Shown here: positions 1 to 64,000 of the stretch, piece by piece
Position numbering within the stretch: the stretch's first letter is position 1
How the letters are laid out: each line of letters begins with the position of its first letter
Source of the DNA: Lepidurus packardi
Taxonomy: Eukaryota; Arthropoda; Branchiopoda; Notostraca; Triopsidae
Reading direction: 5' to 3'
Length of the DNA stretch: 64,000 bases
Assembly (NCBI GenBank): GCA_023053545.1
Contig: JAKZAN010000002.1
Span: forward strand, 1,100,375-1,164,374
Translations under genes and position numbers: made by a program
The notes under the pieces: model-generated
Database searches by the model: none
Seen by the model: the letters and a program-made list of their open reading frames with translations, nothing else
Told to the model about the DNA's origin: nothing

Positions 1-2898
1 CGTTTCAGGAGCCATCGCTTTGTCGTCACCAGCGATATAGAAAAGGCATTCCTAAATATCTCTCTTCACCCTAAAGACAGAGATTTTTTACGGTTCTTGT
101 GGCCTCAAGACCCTCAAAACCCAGACTCTCCATTGGACGTGTACCGTTTTAAGGTCCTCATGTTTGGGGTTACCAGTTCGCCGTTCATTTTGCTTGCCGT
201 CCTACTTAAACATCTTTCTTCGTATGACTGCCCACGAGCATCCTTATTAAAAAGGGATATATATATGGACAATCTCCTCACAGGAACGGATACCGAACAA
301 GAACTCCTGCAGTTGTACCAAGACGCTCAAAGGATGCTTGCAGAAGCCCGCTTGAACTTGCGCGACTGGAGTTCCAACAGTCCCCTCCTCCAGCAATTTA
401 CTGGTGTAGACCCTTCCTCAGCCATGGTCAAGACTCTTGGTCTTCTTTGGGCCCCAAAGGAAGATTTTTTATCCTACCCCCCTCTTAACTTGTCTATGGA
501 TGTTGCAACTATGACGAAGAGAATTCTTTTGAAGCAGATCAGTAGCATCTTCGACCCCTTAGGATACCTTAGTCCTGTTGTTCTTTCAGCTAAGTTGCTT
601 ATGCAACGGGTCTGGAAACTAGAACTTGATTGGGATGACCCGCTCCCTGAGTCAGTTAAATCCCCTTGGCTGAAATTTGTCAAAGACTTTGTGGGATTAG
701 AATTACTTCAAATTCCACGTTTTTACTTTTCTTCTTTTAAATCGTCGGTTAGTTTGCACGTTTTCGCGGACGCAAGCCCGCTTGCGTACGGAGCTGTTGC
801 CTATTTAGTCACGGCAAGCTCCTCTTCGTTCGTCATTTCGAAATCCCGGGTAGCACCTCTTAAGTCTTTGACCCTCCCCCATTTGGAACTCTTAGCTCTG
901 AATCTGGCGTGCCGTTTGGCTCACTTCGTTCTCCAAAGTCTTCACTTCGAAGACATTCCAGCCGTTTACCTTTGGACCGACTCTCGCATTGCGCTCCATT
1001 GGTCTACCGGCACTCGACCCCCTCGTCGTGCACTTGAAAATCGGGCTAATGAGATCCAGAAGTTAATGGTCAAACTGCAAGCACGATTACTCCATTGCTC
1101 TTCCAGCGAGAACCCTGCCGATTTACTCACACGAGGTGTATCCTTGGGAAGACTACAACATTCTGTGCTTTGGAACCATGGTCCTGATTTGCTGAAGCAA
1201 CCTTCGCTTAACGAAACCCACCCTGAACAGAGTCATGTTGTATCCCTTTTAGTCCAAAACAGATCTCTTACTCTCAGTGAGTCAGATACCCCGGATCCGG
1301 TCTTTCCCAACATTTTTTCTCGTTTTAGCTCATGGAGCAAAACGGTAAATGTATTATCTTGGGTTCTCCGATTTGTTCGTAACCTGAAATGTAAGGATAG
1401 ACAAACTGGCCCCCTTCTACCTAAAGAACTAGAAACAGCAGAGAACTGGCTCTTTCGCTTGGCTCAAGCTTCGGATTTCCCTGAAGTAGTTAAAGAATTA
1501 AAGGAGAAACGAGAGACTTCCAAGCCGAAACTATCAATTATTCGTCAACTCGGTCTCTTTCTCGATGACAACTCAGTTCTTCGCTGTAAAGGCCGTATAC
1601 AGAATGCCTCTTTAACATTTTCGGCGAGGCATCCGGTCTTGTTGTCTAAGAAGTCACCTTTGATTCCCCTCTTAATACACCACTACCATCGTCAATCTTT
1701 ACACTCTGGTGCAAATGCCCTTTTGACGCTTATTCGTCAGCGCTTTTGGGTCCCTGCTGCTCTCCCACTGATTAAGCAGATCATTCGTAAATGTATGATC
1801 TGCAAACGTCTCAATGGTTTGCCTTACAATGTGACCGAAGCCGCGCCTTTACCCTATTCCCGTGTATCTCCTGGGTTTCCATTTGAAGTCACCGGACTGG
1901 ACTTTTTGGGTCCCATTTTTGCCGTAAAGTCTCCTGAGACTGTTGATGTAAAATTTTATGTCTGTCTATTTACATGTGCTAAAATCCGTGCAATTCATTT
2001 GGAACTCGTTATCGACCTGAGTGCTGTCGCCTTTCTTCACGCTCTTCAGAGATTTATTAACAGAAGAGGCTGTCCCCTTGAACTTCTTTCTGATAATGCT
2101 ACGAACCTTGAAGCCGCATCCAACGTTCTTAAGAATTTGCAGGCATCCCAAGTCGTTACCTCATATCTCTCCCAAAAGAAGATCACCTGGAGACATATCC
2201 CTAAACGTGCTCCTTGGTACGGAGGCTTTTGGGAGCGACTCGTCGGATTGACAAAGTCCCTGCTGAAAAGAACCTTAGGAAGAGCGCGCATCAAAGTCCA
2301 GGACTTAGTCACCTTGCTGACAGCTATAGAAGCTCAATTAAATAATCGGCCTCTTACCCAGAATTCTAATGATATTCAAGACGATCAACCTTTAACCCCT
2401 TCTCATTTTTTACATGGAAGAGTACTTCCTATTTTACATTGTGATTTGTCTTCCTTCGAAAAATCAGAACTGAGCGACCTCTCAAAGGCCCTTCATTGTC
2501 AACAATCCCTCCTGCAAAATTTCTGGCATCGTTGGTCCCGAGAATACCTAACGGCTCTCCGGTCTGCTCATTGCAATTTTTTATCCGGAAAACCGATAGA
2601 GATTAAAGAAGGGGATCTTGTCTTTATTCATGACGAAGGAAAAAGGTTATTCTGGAAAGTCGGCCGTGTTACTAAACTCTGTATGGGTTTGGATGGAGTT
2701 GTCCGTTCCGCCATACTTCGTACTGCAAACGGTACTACGAATCGCCCTTTATCCCGTTTGTACCCCATGGAAATCACCTTAGATTGTAAATCCAACCCTG
2801 TCACTGAGGACTCCCTACCACTTCGAGCAAGATCCTCGCGCCAAGCTGCCAAGAGAGCTAATTTGCGGATCCAGCAGATTGTTTCTGAAGAACAGTAA
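1..2898 (+). CDS. BEL/Pao LTR retrotransposon pol polyprotein, 5' end outside window
   Basis: The frame is open from base 1, so the start lies upstream of the window. Read from base 1, the order is reverse transcriptase (TSDIEKAFLN near residue 11, active-site box YMDN near residue 89), RNase H (FADAS near 255, TLPHLELLAL, LWTDSRIAL), the zinc-binding part of integrase (HHYHRQSLHSG near 561, CMICK near 599), the integrase core (LDFLGP near 634, SDNATN near 697, WERLVG near 744), and a C-terminal domain of the kind that closes BEL/Pao polyproteins (IKEGDLVFIHDE, SRLYPMEI). This order and tail are typical of BEL/Pao. The polymerase box normally ends in two aspartates; here the second is asparagine, which probably cripples the enzyme although the frame has no stop. 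A short LTR-like segment follows. Confidence 0.9.
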   Translation, partial: RFRSHRFVVTSDIEKAFLNISLHPKDRDFLRFLWPQDPQNPDSPLDVYRFKVLMFGVTSSPFILLAVLLKHLSSYDCPRASLLKRDIYMDNLLTGTDTEQELLQLYQDAQRMLAEARLNLRDWSSNSPLLQQFTGVDPSSAMVKTLGLLWAPKEDFLSYPPLNLSMDVATMTKRILLKQISSIFDPLGYLSPVVLSAKLLMQRVWKLELDWDDPLPESVKSPWLKFVKDFVGLELLQIPRFYFSSFKSSVSLHVFADASPLAYGAVAYLVTASSSSFVISKSRVAPLKSLTLPHLELLALNLACRLAHFVLQSLHFEDIPAVYLWTDSRIALHWSTGTRPPRRALENRANEIQKLMVKLQARLLHCSSSENPADLLTRGVSLGRLQHSVLWNHGPDLLKQPSLNETHPEQSHVVSLLVQNRSLTLSESDTPDPVFPNIFSRFSSWSKTVNVLSWVLRFVRNLKCKDRQTGPLLPKELETAENWLFRLAQASDFPEVVKELKEKRETSKPKLSIIRQLGLFLDDNSVLRCKGRIQNASLTFSARHPVLLSKKSPLIPLLIHHYHRQSLHSGANALLTLIRQRFWVPAALPLIKQIIRKCMICKRLNGLPYNVTEAAPLPYSRVSPGFPFEVTGLDFLGPIFAVKSPETVDVKFYVCLFTCAKIRAIHLELVIDLSAVAFLHALQRFINRRGCPLELLSDNATNLEAASNVLKNLQASQVVTSYLSQKKITWRHIPKRAPWYGGFWERLVGLTKSLLKRTLGRARIKVQDLVTLLTAIEAQLNNRPLTQNSNDIQDDQPLTPSHFLHGRVLPILHCDLSSFEKSELSDLSKALHCQQSLLQNFWHRWSREYLTALRSAHCNFLSGKPIEIKEGDLVFIHDEGKRLFWKVGRVTKLCMGLDGVVRSAILRTANGTTNRPLSRLYPMEITLDCKSNPVTEDSLPLRARSSRQAAKRANLRIQQIVSEEQ

Positions 2899-2923
2899 TC
2901 TGCATCTCTGGCCGGCGGGAGGA

Positions 2924-3178
2924 TGTTGTGAATTTGACTGCTTTCTTGAAACATTTGCTTTTCCCGCCCCATTTTGTACCCTCTTGCATCTTTCTGGACC
3001 AAGGGTGCAAGGGGTTGGTAGCCCTGCCGTTTTTTTTTCCGGTTCTCGCCTCTCGTTTTCCCATGTGACTATAGTTTTGTAGCTACGTTTCTTTTTAATA
3101 AATTCTGACGATTTTACAAGACCTCTGTTTCTAGTGATTGTATCAAGTTGGACAAGGCCCTTACCCCAAACCTCAACA
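2924..3178 (+). repeat. Probable 3' LTR of the BEL/Pao element
   Basis: The segment begins with TGTTGTG directly after a purine-rich tract (GGCGGGAGGA) and ends with AACA just before sequence with no retroelement features. It holds a polyadenylation signal AATAAA at 3097-3102. Position, TG...CA ends and length fit a BEL LTR, but the 5' LTR is outside the window, so the boundaries are inferred. Confidence 0.5.
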
Positions 3179-4067
3179 CACAACGCAGGCCTCATTTTAT
3201 TTCCATATTTTATAAGAAATTCACGTCACCGTCGTTTGATTGCACAAATAAAAAATAAACATCTACTCAATGTTAATTCTAAGTATTACAGAGGGCATAA
3301 CCTAACCTGGAGAAGCTCAACAATGAACTTTTTGAGTGCACTTTGCAGACCTACAACGCAACGAAGCACCAGACAGTTTCATTTTTATGAATGTCTAGGA
3401 TGTAGAGACCAGTACAATATTGTACACAAAGCAATGTATACAGTAACGGAAGAATAGCTTGAAATACTCGACACATAATACTCGAGCTAGCACTAATTGT
3501 TACTGAAAGACTACGAAGATACGTACATAAGACACACGCAAAAAGGACGCGAATTAGCACGGCAAAGGAACACAAGCGCCAAGGCTGTGAAAACATGGGC
3601 CAGCTACCCGCAGCACGGAAGCTGTATATAGTCTAGCCCGTCTTGGGCGCCATTGCAGCCACGGAACGGAACGAAGAAAAAGTGGCTTTTTCAGTTTACG
3701 TTTGTGAAGTAATTAAAGCGTTTAAAAGACTGGTTGAGCATTCAAAAGAAAGAAAATAGTGCCAACCGTATGAGTCCAGGGATCGATTTTCAATGCGCTC
3801 ATACGTCAGGAGGCTAGCTCTCCAGCCAGCAGTGTCATAGAGATAGGGAAATTTGAAATTTGGCGGAGGTTAGGGAATTAGTTATTCGGTTAATGGGCAT
3901 AATTTTGACATAGTCCTTTTCAGCCGAACACTTCGTTTGGTCTCTTTTATAACAATATTAGGGGTTGCAAAAATATTGGAAAAAGAGAATAAAAGTCCTG
4001 CGTTATTTGATCAAAGGGAGAGATGGTCGCCAATTTACTAAATGTATTCCAATTTATAAAACAATGG
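3179..4067. other. Intergenic, no gene recognised
   Basis: Only short open frames with no recognisable domain are present. I see no RNA gene, tandem repeat or transposon end here. Confidence 0.5.
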
Positions 4068-4241
4068 CCCTTAATAGCAACTATGTCTCTTTGATCCCCT
4101 TAGACTCCAAGGCGCTTTCAACCTAGTAGTCGCTCATCCAACATTTTCAACCGAGTTCTAGTCGAAATGCCCTGCCAGGGTGTTTCTGTCTTTGGAACTA
4201 GGATGGCTGCTTGAAAATGGCCGTCGGAAAGAAACCGTATG
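4068..4241 (+). repeat. 5S upstream flank, shared with the second 5S locus
   Basis: This stretch matches, in reverse complement, the sequence at 52088-52262 upstream of the intact 5S gene (shared blocks include TCTCTTTGATCC, TCCAACATTTTCAACCGAG and CCTGCCAGGGTGTTTCTGTC). It is therefore part of a duplicated 5S unit. Confidence 0.8.
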
Positions 4242-4295
4242 CCAACGGCCATACCACGCAGAATGTACCCAGACTCGTCAGCTCCTGGAAGTCAA
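4242..4295 (+). pseudogene. 5S rRNA gene, 5' half, interrupted by LINE copy A
   Basis: It starts with the 5S 5' terminus GCCAACGGCCATACCACGC and runs to GGAAGTCAA, where the LINE begins. The remaining part of the gene is at 11328-11407. The break lies in the box A region of the internal control region, so this gene should not be transcribed as 5S. The intact minus-strand gene at 51968-52087 shows the uninterrupted order. Confidence 0.9.
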
Positions 4296-4659
4296 TTCCG
4301 ATCGCTCCCGAGCAAAAGTCATTTTCTAGTTCCTAGTTCATCACGAGAGTTAGAATCCCGTGATAGCGTGTAGTTTTTTTTTGGACTTGATTATTAAAAA
4401 GGGAAAACGCATTCAAGCACAGTTTCCTTACGACCGCGACCGCTTCCATTGCATTAGTTAAAGGGTAAGCGACGTATTAGTGTATAATTATTATTTTTTT
4501 TTTCTATATATAGATATTATTTGCCTTGTTGTGTGAGTGTGCGTATTTCCCATTTTCCCCTTTCTTCCCAGCAAGCTGTCATTAAGCAAATCCCAGACAC
4601 ATAATCCAGATAGTCTGGTTAAATTCCTCCCCCCTTTGTTTCCCTTTTTTCTCTCAGTT

Positions 4660-4795
4660 TCGAACTCACACTGGAGGTATTGAACACGTGGCTATACCCT
4701 GTTTGTTCTTGTCTTCCCGTTTGAACTCACGGGTGGTAGCGAGCACGTGGCCATACCCTTTTTGTTCTTTTCTTCCTGTTTGAACTCACACAGGT
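4660..4795 (+). repeat. Tandem repeat in the LINE copy A 5' UTR, about 60-bp period
   Basis: The block TTTGAACTCAC recurs at about 4660, 4721 and 4780. The block GARCACGTGGCNATACCC recurs at 4682 and 4741, so the period is about 60 bp with a little over two units. Each full unit contains an E-box-like CACGTG. Copy B has only one related block near 12855. Repeated 5' UTR units are known promoter modules in some L1-like elements; a promoter role here is inference. Confidence 0.6.
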
Positions 4796-4932
4796 GAAGT
4801 CGGGTATTCTCATATTCGTGCCTTTTTCCTTGTTTGTTTTCAAAACAGATACCCCGCCTTGTTTTTCTGTTCAACCTATATTTCAAATTTAATTTTGATA
4901 CTTTTCCTTCTACTTTCTATAAAAAAAAAAAA

Positions 4933-6240
4933 ATGGATAACACGGGAATTGGTCCAAAATTATCTCGATTGAACACGGCGTTCATTAATCTAGCACAGTT
5001 ACCGTGGAACGACCTACCATCCCATTCTTTTTTTCATCAAAAATTAATGAAGGAGTACGGAGTGAAAGAAGAAGAGCTAGCGTGCATAGATATTGACAAG
5101 TACAACAAGACATGGAACTTAAAATTCAAAACCGAAAAGGCACTGGAAAAGTTTGTTGAAACATGCGGAGGCGAGATCCAACTAACGCACAACAACGGAA
5201 CGCTGTACTACTTGCCAGTAGGCACAACCGAGAGTAAGCACAGAATACTTTTACTATCCAAACTTCCATTCGAAATAGAAGAGAAGCATATCGTAGAAAC
5301 ACTGAAAGAATATGGAAAGGTCCTAAAATTTCGCAGAGAATTCTTCACTGGAAGCAATATCTTCAAAGTAGCTAGGGAGAGAGCCACCGTACAGTTTTTA
5401 ATGACTAAAGACGTGCCTCCTTTCATAAACATCTTAGGCACATCTGTACAAGTTCAGTACCCTGGACAGAAAGAGCAGTGTAATTACTGCAAAACTCTGG
5501 GCCATAACCGTAATGGATGCCCTAAGCTAGCAACCAAGCAAAAACGATTCGAGGAGGATTTTCCGCCTTTAGTCGTTAACAGTGCTAACGCAGATTGTCA
5601 AACAGAGGGAGAAGGGTATAGTACATTGGCAACTCTTGAACCCCTTGGCAAAGTAGTAGAAGAGAATGAAGGGTCGAAGGACCAGCCAACAGGGGTAGAC
5701 ACAGATTTGAATACTCTGGAGGTAGAACCTCCGGTAACACAAGACATGGAGGTGCAGGAGAGCACAACCAAAGTACCGGATTCAGAAGCGGTTTTGATAA
5801 CAGAAGAGGAGGAGGCCGAGGAGCCAGCGCTAGAAGTGCAGAATCGTTTCCAGTTACTAGGAACGCTAGGAGAAGAAGAAGACGTGAGACTCGGGGAAAG
5901 CGAAGGGTTTTTGATAGCAGAGCAGCAAAATGCAAACGAAAGCGAGGAAATCACAAGCCTGACGACACTAAGCCGGACACCCAAAGCAACTGACCAACAA
6001 GTTAGGGAAAAATCAGGACTCAACCTTCGTTTAAAAAAAATGCGTACAGATGAATACGAAAATTTAAAAACCCCAGTGAAATCGATGGCCAGTCAAGAAG
6101 TTGAAAAGGAAGGAAATGAAGAAATACAGAAAGAACCAATTTTACCAGTAAAACCATCAACAAGTGCAAAAAAGAAGAACGTACCAGCTACCAAAGCACA
6201 GAGAACTGCTGCGACGAGGGCAGGCAGAACCCCACGCTAA
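4933..6240 (+). CDS. LINE copy A ORF1 protein (zinc-knuckle RNA-binding)
   Basis: The protein has 435 residues. The start is the first ATG after an A-rich tract, at MDNTGIGPKL, and it matches the start in copy B. An RRM-like segment (HRILLLSKLPFEIEEKHI) lies near residue 101. A single CCHC knuckle (CNYCKTLGHNRNGC) lies near residues 182-195. An acidic, low-complexity middle and a basic C-terminus follow. ORF1 proteins of this type bind element RNA and act in the ribonucleoprotein. The stop is separated by one base from the ORF2 ATG (TAA-T-ATG), suggesting coupled translation. The frame has no disruption. Confidence 0.9.
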   Translation: MDNTGIGPKLSRLNTAFINLAQLPWNDLPSHSFFHQKLMKEYGVKEEELACIDIDKYNKTWNLKFKTEKALEKFVETCGGEIQLTHNNGTLYYLPVGTTESKHRILLLSKLPFEIEEKHIVETLKEYGKVLKFRREFFTGSNIFKVARERATVQFLMTKDVPPFINILGTSVQVQYPGQKEQCNYCKTLGHNRNGCPKLATKQKRFEEDFPPLVVNSANADCQTEGEGYSTLATLEPLGKVVEENEGSKDQPTGVDTDLNTLEVEPPVTQDMEVQESTTKVPDSEAVLITEEEEAEEPALEVQNRFQLLGTLGEEEDVRLGESEGFLIAEQQNANESEEITSLTTLSRTPKATDQQVREKSGLNLRLKKMRTDEYENLKTPVKSMASQEVEKEGNEEIQKEPILPVKPSTSAKKKNVPATKAQRTAATRAGRTPR

Positions 6241-6241
6241 T

Positions 6242-9200
6242 ATGGAAGCTCTAAACGAAGAAATTAAAATATGTAGTTTAAATGTCAGAGGACTGAAACA
6301 ATCGATGAAACAAAAACTGATGACAAGCTTTATAGAACAGTATGAGCTAGATGTAGTGTGCCTTCAGGAACTCAATACGGATTTCAACCCAAATCCAGAT
6401 AGGTTCAATCTTATTTGTGATGTAGGACCTGGAAAACCAGGTATAGGTATTCTCTATAGAAGGGAATTCGAATTAAAAAACTTTAAAACCTCGACGACAG
6501 GTAGAATCTTACAAGCAGTCTTTCAAAACTTTATCGTATTAAATGTCTATGGCCACCCAGGGAATCACCCAGCAAACGAGAGAAATGAGCTTTTTAACAT
6601 ATTTTTACCAATTTACCTTAAAAATGAAAACATACACACAGTCTTAGTGGGCGATTTTAACGTAGTAATAGACGGAAAAGACGCTACTACCCCGCGCATG
6701 AACGAGTTCCTAAAACGCGCAATAAAAGGCTTTGAACTAGTCGACGCATATCGCCTTCAACACGCGCTAACAACAGACTTTACCTTTCTACACCCCAAAG
6801 GAGGAGCTAGACTCGACAGAATTTATTTGGGCAAAGGTTTGAAAAATAATTTTCATAAAATAGAACACACAACTTTCGTGGGATCTGACCACGAAGCGGT
6901 CATAGTAACACTCAAAGGCGCCCTTGAAGACATAACAAGAGAAGAAATAAGACGAAGACCCAATAGATGGCACCTAAACCAAGATATATTAAACGACCCG
7001 CGCTTCGCCATACACGTTAAGGAACTAGCTCAAGAGTTTACTACCCGATTAGATCCAAAGAAACCATACATAAGGTACTGGAATAATTTTAAGAAAAACA
7101 TTCAGTTATTTGCCAGGAGCCTCCAGCAAGAAATAAAAATTGAGCAGAAAACACTAAGATCCTTTTACAAGAGCTGTTTCGATGAAGCAAGCGAGAACGT
7201 CAGTGCCAATGCAGGGAGTTGGGGGGATTTTGTATACTATAGACAGAAATTGAGAGAAATGGAAATACGCCAAATACAAGATGCATTATACAAGAGCCGA
7301 ATAGATAGTATACAAAAGGGTGAACAAGCGAGTCTGACCCACGTACTGGAAGAAAAAAGGAAAGCTAACCAGAGCATTTTTAAAAGCTTAAGAAGACCAG
7401 ATGGGGAACTCCTTCACAAGGAAGAGGACATGAGAGCTTTATTCGAAAACCATTTCCAAACAATCTACACACCGGAAGATAGAGTAGAAGAGACGGAAGT
7501 GTTTGGAACATCCTTTCTAGAGATGGCAATATCTCACGATGACGAGGAAAATTTAAAGCAAACGATAACGTGGAGAGAAGTTCGATCAGCAATCAATTTA
7601 TTACCCCGCAATAAGTCCCCAGGGCCGGATGGGCTGAGTGTTGAATTTTATGCAAGTTTTTCAGAGATTTTGTCCCCACTACTGGTTCTTTTAGCCAATG
7701 AGGTTTTCCAAGGGGGACTCAAAGAGGGTGACAATGACAGCCTAGTAAAACTTTTAGCCAAAGGAGGAGATAAAAAGAACATACAAAACTGGAGACAGAT
7801 CGCACTACTAAACTCAGACTACAAAATTTTATCAAAATTGCTCGCTGAGCGAATTAAGCCATATCTAACGCAGGTAATCGTTCCGCATCAAACTGGGGGG
7901 GTACCAGGGAGGAACATTACGGACAACTTAGCCAAAATTAGGAATGCAATAGAGTTTGCAACAGAAAGGTACAGACAATATCCAGAAAACTTTAGTAATT
8001 ATAAAACCAATTCAATTGCGAGACTAGGCGTCATCGCACTAGATCTCGAGAAAGCATACGATAGGGTGAACAGAAACTATTTATTTAAAATCATGAAACT
8101 GTACGGCTTCCCAGACTATATCATAAATAGTATACAAGGACTCTACGAACATGCGAGATGCAAAATCTTAATCAATAAAATATACGCCAAGCCGGTAAAC
8201 TTGAATAGAGGAGTAAGACAAGGGTGTCCTTTATCTCTTTATTTATTTAGTATATATATAAACCCTTTATTAACCAAGTTAGCACAGGAATTGCACGGGT
8301 TTGATATCATAGGCGAAAAACAGATAGTAATGGGTTACGTGGATGATCTAACAATACTAACAGCTAAAGAGACGGATTTTAAACTTATAGAGGAAACCCT
8401 GGAAGCCTTTTGTAACTCATCGGGAGCAAAAATTAACTGGAAGAAATCAGGCATTCTTCCTTTTGGAGCATGGCAGGGGAGAGAGGACTGGGCCATGCCG
8501 AAATTGAAAACTAAACTAGATTTGCAGATTCTAGGGATTAGCTTCAAACAAAAGATGTCCGAAACAATCTCCAATAACTCAAAAATTATGGCACAATACG
8601 CAACCAAGAAATTCTACGTCTGGAAAACAAGATTCTTATCCATTCATCAAAAAGTAAGCTACGTCAACCTTTATATTTTACCACTTCTTTATCACCTGGC
8701 AAGAATTTTACCAATTACAAAGCCCTGCATAAAACTGATGAAGCAAAAAGTGGGGACCTTTCTATGGGGCGGTAGGCTGGAGAGATTAGCCTATGAAGAA
8801 ATCTTAAACGCACGTACAGACGGGGGACTGGGCCTCGTGGACCTAGAGAGCCAGTGTAGAAGCTTCCAGATGCAGAAACTTTGGAATGACTCGCAATCAA
8901 CCGACAGAGCTACGAAAAGAATTTTAACGTATTTTACAGCTATACCATGGCGTAAAATATACCAAACACCAAACGGGCCAAAAGCGGAAGTCATACCCAT
9001 GTCATTAAAAGACGCGGTCACAACTATGGTTGGTCTAGGGCATTTTTTAAAATGCGACCAAGCTTTCCCAAGAAAAGAAGTGTATCAATTTTTAACGGCA
9101 AAGAAATTAAGAACACCCAAGATTGTAACTAAATACGCAGACAAAGATTACCCAACGATATGGAAAAACCTTACCAGTCAATTTTTAACTCCGGAAGTTA

Positions 9201-9610
9201 AAAGTCATGTATTTTATCAGGTGCACGACATTCACCCTACCGCGGAGAGATTAAAAAGATGTAGACAATCTGTGACGGACGTATGCGACCAATGCCAGTG
9301 CAAAGAGGATATTTATCACACGTTTTTGTGCAAAAAACTTCAAACAGCCAATGATTGGGCAAAGAGTGTCCTCACTAGGGTACTACCGAATACACCCATG
9401 TCGAGAGCATGCATGCTCGATTTCCAGGCGACCGGAATGGAGAACCACCAAGTGGGTGTGTGGTTTATAGCCGAGTACACATACCACCTGTGGAAAGCCA
9501 GAAAAAAAGGTGATGGTGCAGTAGCCGAAATAAGAGCTAGAATGAAACATCGTTTAGAAACGCAAAGGAAGATACAACCAGCGCTAGCAACACTTGGCAA
9601 CATATTTTAG
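6242..9610 (+). CDS. LINE copy A ORF2 protein (endonuclease and reverse transcriptase)
   Basis: The protein has 1122 residues. I chose the start just after the ORF1 stop, which copy B shares. The N-terminal endonuclease shows the metal and catalytic motifs LNVRG (about 13), QE (about 42), VGDFN (about 136) and SDHE (about 215). Reverse transcriptase follows, with NKSPGPDGLS, NWRQIALLN (about 516), ALDLEKAYDRV, GVRQGCPLS and GYVDDLTI (about 698). A CxxC-H-C knuckle (CDQCQCKEDIYHTFLC) lies near 1014. It would nick the 5S gene and prime reverse transcription there. Two oddities: the usual NWRPI is NWRQI here but NWRPI in copy B, and CPLSLYLF replaces the commoner CPLSP form in both copies. The frame is otherwise open. 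Confidence 0.93.
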   Translation: MEALNEEIKICSLNVRGLKQSMKQKLMTSFIEQYELDVVCLQELNTDFNPNPDRFNLICDVGPGKPGIGILYRREFELKNFKTSTTGRILQAVFQNFIVLNVYGHPGNHPANERNELFNIFLPIYLKNENIHTVLVGDFNVVIDGKDATTPRMNEFLKRAIKGFELVDAYRLQHALTTDFTFLHPKGGARLDRIYLGKGLKNNFHKIEHTTFVGSDHEAVIVTLKGALEDITREEIRRRPNRWHLNQDILNDPRFAIHVKELAQEFTTRLDPKKPYIRYWNNFKKNIQLFARSLQQEIKIEQKTLRSFYKSCFDEASENVSANAGSWGDFVYYRQKLREMEIRQIQDALYKSRIDSIQKGEQASLTHVLEEKRKANQSIFKSLRRPDGELLHKEEDMRALFENHFQTIYTPEDRVEETEVFGTSFLEMAISHDDEENLKQTITWREVRSAINLLPRNKSPGPDGLSVEFYASFSEILSPLLVLLANEVFQGGLKEGDNDSLVKLLAKGGDKKNIQNWRQIALLNSDYKILSKLLAERIKPYLTQVIVPHQTGGVPGRNITDNLAKIRNAIEFATERYRQYPENFSNYKTNSIARLGVIALDLEKAYDRVNRNYLFKIMKLYGFPDYIINSIQGLYEHARCKILINKIYAKPVNLNRGVRQGCPLSLYLFSIYINPLLTKLAQELHGFDIIGEKQIVMGYVDDLTILTAKETDFKLIEETLEAFCNSSGAKINWKKSGILPFGAWQGREDWAMPKLKTKLDLQILGISFKQKMSETISNNSKIMAQYATKKFYVWKTRFLSIHQKVSYVNLYILPLLYHLARILPITKPCIKLMKQKVGTFLWGGRLERLAYEEILNARTDGGLGLVDLESQCRSFQMQKLWNDSQSTDRATKRILTYFTAIPWRKIYQTPNGPKAEVIPMSLKDAVTTMVGLGHFLKCDQAFPRKEVYQFLTAKKLRTPKIVTKYADKDYPTIWKNLTSQFLTPEVKSHVFYQVHDIHPTAERLKRCRQSVTDVCDQCQCKEDIYHTFLCKKLQTANDWAKSVLTRVLPNTPMSRACMLDFQATGMENHQVGVWFIAEYTYHLWKARKKGDGAVAEIRARMKHRLETQRKIQPALATLGNIF

Positions 9611-9665
9611 AATAAAAAACACGAAATTTAACTAAAAAGAAACGTAGAATCTCTTGTAAACGTAA

Positions 9666-9709
<44 letters not shown>

Positions 9710-9803
9710 CCTTCACAGCATCAAAAAGAAAATTGAAGAAGGAAAACCTACATAAATAGAAAGAAAAGATAAGAAAGAAATAAAAATAAAGAAAGAAAAT
9801 AAG

Positions 9804-9836
<33 letters not shown>

Positions 9837-9884
9837 TGAGAAACGTAGTTTCCAAAGGAACTGTCTGAGTGCTAATAAGTATTA

Positions 9885-9939
<55 letters not shown>

Positions 9940-10199
9940 AACGACAGCTAGAAACTTAGGCTCCTGAGAAACTGTCTGAATCTCGAGAGAATATTTTGAA
10001 TACCCAAGAAACTATATCCCCATTCTGCTCATTAAAAAGAAAGTAGTACACCAAACTTTGTTAAACCCTATTTACTAACTAATGAAAATTATCCGCAAAC
10101 AAAACAAAATATAAGTAACGTAGGAGTAACGTATTAGTAACGTAGGATCCAAATAAACTTAATGATCCAAATCTGATTGCTAATAAGCTGCTTGCTTAC

Positions 10200-10241
<42 letters not shown>

Positions 10242-11327
10242 GACAGTTAGAAACATATGCTCCCGAGAAACTGTTTCAATCCCGACAGGATATTTAGAAT
10301 ACCCAAGAAACTATATCCCCATTCTCCTCATTAAAAAGAAAGTAGAACCCAACTTTGTTAAAATCCTATTTGATAACTAAAGAAAACCTATCCCATACTA
10401 AAAAAAAAAAAAAAAAAAAAAGGACTACTACTATTAACAAAATACACATACAAAAGAAGAAAGAATTGCATACTAACCAAACGAAAACTAACAAAATATA
10501 ACACCAAACTGAAAGAACACTAACATTTAACAAAAAAAAAAAAATCTAACATTAACTGAACAGTTTATTAGGCGAAAATTGTCTAAACCATCAAAACATC
10601 ATCAGCAAATGCAATCATTGCAACAAATTAAGGGAGAGGGTAATTTTGGGACACCAATTGTTAGAAGTACCTTACCACAAAGTCAGCTTGGTGCGCGTCA
10701 TCGACATAGCGAACAAACTCACCAAGGAAGAAAATGTCATGAAAGTCATGAAAGGATAACCACCAAATATTGCAGGAATACAAACTCCTGGAACGATAAT
10801 TACGTCGGAGCTGATTAAAACACAATGTGGAAGTTTTACACTATAAGAGACACGAATTTGGATACCCAAAGCAAAATCATCCAACCACAAAGTCAAATTA
10901 TACTTGACATTGCCAGAACGAACATACTCATCAAAGATTAAGAAGACCAAACAACACCCGAACAGGAGATAGCGACGAAAGTTGAGGACTACCATGACGA
11001 AGTTAGACAACAAATGAAACCGTACAAGTTGTCTGGAGTACAATCATAGAGACACCAAACCCAGAACCCTGTCACCAAACCCAGAACACACTCATCGGAG
11101 TTGTCAATAAAACAAAGCAGGCAACAAATGTTGTCCCATGGGCAAGCTCAAATTCAGTGCCAAGTAGTTCGAAATATTAAGCAACCGTGCATTCCCTGTA
11201 TCACAGAAAGTAACCTGTAGCGTGATAATCTCTTTAATTCCAACTATTTGTAACCCTCGCAAATGCAAATTATTCGGCTCAAAAATGCAATACAATTGTT
11301 TTAAAATTTAAAAAAAAAAAAAAAAAA
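9611..11327 (+). other. LINE copy A 3' UTR with internal poly-A tracts and duplicated units
   Basis: The UTR contains several A-runs of 20 or more bases. A segment starting CGACAGCTAGAAAC (about 9943) recurs as CGACAGTTAGAAAC (about 10240), both leading into GAATACCCAAGAAACTATAT, so the 3' UTR holds a diverged tandem duplication punctuated by poly-A. The last part, 10560-11310, is shared with copy B. The tail joins 5S sequence at 11328. Confidence 0.8.
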
Positions 11328-11407
11328 CTCCTGGAAGTCAAGCTGCGTCGGGCCCGGTCAGTACTTGGATGGGTGACCGCCTGGGAACACCGGGTGCTGT
11401 TGGCTTT
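11328..11407 (+). pseudogene. 5S rRNA gene, 3' half, after LINE copy A
   Basis: The segment begins with the duplicated target CTCCTGGAAGTCAA and continues GCTGCGTCGGGCCCGGTCAG through GGATGGGTGACCGCCTGGGA to GTGCTGTTGGCTTTTT, the 5S 3' end and T-run terminator. The intermediate element and box C regions remain, but the 5' part is 7 kb away at 4242-4295. Confidence 0.9.
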
Positions 11408-12043
11408 TTCGTCTTCTCAGACGGAAATATTTTTTTTTGTCGCGGGCAGCATTGCCAGCCAATTCCAAGACTTCTGCAACCAAGTACTCTTTTATACACT
11501 GAAATTGTAGACTTTTCTTTCTGAGCCGTTAAAGTGCGTTCCACTTGCTAAAATATTGGTGCAATGTTGCTGTATTGGTGCAATATTGTTTGCACTCAGT
11601 CTATATATTATACACTGAGTCCTGCCTGTGCAACTGCACGGATCGTGTTCCACTTACAGGATGCGCACTGGAAAGTGCAAAACAATGCTGCCTTTTCTGG
11701 ACATGATTCGGAGAAGGTATCTGAAAAGCAAGCTCGAAATACAGTCTACGAAAGAAAACATCTGCTGTCATTTTACAGCCTTCTAACACTGGATCCTCGG
11801 CCGGTACATCGAGATCGGAAACTAGTCACCCATCGAGATCGGAAACTGGTCACCCATCCAAGTTTCAAACATTGCGCTGTTATCCATGAATCATAATGCA
11901 AGAGATCTTTTGCTCGTTTTCTCGTCGATTTATTTTCCTACTGTTTGTATTGCGAGGGTGGAATAAATAATAGCCAGGTTTATCGACATGTAAGATTTTG
12001 CACTGTAAGACTTAGAAAAGTTCCATGTAGTAGTATTTATGCC
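11408..12043 (+). repeat. 5S downstream spacer, copy of the spacer at 51333-51967
   Basis: This stretch is nearly identical in reverse complement to 51333-51967. It includes a short direct repeat of CATCGAGATCGGAAACT (near 11807 and 11828) and the H2A-derived segment at 11437-11489. The match ends exactly where the assembly gap lies in the other copy. Confidence 0.85.
11437..11489 (-). pseudogene. Histone H2A gene fragment inside the 5S spacer
   Basis: These 53 bases match the minus strand of the H2A coding region at 49114-49166 with one visible difference, covering the peptide [17 protein letters not shown]. The fragment is too short to encode a histone. The same fragment sits in the other 5S spacer at 51885-51937. 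Confidence 0.85.
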
Positions 12044-12413
12044 AATTGGGACGCGAGCTGACTAAGCCCGACCCCGGTGCTGAGTTGGCCGTGGAAACAC
12101 ACCCTAGGGTGTTGCTGAATATAGTTGACAACAGTAGTTCGTCTTTATAACCAGTCACCCCAAACTAACTAAAAGAAAGTTTATTAGCTCATCACATCAT
12201 TTTTAGTCCACACTCATTTATAAAAAAAAAAGCAAGTAAACTACTAGAATCTGAGGATTTCAGGCTGTACTTTTCACTTTGCTTTGGAACATTCCTCGCA
12301 TTACCGCGGTAGGTGCTTATCTCGCGGTAGGTGAGATAACGCACCGCGTCTCAGCTCAGGCATAACCGCAACACCAAGTGCGATTCTTAGTTGGCTAATG
12401 ATCTACATTAGAT
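12044..12413. other. Spacer before the second 5S gene, nothing recognised
   Basis: No coding frame or RNA gene is seen. It does not match the upstream flank of the other 5S genes, so the unit was rearranged here. Confidence 0.5.
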
Positions 12414-12468
12414 GCCAACGGCCATACCACGCAGAATGTACCCAGACTCGTCAGCTCCTGGAAGTCAA
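12414..12468 (+). pseudogene. 5S rRNA gene, 5' half, interrupted by LINE copy B
   Basis: It has the same 5' terminus and the same break after GGAAGTCAA as the gene at 4242. The 3' half is at 18980-19058. The insertion point is identical to copy A. Confidence 0.9.
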
Positions 12469-12943
12469 TTCCGATCGCTCCCGAGCAAAAGTCATTTCTA
12501 GTACATATATTGTCACAAGAGTTAAACCCCTGTGATTGCGTGCGTTTTTGTTTTGTTGTGGTTTATTAATTATATAAGAGAATAGTGCTTTTTGGATACG
12601 GTACTAATTAAAAGTTACCTTTTTCTGTTTTCTTTGTTTGTTTTCGTCGCTTGGCGAAGGCGTGCCCGATTCTCAAGTAATTGCGGCGGCTTCCTTTGCA
12701 TAATTGAAAGGTAAGCGACACATAAGTGTATAATTTTGTTATTTTCGTGCAGTTTTTGCGTGTATTTGCCAATTTTTCCCACTTTTCCCAACAAAATTGG
12801 CAGTATACAGATTCCAGATACGTCTGGTTAACTCCTTTTCCGCTCTTTCCTCAGTTTCGAAACTCACACACGTGAGGCGAACATCCCCCATTTCCAGCTT
12901 TTTCTGGTTTTGTGTCTTTTTGAGCCAAGGAAAAAAAAAAAAT

Positions 12944-14260
12944 ATGGATTCCACGGGAATTGGCCAAAAGCTAACTCGTTTGAACACTGCGTTCATTAAT
13001 TTGGCTCAATTGCCGTGGAACGACTTACCGTCTCACTCTTTTTTTCATCAAAAATTAATGAAAGAGTATGGCGTCATGGAAGAGGACTTAGCTTGTATTG
13101 ACATTGACAAGCACAATAAAACGTGGAACCTAAAATTCAAAAATGAAAGGGCACTACAAAAATTCATTGAAGCTTGTGGAGGAGAGATCCAACTTGTCCA
13201 CAACAACGGCACAAAATATGACTTGCCAGTAAGCACCACAGAGTGAAAGCATAGGATTCTCTTACTATCAAAACTGCCCTTTGAAATCGGGGAGGCACAA
13301 GTGCTAGACGCACTTAAGGAATACGGGCGAATCATAAAATTTCGTCGTGAAATCTTCACAGGAACTAACATTTTCAAAGTGGCAAGGGAAAGGGCCACTG
13401 TTCAATTCCTAATGACAAAGGATGTACCTCCCTTTGTAGATATTTTGGGCGCATCCGTACAGATCCAATACCCTGGGCAGAAAGAAATGTGCAACTACTG
13501 CAAAAGCCTAGGTCACAACCGAAATGCATGCCCGAAGCTAGCTTCGAAGCAATAAAGATTCTAGGAGGACTTCCCTCCATTGATCGCTGACAGTTCTGGC
13601 GCAGGGAGAACAACAGAGGAGGAGGTTCGGAGTGCAGTAGCAAACCCGGAGCCCCTCGGAGACACACCAGAGGTTGGTCAGGGTCCGACACGTCGACCAA
13701 TGGAGCGGGGTGACACGGGGAATAATGCAGAGTTAGAAACTCAGATAGAGCAGGAGATGGAGGTACGGGAGTGTGTCATAGAAGTACCAGTCTCAGAGGC
13801 TTCCATCTTGACAGAAGAGGTGAATACTGAGGAACTAGCAGCTTTAGAGGTCCAGAACCGTTTTGAAGTTTTAGGGACACTAGGCGTAGAGGACGAAGGG
13901 TCCAAGAAAACCGAAGAAAATCTGATAGTACAACAAGAAAATACAAATAAAACTGAGAAAACCCAAAGCCTGGAAACACCAAACCAGGCACCAAAAACAA
14001 CTAAGCTGCAGCAAGCTAGGGAAAAATCAGGACACACCTTACGCCTGAAAAAAATGCGCACAGGTGAATATGAAAATTTGAATACGCCAGAGAAATCGAA
14101 GGAAGCACAGGATAATCCAATCGAAAGCAGGGAAAGAACTGAAGAGGTACAGAAAGAACCGATGTTACCCGTACCCCAATCAACAAAGGAAAAGTGTACG
14201 CCAATAACAACTAGATCGCAGAGAGCAGCGTCGAAAAGGGCAGGTAAATCCCCACGCTAA
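12944..14260 (+). pseudogene. LINE copy B ORF1, three nonsense codons
   Basis: It starts MDSTGIGQKLTRLN and aligns with copy A ORF1 along its whole length, including the knuckle CNYCKSLGHNRNAC. In-frame stops lie near 13244 (TGA), 13553 (TAA) and 13562 (TAG); the frame is otherwise kept to the natural stop at 14258-14260. The ORF2 ATG follows after one base, as in copy A. Confidence 0.9.
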
Positions 14261-14261
14261 A

Positions 14262-17200
14262 ATGCAAAGTTTAAATGAAGAGATTAAGTTATGTAGTCTA
14301 AATATAAGAGGTCTAAAACAACCGATGAAGCAGAAATTGTGGACAAACTTTATTGAAAAATACGAAATAGATATAGTCTGCCTTCAGGAATTCAATATAG
14401 ATTTCAACCCAAATCCTGATAAATTTGATCTCATTTGTGATTTAGGACCTGGAAAACCAGGTATAGGTATTCTCTATAAAAAAGAGCTTGAATTAAAGAA
14501 TTTTAAAACATCAATGACAGGTAGAATCTTACAAGTTTTCTTTAAAAACTTTATCGTGTTAAATATCTATGGCCACCCAGGTAATCACCCAGCAGACGAG
14601 AGAAATGAGCTTTTTAATATATTTTTACCAATTTATCTTAAAAATGAAAACACACATACAGTATTAGTGGGCGATTTTAACGTTGTAATAGACGTGAAAG
14701 ACGCTACCACACCGCGCATGAACGAGTTCCTAAAACGCGCAATAAAAGGCTTTGAACTAGTCGACGCATATCGCCTTCAACACGCGCTAACAACAGACTT
14801 TACCTTTCTACACCCCAAAGGAGGAGCTAGACTCGACAGAATTTATTTGGGCAAAGGTTTGAAAAATAATTTTCATAAAATAGAACACACAACTTTCGTG
14901 GGATCTGACCACGAAGCGGTCATAGTAACACTCAAAGGCGCCCTTGAAGACATAACAAGAGAAGAAATAAGACGAAGACCCAATAGATGGCACCTAAACC
15001 AAGATATATTAAACGACCCGCGCTTCGCCATACACGTTAAGGAACTAGCTCAAGAGTTTACTACCCGATTAGATCCAAAGAAACCATACATAAGGTACTG
15101 GAATAATTTTAAGAAAAACATTCAGTTATTTGCCAGGAGCCTCCAGCAAGAAATAAAAATTGAGCAGAAAACACTAAGATCCTTTTACAAGAGCTGTTTC
15201 GATGAAGCAAGCGAGAACGTCAGTGCCAATGCAGGGAGTTGGGGGGATTTTGTATACTATAGACAGAAATTGAGAGAAATGGAAATACGCCAAATACAAG
15301 ATGCATTATACAAGAGCCGAATAGATAGTATACAAAAGGGTGAACAAGCGAGTCTGACCCACGTACTGGAAGAAAAAAGGAAAGCTAACCAGAGCATTTT
15401 TAAAAGCTTAAGAAGACCAGATGGGGAACTCCTTCACAAGGAAGAGGACATGAGAGCTTTATTCGAAAACCATTTCCAAACAATCTACACACCGGAAGAT
15501 AGAGTAGAAGAGACGGAAGTGTTTGGAACATCCTTTCTAGAGATGGCAATATCTCACGATGACGAGGAAAATTTAAAGCAAACGATAACGTGGAGAGAAG
15601 TTCGATCAGCAATCAATTTATTACCCCGCAATAAGTCCCCAGGGCCGGATGGGCTGAGTGTTGAATTTTATACAAGTTTTTCAGAGATTTTGTCCCCACT
15701 ACTGGTTCTTTTAGCCAATGAGGTTTTCCAAGGGGGACTCAAAGAGGGTGACAATGACAGCCTAGTAAAACTTTTAGCCAAAGGAGAAGATAAAAAGAAC
15801 ATACAAAACTGGAGACCGATCGCACTACTAAACTCAGACTACAAAATTTTTATCAAAATTGCTCGCTGAGCGAATTAAGCCATATCTAACGCAGGTAATC
15901 GTTCCGCATCAAACTGGGGGGGTACCAGGGAGGAACATTACGGACAACTTAGCCAAAATTAGGAATGCAATAGAGTTTGCAACAGAAAGGTACAGACAAT
16001 ATCCAGAAAACTTTAGTAATTATAAAACCAATTCAATTGCGAGACTAGGCGTCATCGCACTAGATCTCGAGAAAGCATACGATAGGGTGAACAGAAACTA
16101 TTTATTTAAAATCATGAAACTGTACGGCTTCCCAGACTATATCATAAATAGTATACAAGGACTCTACGAACATGCGAGATGCAAAATCTTAATCAATAAA
16201 ATATACGCCAAGCCGGTAAACTTGAATAGAGGAGTAAGACAAGGGTGTCCTTTATCTCTTTATTTATTTAGTATATATATAAACCCTTTATTAACCAAGT
16301 TAGCACAGGAATTGCACGGGTTTGATATCATAGGCGAAAAACAGATAGTAATGGGTTACGTGGATGATCTAACAATACTAACAGCTAAAGAGACGGATTT
16401 TAAACTTATAGAGGAAACCCTGGAAGCCTTTTGTAACTCATCGGGAGCAAAAATTAACTGGAAGAAATCAGGCATTCTTCCTTTTGGAGCATGGCAGGGG
16501 AGAGAGGACTGGGCCATGCCGAAATTGAAAACTAAACTAGATTTGCAGATTCTAGGGATTAGCTTCAAACAAAAGATGTCCGAAACAATCTCCAATAACT
16601 CAAAAATTATGGCACAATACGCAACCAAGAAATTCTACGTCTGGAAAACAAGATTCTTATCCATTCATCAAAAAGTAAGCTACGTCAACCTTTATATTTT
16701 ACCACTTTTTTATCACCTGGCAAGAATTTTACCAATTACAAAGCCCTGCATAAAACTGATGAAGCAAAAAGTGGGGACCTTTCTATGGGGCGGTAGGCTG
16801 GAGAGATTAGCCTATGAAGAAATCTTAAACGCACGTACAGACGGGGGACTGGGCCTCGTGGACCTAGAGAGCCATTAAAAGACGCGGTCACAACTATGGT
16901 TGGTCTAGGACATTTTTTAAAATGCGACCAAGCTTTCCCAAGAAAAGAAGTGTATCAATTTTTAACGGCAAAGAAATTAAGAACACCCAAGATTGTAACT
17001 AAATACGCAGACAAAGATTACCCAACGATATGGAAAAACCTTACCAGTCAAGTTTTAACTCCGGAAGTTAAAAGTCATGTATTTTATCAGGTGCACGACA
17101 TTCACCCTACCGCGGAGAGATTAAAAAGATGTAGACAATCTGTGACGGACGTATGCGACCAATGCCAGTGCAAAGAGGATAATTATCACACATTTTTGTG

Positions 17201-17480
17201 CAAAAAACTTCAAACAGCCAATGATTGGGCAAAGAGTGTCCTCACTCGGGTACTACCGAATACACCCATGTCGAGAGCATGCATGCTCGATTTCCAGACG
17301 ACCGGAATGGAGAACCACCAAGTGGGTGTGTGGTTTATAGCCGAGTACACATACCACCTGTGGAAAGCCAGAAAAAAAGGTGATGGTGCAGTAGCCGAAA
17401 TAAGAGCTAGAATGAAACATCGTTTAGAAATGCAAAGGAAGATACAACCAGCGCTAGTAACACTTGGCAACATATTTTAG
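14262..17480 (+). pseudogene. LINE copy B ORF2, frameshifted and internally deleted
   Basis: It begins MQSLNEEIKLCSLNIRGLKQ. The endonuclease residues are present, and the RT retains NWRPI and GYVDD. One extra T near 15850 shifts the frame between DYKI and LAERIKPYL. At 16874 about 150 bp present in copy A (8854-9004) are missing, with CA microhomology at the joint, which shifts the frame again before VGLGHF. The C-terminal knuckle CDQCQCKEDNYHTFLC is retained. Confidence 0.92.
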
Positions 17481-17610
17481 AATAAAAACACGAAATGTGA
17501 CTAAAAAGAAACGTAGAACCCCTTGTAAACGTAAAAAAAAAAAAAAAAAAAAAAAAAAATTTAGAAACGTAGTTTCCAAAGGAACTGTCTGAGTGCTAAT
17601 AAGTATTTTG

Positions 17611-17702
<92 letters not shown>

Positions 17703-18942
17703 ACAGTTAGAAACATAGGCTCCCGAGAAATTGTTTGAATCCCGAGAGGATATTTTGAATACCCAAGAAACTATATCCCCATTCTTCTCATTAAAAAGAA
17801 AGTAGAACACCCAACTTTGTTAAATCCTATTTACTAACTAAAGAAAATTATCCTCAAAAAAAAAAAAAAAAAAAGAAAAAAATATTAGTAACGTAGGATC
17901 CAAATAAACTGAATGATCCAAATCTGATTGCTAATAAGTTGCTTGCTTACCAAAAAAAATTTACCGAGAAAAACTTACCGAGAAACTGTGAATCCCGATA
18001 TTTAGAATACCCAAGGAACTATATCCCCATTCTCCTCATTAAAAAGAAAGTAGAACCCCAACTTTGTTAAATCCTATTTGATAACTAAAGAAAACCTATC
18101 CCATACTCAAAAAAAAAAAAAAACTAACTAAACATACTAACTAAACGGAAACTAACAAAATATAACACCAAACTGAAAGAACACTAACATTTAACAAGAA
18201 AAAAAAAAAAAAAATCTAACATTAACTGAATAGTTTATTAGACGAAAATTGTCTAAACCATCAAAACATCATCAGCAAATGCAATCATTGCAACAAATTA
18301 AAGGAGAGGGTAATTTTGGAACACCAATTTTTAGAATTACCTTACCACAAAGTCAGCTTGGTGCGCGCCATCGACATAGCGAACAAACTCACCAAGGAAG
18401 AAAATGTCATGAAGGTCATGAAAGGATAACCACCAAATATTGCGGGAATACAAACTCCTGGAACGTGGAAGTTTTACACTATAAGAGACACGAATTTGGA
18501 TACCCAAAGCAAAATCATCCAACCACAAAGTCAAATTATACTTGACATTGCCAGAACAAACATACTCATCAAAGATTAAGAAGACCAAACAACACCCGAA
18601 CAGGAGATAGCGACGAAAGTTGAGGACTACCATGACGAAGTTAGACAACAAATGAAGCCGTACAAGTTGTCTGGAGCACAATCATAGAGGCACCAAACCC
18701 AGAACCCTGTCACCAAACCCAGAACACACTCATCGGAGTTGTCAATAAAACAAAGCAGGCAACAAATGTTGTCCCATGGGCAAGCTCAAATTCAGTGCCA
18801 AGTAGTTCGAAATATTAAGCAACCGTGCATTCCCTGTATCCCAGAAAGTAGCATGTAGCGTGATAATCTCTTTAATTCCAACTATTTGTAACCCTCGCAA
18901 ATGCAAAATTATTTGGCTCACAATTGCAATACAATTGTTTAA

Positions 18943-18979
<37 letters not shown>
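17481..18979 (+). other. LINE copy B 3' UTR with (TA)n and poly-A tracts
   Basis: It corresponds to the copy A 3' UTR with length changes in every homopolymer. A (TA)n microsatellite lies at about 17614-17672 and is absent from copy A. The duplicated units recur near 17700 and 17970. The tail ends in poly-A at the 5S junction. Confidence 0.8.
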
Positions 18980-18982
<3 letters not shown>

Positions 18983-19058
18983 CTGGAAGTCAAGCTGTGT
19001 CGGGCCCGGTCAGTACTTGGATGGGTGACCGCCTGGGAACACCGGGTGCTGTTGGCTT
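18980..19058 (+). pseudogene. 5S rRNA gene, 3' half, after LINE copy B
   Basis: It begins with CTCCTGGAAGTCAA and continues to GTGCTGTTGGCTTTTT. One base differs from the copy A half (GCTGTGTCGGG against GCTGCGTCGGG). The downstream sequence is unlike the other 5S spacers. Confidence 0.9.
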
Positions 19059-19100
19059 TTTCGTTCTTTTCCTTTTCAAAGCCATTGGTCTTTTCTTTTG

Positions 19101-19160
19101 ACCCCTTAAGGCGCCCGTCCACATGGGAAGTTTGGCGCAAGTTCCTTCCCGGTTGAAAGT
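19101..19160 (+). repeat. Solo terminus of a MITE-like element
   Basis: TTAAGGCGCCCGTCCACATG and GGCGCAAGTTCCTTCCCG resemble the terminal inverted repeats of the element at 29362-29765. No matching opposite terminus was seen nearby. Confidence 0.5.
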
Positions 19161-19312
19161 CCAATCGATGTTCTCTGGGAAGGTCCAATATAATATGGTC
19201 TGGGAATAAACGATTTGCTTTGTTTTGTACTTAGCTTTGTTTGATGTGTACGTCTATAATAGTTGATATCTGTTTCTGTACTAGTTTTGCATTGGATTAC
19301 GATACCTATAGT

Positions 19313-21536
19313 TAGGGTTAGTCTAAAACACGATTTCACGGAAGCCGTGAATTCCGTGATTTTCCCAAAATTTTAGTTTTTCCGTGAAAATCGGAAAATA
19401 CCGTGTTTTACCACGAAAATCGGGAAATACCGTGTTTTACCGTGTTTTTTTGTCCATAGCGCCCTCTTTTGAACAAACCCTTTACCAAAAGTAAGTCTGC
19501 TTGTGACCACTAGATGTGCCATGGCTTCGAAGAAGCAATCTGTGAACATATCCTGCGAGGATCGAGCTAAGCAGTTTCCGAAAGGAATTTTACATGCTGA
19601 TGGTGGAAAGCTCTTTTGCACGATTTGCAATGTTACTTTGGATCACACTAGAAAAGGTTCAATTGATTTTCACCTCGAAACTCAAGAGCATCGTTCGAAA
19701 AGAGAGCCAAAGGATGAGAATTCTGAATTAGCTCGTAAAAGACAATGCACAATCGTCGGAACGTTTAATCGCCATTCCGAATCTCTGGACGCCCGAAACT
19801 TGACTCACTTCAAACTTGTTGAGGCTTTTACAGGAGCTAATATACCCCTGGCGAGATTGGATCAACCTAAACTACGTGAATATTTACAAGTAAAGTACTA
19901 ACTTGCACCCTGTTGGTCCTGATTATTTAATTTTACGTATTCCAGTAATCCGTGAAGAATTTAGGCAAATTGCCCAATTCGAGTGCTCTACGACGCCTTT
20001 ACCAGGCAAAGGTTTATGCTGTGTTGCAAGAGGAGTTGCTTTTAAAAGTGCTTTTAATTCTTTTTCCTCCATCTCCATCGCAACTGACGAGTCGAGCGAT
20101 GTACAAGACCGATATGTACTTCACATTCTTTTTATACCACAAATTCAACAGAAATCAGCTACACCGCTATCAACTTCGCCATCCTTAGAGGTATTATGCT
20201 TCGACATAGTAAACCTAGAGCACGTGAACAGTGACAGTCTCACAGGCTATTGTACAGTGCTTGACCAAGTACAAATAGTACGAAACGTTGAAGGGGTTAC
20301 TACCGAATTGTGTGCATATTACTTGCAATGCACACATACTGAACCTAGTAGGTAAAACTTGGCGTAGTCATTTCCCAGCTGTAGACAAGCTTGTTGCTTC
20401 ATTCAAGAAAATACTGTCGCACTGCCCTTCAAGGAAACAAAGCTACATTAACTTCATGCAGGAGCAAACAAATGACGCAGTACAGCTTCCACCAGTCCCT
20501 GTAATAACTCGCTGGGGAAGCTGATTTGCTACTGTTTGCCACCTTAGCAAATACATCAATTTCTACAAGGAATTTGTTGAGCAAGAAATTGAGAATTCCC
20601 AATCTTCATCTGCCCTTGAACTCCTGTCCACTTTGCTTGAAAACGAGGAGATCGAAAACGATCTGATATTCGTTGCAAGAAATTGCGGACAACTAGTGGA
20701 ATTGCTGAAGCGGTTCGAAGGACGACAGGTCAACGGCAAGGTCCATCGAGCTTAGAATCGCATAGCCGACCTACTCTCGTGGTCAACGGAACGGGCCAAA
20801 GATTTAACATTGCCTGCGAAACACAGGAAAGCGTTTTCTGACATGACCACGAAGCTAACCCAGTATTACATGTCCGACGCAAAAGGAGTCCCCAGATTTC
20901 GCCAGCAAGGTGTGAAGTTTTTGAAAGCTGTTCGGCTATTCGATCCCCATCAAGCCAAAATACTCAGTTTGGACGGGTTTAAGGAAGCTATCCCTGGTCT
21001 TTCAAGTAATTCTCGTGCTGTGACGGAAGCCCTAGCTTACAAGAATGCTGTGAATGAAGTTGACATGGATGTTTCTCCACTAACTTACTGGTCTGCCAAT
21101 ATTTCTCGCTTTCATGAACTCACGAAATTTGCATTACGATTTCTATCCATTCCACCGAATTCGGTAGATGCTGAGCGTTGTGTCAGTTGTTATACACAGG
21201 TGAACTCTGCCCAGAGACAAAGTTTTCTCCCTGAAAACCTGTTTGCACAAGTAATGTTTGCTTTTATTGCATGCCAATCAAGATGTTTCTCGTAAACTGC
21301 ATAGTTACGAATTATTTCAAACAGATTTTCTTCCTTTCTAAGATCAAACAAGGTGTAATATTACGACTCATTCATTTGACCTTTTAAGTATTTTATTTTT
21401 CGACTGTATTTCGGACTTCGAGTTGAAAAAAGGGCCAATTTAAGTGAACCGTGTCACGGTGCCGTGATTTTTGGTCAGTTTTTGAATCATAACCGTGTTT
21501 TTGGGAAAAATATTCCGTGATTCTAGACTAGCCCTA
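19313..21536 (+). mobile_element. hAT DNA transposon with CGGBP1-like zinc finger, decayed
   Basis: The element is 2.2 kb long. It is bounded by the 8-bp direct repeat CCTATAGT (19305-19312 and 21537-21544) and by inverted ends TAGGGTTAGTCTA and TAGCCCTA-type (reverse TAGGGCTAGTCTA). Eight-base duplications and these ends are typical of hAT. Subterminal CCGTGTTTT and CACGG motifs repeat many times at both ends and may be transposase binding sites. Confidence 0.9.
19521..21295 (+). pseudogene. hAT transposase, BED/CGGBP1-type, multiple stops
   Basis: The first frame (19521-19901) begins MASKKQSVN and contains KLFCTICNVTLDH with a later HLETQEH, a C2H2/BED-like finger resembling CGGBP1, itself thought to derive from hAT transposase. 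Later fragments carry SIATDESSDVQDRYVLHI (catalytic region, near 20080) and a C-terminal dimerisation segment ending FLSIPPNSVDAERCVS (near 21150). Stops at 19901, 20353, 20522 and 20754, plus frame changes, make it non-functional. Confidence 0.8.
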
Positions 21537-21724
21537 CCTATAGTCAAGCAATCGCTAGCCGTCTAATAAGCTCTGATAACTGTTTAGCAAAGTAAATGCA
21601 AACATGGACCAGAACTATTTCCACTCTATGCATATCGTTTTGACTTATAAGTTTCAAGTTAAAGCATAATGTAAACGTCAAAGACCATAAGGTCAACATT
21701 TTGTAATGTGAAAGAACACAAAAC

Positions 21725-22330
21725 ATTTCGTTGAAATTTCTACCTTGATCTGTGTGCAGTTGCTCTGGAGCCCGGAACCGACACACAAACTCGTTGAGGA
21801 ACTTATCGGCAATCGTCTCGGCTTCTTGATTAGGAATGGGGTACGCCTCTAGCCATTTGGTGAATAAATCGCCAGCAACGAGAATGCCCTACTTCGCTTC
21901 AGCGAAGGACCCAATTTATCCATTGCCACGATTTCGCCAAGCCGTTTGGCAGACAAGGATCTTAAAAGGGCACAGCTCTTCTGCTGTGGCGGGTTGCTCT
22001 GCCCACAGGTGCAGAGCACTTCTTGCACCACGCCATCACATCTTCCTGCACTTTGGGCCAGTAGAACCTCTGCTTTAACTTGAGTATGGTACGCCCTACA
22101 CCCATGTAAGCAGCTGTTGCATCATTATGACAAGTCCTTAACAGAATGCTCGAGGAACCAGGGGTAGGAGACGTTTCACCTCTTCGCGAACCCACTTCCG
22201 GTACAGCCTTTCTTTACTCTGTTTGTACTCCGCGCTGGTTAGAGGCGTGGATAAACAAGTTCCGACCAATCCTGTCCACTCAGCGAATGCCCTTCAGCTT
22301 CAGACCATAAGGAGAGGCATGCATGCTACC
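21725..22330 (-). pseudogene. Gypsy-type integrase fragment
   Basis: On the minus strand the order is RLYRKWVREEVKRLLP, RTCHNDATAAYMGVGRTI and LKQRFYWPKVQEDVMAWCKK (H2C2 zinc-binding part), then pieces of the core such as AYPIPNQEAETIADKF and LHTDQGRNF. This is the order in Gypsy integrases. Frameshifts occur throughout, and the fragment ends abruptly after the DQG motif. No LTRs were seen. Confidence 0.75.
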
Positions 22331-22670
22331 TCTGTATGCTCTGTGAAGCGCCGCTCCCATAAGAGCCTTTTGCGTTGACGACTCCACAAAAAAACCTCTT
22401 CCAAAAGCAGAATGTTCCAGATTCCATAAACGTTATCATTATTTGTCCCACTTGCTTTGTTTTTTTGTGTTTGTTAATTTTAAGACACGGCTGCCATCTG
22501 TCATCTTGATCCGAATTTTGTTGTTAGTGCCGAGTGTGCGAAGCGAAGTGGCACCGCATCGTAGTCTGCTGCTTTCTCAATAGGTGTCGCAATGTATGTA
22601 TCTGGCTGCCTTCGACCTAACACGAATTCACATGATTACATTGAATTATGAAATTGAATTATGGATTGAA
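22331..22670. other. Intergenic, nothing recognised
   Basis: There is no open frame with a recognisable domain and no repeat structure. Confidence 0.4.
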
Positions 22671-23316
22671 TTATGAAAGTTGGTTGCCTGCCGCCCAGTT
22701 ATCAGTAATAACTAAGGCTTCTTTAATGGCAAACAATATGCCTGCCACTATTGACAACCACCGAGGAAGAGTGAAACAACAGGAGTTACTGCCAGCTTCA
22801 ATGTGTACTCCTGATCGAGAATAGCCGTCTTCATCTTTGTCTGCTCTTTCTGTATGCACAGTTTGGGCTTTTGGTTCCTGTACTGGCTGTTTTGTACTGG
22901 CTTTCGGTTCCTTCCCTACAGGTTTTGTTCTCTTTGCCGTTTTCTTCGAATGCTTACTTATCCTTTTTTGATAGAACCTTTTCAAAACTTTCTTTATCTT
23001 TAACCAATTTTACGGAGGAGTTCCCTTACATCGAGTTTTTTGTAGCTGATGCTTCCGGAGTATACCCTTCCAGTAAATCATCCTCCGACCAATCCTCTGA
23101 ATCCGTGGCCCGAACTGACGATGGCATGAATCCGTTGTCCCCTATCCCCGATCGAGCCACATTGGAAAGCTTCCGCTTCTGTGGCTGAAACTGGTAGGGC
23201 TGAGCACCTTTAATTTTTGGCACAGGAATGCTAAAGCACCCATCAAATTCCGTCCCTTCATTCTCTAGAATATAGCTTCTGTCAAAACAGTCGCTTTCGT
23301 CCGAATTTTCTGCCAT
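22671..23316 (-). CDS. Hypothetical small protein(s), acidic then basic
   Basis: The first frame (23316 to 23026) encodes 96 residues starting MAENSDESDCF, rich in acidic residues, with a PYQFQPQKRK segment. A second frame (22985 to 22671) is Lys/Thr-rich and ends in a hydrophobic stretch (LSIVAGILFAIKEALVI). They may be two exons of one gene or a decayed locus; I could not find a clean joint. The PYxFxP motif resembles N-termini of small proteins I associate with Harbinger-like or P2X7-like repeat families, but this is weak. Function unknown. Confidence 0.3.
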
Positions 23317-23779
23317 TTTTTATTCAGGAATTTCTCTTTCTCGCTCCGTACACAAGAAACGCAGGGTCTTTGGTGCGGCCAGGATACATGTTTCACCGAT
23401 GCTGCGTCACAGGGCCAAGTGACCGCTCTGGGCCAATGGCAAAAATGCCCACTGAATCTTAAACATCTTGAATCTTAGACATAATCTTTTCTTAATATCG
23501 CAGTTATATTTCGCGTAGGCTACAAAGAAACAGCACCAAAAGCTTGATATTTTACTCTTTGTGTAAGGCAAAGTTGTTTCTTTGGTAGCAGTTGCCCTTT
23601 AAATTGTACGAGGGAGAGATTTGCAATAGGCTGCATGTAACGAAATAAATGTACCATAACGTGTTACTCTCAAAAACTTAATTATTTTGTTGTTAAATTA
23701 ATTTCTTGCCTTTCTTTTTTGTCAAATTAATCAACAAAGTCCAGATAATGGTGCGTAGGAATTCGAGCGGCTTATTATA
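23317..23779. other. Intergenic, nothing recognised
   Basis: AT-rich sequence without a recognisable coding frame. It would include the 3' flank of the sulfotransferase gene. Confidence 0.4.
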
Positions 23780-25502
23780 TTAAATGTGTTTTACATATTC
23801 TTCATTGCTAATAGGTTGATAGCCAGCTTGCGTTAAAATATCATCAATGCTGTAGTCAAAAAATTCGAAATCCAAATGGTAACGTTGATAGACTCGCAGA
23901 ATAAGTTCCCTGGGTAGACTGGCATAATAATGCGTGCGTCGACTTTTTTCATTCGAAACAGGCTTTTTATTCAACCAAGGCACAGGAACTCGTTCATCCA
24001 ATCCAGTGCGTTGCCAAATGTACTATATTGCGAAAAGCAAGACGTCAAATCAAAGCGGAACTATGGATTAGATTCTAAAAGATCTTGAGATTACCGTGAA
24101 ATCCTCTTTGGTCGTCTCAGTTTTGCCTATAACGTGATAGCGTATATTACAAGGGGAACATTGCCGCCAGTAAGGCACCCAGTGAGCTTCCACTAATGGT
24201 TTACCTTATCGAATGAAGCGAAATTACATATCGATATTACATTACATTCTCGATATCGGTTTGGCATATCGATATTAGCTTTTCGAAACTAACCATGAAG
24301 GTTTGTTGATAGCACATACTCTAAGAACTCTTCAAACGTTGGGCCGGTGAACGAGGAAGAGTTCGTATCCAGTTTTGCCATAATTTTAGTTTTGTTTCTG
24401 GATTGTTTCTTTTCCCACCTATTATATATTTCTCCAAGCTGGGACATATCCTTTCTAGAATTATTCGTTTCTGTAATTTCTGGCTTCTGAATTGTGTGGC
24501 TGTGTAAAATTTGGCTCGCCAAGCCGAGCAGTCTTCTCTGTTTCTGGCCAGAATTCTTAGCTCTCTGTGCTAGAATGGCCTGCCCTTTTTGTTTGACTTT
24601 TTCAGGAAAACCTGGAAGGTTGGGAATAGGATGGACGATCATTTTGTCTATGTAGGCGGAAAGAAGTCTATCCATTGGGTGGCGCACGAACATAAACTTG
24701 AAGTACGTTTCATTCGCTCGAAGAAAGTCGTCTTCCGACTAAAGGGGGAAAAACGATTTTTGACAGGACGGTTCACCGAAAAAACTTTGTGATTTCAAAT
24801 TAGGAACACTCACTTCGGGAGTTAAGGAAAATCGCTTCTGATTTTGCTTTGTGTATTTCCCGTTTGCGAGATTAAAAGCTGCTACTATAGAAGACGACCC
24901 GACTTTGGGTAGACTACATGCCAAGACAGACAATGAATGAAGAAGGTATGCATTTCTTCTATCTGGTCGCTCAACTGGCGGATCTGCGTTAAGAAATTTG
25001 CAAGATATTTCAATTAACGAAATATTATGTCCTGTTAACCTGTGTTGCTAAATTTTAACCAACCTTCATCAATCAATGGATAGCCTGGAAGGAAGCGGAG
25101 CATGTTAACTGGCAAAACCGGTCCTTGACTAACTTTGTGTCGCTGACAAACATCCCGAATTCGGTCATTGCGTTGCTGATAGATAGTTGCTTGAGTTTTC
25201 ATCCAATCATTTGAAACTTTGGATGGGAGGAAATAGCTCGCTGTTTTCTCTTCTTCTGTTGGGTTAACTGTCTCTTCAGAGACGGATTTGCCAGACAGTG
25301 CACCATGTATTGACTTTTCCGTAGCAACAACACCATTTACAGTCGCGTTCAAGTCCTGAATGGAGTTAAGATCTTGACCACGTAAGGTTCTCTCTTTTGC
25401 CAGGAAAAGATTAGCACCAACTATTGTACACGCAAGTATGACCAGCCACTGTTTCACAGTCACAAAAGATACTTTCCGCATAACGAAATTTGTCATCCAC
25501 AT
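23780..25502 (-). CDS. Carbohydrate sulfotransferase (CHST8-14 type), five exons
   Basis: Exons run 25502-25040, 24983-24814, 24738-24294, 24192-24095 and 24022-23780, all with GT-AG introns in frame (1419 nt, 472 residues). The protein is a predicted Golgi type II membrane enzyme: short basic tail, membrane anchor KQWLVILACTIVGANLFLA near residue 17, stem, then catalytic domain. The 5'-phosphosulfate loop is CSLPKVGSSSI and the 3'-phosphate site is MFVRHPMDRLLSAY. HWVPYWRQCSPCNIRYHVIG and the C-terminal YYASLPRELILRVYQRYHLDF are typical of the chondroitin/dermatan/HNK-1 sulfotransferase family. It should transfer sulfate from PAPS to a glycan; which glycan cannot be told. I chose the first ATG in the open frame; the frame extends a little upstream, so an additional 5' exon is possible. 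Confidence 0.88.
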
Positions 25503-25553
25503 ACTGACAGGTTTATTAAACAGACTTGGTTCTGTCTCCAAAACGCACCACAC

Positions 25554-26785
25554 ATTTGAAGATACTGAAACCGTCGTTCTAAGGAAGCCGCCTGTTCTAA
25601 TATAGGTTCAATGTACGGGGCTCGGAGATGCCGTGTTTTGTCCCACAACAAACTGGTTTCATAGACCTTGAACTCTCTTTCGTTCTTACCAGTTCTGAAA
25701 AGAAGACATTCCCATGCATTTTTCGAAACGAAGTCGCTTTTCTAGTACACATTTGACTATAACATTTAACAACTATTTTCGCACTTTTTTGTTCATAAGT
25801 TTTCTAGATGAGCGCAGTAAAAAGAACGGTGTGCTTATCGTAGCACTGTTAGGAAAGTTCTTCGGAATCCCAACGTTCGTCTTCGGAGGAGAAACCTAGA
25901 CCTGGAAGCGGTTTTGAAAACTTTACGCCAAATAGATTTCCATGTGGAAAACGTTCGGTTTCTTCCTAATTCCATAGACGCATGCATTGACAAGTCAAGG
26001 CAAACACTGGCTTGGTTTCTGCCCCCCTTCTTCATGACTTGTTATGTGCCCATGCAAGTCGAAAAGCGTTCTATTTTCCTGAGAGGTGGACAGTCGTTTT
26101 TACTTAATTTCAAACGACAAATTATCAACCTCACCCTTCTGCCACCTCCTACCACGATCCCGTACGAAAATGTAAGCGGTTATAAAGGAAAGGTTATACA
26201 ATCCGATTTTCCGAACGTTAACTGATGCTATTTTCGGGTCAAGAAAGGCCGGCTAATCGACAGTTCAAGTCCCCTGTAAATACGCAGTTTAGTGGCAGTA
26301 TGCTACTGGTTTACTCACGATTATTCTGTATAATAACTGTATTGACACAGGTATATAACAGTCCATAAAATTGCGGGAAACAGTGCGTTAACTAGATGTT
26401 AACGTGAAAAATTCATCCTGTTCACCAATAATATCTTATTATAATTATTACTCTTAATAATGTATTTTGAAGGCACAAAAGTGGCAAACCCAAATTGCGA
26501 AGCGATTTGCGGAATGTATTTCTTCTTTAAGCACAACACAGTAATGAAAAACATTGGTAGCAAAAATTTATGGACACAATGTTAAGAACCAAAGTAAAAT
26601 TCACACAAACATAAGCACGAACAATTGAAATTTGGATGACTGTAGATCTAGATTATTAACGCTTCCTGTTGCTCTCGCTACTGCAACATAACCTATTGGA
26701 AGAAATAATTAAGTAATTTATAGAAACAAAAACACAAAATCTCTTACGTTTTTGCATGCTGAAATTTCCACCTTTGAGTTCTTCG
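25554..26785. repeat. Non-coding, with one copy of a dispersed repeat (25915-26170)
   Basis: The block at about 25915-26170 is similar to 28197-28445: both contain CATTG near the start, TTCATG(A/G)CTTGTTATGT, CCATGCAAG and CACCTCCTA(C/T)CACGAT in the same order. The rest holds no recognised gene. Confidence 0.5.
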
Positions 26786-27360
26786 TTATAAGTCTTGAGC
26801 GTTTGGTTCTGTTTTCAACCTCGCCACTTTGTCATTTAGCCTTCGTAGTTTGTCTTTCTTACTTTCCAACTCAGTTTCCAGGTCCCGGATACGTTTCCTG
26901 AAAGATTCCTGAGTAGACCTCTGATCGACTGGTATAGGTGATGGTGACATAGGTAAATTTCGTAATTCACTGTTGTCACGGGATCCCGGAGATGAGGATT
27001 GCCTATCGGGAGATTGATCACCAATGCGTGCTGTTGAAGCCCCTTTCGAACAAAACTTTTGTGTCGAAGTGTTGGCTTCCTTGGCCAATTTTGTCTCATC
27101 ATGTAAAAAAGCAGTAATTAGTATTCTGCACAATATTATTAATACGATGATGATCAACTTACTTCCGATGGCTAGAACTCTTGCAGAAAACGTTCTAGTT
27201 TTCCGCTCTTCTTCGAAAACGGCCACTCCGCATGTTTAATACTATACAGATTTTTCAGACATCTTCTGTCGATTACGTGTTTCACTTCTAGTACACTATA
27301 GTTTTGTTTTTCATTTTTGCTATTGTTTACCCAATAGATCAAAGCGTATGCCATCTTCAC
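26786..27360 (-). CDS. Hypothetical gene or gene remnant with coiled coil
   Basis: A frame opening MAYALIYWVNNSKNEKQN (ATG near 27354) runs about 60 residues to a stop at 27172. It looks like the short N-terminal module that precedes BEN or coiled-coil regions in some invertebrate proteins. A second open stretch (to 26786) ends in a charged coiled coil, ESFRKRIRDLETELESKKDK. A strong donor (GAA/GTAAGT near 27160) and an acceptor (TTGTGCAG near 27115) lie between them, but the frames do not join cleanly. It is either incomplete in my reading or decayed. Function unknown. Confidence 0.35.
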
Positions 27361-28524
27361 GAAACGTAAGTTGCCAGTTGACTTTTACTTACTAGTAACC
27401 TCGTAGTTATCAATACTAAACTGTAAGATCATTACCGAGCAACCGAAGATGTAATTAAGCCTCCTGAGTCTGTTTTACCTTCGAAATGGGTGAAAGGTCT
27501 TGGAACAAATCGCTGTCTAAGGTATAATAATCCCTATTGCGGGTAAGTCTCATTTTACCTGGTTACCTTTCACCTATTCTAAGTGATTAGTTCCCGCTCT
27601 TTCACCACTTCATGAAGGTAAATCAGCTGGAGAGGCTTAGTTAGATCTCTGCGTTTTGATCGTTGAAGATTTTACTGTTGAGGTACAGTACGTAACAAGA
27701 ACCTTGTCTTGGGTTCATCAACTTTCGTTGATGCGAATCGTTAAAATTTGTACTTTCTTTCACTCCTTTAGCTGGGAAAAATTAATTATTCGTAAACTGA
27801 CACAGAAGTGCAATTTATAACCATGGGATACATTACACATGTTTGTAAATAATCCGGAGAACGTGTTGCACTTTTGGCGTGGAAATCTAACAGTGTTCAA
27901 GTCTGAAACTACTACGCTATATAAATATACTACTATATTGGCTGCGGTGGTATCAACTGTATTTTTGTTGTCTACACTTGCTTTGGATTCCGTGCTTATA
28001 AAGAAATGTAATTTTTGAGTAAAAGATCATTTAAGCTTTTAATAGGGCTTTCAATTAGAACCTGGCTCTAAATCTGTATTAAGACTCTTTTCAATTTCAA
28101 ACGGATTCAAATTTGAATTCAAACAAAGAATTCAAAAGAAAGACAAATCGGAGTAATGCTAGATTCCCCCCACCCCCTTCCTCTAACTTCATATACAGCA
28201 CGTGCAAGGTTGTAAAGCTGACTAGAAACGTTCGATTTCCACCCTCTTCCCTATACGCAAGCATTGGATTGGTTTCTCCTCCTCCTTCATGGCTTGTTAT
28301 GTCCCCATGCAAGACTATTTAAGCTATCGAAAAACGTTCGATTTTTCCTAAGAGGTGGACGTTGCACCCGTTTGGGCCAGTTTTAAGCTCCAATTTACGA
28401 ACCTCCCCCTCCCTTTTTCCACCTCCTATCACGATATACCGACAAGATGCTCTCTTCTGAAGTGAAAATCTAACAGTTTGAAGTCTGAAACAACAACACT
28501 GTAGAAATGTACTATAAGGTTGCA
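27361..28524. repeat. Non-coding, second copy of the dispersed repeat (28197-28445)
   Basis: It contains the partner of the repeat at 25915-26170. Near 27960-28045 there is a diverged relative of the 99-bp unit that is tandemly duplicated at 28525-28722 (ACTTGCTTTGGATTCCGTGC and TATAAAGAAATGTAATTTT). No gene recognised. Confidence 0.5.
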
Positions 28525-28722
28525 TCAACCTTGTTTTCGTTTTCAATGCTTGCTTTGGATTTTTTGCTTATAAAGAAATATAATTTTAAGCAAAAGATAA
28601 CAGCTTTTAATAATTCAGTACAGTCAACCTTGTTTTCGTTTTCAATGCTTGCTTTGGATTTTTTGCTTATAAAGAAATATAATTTTAAGCAAAAGATAAC
28701 AGCTTTTAATAATTCAGTACAG
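28525..28722 (+). repeat. Perfect 99-bp tandem duplication
   Basis: Two head-to-tail copies (28525-28623 and 28624-28722) begin TCAACCTTGTTTTCG and end AATTCAGTACAG. I see no difference between them. The second copy ends in the CAG that begins the adjoining Tigger-like element. Confidence 0.9.
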
Positions 28723-29342
28723 TAGGCGCCGCTTCTTACTGGTTCTAAGAATCAGCCGCTTATAAGAACAAAATGTTAATGGACCGATTCAAAATGATAA
28801 AACACATAGTATTTTCACCGGTTATAAGAATCACATTTTCGGATATAAGAATCAATTTCAAAAGAATCTTCGGATTTACAGTAACCAAACTACAGTAGTG
28901 AAAGCTATGGTGACTTTGCATATTGACCAATGACATTGCTTTTATGTCGTTTTGACTAATCCTGTCATTTCCTACTACGCTTAGGGGGAAATCCCTTCTA
29001 AACTCCCCAGTCAAATAACCGAACAGGTTATTCAATTGAATGACCAGTTCTGTTATTTGACTGGATAAAATAGAACCTTACCTATAAAGAACCTTATCTA
29101 TAAGCGTTCAGGACCAGGCTTCAGAGGCGCAGTGTTAGTTGTGTTTTTTGAACTCGTGGTTAAAAATGGGGACGAACACGAAAAGAGTTGATTTAAATTG
29201 AAAAGAGAAGTTGTGGCTCATTGAAACTTACGACAAGTTAAACTTAAAATATTTGCCACTATATATACACATATTTCCGATTTTCGGTTATAAGAATTAA
29301 AAGTTGGCTGGACAAACGTGATCCTTATAAGTGTCCCCTACG
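28720..29342. mobile_element. Tigger/pogo-like non-autonomous element
   Basis: It starts CAGTAGGCGCCGCTTCTTA after TA and ends with the inverse of a related sequence (reverse complement CGTAGGGGACACTTATAAGG) before TA. Its interior matches the element at 30757-31485 (GGACCGATTCAAAATGATAAAA, AATGACATTGCTTTTATGTCG). It includes a start-like ATGGGGACGAACACGAAAAG but no open transposase. Confidence 0.7.
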
Positions 29343-29361
29343 TAATTCAAATAAAACCTGG

Positions 29362-29765
29362 CTTTAAAGGCGTCCGTACACATTGGATGTTTTAGCGCAA
29401 GCTCCTTGCCGTACGCGTTGTCAGGATTTTGAAAAACGCCTCTCTGGAACTTCCTCGAAGATAAAATATCTTTGGATTGGAAGTTTTTAGTCCGCAGGGA
29501 CAGAGTCCCAAAAACTTGCGATGTGTACGCGTAACTTTCTCGTCTAGTAGAAAGTTTTCTAAATCGTCAAAAATCAGAATCGACCTTGACTTTTAGCGCG
29601 TTCCGTTCAAAAGTAAAATGGCTTCTAGAAGCGCTCCTTTGACTAAGTGATTAGGGTCTCAGAGACTCAAATGCCTAAACGCTTAACACATTGGAATCTC
29701 AACCGGGAGGAAGTTCCGGGAAGGAGCTTCCGCTAAAACTTCCAATATGTACGGCCGCCTTAAAA
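29362..29765. mobile_element. MITE-like element with about 45-bp inverted ends
   Basis: The left end reads AAAGGCGTCCGTACACATTG ... TTTTAGCGCAAGCTCCTTG. The right end, reverse-complemented, reads AAGGCGGCCGTACATATTGG ... TTTTAGCGGAAGCTCCTTC. The element is about 400 bp with no coding frame. The target duplication is ambiguous (TTA or TTAA), so the superfamily is open. Confidence 0.65.
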
Positions 29766-30756
29766 TAATAAGAAGAAAACGTACAGTACATATGATTAAA
29801 AGCAACTGTTGACTTGCTTTGATAGGTTTGTACGAGCAGTAAACTAAAGGTTTGTTTTGAGCAGATTTGCGTATTAGAGTAAAACGAGGGCGATGAAAAG
29901 AACAAACAGGATGTGGACATTGTTACGCAGGTGGTGTTAAAATAATAATAATAAAAAAACATAATACCTAAGAGACTTTAGAGAGTTTAGATGCTCCTTC
30001 TGGCCAGCCTCGGTATCCGCAGGAGTTGCAAAATATATCAAAAATTGTACTTCCCTATGCAATATAATCGAATTGTATTATGACAGTAAAGCAAGTGAGG
30101 TATTTGTCTAAAGAAGTGGGTTCATCTGTGTTAATATTTTTTTTCCATATATTTTTTTTCCATAGAGTTCTAAGGTCTAAAATTTCTAAATAAATCATTT
30201 ATACAAAAAACGAACCTAGTTCTATAGCTTAATTAAGGAACTCGTATACCTTAGCTCGGCATAGCCGGTTAGCAAAACCAGTGCCTTTCATGAAAACATT
30301 ATTTGACAGTAGTCTTGAGCTTGCTAACAAGTAGTGCACAACCAATGCAAATTTTTTTCCAATGAGTAATAAATTATTAATATGCTAATAAATTTTTTAA
30401 CTATGAGAAATAGGTTACCTAAAAATCTGTCCTTTGGTTGTGCACTAGCTGCTAAGAAAAAAAACTTTTTTTCAATTTGCTTTCAAATCTGACAAGCCGT
30501 TTTCGAGAAACCTTGTTTCGAAAGTTTGACGACTTGATTTGGGGCACTGTGCTACTACAGCAAACTGTGGTGACAAATTGTACTTTTTAGAAGCAAAACA
30601 AGCGTAGGAACGTTGCCAGCAATTAGCAATCTATTTCTTTTCTTACTTTCTTACTCAAGGCTTTCGCAAAACAATAACAAACATCAGTGCCATCTGTGAC
30701 TCTTTCCCATCAATAAGTTAAGGGATACGGGAGCCTTAATATGTCTAAAAAATCTA
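29766..30756. other. Intergenic, AT-rich, nothing recognised
   Basis: There is no recognisable gene and no clear repeat structure. Confidence 0.4.
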
Positions 30757-31485
30757 CAGTAGATGCCGCTTATTGCAATCACTGATTATTAGAATCAACC
30801 ACTTTAGGAAATCAAATTCTAAAGGACCGATTCCAAATGATAAAATTCACAGAATTTTCATCCGTTTTTAGAATGACACTTTCGGATATTAGAATCCATT
30901 CCAAAAGAACCTTCACGTGTATTTTAACCAAACTACAGTTGTGATTGCTACGTGGACTTTCCATATTGACCAATGACAATGCTTTTACGTCGTTTTGACC
31001 AATCCTGTCATTTCCAGCCTGCTTCTATGCTTAGGGGAAAATCCCCTCCACATTCCCCAGTCGTCTTGCAAACCCTATCTAGCGTAGGAGTAGGCACCAG
31101 AGGCGCAATGTTAGTTGTGATTTAGACGTGTAGTTATGCAAAAATGGCGACGAACAAGAAATGAGTTCATTTAAATGTGAAATAGAAGTTGCGACTCATT
31201 GAAACTAAAGACATCCTAAATTTAAAAGATTTGCTAGAAGGGGAATAGGCCGTTAAATTAGGAATTCCTAAATCATCTCTATCAAAATTCTTGAAAAATT
31301 GTTACGAAATAAACAATAGTGGGTATTGTGAATCTAGAAAAAGGAAACGTGTAGGAAAGTGTCAAAAAATAGACGATGCTTCTTTTCTTTGGTGCATATT
31401 TCGGATTCTCGATAATTAGAATCTCCGTTTAAAAGAATCCATATTCACTTCAGAAAAGTAATCACAATAAGCGGCTTCTATACTG
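30757..31485 (+). mobile_element. Tigger/pogo-like element with transposase N-terminus remnant
   Basis: Inverted ends CAGTAGATGCCGCTTATTGC and (reverse complement) CAGTATAGAAGCCGCTTATT sit between TA dinucleotides. Inside, from about 31144, ATGGCGACGAACAAGAAATG leads, through stops, to KLRLIETKD, a helix-turn-helix AVKLGIPKSSLSKFLKN (about 31250) and RKRKRVGKCQKIDDA, the order seen in the CENP-B-type N-terminus of Tigger transposases. The DDE catalytic part is absent, so this is a deletion derivative. Confidence 0.8.
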
Positions 31486-31932
31486 TATGTATGTTCGAAA
31501 TTTAATGTTATCTTAACAGCTGTTTACTTCTTTGTTTAGTAACAATTTTTAACTAAGAAAACAATTAATGTATATGGTCAATAAATGTTTCATAAGCAGG
31601 CGAAAGCCTGCGCCAGTGTTTAGAAAAATAAACAAATGGAGAGGACAAGATGCTTACATAATTTTCAGAACGTAAGCGAAGCTGCATAGATGCTTTATAG
31701 CGGTAAGATTTTAGGAAAGTACATAACTTAACATCTTAACCTTCGCTTTATACTCGCGTCTTGCACTTTTTACTCTTCTTTTCTACCAAATTTGTACACC
31801 TGGCGTTATATTCAGACAGCGTTATACGTGAGTGTATGCGGTAATCCGGTTCTCTGGCACCTTCAACTTGCTTCGCTGGCTGTGGTCGGCGAATTTTATT
31901 ATTTTTAATTTTATTGAAGATTTTGGGCAGCC
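31486..31932. other. Intergenic, nothing recognised
   Basis: A short inverted GCAGGCGAAAGCCTGCGCC lies near 31598. A similar hairpin motif occurs near 37718 and 39612. Confidence 0.4.
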
Positions 31933-32791
31933 GGGATACTAACAGCTTTATCTAATCGTATCGGTGATGTTTGTTTTCTATGAATAATTTCGTGGTGGAT
32001 AGTACTAGTGGATTACAGATTTCTGCCGTTTTTCAACAAAATAGCTTATTTGATTCACATTCTTTAGCATTTTTATCTTATATTATTATTGTAGCAGCTA
32101 TAACTAAAAGAACTCTGATTCCGTTTTCAGCTTGGTTGCCAGCAGCTATAGCTGCTCCAACCCCTGTGTCAGCATTAGTACACTCATCTACTTTAGTAAC
32201 AGCAGGTGTCTATTTATTGATTCGATTTTATGATATATTAGTAGGAGCTTTAATATTAGATATTTTGTTGTGTTTGTCAGCTAGAAATATATTTATGCCG
32301 GGTATGGCAGCTCTATATGAATACGATTTTAAAAAAAAAATTATTGCTTTGTCAACTTTAAGCCAGCTCGGGTAATAATATTTTCTTTAGCAGCTGGGTT
32401 TCCTTTGTTAGCTTTTTTTTCATTTATTAATACATGCTTTATTTAAGGCTCTGTTATTTTTATGTGCAGGGGTGTTTATCCACCAAGTAGGAGAGTGGCA
32501 ATATATTCGTAAAGTAGGCGGTATTAGTTTTAGATTTACACTTACTAGAAGTTATTTTAATATAGCAAATTTAGCATTATGTGGAATACCTTTTTTAGCA
32601 GGATTTTATTCTAAAGATGCTATTATTCAATCAGCTTCAATAAATAATATAAAAGCTTTATTTTAGTCTTACTAATTTTTTCTACAGTTTTAACTGCTAT
32701 TTATTCACTTCGATTAGCTTATTTTTCTATGTTAATATTTCCGAGATTTAGTGTTTTATCAAATTTTTTGGATGAGGATTTTAATATTTAA
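31933..32791 (+). pseudogene. nad5: Numt: nad5 fragment
   Basis: With the invertebrate mitochondrial code (TGA as Trp), the reading includes [15 protein letters not shown] and [20 protein letters not shown], followed by [18 protein letters not shown]. This is NADH dehydrogenase subunit 5, missing its N-terminal third and C-terminus. Frame breaks occur near 32063, 32280-32310 and 32370-32440. Its strand is opposite to that of the neighbouring mitochondrial genes, as in the ancestral arthropod order. Confidence 0.92.
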
Positions 32792-32794
32792 AAT

Positions 32795-33075
32795 TAAAAT
32801 TCTTTACAACGAAAATGTAACGCTTTTTAAATAGACTATAGTGGCAAGAATACAAACGGAGTTTAACCGCTTAAAACAAAAGTGAGCAGCTCTGTTTTTT
32901 CCTTTATTTGCTTCTAACTTAAGGAAGACTAATATAGTACTTTTTGGATGTAAAGCAAATGTTATGCTTAACTACATCCCTACTTTGACCAATATTATAT
33001 TCCTTGGTTTCATTCATGGTATAACCCTATTAGTAAAATTAAAATAATAAATAATAAAGTGAACCCCCAATAAGG
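32795..33075 (-). pseudogene. Numt: decayed tRNA cluster between nad5 and nad3
   Basis: The region holds several short stem-loops. One minus-strand anticodon arm, TTACA-TTTTCGT-TGTAA near 32805-32821, has a TTC anticodon and suits trnE. Other tRNAs expected here (F, S1, N, R, A) could not be assigned with confidence. Confidence 0.45.
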
Positions 33076-33077
33076 AG

Positions 33078-33330
33078 TTCTTAAATTGGGGGGTTGAATG
33101 CAAATGGTAAAAGTAATGCGATTTTTAAATCAAAAATAAGAAAAATTATAGCCACAAGAAAAAAACGGAGAGAAACTGGAATGCGAGTATTAGCTGAAGG
33201 GTCGAATCCGCACTCAAAAGGAGATCTTTTTTTCTCGATCTCTGAATGTTTTTTTGATAACCCAGCTGCTCCAAATATTGTTATTACTACTACACTAAAA
33301 AATATAGCTGAAATTGAATATATAACTAAG
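33078..33330 (-). pseudogene. nad3: Numt: nad3
   Basis: The minus-strand reading gives [20 protein letters not shown] and [19 protein letters not shown], the conserved core of NADH dehydrogenase subunit 3. The upstream part reads [19 protein letters not shown]. It lies between trnG and the tRNA cluster, as in the ancestral order. Confidence 0.9.
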
Positions 33331-33397
33331 ATTACTTTTTCCGTAAAGACGGTCCTATTAATTGGAAGTCAATTATACAATATACTAAAAAAGTAAT
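33331..33397 (-). pseudogene. trnG: Numt: trnG (TCC)
   Basis: The acceptor stem ATTACTT/AAGTAAT pairs fully, and the anticodon arm ATTGAC-TTCC-AATTA gives anticodon TCC. It lies between nad3 and cox3. Confidence 0.8.
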
Positions 33398-33398
33398 C

Positions 33399-34104
33399 TT
33401 TAATAATTATCCCCCTCGTCAGTAAATCGAAATATAAGAAACAATCATACAACATCTACAAAATGTCAATATCAAGCAGCAGCTTCAAATCCAAAGTGGT
33501 GTTCATTTGAAAAGTGGTGGGCTAAGTGTCGTAGTAGACAAACTAATAAAAATCTAGTTCCAATAAAAACATGTAATCCATGAAATCCAGTAGCTACAAA
33601 AAATGAAGATCCGTAAATTCCATCAGCAATAGTGAACGGTGCTTCGATGTATTCAAAGGCTTGAAGTATAGTAAAGTAAACTCATAGGAAAACAGTTAGG
33701 GTTAAACCTTGCTTGCATTGGGAATAGTTATTTTCTATTAATCTATGGTGCACCCATGTAATTACAACCCCCGAGGCTAGTAAAATAGCTGTATCAGTAA
33801 AGGAATTTGAAATGGATTAAATGGTTGAATACCTGCTGGGGGCCAGCAAGCCCCCAATTCGGCGGCTGGAGCGAGTCTGCTATGAAAAAATGTTCAAAAT
33901 CCATAAAATTTAAATTATCCATTATCCTCCATTATCCTCCATTATCATCCATTATCATCCATTTAAATTATCCAATCCATAAAATTAAAATTATAAAATT
34001 ATAAAATATTAATTATAAAATTATAGCCCCTAGTGCACCCGGAATGGGTCATGGGCTTTGATCTACTAAATGATAGGGTTGATTTGTTTCTATTATCATT
34101 ATTG
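33399..34104 (-). pseudogene. cox3: Numt: cox3, with internal insertion
   Basis: The minus-strand reading starts with a methionine near 34104 (TNQPYHLVDQSPWP) and later gives [20 protein letters not shown] and YWHFVDVVWLF to the stop near 33400. Between about 33860 and 34020, cox3 sequence is replaced by AT-rich DNA with 12-bp repeats (CCATTATCCTCC), so part of the middle is lost. Confidence 0.92.
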
Positions 34105-34105
34105 T

Positions 34106-34610
34106 TTCTCAATAGAATATAGTGTACTTAGGATGGCAAATGCATAAACTTGAATTACAGCTACTGCTGATTCTAAGGTTTGGAGTAATATTTGAGTTGA
34201 AATTAATAGGGTTACGATTAAACTTGAATTATTAGGTCCTTGGTTTCCTAGACGGGTTCATAATAAATGCCCCGCAATTATGTTTGCAGCTAGACGGACT
34301 GCTAATGTCCCGGGCCGAATTAAATTTCTAATCGTTTCAATGCATACTATAAAAGGTATGAGGATAGAAGAAGTACCTTTTGGTACTAGATGAGCAAATA
34401 TATATTGTGTGTGGTTAATTCATCGGTAGCATATAAATCTAATTCATAGAGGAAGTGATAAAGCTAATGTTATAGAAAGGTGACTTGTACTAGTAAAACT
34501 ATATGGGAATAACCCTAAAAAATGATTAAACATAATAAAATAAATAAACTAATAAATATTAGAGTTCTTCCTATCGAATGAAAATTTAATAAGGTTTTAA
34601 ATTCAGTGAA
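34106..34610 (-). pseudogene. atp6: Numt: atp6, 5' end lost at LINE insertion
   Basis: The minus-strand reading includes TEFKTLLNFHSIGRTLIF, then [20 protein letters not shown] and ending [14 protein letters not shown] with a stop that abuts the cox3 start. One frame break lies near 34525. About the first 60 codons expected for atp6 are missing at the LINE junction. Confidence 0.9.
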
Positions 34611-37581
34611 GAGGGAGTGTATTATTTGTGATCACACAAAATGGGTTCGTCTGGGGATTAATCAGACAATATATGGCAAGAATATAAACATTAAAAATGA
34701 TCTTATTCAATTTAAGGGTAAGCCTAAAGAAATTGAGGGGTCAAACACGGAAAATAGGCGACACACGGCAGGCACCGATACTTTACTCCGGACTATATGG
34801 GAGAGACGTAAACATCTGAGCCCACGCATAGTACTCACAGGCGATTTCAATGCCCACCACTGGTGTTGGGAGAACAAATCGCCAGACGAGGCAGGCAACC
34901 TCTTGACTGACTTCGCACACAGACATAACTTTGACTTATTAAACAAATGGGACACTCCAACCTTTAAAAACGAAAGAGGACACTGCTCCACATTGGACTT
35001 GACTTTTGCGACGCCCCAAATTCTCACACAAGTTAAACACCACCTGATAAACGACGACAATTTTGTGAACGAATCGAACCACGCCGCAACAGCCATAGAC
35101 TTCCTTTCACATAGTAAAGCACCTTCTGTACACGCTTGGAACTACCACAAAGCTAACTGGCTGCAACTGAACACAGACTTGGCTTCAGACATCTTCAAAA
35201 TTGTCTCAGTTCTTTCTGACTTACATACTCCACAAGACATTGACGCAGCCACATGCTGCCTAACCAGACTAATCACGCGTGCCATGCAGCGTAACATCCC
35301 AAAACGGAAAATCGGGAACAAGACGAACCCTTGGTGGAACTCTAATCTGATATCCTTGCGAAAGCAAACTGCCAGCTTACATAGACTTCACCAGGTCTCG
35401 CAAACTCCAAGCAGCGAGCAAAACTGGAAAAGAGCAAGAAACCAGTACAGAGCGGAAGTTCGAAAGACTCGAGAACAATATTGGAACAACAAACTACTAA
35501 CACCGGACAATCGTGTGCTATGGAATTGGGAAAGGAACCTCCGCCAAACAACATCGAAAGCATGCCTAGATCAACTCCAGAACAAAGACGGAATCCCTTT
35601 TACCGAACCAGTGGATACATTAAATTTCTTAGCTACTGACTTAATCAACGGACAGCCACACATACCTGTTACCTTCACTCCTGCACGACCTTACAAAGTC
35701 CTCAGAAATCCAGCCCTCCCGTTTACCCTGAGCGAAATTCAAGGTATCCAGGAGCATATCCCACTTTAAAAGCAGCCGGCCATGATGACATTCAATCCAT
35801 CGTCATCAAACATATATGGAACACAATCGACAAGACCATCCTGCGAATTTACAATGCATCCCTCACTATTGGTTACTTTCCAACTATCTGGAAACGTGCA
35901 AAAGTCATCCCTATTCCAAAACCAAACATAAAGGACTACACATCTATTAAGAGTTTTCGTCCCATTGCATTACTTCCTATCCTAGGGAAAATGCTTGAAA
36001 AAGCTATTTCCCAAAGACTCTCCGACTCTTTAGAAAAGGGCAAACTTCTAAACAACTTCCAATGGGGCTTTAGACCCTCCCGATCGACCACCGACGCACT
36101 AGTATCACTTAGTGACTCCATCCTCAATGGCTTCGATAAACGGAAAGTTACAACGGCACTACTGCTAGACATAAAAGGAGCCTTTGACAATGTGAATCAT
36201 GATAAGCTTATACAAATCGTACGAAAAAAAGACGTCAAATCTCAATATACTAAGCTCATTAGCAGTTTCTTGACCAATAGAGATGCGTATACTTTCCAAT
36301 GGATCTGCGAGTGATTTAGTCACTCTTCCAAAAGGAGTACCACAAGGATCCCCCCTGTCCCCTCTCCTATTCTTATTATACATCGATGGCGCCCTACAAA
36401 TTATCAAAGGGAAACGAGTTAAAATCATTGCCTTTGCAGACGACCTCCTCCTGCACACGTCTGGCTCTTAGGGTAAAGTTAACACTAAACTGCTAGCAAA
36501 TTCCCTAAAAGCACTAACGTTGTGGAGCAACCACTGCCAGTTGGAATTCAGCACTGAAAAAACTGAACTGATTCATTTCAGCAGGAAACGGACACCCGAC
36601 TTTACCCCGTTAACCTGGCAAAACACCACGATACTTCCGAGCGATTCCGTACGATATTTGGGTTTAATTTTAGATAAGAAGCTTGACTGGTCAGCCCATG
36701 TAAGATCCCTAGCAGCAGCTATAAACAAGTCACTTCATCGTATTCGCACTATTGCTAAGCAAAACAGAACTATCTCGTGTAGTCAACTAAAGACGCTCAT
36801 TTCGGCGACAGTTTACTCCAAGCTACTGTACGCATCCCCAGCCTGGTTTAACATTACTCCAACATCCTTACGACCACTCTCCTCGATCCATCGGCAAGCC
36901 CTATTAGCAATCACTGGAGCACTCAAAACTACTCCGACATCAACATTAGAAGTTGAAACCGACATCTTACCGCTAAAACTCTTCATCAAAGAATCTGGAC
37001 TTCGCTACGTATCTTCCAGACTAGGAACGGAACGACTGGCACAGACAGGAAACAAGACCAAACGGTACATCACAAACTCAAACAGACTTATCGACTTGAC
37101 CAAGACCACTTTCGAGACTACTGACTATATCCCCAAAGTCTCTCACCAAACTATACACAAAACTCTGATCACTGAATGGACAAAAGAATGGGAAAGTCTT
37201 CCTTCAGCAATTCATCTGAAGCACCTTGGAGTTAAGCCTGGCTTAAAACCAATTATAAAAACAAAACACCCCAGAAACATCGTATCGTCTCTTATACAGG
37301 TCCGCTCTACCCACTACCCAACGTTGAGCTATTTGCAAAGAATCAAACGTTCGCTTACAAATTCCTGCCCTTGCCCAGATCATGCCGTCCAAGACTTACA
37401 CCATGTTTTTATACATTGCCGATGGCTCAACAAATATCGAGCAAAACTGATTAGAGCTCACAGTTCTCTCAAATTGCACTTCAATCCGTTGAACTTTCTC
37501 ACCAACCCAAAACTTTTCCCTGCTGTTAAACTCTTTCTTTCCGGGACCAAACGGACTTTCTGCACCTCAACCTCCCAATAA
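34611..37581 (+). pseudogene. LINE endonuclease/reverse transcriptase, frameshifted
   Basis: Open pieces are 34611-35769, about 35770-36314, 36283-36471 and 36472-37581. They encode, in order, the endonuclease C-terminal half, the RT fingers and palm up to the KGAFDNV motif, the palm with PQGSPLSP and FADD, and the thumb plus a CxC-H-C tail. The stop at 36469-36471 is a single in-frame codon; the others are frame shifts. The endonuclease N-terminus is missing. Confidence 0.85.
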
Positions 37582-37745
37582 CACGGAAACATATTACTTG
37601 ATACTGCTCCTCCTACTCTTACCCCTACCCACTTCCCTATCCCCCCCCTAATTTGTTATAAAGTTTTTAAGACTAAATCATGTAAATGATTTGACAATAA
37701 ACAAGTCAGGCAACAGGCTTTCAGCCTACGCCCGCAATTCAATTA
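34611..37745 (+). mobile_element. Decayed non-LTR retrotransposon inside the numt
   Basis: The element is truncated at its 5' end and splits atp6 from atp8. It has an endonuclease remnant (IVLTGDFNAHHWCWENKSP, HCSTLDLTFA), RT motifs (SFRPIALLPILGKMLEKAIS, FRPSRSTTDALVSLS, LLLDIKGAFDNVNHDKL, GVPQGSPLSPLLFLLYIDGA, IAFADDLLL) and a C-terminal zinc-type tail (CPCPDHAVQDLHHVFIHCRW). The motifs fit the Jockey/I-like LINE groups. It is disrupted at about 35768, 36300 and 36469. No clear poly-A or target duplication was found. Confidence 0.85.
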
Positions 37746-37791
37746 AAAAAAAAGCAAACCTAGTCAATTTAGAGGGGCTATTTGTGGAATC
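37746..37791 (-). pseudogene. atp8: Numt: atp8 start, truncated
   Basis: Directly after trnD the minus strand reads IPQIAPLNWLGLLFF, the start of ATP synthase subunit 8. The remainder is lost at the LINE junction. Confidence 0.75.
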
Positions 37792-37856
37792 AGATATCGT
37801 CTTTAATAGACTACTTAAGCTTGACAAGCTTAAGTTTTTATTTAAACTAGATTTCT
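37792..37856 (-). pseudogene. trnD: Numt: trnD (GTC)
   Basis: The arm CTTAAGCTT-GTC-AAGCTTAAG gives anticodon GTC and the acceptor AGAAATC pairs with GATATCT apart from one mismatch. It lies between trnK and atp8. Confidence 0.85.
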
Positions 37857-37926
37857 TCATAAGAAACAACCGTGATTTGTTATATTTGAGTTTAAGAGAC
37901 TCATGCTTCCTTTCAGCCATCTTATG
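37857..37926 (-). pseudogene. trnK: Numt: trnK (CTT)
   Basis: The minus strand reads CATAAGATGGCTGAAAG ... GTCTCTTAAAC ... TTTCTTATGA, with full acceptor pairing and anticodon CTT. It follows cox2, the ancestral position. Confidence 0.88.
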
Positions 37927-38578
37927 TTAATTAGAAGAGATTCAATGCCGAAAATTTTTTGTGTTAATACTCTCAATTATAATAGGTATAAAGCTGTGGT
38001 TGGCTCCACAAATTTCTGAACACTGCCCAAAAACAATCCTGGTCGATTAATAAATAGACTGAGTTGATTTAGTCGTCCCGGGATGGCATCTACTTTAACT
38101 CCCAAGGAGGGAATGGTTCAAGAGTGTAAAACATCAGCTGCACTTACTAACAGACGAATTTGAGTATTAAAGGGTACTACTAATCGATTGTCGACGCCTA
38201 ACAAGCGGAAGTCATTCAATAGTAAATCTTGAGTGGGGGTTATGTAGGAGTCGAACTCAATGCCAGTAAAATCTGAGTACTCATATCTTCAATATCATTG
38301 ATGAACTATGGCTTAATAGTTAAAGAGGGTTCATTTAATTCGTCCAGTAAATATAAAAGTCGTAAAGAAGGGAGGTCAATAGAAATTAAAATTAAAGCTG
38401 GGAATACAGTTCAGATGATTTCAACTAATTGGCCGTCTAATAAATATCGATTAGTGAAAGAGTTAAATATTAGTCTTCTTATAATGTAATACAATAAAAT
38501 AGTGATAAGGATTAACACTAATATTGCGTGGTCATGAAAGAAAATTAATTGTTCTATTAAAGGTGAAGCACCCGGTCC
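37927..38578 (-). pseudogene. cox2: Numt: cox2
   Basis: The minus-strand reading includes [54 protein letters not shown], the copper-site region [16 protein letters not shown] and the C-terminus ESINTKNF. One frame break lies near 38310, just before the HQWYW motif. The N-terminal dozen residues are lost at the numt edge. Confidence 0.93.
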
Positions 38579-38707
38579 AGTCCAGTTGAAATGCTACCCG
38601 GTCTAGCCAATCCGACACTATGACAAAGGCGTCATAAGCAAATGGAAATGTAGTTTAAAATGGAATAGTGAGGAGAATAAAAGTGAGAAGCTATGCTAAG
38701 TCAATAA

Positions 38708-39157
38708 CTAAAGCAGGGAACGTGTTCCGATGGAATCCGGAAGCAAATCGAAGTTGCAGGGATGACTCAGAAAGGAAGAAATTGCCTTAAATAACAATTT
38801 TAGTGTGTGACCTGGGACACAGCTAGACAAAATATCTGACAACAAGATCTGCCCTTTGTTTATGACAGTCCGTCGCTTGACCGTCGAACTGGTATGCCTG
38901 GATGGGAGCGGCTGCTGCCTGTCCTCGTGGAGGCTGGAACCAGAAGTCCAGCGATGGTCTATTATGTCAGAAAACTGGGCAGAAAACTGACTCCGACGAC
39001 TGACAGTTAGGCAAAGGGTACCTTTTGCATGGATCCCCTTGAGAAGATGTGAGGGATTTAGTCGAAAGTACGGGCTGACAAACCCAAGGGCATTATAAAG
39101 ATTAGAAATTCTGTTCAAAGCGACTCGTTTTGAATAGGGGAACGACAATTGATACAA
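38708..39157 (-). pseudogene. BEL/Pao-like reverse transcriptase fragment (tentative)
   Basis: The frame includes SKRVALNRISNLYNALGFVS, which aligns with TKRILLKQISSIFDPLGYLS in the BEL polyprotein at 1-2898, the conserved region after the RT. The remainder is too diverged to assign. No LTR is seen nearby. Confidence 0.4.
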
Positions 39158-39160
39158 AAA

Positions 39161-40374
39161 TCACCAAGTCTCAGGGGTGAAAGAAAAAAGAATCAGACTT
39201 GCGGTGCCATCGAAGTCCGAGGACCTTTGAAGGACTGTTCGCAGTTAAGTCTCGCCCAGTCGCAGGAGAAGATGGGTTTTCAGTGGTCAAGAGATGGCGT
39301 TACAAGCATGCGTCTAAGCAGGTCCATTTACGAAGATTCATGCCGGCTTTCGCAAAAATCTTTCGCCGTGTCACGGAACACCTAGGTACAGATTCTATTA
39401 GTAACACTGCTAATAGCTCATGTTTGGGACGTGAGCCTAAAAGTTTAAACCCCACCTCCCTAATAACCGTTGATTTCTTAAAATTTACGCAAGAAACCCT
39501 GTTTCTAAGCAACTTGGCGGCTATCTCTTTCACTAGACTCCTATTTCTTATATGTCTAAGGATGCACACAAAAATCCCTACGCTTTGCGAGGAAAGAGGA
39601 GGTGCCGTAATAGGCATAAGCCTACGCGGCTAAGCCAATGATTAAATGGACATAAGAACGAGACATTTTATTCCCATTACAATCAATGCATTACTTTTAA
39701 ATTCATTACTTTCAATGTTTTAAAGATTCTAACTTCCTTCACACAGTATCGTGAAACGCTACGTTCGAGGTTTTGTCCTTGAATCGTAACGAAGGGATTG
39801 AAAGTTGGTTGATATATATGTATCTACTCCGGATAAACGCAATGGAATATTGGCGTGTCAGGGGCATTCACACGCCAAAGTCCCACGACACCTCTAAAAG
39901 ATTGACTTGCTAACCAGGATTTCTCTACCTCTACCTTGTATCTCATTTAATAATGAGAATTACAGCCAACTAACGAAACTAGAACACAATTCTCCTCCGC
40001 TGGGCTAGACGACTGGGCTGAGGTAACGAATACTACATGGACGCCATGAATATGTGTCGCGAAATTCACCCTACCATGTCTGACTACGACAAGGGTTTTC
40101 CAACCAGCCTTAGCGGAACCCCTATCCCGTTTCGATATGCAGACCTGTGAAAAGTTTCTGGAAGAAGCCAACCTTCTGGAGTTCATTCAAGAAAGAAGCA
40201 GGTCTCGCAATCGCCTTGGACCAGTGTCAAGAGGAATGAAGAGTCTAATGTAAGGCAGGCCGCAATAGTTGGTGTGAACACGTGAGGACAAAGCCCACCT
40301 ACCTTTATTGTACCAGTTAAGCCTCGAAGGCCGACGAGCTCTTCTGAATCCAGCGTCATCGCGGAGGCCCTGAG
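39161..40374. other. Intergenic, probable retroelement debris
   Basis: Several short frames are open on both strands, but none shows a domain I recognise. A short hairpin TAGGCATAAGCCTA lies at 39612. Confidence 0.4.
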
Positions 40375-41330
40375 GTAGCTTGCCGGGGAGTTTCAGCCGT
40401 TTCTGCCAGAAACCAGGGCACATTGCACGTTACTGTGCCAACCCTGAGTCCAGGGAGCGTGGTCAGGATCACAAGGGAATCGGGAAGGGAAAGGGGGATA
40501 AAGAATCCCAGAGCAGAGACTCCGGAGAGCGGAGTCGCCCAAGCCATTGAACTCCCCCTCCTATGTGCGTTTTGCCCCAACCTCGTTAGAGAGAAAGTAA
40601 TTTGTAATGGAGTTGAAGCGGTAGCCGTTATCAACACTGGTGCGGCCATGAGCGTAGTTTCTGAAGATTGGGCCCTACGTAACCAGGAGCAGTTGGTAAA
40701 CCGGGAAGGACCGGAGATGGCCGTGGCTAATGGAGAACGAGCTTAGATACGAGGTGACGTGTGGCTTGCGGTTCGACTCGCAGGATAAGAGGTGTATACG
40801 AAAGCCGTTGTCTTTAACAACGGTTCGGCAGAGCTGATCGTAGGTAACGACTTGCTTAGGCAACTGGGTGAGGTGATCTTCCGATATAGGGATGATGGTT
40901 TTACCCTAGCGGGCTATCGGGAAAATGAGGCCCATCGGAGATAACTCAACCAACATAATTGCACAGGACGCATGTTTGCTAAAGAGAGAGAAAAACAAGG
41001 ATGGGAATGCTCAATGTCACCGAGAAGCTCGATGAAACCAGGGAGATTAAAGCCGATCGAAAGACGAGTGTACAAAGAAGAATGGAGTTGCCAGTTATCC
41101 TTTCCAACGAAGAAAGCGAAGTAATTGGAAAGGTAGAAATTCACGAGGAACACACATTGCGGCAAGGTAGGAGAACGAAGGCTAAAATGGTAAGGGCGAC
41201 AGAGAAAATTACGAGTATAGTACGAGAGCTTGAAGATCAAATTGAGAATGCAGCCCCAGCTGGCTACGCTATAACATCTCCCGGAACACAGCACTTGCTC
41301 AACCAGAGACACCACTGCATGACGTAGTGG
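40375..41330 (+). pseudogene. Gypsy-like gag knuckle and protease remnant
   Basis: Near 40395 the reading SRFCQKPGHIARYCANPE is a CCHC knuckle with its first cysteine changed to serine. Near 40600 VICNGVEAVAVINTGAAMSV is a retropepsin active-site region in which the usual DTGA is NTGA. Downstream TKAVVFNNGSAELIVGNDLL fits the protease C-terminus. A Lys/Glu-rich stretch (41001-41327) may be the linker before RT. Stops and frame changes separate the pieces. Confidence 0.65.
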
Positions 41331-44300
41331 AAGTCCCGTTTCGATCCTAGATTCAAATTTTCCCAGGATGGGCTATTTTTGAAATCTCTAACGAAGGTTA
41401 AGTTGTCCACATCCTGAACTTTAAACAGTAGTTGTTGCGGGAATTTGAAAGAAGATTTAAAAAAAATTAATATGGAGTTAGAAGCTGGCAATACCAAGTA
41501 GTTTAGCTTCCACGTCTATTTGGAAAGTTATTTTCTAACTGTTCTACATATTACTTGATGAATCCTGAATTTTATTAGCATTAATTAATTTAATCGAATC
41601 ACTTTTGATTTATTTGAATTAATTTACAACAAGTTATAACCATTGAATTAGACAATGTAACTGAAAATAGTATGTGCCAAATGAGCTAATTATAGTTAAA
41701 TTCGCCCATAGAACGTTTCTAATCAACTAGAAGTACTTAATATTAGAGGGGAAAACGAAGACGTACCGAATAGACATGCAATACGGGTTTGTATCAGTAG
41801 AGCCAACATTATTTCAGAGTGAAATTAAGAGTGAATATTAAGCACAGTCCAGTATGAAACGTCCAGTATGAAACGGCAGCAATTTTACTCACATTGAAGT
41901 CTACACAGCGAATATAATTTTTTACCTATGGTGTATTTTTAATTGCATTGCGAGCCAGGTATAAACCGGGCAAAAAAAATTTAGTTCAGACTCATCATTT
42001 GCTCCCCTCCACGGAAATCTTTAGTAAAAGGCGAAAGATTTATCCGTTTGTTGAAGGGAAGCCAGAGTTAACTCAAACAGTTTCTACTACGAACTACACT
42101 GCTGCCTTCGATTTATACATCAATGAGTACCTATCTAAAAATTTACTCTTGTTATAAATTTTACTTAAAAGCAAATAGAATAACTCTTTTACATTTAAAT
42201 AGTTTAGATATGGCAAAATCCTATTCACAACTCAGATTATAATTTAACCGTTCAACTGGCTCTTAAATTAGAATGAATGGCTACCGATCTCGTACACACT
42301 TGTTGGCCATTATAAGGTTCGTCATGCACCGCACGGTGACACCTAGGGGAGAAAATGTAAACTTCTTCTCCAATATTCGCGTTATAATTTCAAACGGACA
42401 GCATTAACAGTATATATAGAATTGCTACAATGTATGTGTTGATAGTTTATGGACACTATATAAATGGATTTCTTGATTGATTATGGATATTATAATAGTT
42501 TCATATAGATATTCAATAGACATTCAAAGCAGAATATTGTCAAAAATAGCCCAAGCTGCACCGATCCTCAAAAGTCTGATTTCATTCCTTTCATCTTGGA
42601 TTTTATTATCAGGCCCACCTTCCCCTCCGTTTTTTGTGACTCCTTAAACGTCCATATAGCCTACACTCGGGCTTGTCTTTTCGCTTTAACAATCAAACTG
42701 TCAGTCGATTCCTTCGATTCACATTTCAGTTTGGATGACACGTATTCCATTCTGTCTCGCATTGTAAAGAAAACATTGGGCGGAGTAAATGGGCTAATTT
42801 TCTCAACAAAGCAAAAACGTCCACACTAGAATAAACATGACGTTTAGGACAACCGTCTAGTGTAGTGCCGACTCATTCAATCTTGAGTTGGTTTTGTTTG
42901 CTTTGGAGTTATTTGAATTTACTTGAGTTACTTGCAATTTATTTGTTTTAATTTTATTTATTTTGTTTCGCTCCAGGTATGCTTGGGTTTATTTTGCATT
43001 CAGTAACTTGTTTGCTTTCGTATTATTTGAATTAACTTAAATTACTCTCAATCTGCAGCTTCAACTAATTGTCAACTAATTGACAAGATTTTGCTACAGT
43101 CTCAACTGTTCCATAAATGACAGAGCAACTTTTTCACATCACAGTTAAGTTAGCTTAGGTTAAGTTAGATTAAGTTAAATAAGGGTAGGACTCCCCCCCT
43201 CCTTCCCTCAAGAACGTAGTTCTCAAACTCCATTCCCCTCCCATGCTCCCGAAGCGCATGTTTTTTAAGTAAAGGGTGAGATCGCCAGGTAGAAGCATGT
43301 ACTGGTTGAAAACACGGAAACATCTCCCGAAATGCGTCAGTTAGTTATGTGGTGCAGTTTACTTGATTTACGCTCTACAATCCGCGTGTTTTTTGCCCAG
43401 CAGTAAAAACAAAGATCAAAGAAAGTTCGCAACTGACTCTCGAAAACCATATATTTGCGTTCTTCGTTTCTTTAATCAAAAGGTGGAATTGGAGAGCTAG
43501 CTTGTAAATACGTGCTTTATAAAGACTATCGATCCTCAATTACTGCAATAAAGAACAAAGCTGTATCTCCAATGGAATCCAAGAAGCTGAGCCTAAAAGA
43601 CCAGAGAATAACTGCCAAACCCCCCAAAAAGATCCAAGAATCGGTCATATCACATTTATTGATCGACATGGGACAGCTGAATGAGTGGCTATCTTTCATT
43701 AGGGCCTCCACAACGGTATAGGACTCAATTACTTATTACAAATACCCCATGTAAGCGTTTTTATGCCCGTTTATATGCAGTAGTTGAGCTTCGATTAGAA
43801 ACGTCGCCTTCGCAGCCACCACTGTCACCATCTCCAGATTCGTCTAGTTTCATGACTTGGGTGCGTCTTCCCTTCGGACACGATCAGATTACGTCGGATG
43901 GTCCATCCCCTTCCTGAACTTCGGCTATCTGCATCCTCGGCATTGCTGCTTTACATATAGGCGTTGACCGTTTCGAAATCGAATTGGATCTGAAATTAAA
44001 TGGAGCACCGGGATTTCTCAGCAAGCCAATCACCGACCAAGCCAATCACCCAGCAAGCCCATACAACACACGACGCAATCCGACGTTAAATTGAACGGTA
44101 GCACGTTTCACAGTATGTAGGTTTCAAACCTTTATAGTGTGTAGATAGTATTCTGTGCCTATGACGAATGCCCGAAGCAGGAGAAGAGGGAGAAGAATGG
44201 AGCGACTTTTCTTTTTTTCGAAAGTGGAGAAAAGGAAGGAATTCCCCCAGAAAACAAAAGAAGCTAAATGGGCACCCCTTCGACCTTGAGATACTGATAA

Positions 44301-45566
44301 CGCACTGATAACGCAACTGATAACGCACTGAGTGTGGAAGAGGTACGGGGGAGTCCTTTTTCCACGTTCTTTTTCGTTGACCTTGAAAAGAGTGCTATAG
44401 TACAGGAGGCCCTTTAAATGCCTTCATTGAAAAAACAAGCCTATGCCATAGGGTTCTTGGTCGTATTTTGTATATGTGTGTGGTCCAACCTATAGATGAT
44501 GTAGGATCCGATAGAGATGATTAGCTAAAATTAACTGTGTTCACTTTCCGCACATAAATGGGCTTTTTAAGTCCTATGTGCACGTGACTTTATGGGAACG
44601 TGAATAAACCGCGGAATTGTACAGTACTGAACAAAACAACTGTTCGGGGCAAACCACATACGTCTAAGTAAGCCTCGTTAGGCTGGTTTACCTTCATTAA
44701 AGATATGCCTTCATTGAAGGGAAATCAGCCAAGAGAGGCCGAATTAAACCTCTTTGACTTTCCCTGAACAGTTTTTTTTTGCTCAGTACTGTACTTCAAG
44801 TTGCATTCCCGCTTTTTCCAGAAGCTCTGTTTTTTCACCAATGAATTTGAAGTCATGATTGTCGATTCTGACGATAAAAAAGAAGTTCCCTCTATGGATT
44901 CACTAGATTTCATCTGAAGATACCATATACGTACAGGAACGAACTTATGCATCGTTTGTATGGAGTTTCAAAATTGACCAATCACAGCGCTTATCTCCTG
45001 TTTATACAAGTTTTTACATTCCTTGCCTACTTCTGAAAGCAAGCATTTTCTTTGCTTTCATCTTTTGTTTGTCAGGGAAAGGGAAAGCACTTAATTGACT
45101 GACTGTGCTCCTTTAATTAACTGGAGAGTTTAGAAGGGACTTATTGAGAACCCTACCTGAACGTAGAAGTAGGCAAGAATTGTAAAAACAAAACCTAATC
45201 AAACGGCCCTTGATTGTTAACAAAATACGTAAAGGACGGGAACCACAATATAGAGGTTTACACAGTATGGTAACAAGGGTATCCTTCCAATGTTAAGGTT
45301 TTCTGACAAATCTCTCGGTCCCAAGAGGATGTGAGGGTACGAAGGCTTATATGGGGGATGGATTCCCAGACTGTGCCCATGTACCCCCATGTAGGCATTC
45401 CTAATCTACTAGAAAAGGGTTCGAGAAGAGAACAAAACATTCAGAAAACGGGGGACTGGTGACCTTTCTCTCGGGCACTCTAGGGAGTTTTGGGCTGACG
45501 TAGGGTCCTACCGGCAACGCGCGCATTTGAAAGTGTTTTCGGAAAAATGCCTATGCTATTTTTTGT
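41331..45566. other. Large intergenic region, no gene recognised
   Basis: AT-rich DNA without a convincing coding frame. Minor features are a degenerate TTAGGTTAAG-like stretch at 43142-43185 and a short tandem CTGATAACGCA repeat at 44290-44330. The segment 44690-44760 (CTTCATTGAAGGGAAATCAG ... GAGAGGCC) resembles 27610-27645. Confidence 0.4.
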
Positions 45567-47762
45567 AGGGGTCGTAATCGATTGGTCAGACATCGATTAT
45601 TAATCGATTAGTACCGATGATCGATTACTAAGTTGACTAATCGATTAGTAGTGCTTACACTGACCGAATCTATCTTCTTGCAGAGCTTTATCCAACTTTT
45701 CATCATTTTTACACGGTTTTTGGTGATTGTTGCAATCCATGTCCCTTATGGCGTCTTGCAAAGATAAAACACCTACGCAGTTAGTTACACAAAGTGATTG
45801 AGTCAGAGAGCGAATCCTCTATGGAAAGTGAGCTTTCAAAACACCGGAGCCAGCTACACAGCGTAGTCGAAAGGCTAAGTGCTCGTGGGTCCACCACTAC
45901 TTTCTCTCCCATCCTACAATGGCAAACAAACTAATCTGCACCTACGAAAATTGCAACACTGTTCTTGAGAAGAAAGGTAGCATGTAACATTTAACGATTA
46001 GGTTTAAAATACAGTGGCTAACGTGCGCATGTTTAGGAAATATAACCAACCAAATGAACCATCTCCAGTACCGGCATCATCTCAGTAAAGAAAAACATGA
46101 AGAAAAAATATCGGGAGTTGAACGCCCTCTTAGCAGAAATCAAGACATTCGTCAGGCCCTCGCAATTTCTGTTAAAGACGCGCAGCCGTTTACCGATAAG
46201 TCTCAAATGCAACATACTCGCCGTTTGTTGCGTTTTGTAGTGGACGACCAGCAGCCACTTCATATTCTACAGAATCCTCACTTTGATGCATTTTTAAAGA
46301 AGCTGAATCCAAAATGGCGAACGCCATCCGTTCATTCCGCAAGGCAAGAAATTTTAAATTGCGCCGCTCTTGCAAGAAGGGAACTCAAGAAGATTTTAGA
46401 AACGGAAGCGAATAAAGTTGCTCTGACGTCCGATATATGGACGTCAGTTGCAAATGATTGGTATGTCAGTATCACGCTGCACTGGATTTCGGAAATTTTT
46501 GAATTTTGCTCTGTTAATTACGCTACAGTGCAAATTCAAAGCACCCATACAGGGGAAAGTATCGCTGAATAACTTTTTCACAAGCTTGAAAGACTGGAGA
46601 TTAAGCACAAGATTATTGCCGGAGTAACGGATGGTGCTGCGAACATGAGAAAGGCGTTCGAGGACTTTTATTTCGAAGACATCGAACATTTTGTTTGTGC
46701 AGCTCATACGCTGCAGTTAGTTGTCAACAAAGGGCTGGAGCCATTAAAACCGTTGGTAGACAAGACGAAGGGATTGGTATCCATCTTTAAACGTTCTCCA
46801 AAACAGAAAGAGATCCTGGAGAAGGCACAACAGCTCGTAAAAATTTCTAACCACCTGCTTAGCGTCATTCAATCTGTAGAAACAAGGTGGAACTCCGAAT
46901 ACGAGAAGCTACAGCGCATTAAGGTTTTGCAGAATGCATTCCCAATATATGAAGGGCTTATCGGCAATGACTTAAAAGTAGAAGAGTATATGAAAGGTAT
47001 AAGCTCGAGTCTCGAGAATGAATGCTTGTAGAGCAAGTTATACAGATCTTGGAGCCTTCAGCTACGTGACGGCGGAGCTACGTGGTGATACGTACAGCAC
47101 TCTTTCGTACGTCTATCCTACGATTTTAGAGCTTCATAAGCGGTTAAGGGAGCTCAATGAATCAACGCTGCTGCTCCCAGAAATTGTAAATTGCAGCGAG
47201 GTTATGCTCAGAGTAATTCAAGACAAATGGCTTACCAACGAGCCGAGTAAATTCATTTTACTCGCTTCTGCTCTTGACCCAAGATTCAAGAATCTTGTAT
47301 TTATCAAACAAGACCAAGAAAAGGAAAGCATTTGGCAATACATGAGGGAGCAACTGGATATTCTGGTTCCGAAGGAGGAGCCGCAAGTTTTGCACACAAC
47401 TGAAAACAAACTGGCGCAGTTTTACGCCTCCTTCGATGACGACGAGGAAACAGTTGACGAATCTCCCAGTACTGAAAAAAGTCAGGATAACTGAAAATAC
47501 TCTAGAGTGGTGGATGAATCACTCACCGACCTTTCCTCGCCTTTCTTTGCTGTCACAAATGTTCCTCTGGGTTCCCGCAACATCCGTTTCTTCTGAAAGA
47601 AATTTCAGTGATGCTGGCAATACAATCACGAAAAAGCGGGCGAATCTTTCTCCAGGATTAGTTGATGATCTCCTTTTCCTAACGGTGCGTTATCTCACAA
47701 ACCATATGGCATTGGCATTTTTTAAAGTTTATTCGACTGTTATTCAATTACTACTGAATTGA
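45567..47762 (+). mobile_element. Decayed hAT element with ZBED1-like transposase
   Basis: The coding part at 45919-47762 is a BED-type hAT transposase. Upstream, 45578-45655 carries five copies of ATCGATT in alternating context, which look like subterminal transposase-binding repeats, following TAGGGGTCG. No matching right inverted end was found within 350 bp of the stop, so the element may be truncated at the 3' side. Confidence 0.75.
45919..47762 (+). pseudogene. hAT transposase (BED finger, ZBED1-like), disrupted
   Basis: A first exon (45919-45976, MANKLICTYENCNTVLEKK) joins at 46037 through a 60-bp GT-AG intron to complete a BED finger (CTYENC ... HLQYRHH). Then follow VALTSDIWTSVANDWYVSIT, AGVTDGAANMRKAF, FVCAAHTLQLVVNKG, VETRWNSEYEKLQRI and the C-terminal dimerisation region FLWVPATSVSSERNFSDAGN. 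Defects: one TAA at 46570, frameshifts near 47028 and near 47480. Few lesions suggest a fairly young copy. Confidence 0.88.
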
Positions 47763-48297
47763 CATTTCCTTTCAGCACACAAATGTCGATACTATATTTG
47801 GCTATTTTTATTTGCTTCATATGTATCGTATCTTCGTGAACAACAATCAATACAATGACATCTTGGTATACGCATTACTAACGCGTTCTGTTTTGGGCAA
47901 ACAGTCCCCATTAAGCCCTGATTCTTCAGGGGCTGAGCATTTTCAAAGATAGACGCGTGTTCAATCTCGATTTTTCCCTTGTAGATGATCGACTATCATT
48001 TGCAACTGTTCAAAAATCTACGCCTTGAAGGAACACGATCACGAATGGATGACACAGGCCGAAGGAATGCTATGAGTCCCGGCCTGACCCGCTCTTCGGC
48101 CTAACCCGTCCACCAACAACGCTTTTCGGGTTCTCAGACATGACGAAACTCGGGAGTAAAGTAGCGTACGGAATAGTCAAATGTGTGTGTATTCAAAATG
48201 TCTCCAGAGTCGATATTTAAAACAGCAACCTTAAAATTATCTGTTCGGAAAGACATAAGTAAAGCAAGTAGTTTGAACTTTCATCAAGAAATTGGTT
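47763..48297. other. Intergenic before the histone cluster
   Basis: Nothing recognised apart from sequence leading into the H2B 3' end. Confidence 0.4.
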
Positions 48298-48313
48298 GGC
48301 CCTGAAAAGGGCC
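48298..48313 (-). terminator. Histone 3' stem-loop of H2B
   Basis: GGCCCTTTTCAGGGCC on the minus strand, 29 bp beyond the H2B stop, is the canonical replication-dependent histone mRNA processing hairpin. Confidence 0.95.
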
Positions 48314-48341
48314 GTTGGGTTTTTCTTCCAGGCGAAAGCTC

Positions 48342-48713
48342 TTACTTGGAGCTAGTGTACTTGGTGACGGCTTTAGTGCCTTCACTGACGGCATGCTTAG
48401 CCAACTCACCGGGCAGGAGCAGACGAACGGCCGTCTGGATTTCCCGACTGGTTATGGTCGAGCGTTTGTTGTAGTGGGCCAAACGGGAAGCTTCGGCCGC
48501 AATGCGCTCAAAAATGTCATTGACAAAGCTGTTCATGATACTCATGGCTTTGCTGGAAACGCCGGTGTCAGGGTGAACTTGTTTGAGCACTTTGTAAATG
48601 TAGATAGCATAGCTCTCCTTCCTGCGGCGCTTCTTCTTCTTGTCGGTCTTGGAAATGTTCTTCTGGGCCTTGCCCGCCTTCTTGGCTGCTTTACCGCTTG
48701 TCTTGGGAGGCAT
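48342..48713 (-). CDS. Histone H2B
   Basis: The protein has 123 residues and starts [20 protein letters not shown]. The basic tail is followed by the histone fold ([40 protein letters not shown]) and ends [10 protein letters not shown] with the conserved C-terminal ubiquitination lysine region. There is no intron. It pairs with H2A in the nucleosome core. It is divergent from H2A with 235 bp between the start codons. A TATA-like TATATA lies at 48750-48757 on its strand. The processing stem-loop downstream marks it as replication-dependent. Confidence 0.98.
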
Positions 48714-48948
48714 TGTGCACCACTGTTCGAGTCACAAATTCACCGACCCCTATATATACTTCCCAGCAGCTCAGCCTGGTACACGGCGAAGGAACTGCGC
48801 GACCGCTGATTGGGTGGATGGGGGCCCAGCCGATGTCCTGCCGGAGACCGGTGAGTCGCCTATAAACCGTGGGTACTATGGAAAACATGACACTAGAAGA
48901 CTTGGGCGAGCGAAACCCGTTCCCCCATTCTATTTCAATTTTTCAACC
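48714..48948. promoter_or_regulatory. Divergent H2B/H2A promoter
   Basis: This 235-bp shared region has a TATA box for H2B on the minus strand (TATATATA, 48750-48757), a TATA box for H2A on the plus strand (CTATAAAC near 48860), and an inverted CCAAT box (GATTGGGT near 48806). Confidence 0.75.
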
Positions 48949-49323
48949 ATGTCTGGTCGCGGCAAAGGAGGCAAAGTTAAGGGCAAGTCCAAGTCGCGCT
49001 CCAACCGTGCCGGGCTTCAGTTCCCCGTCGGTCGCATCCATCGTTTGCTTCGCAAAGGCAATTATGCTGAGCGTGTCGGAGCTGGCGCACCCGTGTATTT
49101 GGCTGCTGTTATGGAGTACTTGGCTGCAGAAGTCTTGGAATTGGCTGGCAATGCTGCCCGCGACAACAAAAAGTCTCGTATTATTCCCCGTCACTTGCAG
49201 TTGGCCATCCGCAACGACGAAGAGTTAAACAAGCTCTTGTCCGGCGTTACCATTGCCCAAGGCGGAGTGCTCCCCAACATCCAAGCGGTGCTGCTGCCTA
49301 AGAAAACTGAAAAGAAAGCCTAA
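48949..49323 (+). CDS. Histone H2A
   Basis: The protein has 124 residues and starts [20 protein letters not shown]. The fold shows [20 protein letters not shown], the acidic-patch region [20 protein letters not shown] and the docking domain [20 protein letters not shown]. No SQ(E/D)Y tail is present, so it is canonical H2A rather than H2A.X. It has no intron and a stem-loop downstream. Codons 56-73 (49114-49166) are the source or twin of the fragments found in the 5S spacers. Confidence 0.98.
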
Positions 49324-49344
49324 AAAGTTTCTTCTTTCCCCAAC

Positions 49345-49360
49345 GGCCCTTTTCAGGGCC
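49345..49360 (+). terminator. Histone 3' stem-loop of H2A
   Basis: GGCCCTTTTCAGGGCC, preceded by CCCAAC, 21 bp after the H2A stop. Confidence 0.95.
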
Positions 49361-49951
49361 ACCATCTAACTTCCGAAAGTTATTGCCGGTTTGGCTCCTA
49401 AGACTCTTTGCGCTTATTATTCGAATCGAATTCGTGTTACATAAAATGAAAAAGAAGCAATTTCTCACACACCCTAAATAAGTACGCTTGTTTGTTGCGG
49501 TAATGCCTTGGCAAGCCGCTACGAGTCCCTAAGCAGAGTGTACAGCCTTCGAGTTCCGGCCTGAACCGTCAGGTAAACGGCGCTGTATAGCTTTTCTGGT
49601 TATCAGACAAGATAAAAGAAAACACGGAATAGCATAGAGTAGGAAGGAAGCCCGGCAGTAGCATACGAGTAAAGAGAGAAGCATACAAGAATAGAGTAGC
49701 ACACGCAGGAGTTAAATACTTTACATGAAACAATTCCTCAACTGAATTGACTTTTAAAAACGACGAACCTCACAAAGACTACCAAAGAAAAAGCCCTTTT
49801 CTCCCCCTGATAACTACTATCGCAAACGCGGAGAAAAACGAATGAAAATGTATCCAGCAGTATGACTCGTTCGTTTTTGGACGCTACAGAAGCGTTTGCT
49901 TCTCCTATCAATAAACGCTGTCGTGGTTTTTAACTTTACAAAAGACGTGTT
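49361..49951. other. Spacer between H2A and H3
   Basis: The spacer is 590 bp with no H1 gene or other coding frame. Confidence 0.6.
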
Positions 49952-49967
49952 GGCCCTGAAAAGGGCC
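49952..49967 (-). terminator. Histone 3' stem-loop of H3
   Basis: GGCCCTTTTCAGGGCC on the minus strand, 29 bp after the H3 stop. Confidence 0.95.
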
Positions 49968-49996
49968 GTTGGTTTATTGGCAAAAGTGCAACTTGC

Positions 49997-50951
<955 letters not shown>

Positions 50952-50987
50952 AATTGGGTTTGTTTTTGCCGTCTGACCCACCCCAAC

Positions 50988-51003
50988 GGCCCTTTTCAGG
51001 GCC
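50988..51003 (+). terminator. Histone 3' stem-loop of H4
   Basis: GGCCCTTTTCAGGGCC, 36 bp after the H4 stop. Confidence 0.95.
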
Positions 51004-51232
51004 AACAATTGCGTCCCGAAAGCTTACAACTCAAAAGATATGGCTATTCATTAGAGCATACTATTTCTGACCGTTTGTTATAAATCAGTGGAATTTATAA
51101 CCGCCACCTAACCCCGAAAGCTGAGACTCTTAGCGTTGCTGCCCTTTTGTCCCATAAGCCGTCTGTTCGGTGCAGGCTCTCCAGACAGACCGGAACAACG
51201 CTACAAGTACCGGATAATGGGAAGCACCTACC

Positions 51233-51332
51233 NNNNNNNNNNNNNNNNNNNNNNNNNNNNNNNNNNNNNNNNNNNNNNNNNNNNNNNNNNNNNNNNNNNN
51301 NNNNNNNNNNNNNNNNNNNNNNNNNNNNNNNN
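51233..51332. other. Assembly gap (100 N)
   Basis: Exactly 100 N, which is the usual placeholder for a gap of unknown length. It lies between H4 and the 5S spacer, so the true distance and any missing 5S or histone units are unknown. Confidence 0.99.
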
Positions 51333-51967
51333 CATAAATACTACTACATGGAACTTTTCTAAGTCTTACAGTGCAAAATCTTACATGTCGATAAACCTGG
51401 CTATTATTTATTCCACCCTCGCAATACAAACAGTAGGAAAATAAATCGACGAGAAAACGAGCAAAAGATCTCTTGCATTATGATTCATGGACAACAGCAC
51501 AATGTTTGAAACTTGGATGGGTGACCAGTTTCCGATCTCGATGGGTGACTAGTTTCCGATCTCGATGTACCGGCCAAGGATCAAGTGTTAGAAGGCTGTA
51601 AAATGACAGCAGATGTTTTCTTTCGTAGACTGTATTTCGAGCTTGCTTTTCAGATACCTTCTCAGAATCATGTCCAGAAAAAGCAGCATTGTTTTGCACT
51701 TTCCAGTGCGCATCCTGTAAGTGGAACACGATCCGTGCAGTTGCACAGGCATGACTCAGTGTATAATATATAGACTGAGTGCAAACAATATTGCACCAAT
51801 ACAGCAACATTGCACCAATATTTTAGCAAGTGGAACGCACTTTAACGGCTCAGAAAGAAAAGTCTACAATTTCAGTGTATAAAAGAGTACTTGGTTGCAG
51901 AAGTCTTGGAATTGGCTGGCAATGCTGCCCGCGACAAAAAAAAATATTTCCGTCTGAGAAGACGAAA
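51333..51967 (-). repeat. 5S downstream spacer, second copy
   Basis: It is the reverse complement of 11408-12043 with few differences, including the doubled CATCGAGATCGGAAACT block. It begins right at the assembly gap. A 53-bp H2A fragment lies inside at 51885-51937. Confidence 0.85.
51885..51937 (+). pseudogene. Histone H2A gene fragment inside the 5S spacer
   Basis: Matches H2A coding bases 49114-49166 with one difference (GGT for GGC). It runs opposite to the neighbouring 5S gene, as in the other spacer. Confidence 0.88.
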
Positions 51968-52087
51968 AAGCAAACAGCACCCGGTGTTCCCAGGCGGTCA
52001 CCCATCCAAGTACTGACCGGGCCAGACGCAGCTTGACTTCCAGGAGCTGACGAGTCTGGGTACATTCTGCGTGGTATGGCCGTTGGC
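51968..52087 (-). rRNA. 5S rRNA, uninterrupted
   Basis: The minus strand reads GCCAACGGCCATACCACGC through CTCCTGGAAGTCAAGCTGCG, CAGTACTTGGATGGGTGACC and GTGCTGTTTGC to a T-run, about 120 nt. The LINE target CTCCTGGAAGTCAA/GCTG is present once and unbroken, so this is an empty site. Two bases differ from the interrupted genes (TCTGGCCC for TCGGGCCC; TTTGC for TTGGC). The second weakens terminal-stem pairing, so function is likely but not certain. Confidence 0.92.
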
Positions 52088-52262
52088 ATACGTTATCTTT
52101 CCAACGTCCATTTTTTACCAGCCATCCTAGTTCCAAAGACAGAAACACCCTGGCAGGGCATTCCGACTAGAACTCGGTTGAAAATGTTGGATGAATGACC
52201 TGGACTACCAGGTTGAAAGTGCCTTGGAGTCTAAAGGGATCAAAGAGACGTAGTTGCTTCAA
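52088..52262 (-). repeat. 5S upstream flank, copy of 4068-4241
   Basis: Collinear with 4068-4241 in reverse complement, with scattered substitutions and a few indels. Confidence 0.8.
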
Positions 52263-52726
52263 GCTGAACGACTAACGACTACGGTATCTTGGGAGATCTA
52301 GCAAGTGACGGCCGTTCGGGAGCTAGTTATTTTGACAATTTTGCAGAAATAGAACGGAACGGAGCCAAAGAAGTTGACGGAAGAACGGTAGAGATCAACG
52401 TTCCAGAAAAAAAAGATGTTCAGGAACACTGATTTTAAGGACATTTTTGTTATGTGATTGAGGAAAGGTCAATAAAAATGCGTTTATAAAAAAAAATAGT
52501 GTTACCTTTGTGAGTTTAAGACGTGAGCATCATGCTATATACCTGAATGAAATTCAAATAAACAAAAAAACAAAATATTGACCTATTGATGAAAGTAATT
52601 CCAACACACTCTTGATTCGAGCCGTCTCCTGCGTAACCGGCATTGTATTCAAACTTGGAAACCATTTCTTTCATTACAAAATAAGCATCGCATGAACTGA
52701 TTTTACTCCGGCTAAGTTACATTTAG
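52263..52726. other. Intergenic, nothing recognised
   Basis: No recognisable gene or repeat. Confidence 0.4.
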
Positions 52727-52890
52727 TGCGCGAATTGCTGTTGCCTGCTGATGTAGTTTTTCAAGCGGGAAACGTGGTTAAAGCCGGAACTTCGGTTTCC
52801 GAGTATGCCAGCAATCTAGTATATTTGAAAACGGTGTATGAAAAAGCAGGCGAACGTTTGCTTGCAGCTCTAGTTCAAGTTTCCGAGTAA
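52727..52890 (+). CDS. Possible orphan terminal exon
   Basis: After an acceptor-like TTACATTTAG, an open stretch reads RELLLPADVVFQAGNVVKAG and ends AALVQVSE with a stop at 52888-52890. Composition is protein-like, but I recognise no family and no upstream exon. It lies 45 bp before the Gypsy 5' LTR. It could be a stranded host exon or part of another element. Confidence 0.25.
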
Positions 52891-53084
52891 GAACGCTTTA
52901 GTTTAAAGATGCAGTGAAACGCTATTGTAGTATCTGATCAACCAGCTGATTTCAGCGAGTTCATAAAACCCGCCGCTGGTGGTTCTGATCAACGTAGGTT
53001 CAACGAGTACAGTAGTCTAGACTCTAAAGAGTATTGCAGCATCACATCGGCGACGAGGAGAATTCCTTTTTTAAAAAAATGGCT

Positions 53085-55335
53085 TTAAGTTTGCCTCCAT
53101 TCGAATCATTTCGTGTAAGTGAAGAGCCCCACACAGCGGGTCCACGCTAGCCAAAATGGATTTCTCAATTCGAAAACTTCCTTATCGCAATGGACTTAGT
53201 AATCGACGAAGAACAGGAAGAATCCAAGCAAGTGGCAAATGACCGAAGAAGATTAGCCCTCCTAACTTACTACGTTGGTTCGGAAGTTCGGGATATTCTG
53301 GAAGAATTACCCTCAGCTTCGGGAGAAGACACGTTCTCGAAGGTAAAGCCTTTATTGCAAGTTTACTTTCAACCTAAAACAGAACATAGAACTGGAAATC
53401 CTCAATTTTCGCAACATGCTGCAAACAGAAGGCGACACAATGTATGGTTTTGCAACAAGACTTAGGCAATAAGCTGTCAGATGTTACTTCCCAAACAAGG
53501 ATCAAGAAATCCGTTTACAGATTATCGAAGGATGCGTTTCGAGCCAATTTCGACGCCTTTGTCTAAGAGAAAACTTGCAGTGGAGAAAATGCTCGACCAT
53601 GCAAGATCGGAAGAACTATTAATAAAGTTCGATGAAAAAATCAAGAGACAACGCGCAGAGGTTGTGCAGGCAGTTCAATCACACAATCGTAAGGGAAATA
53701 ATAAACAGCCCAAGAAGAAAATCAACAAAGAAACCAAAGATGCAACTGAATGCTGGAACTGTGGAGGAACCTGGCCACATCCTAAGGAAAAGCCCTGCCC
53801 AGCGAAAGGAAAATCTTGTTCGAATTGTGGAAGGAAAAATCATTTCGCAAAGAAGTGCCGTGGCGAAAAACCAAATCACAAGGATGGACATCAGGTACGG
53901 CAAATCGAAGATGAAACGTCCGGTGATGAATCTGTACTGGCAGTTAGAAAAGGAACAGGAAAGCTGGCTTACGCATCGATTGGATTATGCAAGTCAACTG
54001 TGCGTATGATTATAGATACTGCGGCAACGTGCAACATCATCAACGAGGAGACGTACAGAAAGCTTCGATACCAGCCAACTTTGCAACCCCAAGAAGAATT
54101 TGTAGGCGGCTATGGACGGAACGAAATCGAATTAAAGGCAAGTTTGAAACAACTGTCAGCTTCAAGCACACCGCCGTACAAGCCACGGTCTTGGTCTCTA
54201 AAGCAGGTGACAACCTGTTGGGTTACGACACTTCTAAAGAATTAAAGCTAGTCCAAATTGCAAACGTGATTAACAAAGTATCGGAATACCAAACATTCAA
54301 AGACAAGTTTCCTCAACTATTTTGTGGGATTGGGAAACTGAAGAATTATCAAATCGAACTCCATATAGATCCATCTGTACCCCCAGTAGCGAGAAAGCAC
54401 CGTCGGATCGGATTTCACCTAAGACAGACAGTATCTGAAGAATTAGATAGACTCCTTGAGACGGACATCATCGAACCGGTAAGAGACGGACCGACCCCAT
54501 GGGTCTCACCATGTGTCGTTGTCCCCAAGCCAAAGCAGCCAGGGAAATTTCGCATATGTGTTGATATGCGGCCGCCTAATCAAGCCATCCTTCGGACACG
54601 CCATGTCATTCCGACCGTCGAGGACCTCATTGTTGATCTGAATGGGGCGAAGTACTTTTCAAAAGTGGACATGAATCAAGGCTACCACCAGCTAGAGCTA
54701 GCGCCTAAATCAAGATTTATAGCAACGTTCGCTACACACCGCGGTCTCTTCCAGTACAAACGACTCAACTTTGGAGTTAATTGCGCTTCCGAGATCTTTG
54801 ATGACGTTGTTCGTCAGATTGTTAGCGGTATTCCTGGTGTAGTCAACCGAAGCGACGATATTTTAGTAACAGATCGCAACAAAGCAGAACACGGCAGGAA
54901 CTTGGAAGAAGTCCTAAGACAGCAAAGCAACGGAACTTCGCAATTGGAGATGCCGTTCTGTTAAAAAGAGAAAGGATAAGCAGTAAATTGCAAACCCCTT
55001 TCTTCCCAACGCCTTATGAGATTGTTCGCATTAACGGAACCATGATTACGGCAAAGCGAGGTGCACAAGAAGTCACGAGAAACATCGTTTTCTTCAAGAA
55101 ATACAATGGGCATTCTAATAACGCAGTCTCGGATACGTCTGATGAAGAAGATCAGAACATACCGGAGTTAGAAGAACCTCAAGAAGCCCGACAAGAAGCT
55201 GAAGCTATTCTAGAAGAAGGTCCTGAGGATGCCGATGAAGGACGACAGCCAGAGATGGAACAAAATCCGGTCCTGAGGCGCAGTACCCGTGAGCGTCGTC
55301 CCCCGAAAAGTTTTCGTGATTTTGTACCTGTTTGA
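53085..55335 (+). pseudogene. Gypsy gag-pol remnant
   Basis: Gag begins MALSLPPFESF near 53079-53085 and is broken by stops near 53148 and 53463. Two adjacent knuckles (CWNCGGTWPHPKEKPC, CSNCGRKNHFAKKC) lie near 53755-53860. The protease has IIDTAATCNII near 54010, followed by a frame change. RT shows FRICVDMRPPNQAI, FSKVDMNQGYHQLEL and RSDDILV, the last with Ser in the position usually held by a hydrophobic residue before DD. At about 54925 the frame jumps to FAIGDAVLLKRER and the acidic tail ending SFRDFVPV. Confidence 0.85.
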
Positions 55336-55568
55336 ATTTTCTTTGAATATGGATCTTGTTAATTTTGCTATGCAATATGATATGTGTTGCAACAAATTAT
55401 ATTATACCCAAGTGAAAGTGTAATCCAACCAAGAAACTCTCTTTTTTTTTAAAAAAAAAAAAAGATAGTAATATAGTGGCTGGTCAACAAGCTGATTTCA
55501 GCGAGTTCATAAAACCCGCCGCTGGTGGTTCTGGTCAACGTAGGTTCAACAAATACAGTAGTCTAGAG

Positions 55569-58101
55569 CAGCGGTCCCCAACCTGGGGTCCGCGGAGTCC
55601 TGGGATAGCACATGGTCCCCAACCTGGGGTCCGCGGCCCACTAGTCGTCCGCGGCCTGCTGTGAAGGGGTCCGCGGCCTGTTGGGCACTGTGCAGAGGTG
55701 AGCTGGGGGGTGAGTAAGCACACCACCCAAGTTTACAGATGCTCCGCAACCAATGGTCACTTTTTAGTAGGGCATTTTTTCGGTTCTTTGCCAATTTCTG
55801 TCCGTTACTAGAGGAAGGTAGGGAGCCAGGACTAACGTTGGCAGAGGAGTGGGAAAATATCGTTCCCGAAATGTGACCCACTGAAATGTGAAACACTGTC
55901 CGCAACACAAGCATCACTCCCTGGACTTCTCCACAATTGAGCCTATGGAAAGTGATTGGCGAACTGCACTTCACCCGCGCCTACTTTCGCGAACCATATG
56001 CTGGTCGCAGTGACTGTTTTGGATACCTTTGGATAGCACATGGTTAGAAAACAGGCAAACAGGATCGAAAATGAGTGATAAACAAAAGACGTTGGAGAAC
56101 TTTTTTAAGAGACAACGGACCAAAGATAACGAAGCCCAAGAGTCTAAAAAAACTAAAGTAAAAAATAGAAAATATCAGGAGTCGTACCTAAGCTTCGGAT
56201 TCATTTCAACGGACGATCCTCTTTGTCCTCACCCACTGTGTGTAGTTTGTGGCGAACAACTTGCAAATGAAGCTATGCAACCTTCAAAACTGCCTCGCCA
56301 TATTGAAACTAAGCACCCTGCGTTGAAAGACAAGCCTTTGGAATTTTTTGAAAGAAAAAAATCGAGAATATCAAGGACAAAAGCAATTCTTAAAGGCCAG
56401 CACTACGCTAAATGTATCCTCAATGAGAGCGTCCTTTTTAGTAGCAAACCGTATTGCTAAGGCGAAGAAGCCCTTCACTATTGGTGAAGAATTAATTTTA
56501 CCTGCTGCGAAGGACATGTGCCGTGAAATTTTAGGAGAGGCTGCTGCTCAAAAGATCGCTAACATTCCTCTTTCCGCTAGTACAGTTACTAGACGAATTG
56601 AAGAAATTGCAGGGGATGTTGAATCTCAGTTGTTAGAAAGGATTGATTAATCCCCTTGGTACGCAATCCAGGTTGACGAGTCCACCGATGTGGACAACAA
56701 GGCAATAATGCTTGTTTTCGTGCGTTATATTTTCGGCCAAGATGTGCATGAAGATTTACTTTGTTCACTATCATTGCCAACCAATACCACTGCTGCAGAG
56801 TTATTCAAATCTTTGAATAACTACATGTGGGGAAAACTGAACTGGTCATTTTGTGTTAGAATTTCTACGGATGGAGCAGTTGCTATGACCGGAAGGATTT
56901 CTGGCTTTACTACTCGGGTCAAAGAGGTCGCCCCTGAATGCGAGTCCACGCATTGTGTCATCCATCGAGAGATGTTGGCTAGTCGTAAAATGTCGCCTGA
57001 GCTTAACGTTTTGCAAAATGTAGTTAAGATTATCAATTACGTCAAAGCCAATGCCCTTAATACTCGATTGTTCGCGAAGCTCTGTGGGGAAATGGATGAA
57101 GACTACACACGTCTACTCTTGCACACCGAAGTGAGATGACTTTTGAGAGGTAGGTCTACGACCTGAGTTTACGAGCTACGGGAGCCAATCCAGAGATTTC
57201 TTACAGAGAAAGATTCTCAGCTGGCGGAATATTTCAATGAAAGCGAATGGGTTGCGAAACTTGCCTACCTTGCCGACATTTCCAGCCTACTTAATGAGCT
57301 CAATGTTTCACTGCAGGGTAGGACGACAACCATGTTCAAATCGGCAGATAAAGTGGCCGCATTTAAACCGAAACTTGAGTTATGGGGGCGCCGGGTTAGC
57401 ATCGGGATCTTTGATATGTTCCAAACCTTAGCTGAGGTCATGAAAGACTCTGAGCCGAGTCCTTCTTTCTCTCAGTTGGTGCGAGGTCATCTGTCTCATC
57501 TTTCGCAAGAATTTGAACGTTACTTCCCGGTGACAAAAGATCCACGACCAGGGAAGGAATGGATCCGCGACCCGTTTATTAATAGGCCAGGTGAATCGGG
57601 CTTATCACTGCAAGAAGAGAGCCAGTTACTGGAACTTGCTAATGATGGTGGGCTGAAAAGTATATTTGCTACAAGTCCAGACCTCCATACATTCTGGATT
57701 AAAGTCAAAGTGGACTATCCCCAAATTGCTACCAAAGCGCTGAAAAGTCTGCTCCCGTTTCCTTCGTCTTACCTTTGCGAGTCAGGATTTTCTGCTGTGA
57801 CAGCCACAAAAACCAAGCAACGCAATAGGCTGGATTTCGCGAACACACTTCGAATTTCTCTGTCTCCCATCACACCCAGGTGGGAGTGTTTCATTGCCGG
57901 AAAGCAGGCTCAGGGCTCCCATTGATCATTTGTTAATTTTGTAATTATTCGTTTTATTTTGCAATGTAATAATAAATGGACTTTTAGATCTTTATAACTG
58001 TGTATCACATTTCACCCACCAACCCAGTCGCAAAGCTTGGGCCGCAGGAAAATTTCATCCGTGTAAGTGGTCCGCCATACCGAAAAGATTGGGGACCGCT
58101 G
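55569..58101 (+). mobile_element. hAT element (ZBED5-like transposase) nested in the Gypsy 3' LTR
   Basis: The inverted ends are CAGCGGTCCCCAACCT and (reverse complement) CAGCGGTCCCCAATCT. The exact 8-bp duplication GTCTAGAG lies at 55561-55568 and 58102-58109. The length is 2.53 kb. A subterminal GGTCCCCAACCTGGGGTCCG repeats at the left end. The ends match the hAT Charlie-type consensus as I know it. Confidence 0.95.
56071..57925 (+). pseudogene. hAT transposase, ZBED5-like, disrupted
   Basis: It starts MSDKQKTLENFFKRQR. A BED-type finger CVVCGEQLANEAMQPSKLPR with HIETKH follows. Then come ASFLVANRIAKAKKPFTIGE, WYAIQVDESTDVDNKAIMLV (catalytic Asp region), RISTDGAVAMTGRISGF, THCVIHREMLASRKM and the C-terminal PSSYLCESGFSAVTATKTKQ dimerisation segment. 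Lesions: frameshift near 56400, TAA at 56647, TGA near 57137 with a further stop near 57160. The rest is well preserved. Confidence 0.9.
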
Positions 58102-58561
58102 GTCTAGAGTATTGCAGCACATCACAAGCTATCTTTGACTTTGCACTTGTACTTTCAACCCTCTTTTCTCCTTTTTGCTTTCTTGTTATGTTTTTCGTGT
58201 TGTTAGGGATTGTCTTGTTCATATTCGAAGTGCGAAGGGAAGGGAAAACATAAGAAAAGAGCGAGAAAAAGAGTTGTCACAAGAAAAAGACATGTCAGGA
58301 ACATAAGAAAAGGCGAGGCGTTACAGAAAAACTAATTAAGGCAGGCACATTTTTTTTCAGAATAGCTGTTCTCTTTACGATACAAAAAAATCAAACAAAA
58401 TATGATAACATCTAACAATGCCCATAACCAGAGATATGCAGGCGAGCTGTCGGACTGTTCCTTAACTTGAAAGTCATCACCAACTGGGGAATTTATAGTT
58501 TGGTCCGCTTGATGTATAACGACCCGTATAGCGTATTGCTCAGACGTACATGTATCATGCT

Positions 58562-58790
58562 TCATAGCGTATCATGTTTCCATATGATGCTCGAGTCATT
58601 AGGGACAGTGATGTCAATTAGCAAGTCGGTTCTCCCTCTCTTATCATGCAGCACTATGTCTGGGCGGTTTGCTCTGACCGTTCTATCAGTTTTTATTGGG
58701 ACATCCCATATAATAGTGACTTCATTGATGTTCTCAACTTTCTGTGGCTGCAGCCACAGAAAGTTGAGAACATCAAAAACGTTATTACTA
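58562..58790 (-). pseudogene. LINE C-terminal tail fragment
   Basis: The minus-strand reading VTIIWDVPIKTDRTVRANRP and DIVLHDKRGRTDLLIDITVP is the conserved segment that follows RT in many LINE-derived proteins (DRT...NRPDIV...LIDxxVP). It begins inside the palindromic region at 58725-58868, which has rearranged the upstream part. Confidence 0.7.
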
Positions 58791-58868
58791 CGAACACCAT
58801 GGTGTTCGTAGTAATAACGTTTTTGATACAGAATGTTATTATCGCCCAGGCTGGGCGATAATAACATT
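58725..58868. repeat. Three consecutive perfect palindromes
   Basis: 58725-58776 is a 52-bp palindrome centred on CTGCAG. 58772-58827 is a 56-bp palindrome centred on CCATGG and overlaps the first by five bases. 58832-58868 is a 37-bp palindrome with one central base. Flanks of the third also pair imperfectly (GTTTTTGATA on the left and TATATCAAAAAC on the right). Confidence 0.95.
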
Positions 58869-59994
58869 ATATATCAAAAACAGTGCGCTCAGTCAAGGAA
58901 GCATCATCCGTAGTGTAGGATTCACGCCAATAAGGAATCTTAATCCGCAAACTTTCGAAAAAATCCGTGGACTCGTTCATGTTAACCGTTATCTTCAATA
59001 AACATAAAACTATTTAAAAGTGGGAACGCACACCAAAAGATAGTTGTATAATAATACTATTGTAATGTAATAATGTTGTTGTCCTTTCCTAATAAGTTAC
59101 CAATTTTAAACAACGCTTCTTAGTAAATAACTGCTTTGCCTTCCTTATTATTTGGCAGATAATGCACTATTATCTTATCAGTGCTATTATACTGAAATTG
59201 ACAGGAAAACAATCGTCATTCAAAATCAAAAGAACAGAAGCTACAAATGGCCGTGGCTGGGAAGCGAGCCTGGCCCTTTCCAAGCGAGGCAAACCTGTAC
59301 AAAATCGGTGAATTGATAGCACTTCAAAAACACAGTCGTTTCGCATTTCGCGTTTGGTTCGCATTTTAGTTCGCATTTCGGAGAAATTTTGATACAACTT
59401 GATGGCATTTGATAGATTTTTACTGGCCGTCTTTTAGGCTATCAGTCGTCCGTTTTTCTTTTCTGTATAAAAAGTTTTGGAGCTTACCAAATGCCATATA
59501 GCGCAGAGAAGTTACCTATTTTAATTGATAGGATCCGAAAACGCAGCCAGTCGAAATTCCCACTAAAAACACGATTTTTCAAGGCATTAATTCAACCATA
59601 CTTTCCGTCATTTTCTCGGAATGGAGCGTTGTTTCCCGTATGATAAAATTTTCAACTAATTCATTTTTGCCGGGAACAATTTTTGCCGCGTAGATGGAGC
59701 AACATGGTAAAAATTAAGTGAAGGAATGGAAGTTAAGAGCAGTTGTGTTCAGATAGAGCCTGTACTTTGAAATCATTAGTTACATCAGAGAGAAGAAACG
59801 TCCTTGGACAAAAGCTAATTGCTAATTTTCGAGACAGGTCTGCCATCTAAGGTGGAAACGGATAACTCGTGGATGCGCTACGCCATCTGTTACTGGCGTC
59901 TGAAAGGTAACTGTTTCGATGGATTGGGGAATGGTATGTTTTGGTGCTCACTTTTCGTGTTTCGTTTGACGATATTGGGAAAACTGGGAGAATA
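58869..59994. promoter_or_regulatory. Upstream region of TAF6, nothing else recognised
   Basis: No other gene was found. The 3' part presumably contains the TAF6 promoter and 5' UTR; no TATA box was picked out near the ATG. Confidence 0.4.
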
Positions 59995-62678
59995 ATGGCA
60001 GATCAAGACCAAATAGTGGCAACTTCTTTCACAACAGAGTCTATGAAAACCATTGCAGAAAGCATTGGAATATCCGGTTTGCCAGATAATGCCGCCAAGG
60101 AACTGGCTGACGATGTTACCTACCGGCTCAAAGTGATCCTCCAGGTGATAGTTTTGTTATTTATCATACTTTCTTACCTTCTGAAGTTAACGTGTTTTGC
60201 TTAGGATGCCTCCAAATTCATGTCCCATGGCAAACGCAAGCAGTTAACCGTATCTGACATTGATCACGCCTTAAAAATCAAGAATCTAGAGGTGAATTTC
60301 AGGAATTAACGTTGCTTTGTACCCTAAACCTTGTTTATTTCAGCCTCTCTATGGGTTTACTACTCCAAACCACATCCCGTTTCGCTATGCTTCAGGTGGA
60401 GGCCGAGAATTACATTTCTTGGATGATAAAGAAGTGGATTTGGCCGAATTAGTTAACGGAACACTCGCTAAACTACCTTTGGATGTGTCTCTTAAAGGTA
60501 CTGTAGCGTTTTAACCTTTATTTCCTTGGGAACCCCTTTTACCTTCGCTTAAAACTCATATTTCATAGCTCACTGGTTATGCATTGATGGAATTCAGCCA
60601 GCCATACCCGAAAATCCTCCCATTGTCTCCAAAGAGCAACAAAAGTTCGATACAGTGGATCCTGCCTCGAAACTTGGCAAAGACAAATCAGGAAAACCTG
60701 GGTATACCCTAAAAAAATCATTTAAACATCTTCGGGAAACCCTATTTATCATTCCCAATTAATTTCGCATTTTTAACAGAGCTCCCAAAAAGCAATTAAC
60801 AGAAATGGTTAATGTTAAGCAGCTTACTGCCCATGAGCTCTCAGTAGAACAACAATTATACTACAAAGAGATCACGGACGCTTGTGTGGGTTCGGATGAA
60901 AGCAGACGCGCTGTAAGAATTCTCTCGTGTCTCATAGAATTACAAAATAAATTGCTTACTATCAATTGTATTCCAATAGGAAGCGTTTCAGAGCTTGTCT
61001 TCAGATCCTGGTTTGCACCAAATGCTACCTCGGTTATGTACTTTCATTGCCGAAGGTGTTCGCGTAAACGTGGTGCAGAATAACCTCGCTCCACTCATTT
61101 ACCTCATGCGGATGGTCAAAGCGCTATTGTCCAATCAAACGCTGTACTTGGAAAAATACGTAAATTCTTCAAGTTCCTTCATATTTATTCAATTTTTCTT
61201 CTTAAAATACTTCATTTCTCATACCTATATAACGTTGTAGCTCCACGAGTTGATTCCGTCAGTTATGTCCTGCATTGTGAGCAAACAACTGTGTTTACGA
61301 CCCGAAGTGGACAACCATTGGGCTTTAAGGGACTTTTCCGCACGGCTCATGTCTCAAATCTGCAAGAACTACCATTCGTCTACAAACGCGTTGCAAACTA
61401 GAGTCACCAGACTCTATACCAAGTCCATGAACAACGATAAAGTCCCATTGGCGTCCTTTTATGGCGCTTTAGTAGGTATTAATCCATTAAAATAGAATAT
61501 TTCTTGAAAGTCAAAGTTTTTTGAACATGTTAAAGATGGAATTTCTTATTAGGATTGGCGGAAATGGGTCCAGAGGTCATGAAGGCTTTGGTGATTCCCA
61601 AAATTGCCCAAATTGGGGAGAAAATCGAGCCTTATTTGGAGTCCGTTGCTCCTAGCAGTGTTGATCGTAACGCTGCTACTCATATCAAGCAACTGGTCAT
61701 GGTAACAGCTTCTATTTCTACATAAAACAATGCAGAATCATTGGAAATCTGTTCGTTAACCTTTTAGAAAGTGATTCCAACTGCATTGAAGCTGTTAAGA
61801 CAACCTCCGGATAATCTAGAAGAATATAAGGCCGAGTACGGCTACTTGGGTGCGCTTTTACATTCTGCAGTGAGTCGATCAAGAGCCCAAGCAGTTCCTG
61901 GAACAGGTGCTGCGACTCCCACAGCAGGATCAGTGATCACAGGAACGGGACAACCGACTGTTGGACAAAGAAGTCTGATTATGAATAGACCAGTCCAAGG
62001 GACAGTCGCTGGAACCCAAACGAAATATGTCATCATGTCCTCGAGACCCTCTACACCTAGCCAAGTGAAGTAGTTTTACATCTTACACTACTATTTCTAA
62101 ATTCTTAATTGGTTTAGGTGCAAGCGAGTGGATCTGTAGCCCAACAAGTTGTAAAAGTACTTCAACCTCAAGTTCGAGCTACAATGCCGCAAGCTAAAAC
62201 GCTGACAATGCAAGGATCAACTGTTGCGAGGGTAAAATTGAATTTTCTTATTCAAATGTCGTTTCTTATTTAAATTCCATTTCTCTTTTAACTGTTGTAA
62301 AGTTAAACTTAAACCCATTCTGCTATTATTACGAGTGCTAGAACGTTATTTCTAATGTCGTTTTTATCTCCAATCAATAGACCTTTAATATAACTTATAT
62401 TTAACGTCGTTTTAGTTATTATATATTTAAACTTTTTTTTATTAAAAACTTCAAATCGATGTAAGATTCAAGGATACATTATGATTCAAAGCATCTCCAA
62501 CTCGATTTCGAAGTTTACACTTTGAATTAGACTTGTTTACTCGATTTTGTGTGGGTTGTATTAATTTCAAATTCATTATTAGGCTGTGACAAAAGCGGTT
62601 TTGGCTTCCGGGATCAAATTAGAGCAAGACGATGGATTAGTGGAAGTAAAAACCGAAACTGTGACCCTAGATGAGTAA
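59995..62678 (+). CDS. TAF6: TFIID subunit TAF6, 11 exons
   Basis: Exons are 59995-60144, 60205-60291, 60344-60497, 60569-60701, 60780-60912, 60980-61159, 61241-61475, 61553-61701, 61768-62064, 62118-62231 and 62583-62678, all GT-AG and in frame (1728 nt, 575 residues). The N-terminal histone fold ([20 protein letters not shown] ... [16 protein letters not shown]) pairs with TAF9 in TFIID and related complexes. The middle domain with HEAT-like repeats shows [40 protein letters not shown] and [20 protein letters not shown]. The C-terminus is Gln/Thr-rich with [14 protein letters not shown], as in animal TAF6. Introns are 52-80 bp except the last (351 bp). An ATTAAA lies at 62757. No defects seen. 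Confidence 0.95.
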
Positions 62679-63200
62679 AGAGTAAATTACTGGATGATTG
62701 GAATGGAATACAAATGTTTTTTTTTGTTTTTTTTAATGTCGTGATTGTATTTGCGTATTAAAAGTTATGGAAGAACAAATGGGTCAGTTTTGCATATTTT
62801 GAGTTGTTTCTTATCAAGGAAGGAGAAGTATATAATCACCTTTTTGCGGGAGACGAATAAGATAATTAACAGTTAAAGACCCGCCTATTTGATGGTCCAA
62901 CGCCCCCCTCTGGGCTGGCCAGGAATTACATTGATTCTTGATAAACAAATATGGGCGCGCCATGAAGGCCGCAGCAAAAGAATTCTTAAAAAAATCGTTG
63001 TGGTCACGCAAAGTTTGGAGTGATTCTTGTAACGAAATCAAGTGTAACCGCATAATCTTTTAATTTAATATGTTGTGAACTTGTAGCTTGGTTCACGCTA
63101 AGTTCAGCACACATTTAAAACTAAGCAAGTTTTGAAGTTTAAAACTGCACGTTTTAGTTGAATTTTATTCAAGTGTCTCCAACAATCAAATCTTATTCAA
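62679..63200. other. Spacer between TAF6 and the DOCK gene
   Basis: It holds the TAF6 3' UTR and presumably the DOCK promoter and 5' UTR. No other gene is seen. Confidence 0.5.
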
Positions 63201-64000
63201 ATGGCTGAACGAAAGTTCACCAAAGCGCTTTCTAGGCCTGGAATGGCTGCTCAATTGCGTGAAACAGTATCCCAAGCTGTACGAGAGACAGCAGTTCAGG
63301 TAATTTTTAAACCGCCTAAAGACCCTAATCCTAATTTGCATAAATTCAAATGAGAACTAAGGAATATTGCTCTTGATTTCATAGAGCAAACCCCAGTCCG
63401 TAGAACCGTTGGATTATGAAGATTTTATTGGCAAGAACAAAACTCTTCTCCAAAACGATTCCCAACGAGAACTACTGCTCTTCCCTGTTGACGATCTTTG
63501 GGTATAACTAATTAATGGTTAAACATGTGTAGAAGTTTAAGTATTCTCCTAATTTTAGCAAGTGACACTGCCACGGCAACGTAGAACATTAGTTAGCCAT
63601 GTCCCTGACACATATTCTATTGATCCTAGCAATTTGTTCGCCTTAAAATGCATTCAAGCGTACAATTCCGATTGGTGCACCCTTCATTACAAATACGCTC
63701 AATACGGAGGCACTTATTTGCACTTGCCTAAATCTTCGTCTGCTCTCAAAGCGTTACCTGAGCCTGTCTACGAAGTAGACGTGGACGGAGACGAAAATGA
63801 AGAGGTAAAAAACACAACAAAAATGAACGCAATTTCAAGCCCAGAAACTAAGAAAATACTAATTTTCTTTAGAATAATTTGAACGAAGCCGCAGTTACTC
63901 ATGAAGGGTACTTGCTCAAAGGCCCTGAAGGAGCCACGGAGAAGATGTTGGCCAATATTGGCACGAAATCCTTCAAGCGTCGCTTTTGTCAGATCCGTCA
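63201..64000 (+). CDS. Zizimin-type DOCK guanine nucleotide exchange factor, first four exons
   Basis: Exons are 63201-63299, 63385-63501, 63559-63804 and 63873 to beyond the window end. The start [20 protein letters not shown] continues with [60 protein letters not shown] and [11 protein letters not shown], leading to [11 protein letters not shown] at the edge. This matches the N-terminal region and PH-domain start of DOCK9/10/11 (DOCK-D). Family members activate Cdc42 or Rac through a C-terminal DHR2 domain, which is not in the window. All introns are GT-AG and shorter than 90 bp. It lies 522 bp downstream of TAF6 on the same strand. Confidence 0.87.

Follow-up and report, generated by a model that had tools for sequence, protein, structure and literature searches.

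Why do two copies of one non-LTR retrotransposon lie after the same base of two 5S rRNA genes within a single 64-kb stretch of DNA (the window herein), and does the element choose this site or was one interrupted gene multiplied? From the junctions, flanks and proteins described below, we consider it very probable that the element is a non-LTR retrotransposon of the L1/Tx1 kind, with two ORFs, an APE endonuclease and a poly(A) tail, and that it inserts specifically at a single site of the 5S rRNA gene.

Target site and element copies in the window

The 14-mer CTCCTGGAAGTCAA, which corresponds to positions 42-55 of the 119-nt 5S rRNA gene, has five exact occurrences in the window: four on the plus strand, one on each side of both element copies, and one on the minus strand within an intact 5S gene that is matched by Rfam RF00001 at 93.7 bits (Table 1). 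At up to 2 mismatches, 0.56 occurrences are expected by chance in the window, and five were reached in 0 of 100 shuffles. Both copies are inserted directly 3′ of gene base 55, read in the direction of the gene, begin with TTCCGATCGCTCCCG (window positions 4296 and 12469) and carry the 14-bp duplication on each side. The earlier note had described a shared insertion base about 55 nt into the gene, an identical duplication at both copies and a third 5S gene with an unbroken site, and each of these observations held, with all of the 14-mers exact and both left halves ending at position 55.

Table 1 Features of the two inserted element copies and the 5S rRNA genes in the window
Feature	Positions	Strand	Basis or detail
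5S left half (positions 1-55), broken by copy 1	4241..4295	+	sequence comparison with gene
Left target-site duplication, copy 1, CTCCTGGAAGTCAA	4282..4295	+	gene positions 42-55
Full-length copy 1 of the element (subfamily A)	4296..11327	+	7032 bp including poly(A)
ORF1, copy 1, 435 aa	4933..6240	+	CCHC knuckle residues 183-196
ORF2, copy 1, 1122 aa	6242..9610	+	ATG one base past ORF1 stop
APE-type endonuclease, Exo_endo_phos	6272..6892	+	Pfam; ORF2 residues 11-217
Reverse transcriptase, RVT_1	7772..8458	+	Pfam; ORF2 residues 511-739; YVDDL 699-703
3′ UTR, copy 1	9611..11309	+	several internal poly(A) tracts
3′ poly(A), copy 1	11310..11327	+	18 nt
5S right half after copy 1, from position 42	11328..11404	+	right duplication 11328-11341
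5S left half (positions 1-55), broken by copy 2	12414..12468	+	left duplication 12455-12468
Element copy 2, B 5′ part and A 3′ part	12469..18979	+	6511 bp; ORFs broken
5S right half after copy 2, from position 42	18980..19056	+	right duplication 18980-18993
Intact 5S rRNA gene	51969..52087	-	Rfam RF00001; unbroken target 52033-52046

These had been taken for two independent full-length copies. Copy 1 is intact as claimed, with both ORFs present at 435 and 1122 aa; copy 2 is not, as its ORF1 is broken and its ORF2 is both frame-shifted and internally deleted. When compared in 250-base windows, the two copies are 61-83% identical over window positions 4296-6545 and 98-100% identical over 6796-9545. 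The latter identity arises because copy 2 is a mosaic that combines subfamily B with subfamily A. The claim thus stands for separate insertions and fails for independence of sequence throughout.

Junctions across the genome

We surveyed a 108.6-Mb tadpole-shrimp genome assembly and tabulated the flanks of the element, as the earlier note had proposed. The scans for junctions covered the site itself, and 5′ ends were sought genome-wide by element sequence. Each of the 21 5′ ends found in this way is preceded by the left part of a 5S gene, broken off at position 55; 14 of them join it directly and the other 7 carry an additional T. Of 13 element 3′ ends found with the 3′ UTR as query, 11 run into the duplication and 5S sequence, and the possibility that most copies lie outside 5S genes failed on these two counts. 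The two 3′ ends found elsewhere are one whose own 5′ end is in a 5S gene and whose 3′ UTR is duplicated (C2:2610318) and one that follows an assembly gap (C4:2209967). Seen from the gene, every exact 5S left half not followed by G runs into the element (17/17 genome-wide), and every exact right half not preceded by G has an A before it (14/14). At 16 right-junction loci, found with a search pattern that already contained the junction, the 5S match begins at gene position 42 in all 16. The same assembly holds at least 103 uninterrupted 5S sites at up to 3 mismatches.

Twenty loci carry ORF2 at about 45% identity or more, in a grouping of our own from 41 of 47 rows with 41 of 405 candidates scored, and seven of these, fragments or diverged, lack a boundary shown in a 5S gene. 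ORF2 is open without stops in four copies that are 97-100% identical to the window ORF2, which suggests that the element has been active recently. Copies that seem young and intact, at least two subfamilies and some 100 unoccupied sites are all present in this one assembly.

Several insertions took place independently, as the flanks and subfamilies show: the 21 copies comprise eight or nine distinct combinations of the two (eight if L014 and L016 are counted once). The 21 5′ ends do not equal 21 events because the seven copies L023-L029 seem to descend from one old insertion by duplication: their flanks are common at 90-100% and by eye they have the same shortened body. One could extend this to all copies and propose that a single ancient 5S insertion was multiplied by array duplication and gene conversion, which would mimic repeated targeting. 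Some of the data have this character. L016 and L017 are 100% identical in flanks and element starts, L014 and L016 have 96 bp of flank in common at 99%, array-type flanks are 95-100% alike across 78-501 bp, and the tract of copy 2 that is nearly identical to copy 1 is the pattern expected of gene conversion. However, starts of subfamilies A and B, which differ by 24-30%, occur at one and the same base of near-identical array units, and conversely A copies of about 99% identity have flanks that show no BLAST similarity to each other (L010 versus L012, L015 and L016). At L045 we found an 83-bp, 5′-truncated element tail at the target, preceded by 5S positions 1-53, and at L037 an insert of 5S spacer sequence plus poly(A), cut 20 nt past the place of the spacer AATAAA. 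Full-length starts of subfamilies A, B and C together with these two inserts are incompatible with a single insertion, and we consider this alternative very improbable. For the window pair in particular, the earlier note had allowed for segmental duplication of one inserted unit. This was not borne out: the outer flanks of copies 1 and 2 differ, their first 2.25 kb are 17-39% apart, and their two subfamilies each recur at other 5S loci.

Encoded proteins and related elements

ORF2 gave Pfam matches over cut-off to Exo_endo_phos (3.7e-12) and RVT_1 (1.7e-32), placing an N-terminal APE-type endonuclease before the RT in a single ORF. Residues N14, E43, Y103, D138, N140, D192, S215 and H217 and the YVDDL sequence, which we take to be the catalytic motif residues, fall in aligned motifs. 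The closest solved relative is human L1 ORF2p (1.2e-63, residues 3-883), and this match and the Pfam domains confirm the L1-type endonuclease and RT assumed beforehand. The poly(A) 3′ tail, a hallmark of the L1/Tx1 type, is also present, with 18 nt in copy 1 and 32 nt in copy 2. Among solved relatives, R2 was matched at 7.1e-25, with an alignment within the RT part that begins no earlier than residue 434. Membership in the R2 group was ruled out by the APE domain, R2 similarity being confined to the RT. It is hardly credible, in our view, that the element is of the restriction-like-endonuclease type (R2/NeSL/Utopia) or Jockey-like as in Tribolium freemani, since ORF2 begins with an APE-type endonuclease and its L1 match is far ahead of that to R2. 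A Jockey-like LINE associated with 5S arrays has nonetheless been published for this beetle (PMC11202950). As described there, it resembles the shrimp element in being an arthropod LINE found with 5S rRNA genes, whereas it differs in being Jockey-like, in having copies outside 5S arrays as well and in that its description names no base-exact position in the gene (PMC11202950).

ORF1 yielded no Pfam match at E≤0.01 and no protein-database relative at E≤0.001 among 5718 candidates. A pairwise BLAST comparison with a thrips LINE protein gave 4e-5 across the CCHC of that protein. Of the RRM and CCHC knuckle looked for in an ORF1 of the L1/Tx1 type, a CCHC stands at residues 183-196, and residues 20-86 have a predicted beta-alpha-beta-beta-alpha-beta order, in a weak single-sequence model with a mean pLDDT of 39.

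In a 73-row RT tree whose rows include none named Tx1, Keno or Mutsu, the element groups with proteins P0001-P0003 and a long-branched Culex protein (SH-aLRT 88), apart from vertebrate L1. It is like vertebrate L1 ORF2p in its order of APE endonuclease and RT, its poly(A) and its alignable residues 3-883, yet it reaches only 1.2e-63 to human L1 versus 1e-170 or better for lizard and frog proteins, and it differs in its strict target and constant 14-bp duplication.

To our knowledge, base-exact insertion into 5S genes has so far been known mainly from a zebrafish element. This element, Mutsu, was reportedly described by Kojima and Fujiwara in 2004 and is a member of the APE-type Tx1 group. Two reports present Mutsu as a non-LTR retrotransposon in zebrafish 5S rRNA genes with two ORFs (PMC11202950, PMC3706591). 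Compared by these descriptions, the shrimp element is like Mutsu in both 5S insertion and two ORFs but differs in length (7.0 kb against about 5.5 kb) and in its host, a branchiopod crustacean. Base-exact 5S targeting by an L1-like element is now extended to a crustacean, and among the matches listed, which were titles and starts of abstracts outside subscription papers and Repbase, there was no other published 5S-specific LINE in a crustacean. Keno, Utopia (U2 snRNA) and R2 (28S) likewise use one site of a multicopy RNA gene (PMC4640811), but they have another target and, for Utopia and R2, a restriction-like endonuclease. A COI mitochondrial pseudogene in the assembly is 98% identical to Lepidurus (Notostraca), which puts the host close to this genus and confirms the arthropod host assumed in the earlier note.

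Route of insertion and the interrupted genes

Based on these junctions, the ORF2 protein would nick the bottom strand of the 5S gene between positions 41 and 42, and the freed 3′ end would serve as the primer for reverse transcription, which would start at the poly(A) tail. A second nick would presumably follow in the top strand, after position 55, and joining would leave the element in the gene's own orientation with a 14-bp duplication. Residence in a multicopy gene would let the element spread without hitting single-copy genes. The element also joins the candidates for RNA-templated insertion at a multicopy locus.

Alternatively, tethering to Pol III or TFIIIA, rather than sequence recognition by the endonuclease, could place the element in 5S genes. 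Going by the box positions, the insertion site presumably falls on the border of the 5S internal promoter, and yeast Ty1 and Ty3 are examples of LTR elements that make use of Pol III factors. Tethering usually yields a zone of insertion positions, whereas the junctions here, in scans that covered the site itself and, for 5′ ends, the whole genome, are exact to the base on both sides (left 21/21 at 55, right 16/16 at 42 with the junction-containing pattern). Moreover, target specificity has been described for Tx1 and R1, both APE-type groups (PMC4640811). We regard tethering as unlikely and infer that the endonuclease, not a chromatin factor, reads the 5S site. The element lends itself to comparisons of how APE-type endonucleases come to be sequence specific. 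An R2-style, HDV-like ribozyme at the 5′ end was rejected: window positions 4240-4940 gave no Rfam match at E≤1, and the folds of the first 125 nt of copy 1 and 122 nt of copy 2 do not surpass those of shuffled sequences (z 0.70 and 0.69).

Each insertion had been said to destroy a 5S gene. That holds for the gene product, which is lost; positions 42-119, however, are still contiguous on the 3′ side of every insert, since the duplication starts at position 42. The internal control region, which we take to span about gene positions 50-97, is therefore whole downstream of each insert. The element offers a direct test of insertion in a Pol III gene when the internal promoter is rebuilt downstream. 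A joint reading, which we put forward as a doubtful proposal, is that 5S specificity arose in an L1-like lineage of arthropods separately from its origin in fish Mutsu and that the cut made by this lineage spares the promoter. Interrupted genes might then retain TFIIIA binding, with Pol III transcription beginning within the poly(A) or close to it, and the machinery may also insert other polyadenylated RNA, as at L037.

Junctions of the element with 5S genes

Two copies of an L1-like non-LTR retrotransposon lie head to tail in the window, one in each of two 5S rRNA genes. In both, the element start TTCCGATCGCTCCCG immediately follows position 55 of the 119-nt gene, and the element ends in poly(A), after which the gene runs on from position 42. 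The 14-bp duplication CTCCTGGAAGTCAA, corresponding to gene positions 42-55, therefore flanks each copy on both sides. The same two junctions in both copies bear out the earlier note, which had placed them after one 5S base with a common duplication and had described a third gene with its site unbroken; this gene was also found (table). A run of N within 51112-51477, beside the intact gene, appears as X in translations and may be an assembly gap or a withheld stretch. Copy 1 (7032 bp) encodes ORF1 (435 aa) and ORF2 (1122 aa), the latter beginning one base past the ORF1 stop, and copy 2 (6511 bp) is broken.

Coordinates of the features
Feature	Position	Strand	Remark
Copy 1	4296-11327		
Copy 2	12469-18979		
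Third 5S gene	51969-52087	minus	target site unbroken
Open-ORF2 copies	copy 1, C2:2604576, C2:2574132, C4:2214605		5' end in 5S, 4/4
U5 spliceosomal RNA gene	41954-42070		93.7 bits
H2B-like ORF	48345-48731		read by eye
H3-like ORF	50000-50512		read by eye

When the element's first 25 bases were searched for in the whole assembly (108.56 Mb, 344 contigs), allowing ≤3 mismatches, 5' ends appeared at 21 places, while the reversed-sequence control gave 0 matches. All 21 were preceded by a 5S left half (gene positions 1-55) ending at position 55, 14 joined directly and 7 through a single extra T. An element-free scan for exact left halves not continuing with G returned 17 places, all of which continue with T and belong to the 21; the remaining four 5' ends carry a mismatch within the left half. 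In the mirror scan, A preceded all 14 exact right halves (positions 42-119) that lacked a preceding G, and a looser scan for an A-run plus right half gave 16 loci, with the 5S match beginning at position 42 in 16/16. The 3' UTR, used as a DNA query of the whole assembly, matched 21 stretches, namely 13 final 3' ends (the flanks of L049 match those of L050, and the flanks of L059 those of L060, so that either pair could be duplicates), one inner copy in a duplicated 3' UTR (L053) and seven internal pieces. A 5S right half follows 11 of the 13 final 3' ends; the two away from 5S are L052 (C2:2610318) and L054 (C4:2209967), the latter behind a run of N. Hence most copies located through element sequence lie in 5S genes; a majority outside 5S was the outcome that the earlier note had said would overturn its claim. 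With at least 103 uninterrupted sites (≤3 mismatches), the interrupted share counted by left halves is 21/124 5S genes in this assembly, a figure that collapsed arrays could shift. Eight extra right junctions (L035, L037-L039, L042-L045) have no left end among the 21.

Independence of insertions and probable recent movement

Copies 1 and 2 sit in neighbouring 5S units. Their origin by segmental duplication of one inserted 5S unit, the other refuting condition of the earlier note, is contradicted by their outer flanks, which are unlike beyond 5S-linked sequence, and by an identity of only 61-83% over window 4296-6545 (250-base windows). The identity rises to 95% at 6546-6795 and to 98-100% over 6796-9545, a deletion aside. 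Up to ~6800, copy 2 is matched at 92-100% by the copies at C5:12139301 and C9:26979; beyond it, these are 84-96% identical to either window copy, whereas copy 2 and copy 1 are 99-100% identical. By these alignments, copy 2 is a subfamily B element that has acquired subfamily A sequence, the type of copy 1, in place of its own 3' part, with the switch near copy-1 coordinate 6800. Such a mosaic could stem from gene conversion by the neighbour or from template switching.

Comparison over the 21 starts showed A copies ~99% alike in flanks without BLAST similarity (L010 versus L012, L015 and L016), and both A and B starts in like flanks. The 21 starts are not all separate events. L016 and L017 are identical, L014 and L016 have 96 bp of flank in common, and L023-L029 have common flanks (90-100% identity) with bodies that, by eye, diverge from the A type past ~0.5 kb. 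Grouped manually, the starts fall into eight or nine flank-subfamily combinations. By eye, L027 is without a segment bearing GGCGCCATTTA-type inverted ends that is present in the 5' UTR region of L023, L025 and L028; the segment is apparently a small DNA transposon and L027 its empty site.

Four copies carry an ORF2 that is open throughout, with zero stops and 97-100% identity to that of the window, which points to recent movement. Our ORF2 survey scored 41/405 candidates, with incomplete coverage of diverged copies. Manual grouping yielded 20 ORF2 loci, 13 of which have one or both boundaries in 5S; the other seven are fragments or diverged, with no 5S boundary shown. Another six rows, 26-28% identical, belong to other LINEs.

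Relationship to known elements

ORF2 matched Exo_endo_phos (46.9 bits, cut-off 24.5) and RVT_1 (113.2 bits, cut-off 29.6), with zf-RVT under its cut-off (19.6 against 27.5). Its best solved relative is human L1 ORF2p (1.2e-63, residues 3-883), and matches to R2 begin at residue 434 or later. YVDDL is present, as are the residues aligned with what we take to be the catalytic positions of the L1 endonuclease. In the protein database, 138 of 7997 scored candidates passed E≤0.001; the top one shows 26% identity over 92%. We built an RT tree with 73 rows, namely the window element plus 72 of 120 listed matches (P0001-P0060 and 12 named). There, ORF2 grouped (SH-aLRT 88) with database matches P0001-P0003 and a Culex protein on a long branch. 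Plant and oomycete rows lay apart from it, as did lizard and frog proteins whose matches to L1 reach 1e-170 or better. The window element's highest pairwise identity to any row was 33% (P0008). Since the tree is midpoint-rooted and includes no labelled Tx1, a clade name comes from architecture and target habit rather than from the tree. ORF1 carries a CCHC knuckle and, in pairwise comparison, weakly matches a thrips LINE protein (4e-5); a protein-database search found no ORF1 relatives at E≤0.001 among 5718 candidates.

In the literature, Tx1 and R1 are given as the target-specific groups of APE type (PMC4640811; on Tx1 also PMC3747384), and Mutsu is named alongside R2, Keno and Dewa (PMC3706591). 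Zebrafish Mutsu is described as a 5S-gene retrotransposon with two ORFs (PMC11202950), like the window element in both respects but ~5.5 kb long, compared with 7032 bp for copy 1. The literature matches listed include no crustacean case of a 5S-targeting LINE. Claiming ours as the first 5S LINE of an arthropod would overstate the case, because PMC11202950 reports a Jockey-like LINE in Tribolium freemani 5S arrays.

Proposed mechanism, odd inserts and neighbouring sequence

The junctions fit target-primed reverse transcription, in which the bottom strand would be nicked between gene positions 41 and 42, priming would occur on poly(A), and the top strand would be cut after position 55. We infer the nick order, and likewise that the ORF2 endonuclease reads the 5S site. 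The 5S internal control elements presumably lie at ~50-97 (vertebrate 5S numbering). Because the duplication keeps positions 42-119 contiguous downstream of each insert, the predicted internal control region is whole there. The suggestion that insertion destroys the 5S gene thus holds for the native start, which is lost, but not for positions 42-119, which stay together.

Three right-junction loci carry odd inserts. L045 holds an 83-bp tail between 5S positions 1-53 and 42-119, and L038 a 116-bp 5' UTR piece ending in an A-rich run, with GTCAGCTCCTGGGAGTCAA as the sole gene remnant to its left. At L037 (G000:C4:13466675-13469700), 5S spacer sequence is followed by poly(A) and the right half from position 42; the spacer sequence breaks off 20 nt past the point where the window's spacer has AATAAA (11962), a signal that is altered in L037, and neither a 5S left half nor element sequence was seen at the locus. 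L037 is possibly a 3'-transduced or trans-mobilised RNA. Judging from the odd inserts, insertion may use a poly(A) end that lacks the 3' UTR of the element. Separately, the 3' UTR at window 9667-10420 has several internal poly(A) tracts, the segments between which resemble one another, and L052 has 3' UTR sequence twice in tandem; the 3' UTR may lengthen through successive additions bounded by poly(A). At L040 (G000:C3), a second, more diverged right half from position 42 (2192-2269) follows the first at a distance of ~0.7 kb and may mark the 3' side of a further old insertion.

The assembly contains many cytochrome oxidase I pseudogenes. One, at C6:697216, was translated with the invertebrate mitochondrial code; the translation matches Lepidurus apus apus and L. 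couesii at 98% identity and Triops at 96-97%. If this pseudogene is native to the assembly, it makes the host a notostracan and most likely a Lepidurus. An ORF at window 31968-32372 resembles mitochondrial NADH dehydrogenase 5 by eye. COX1-family matches in long stop-free frames on C52, C214 and C43 suggest that these are bacterial contigs within the assembly. Lastly, histone-like ORFs and two histone 3' stem-loops adjoin the intact 5S gene (window 48273-52087), a possible histone-5S linkage.
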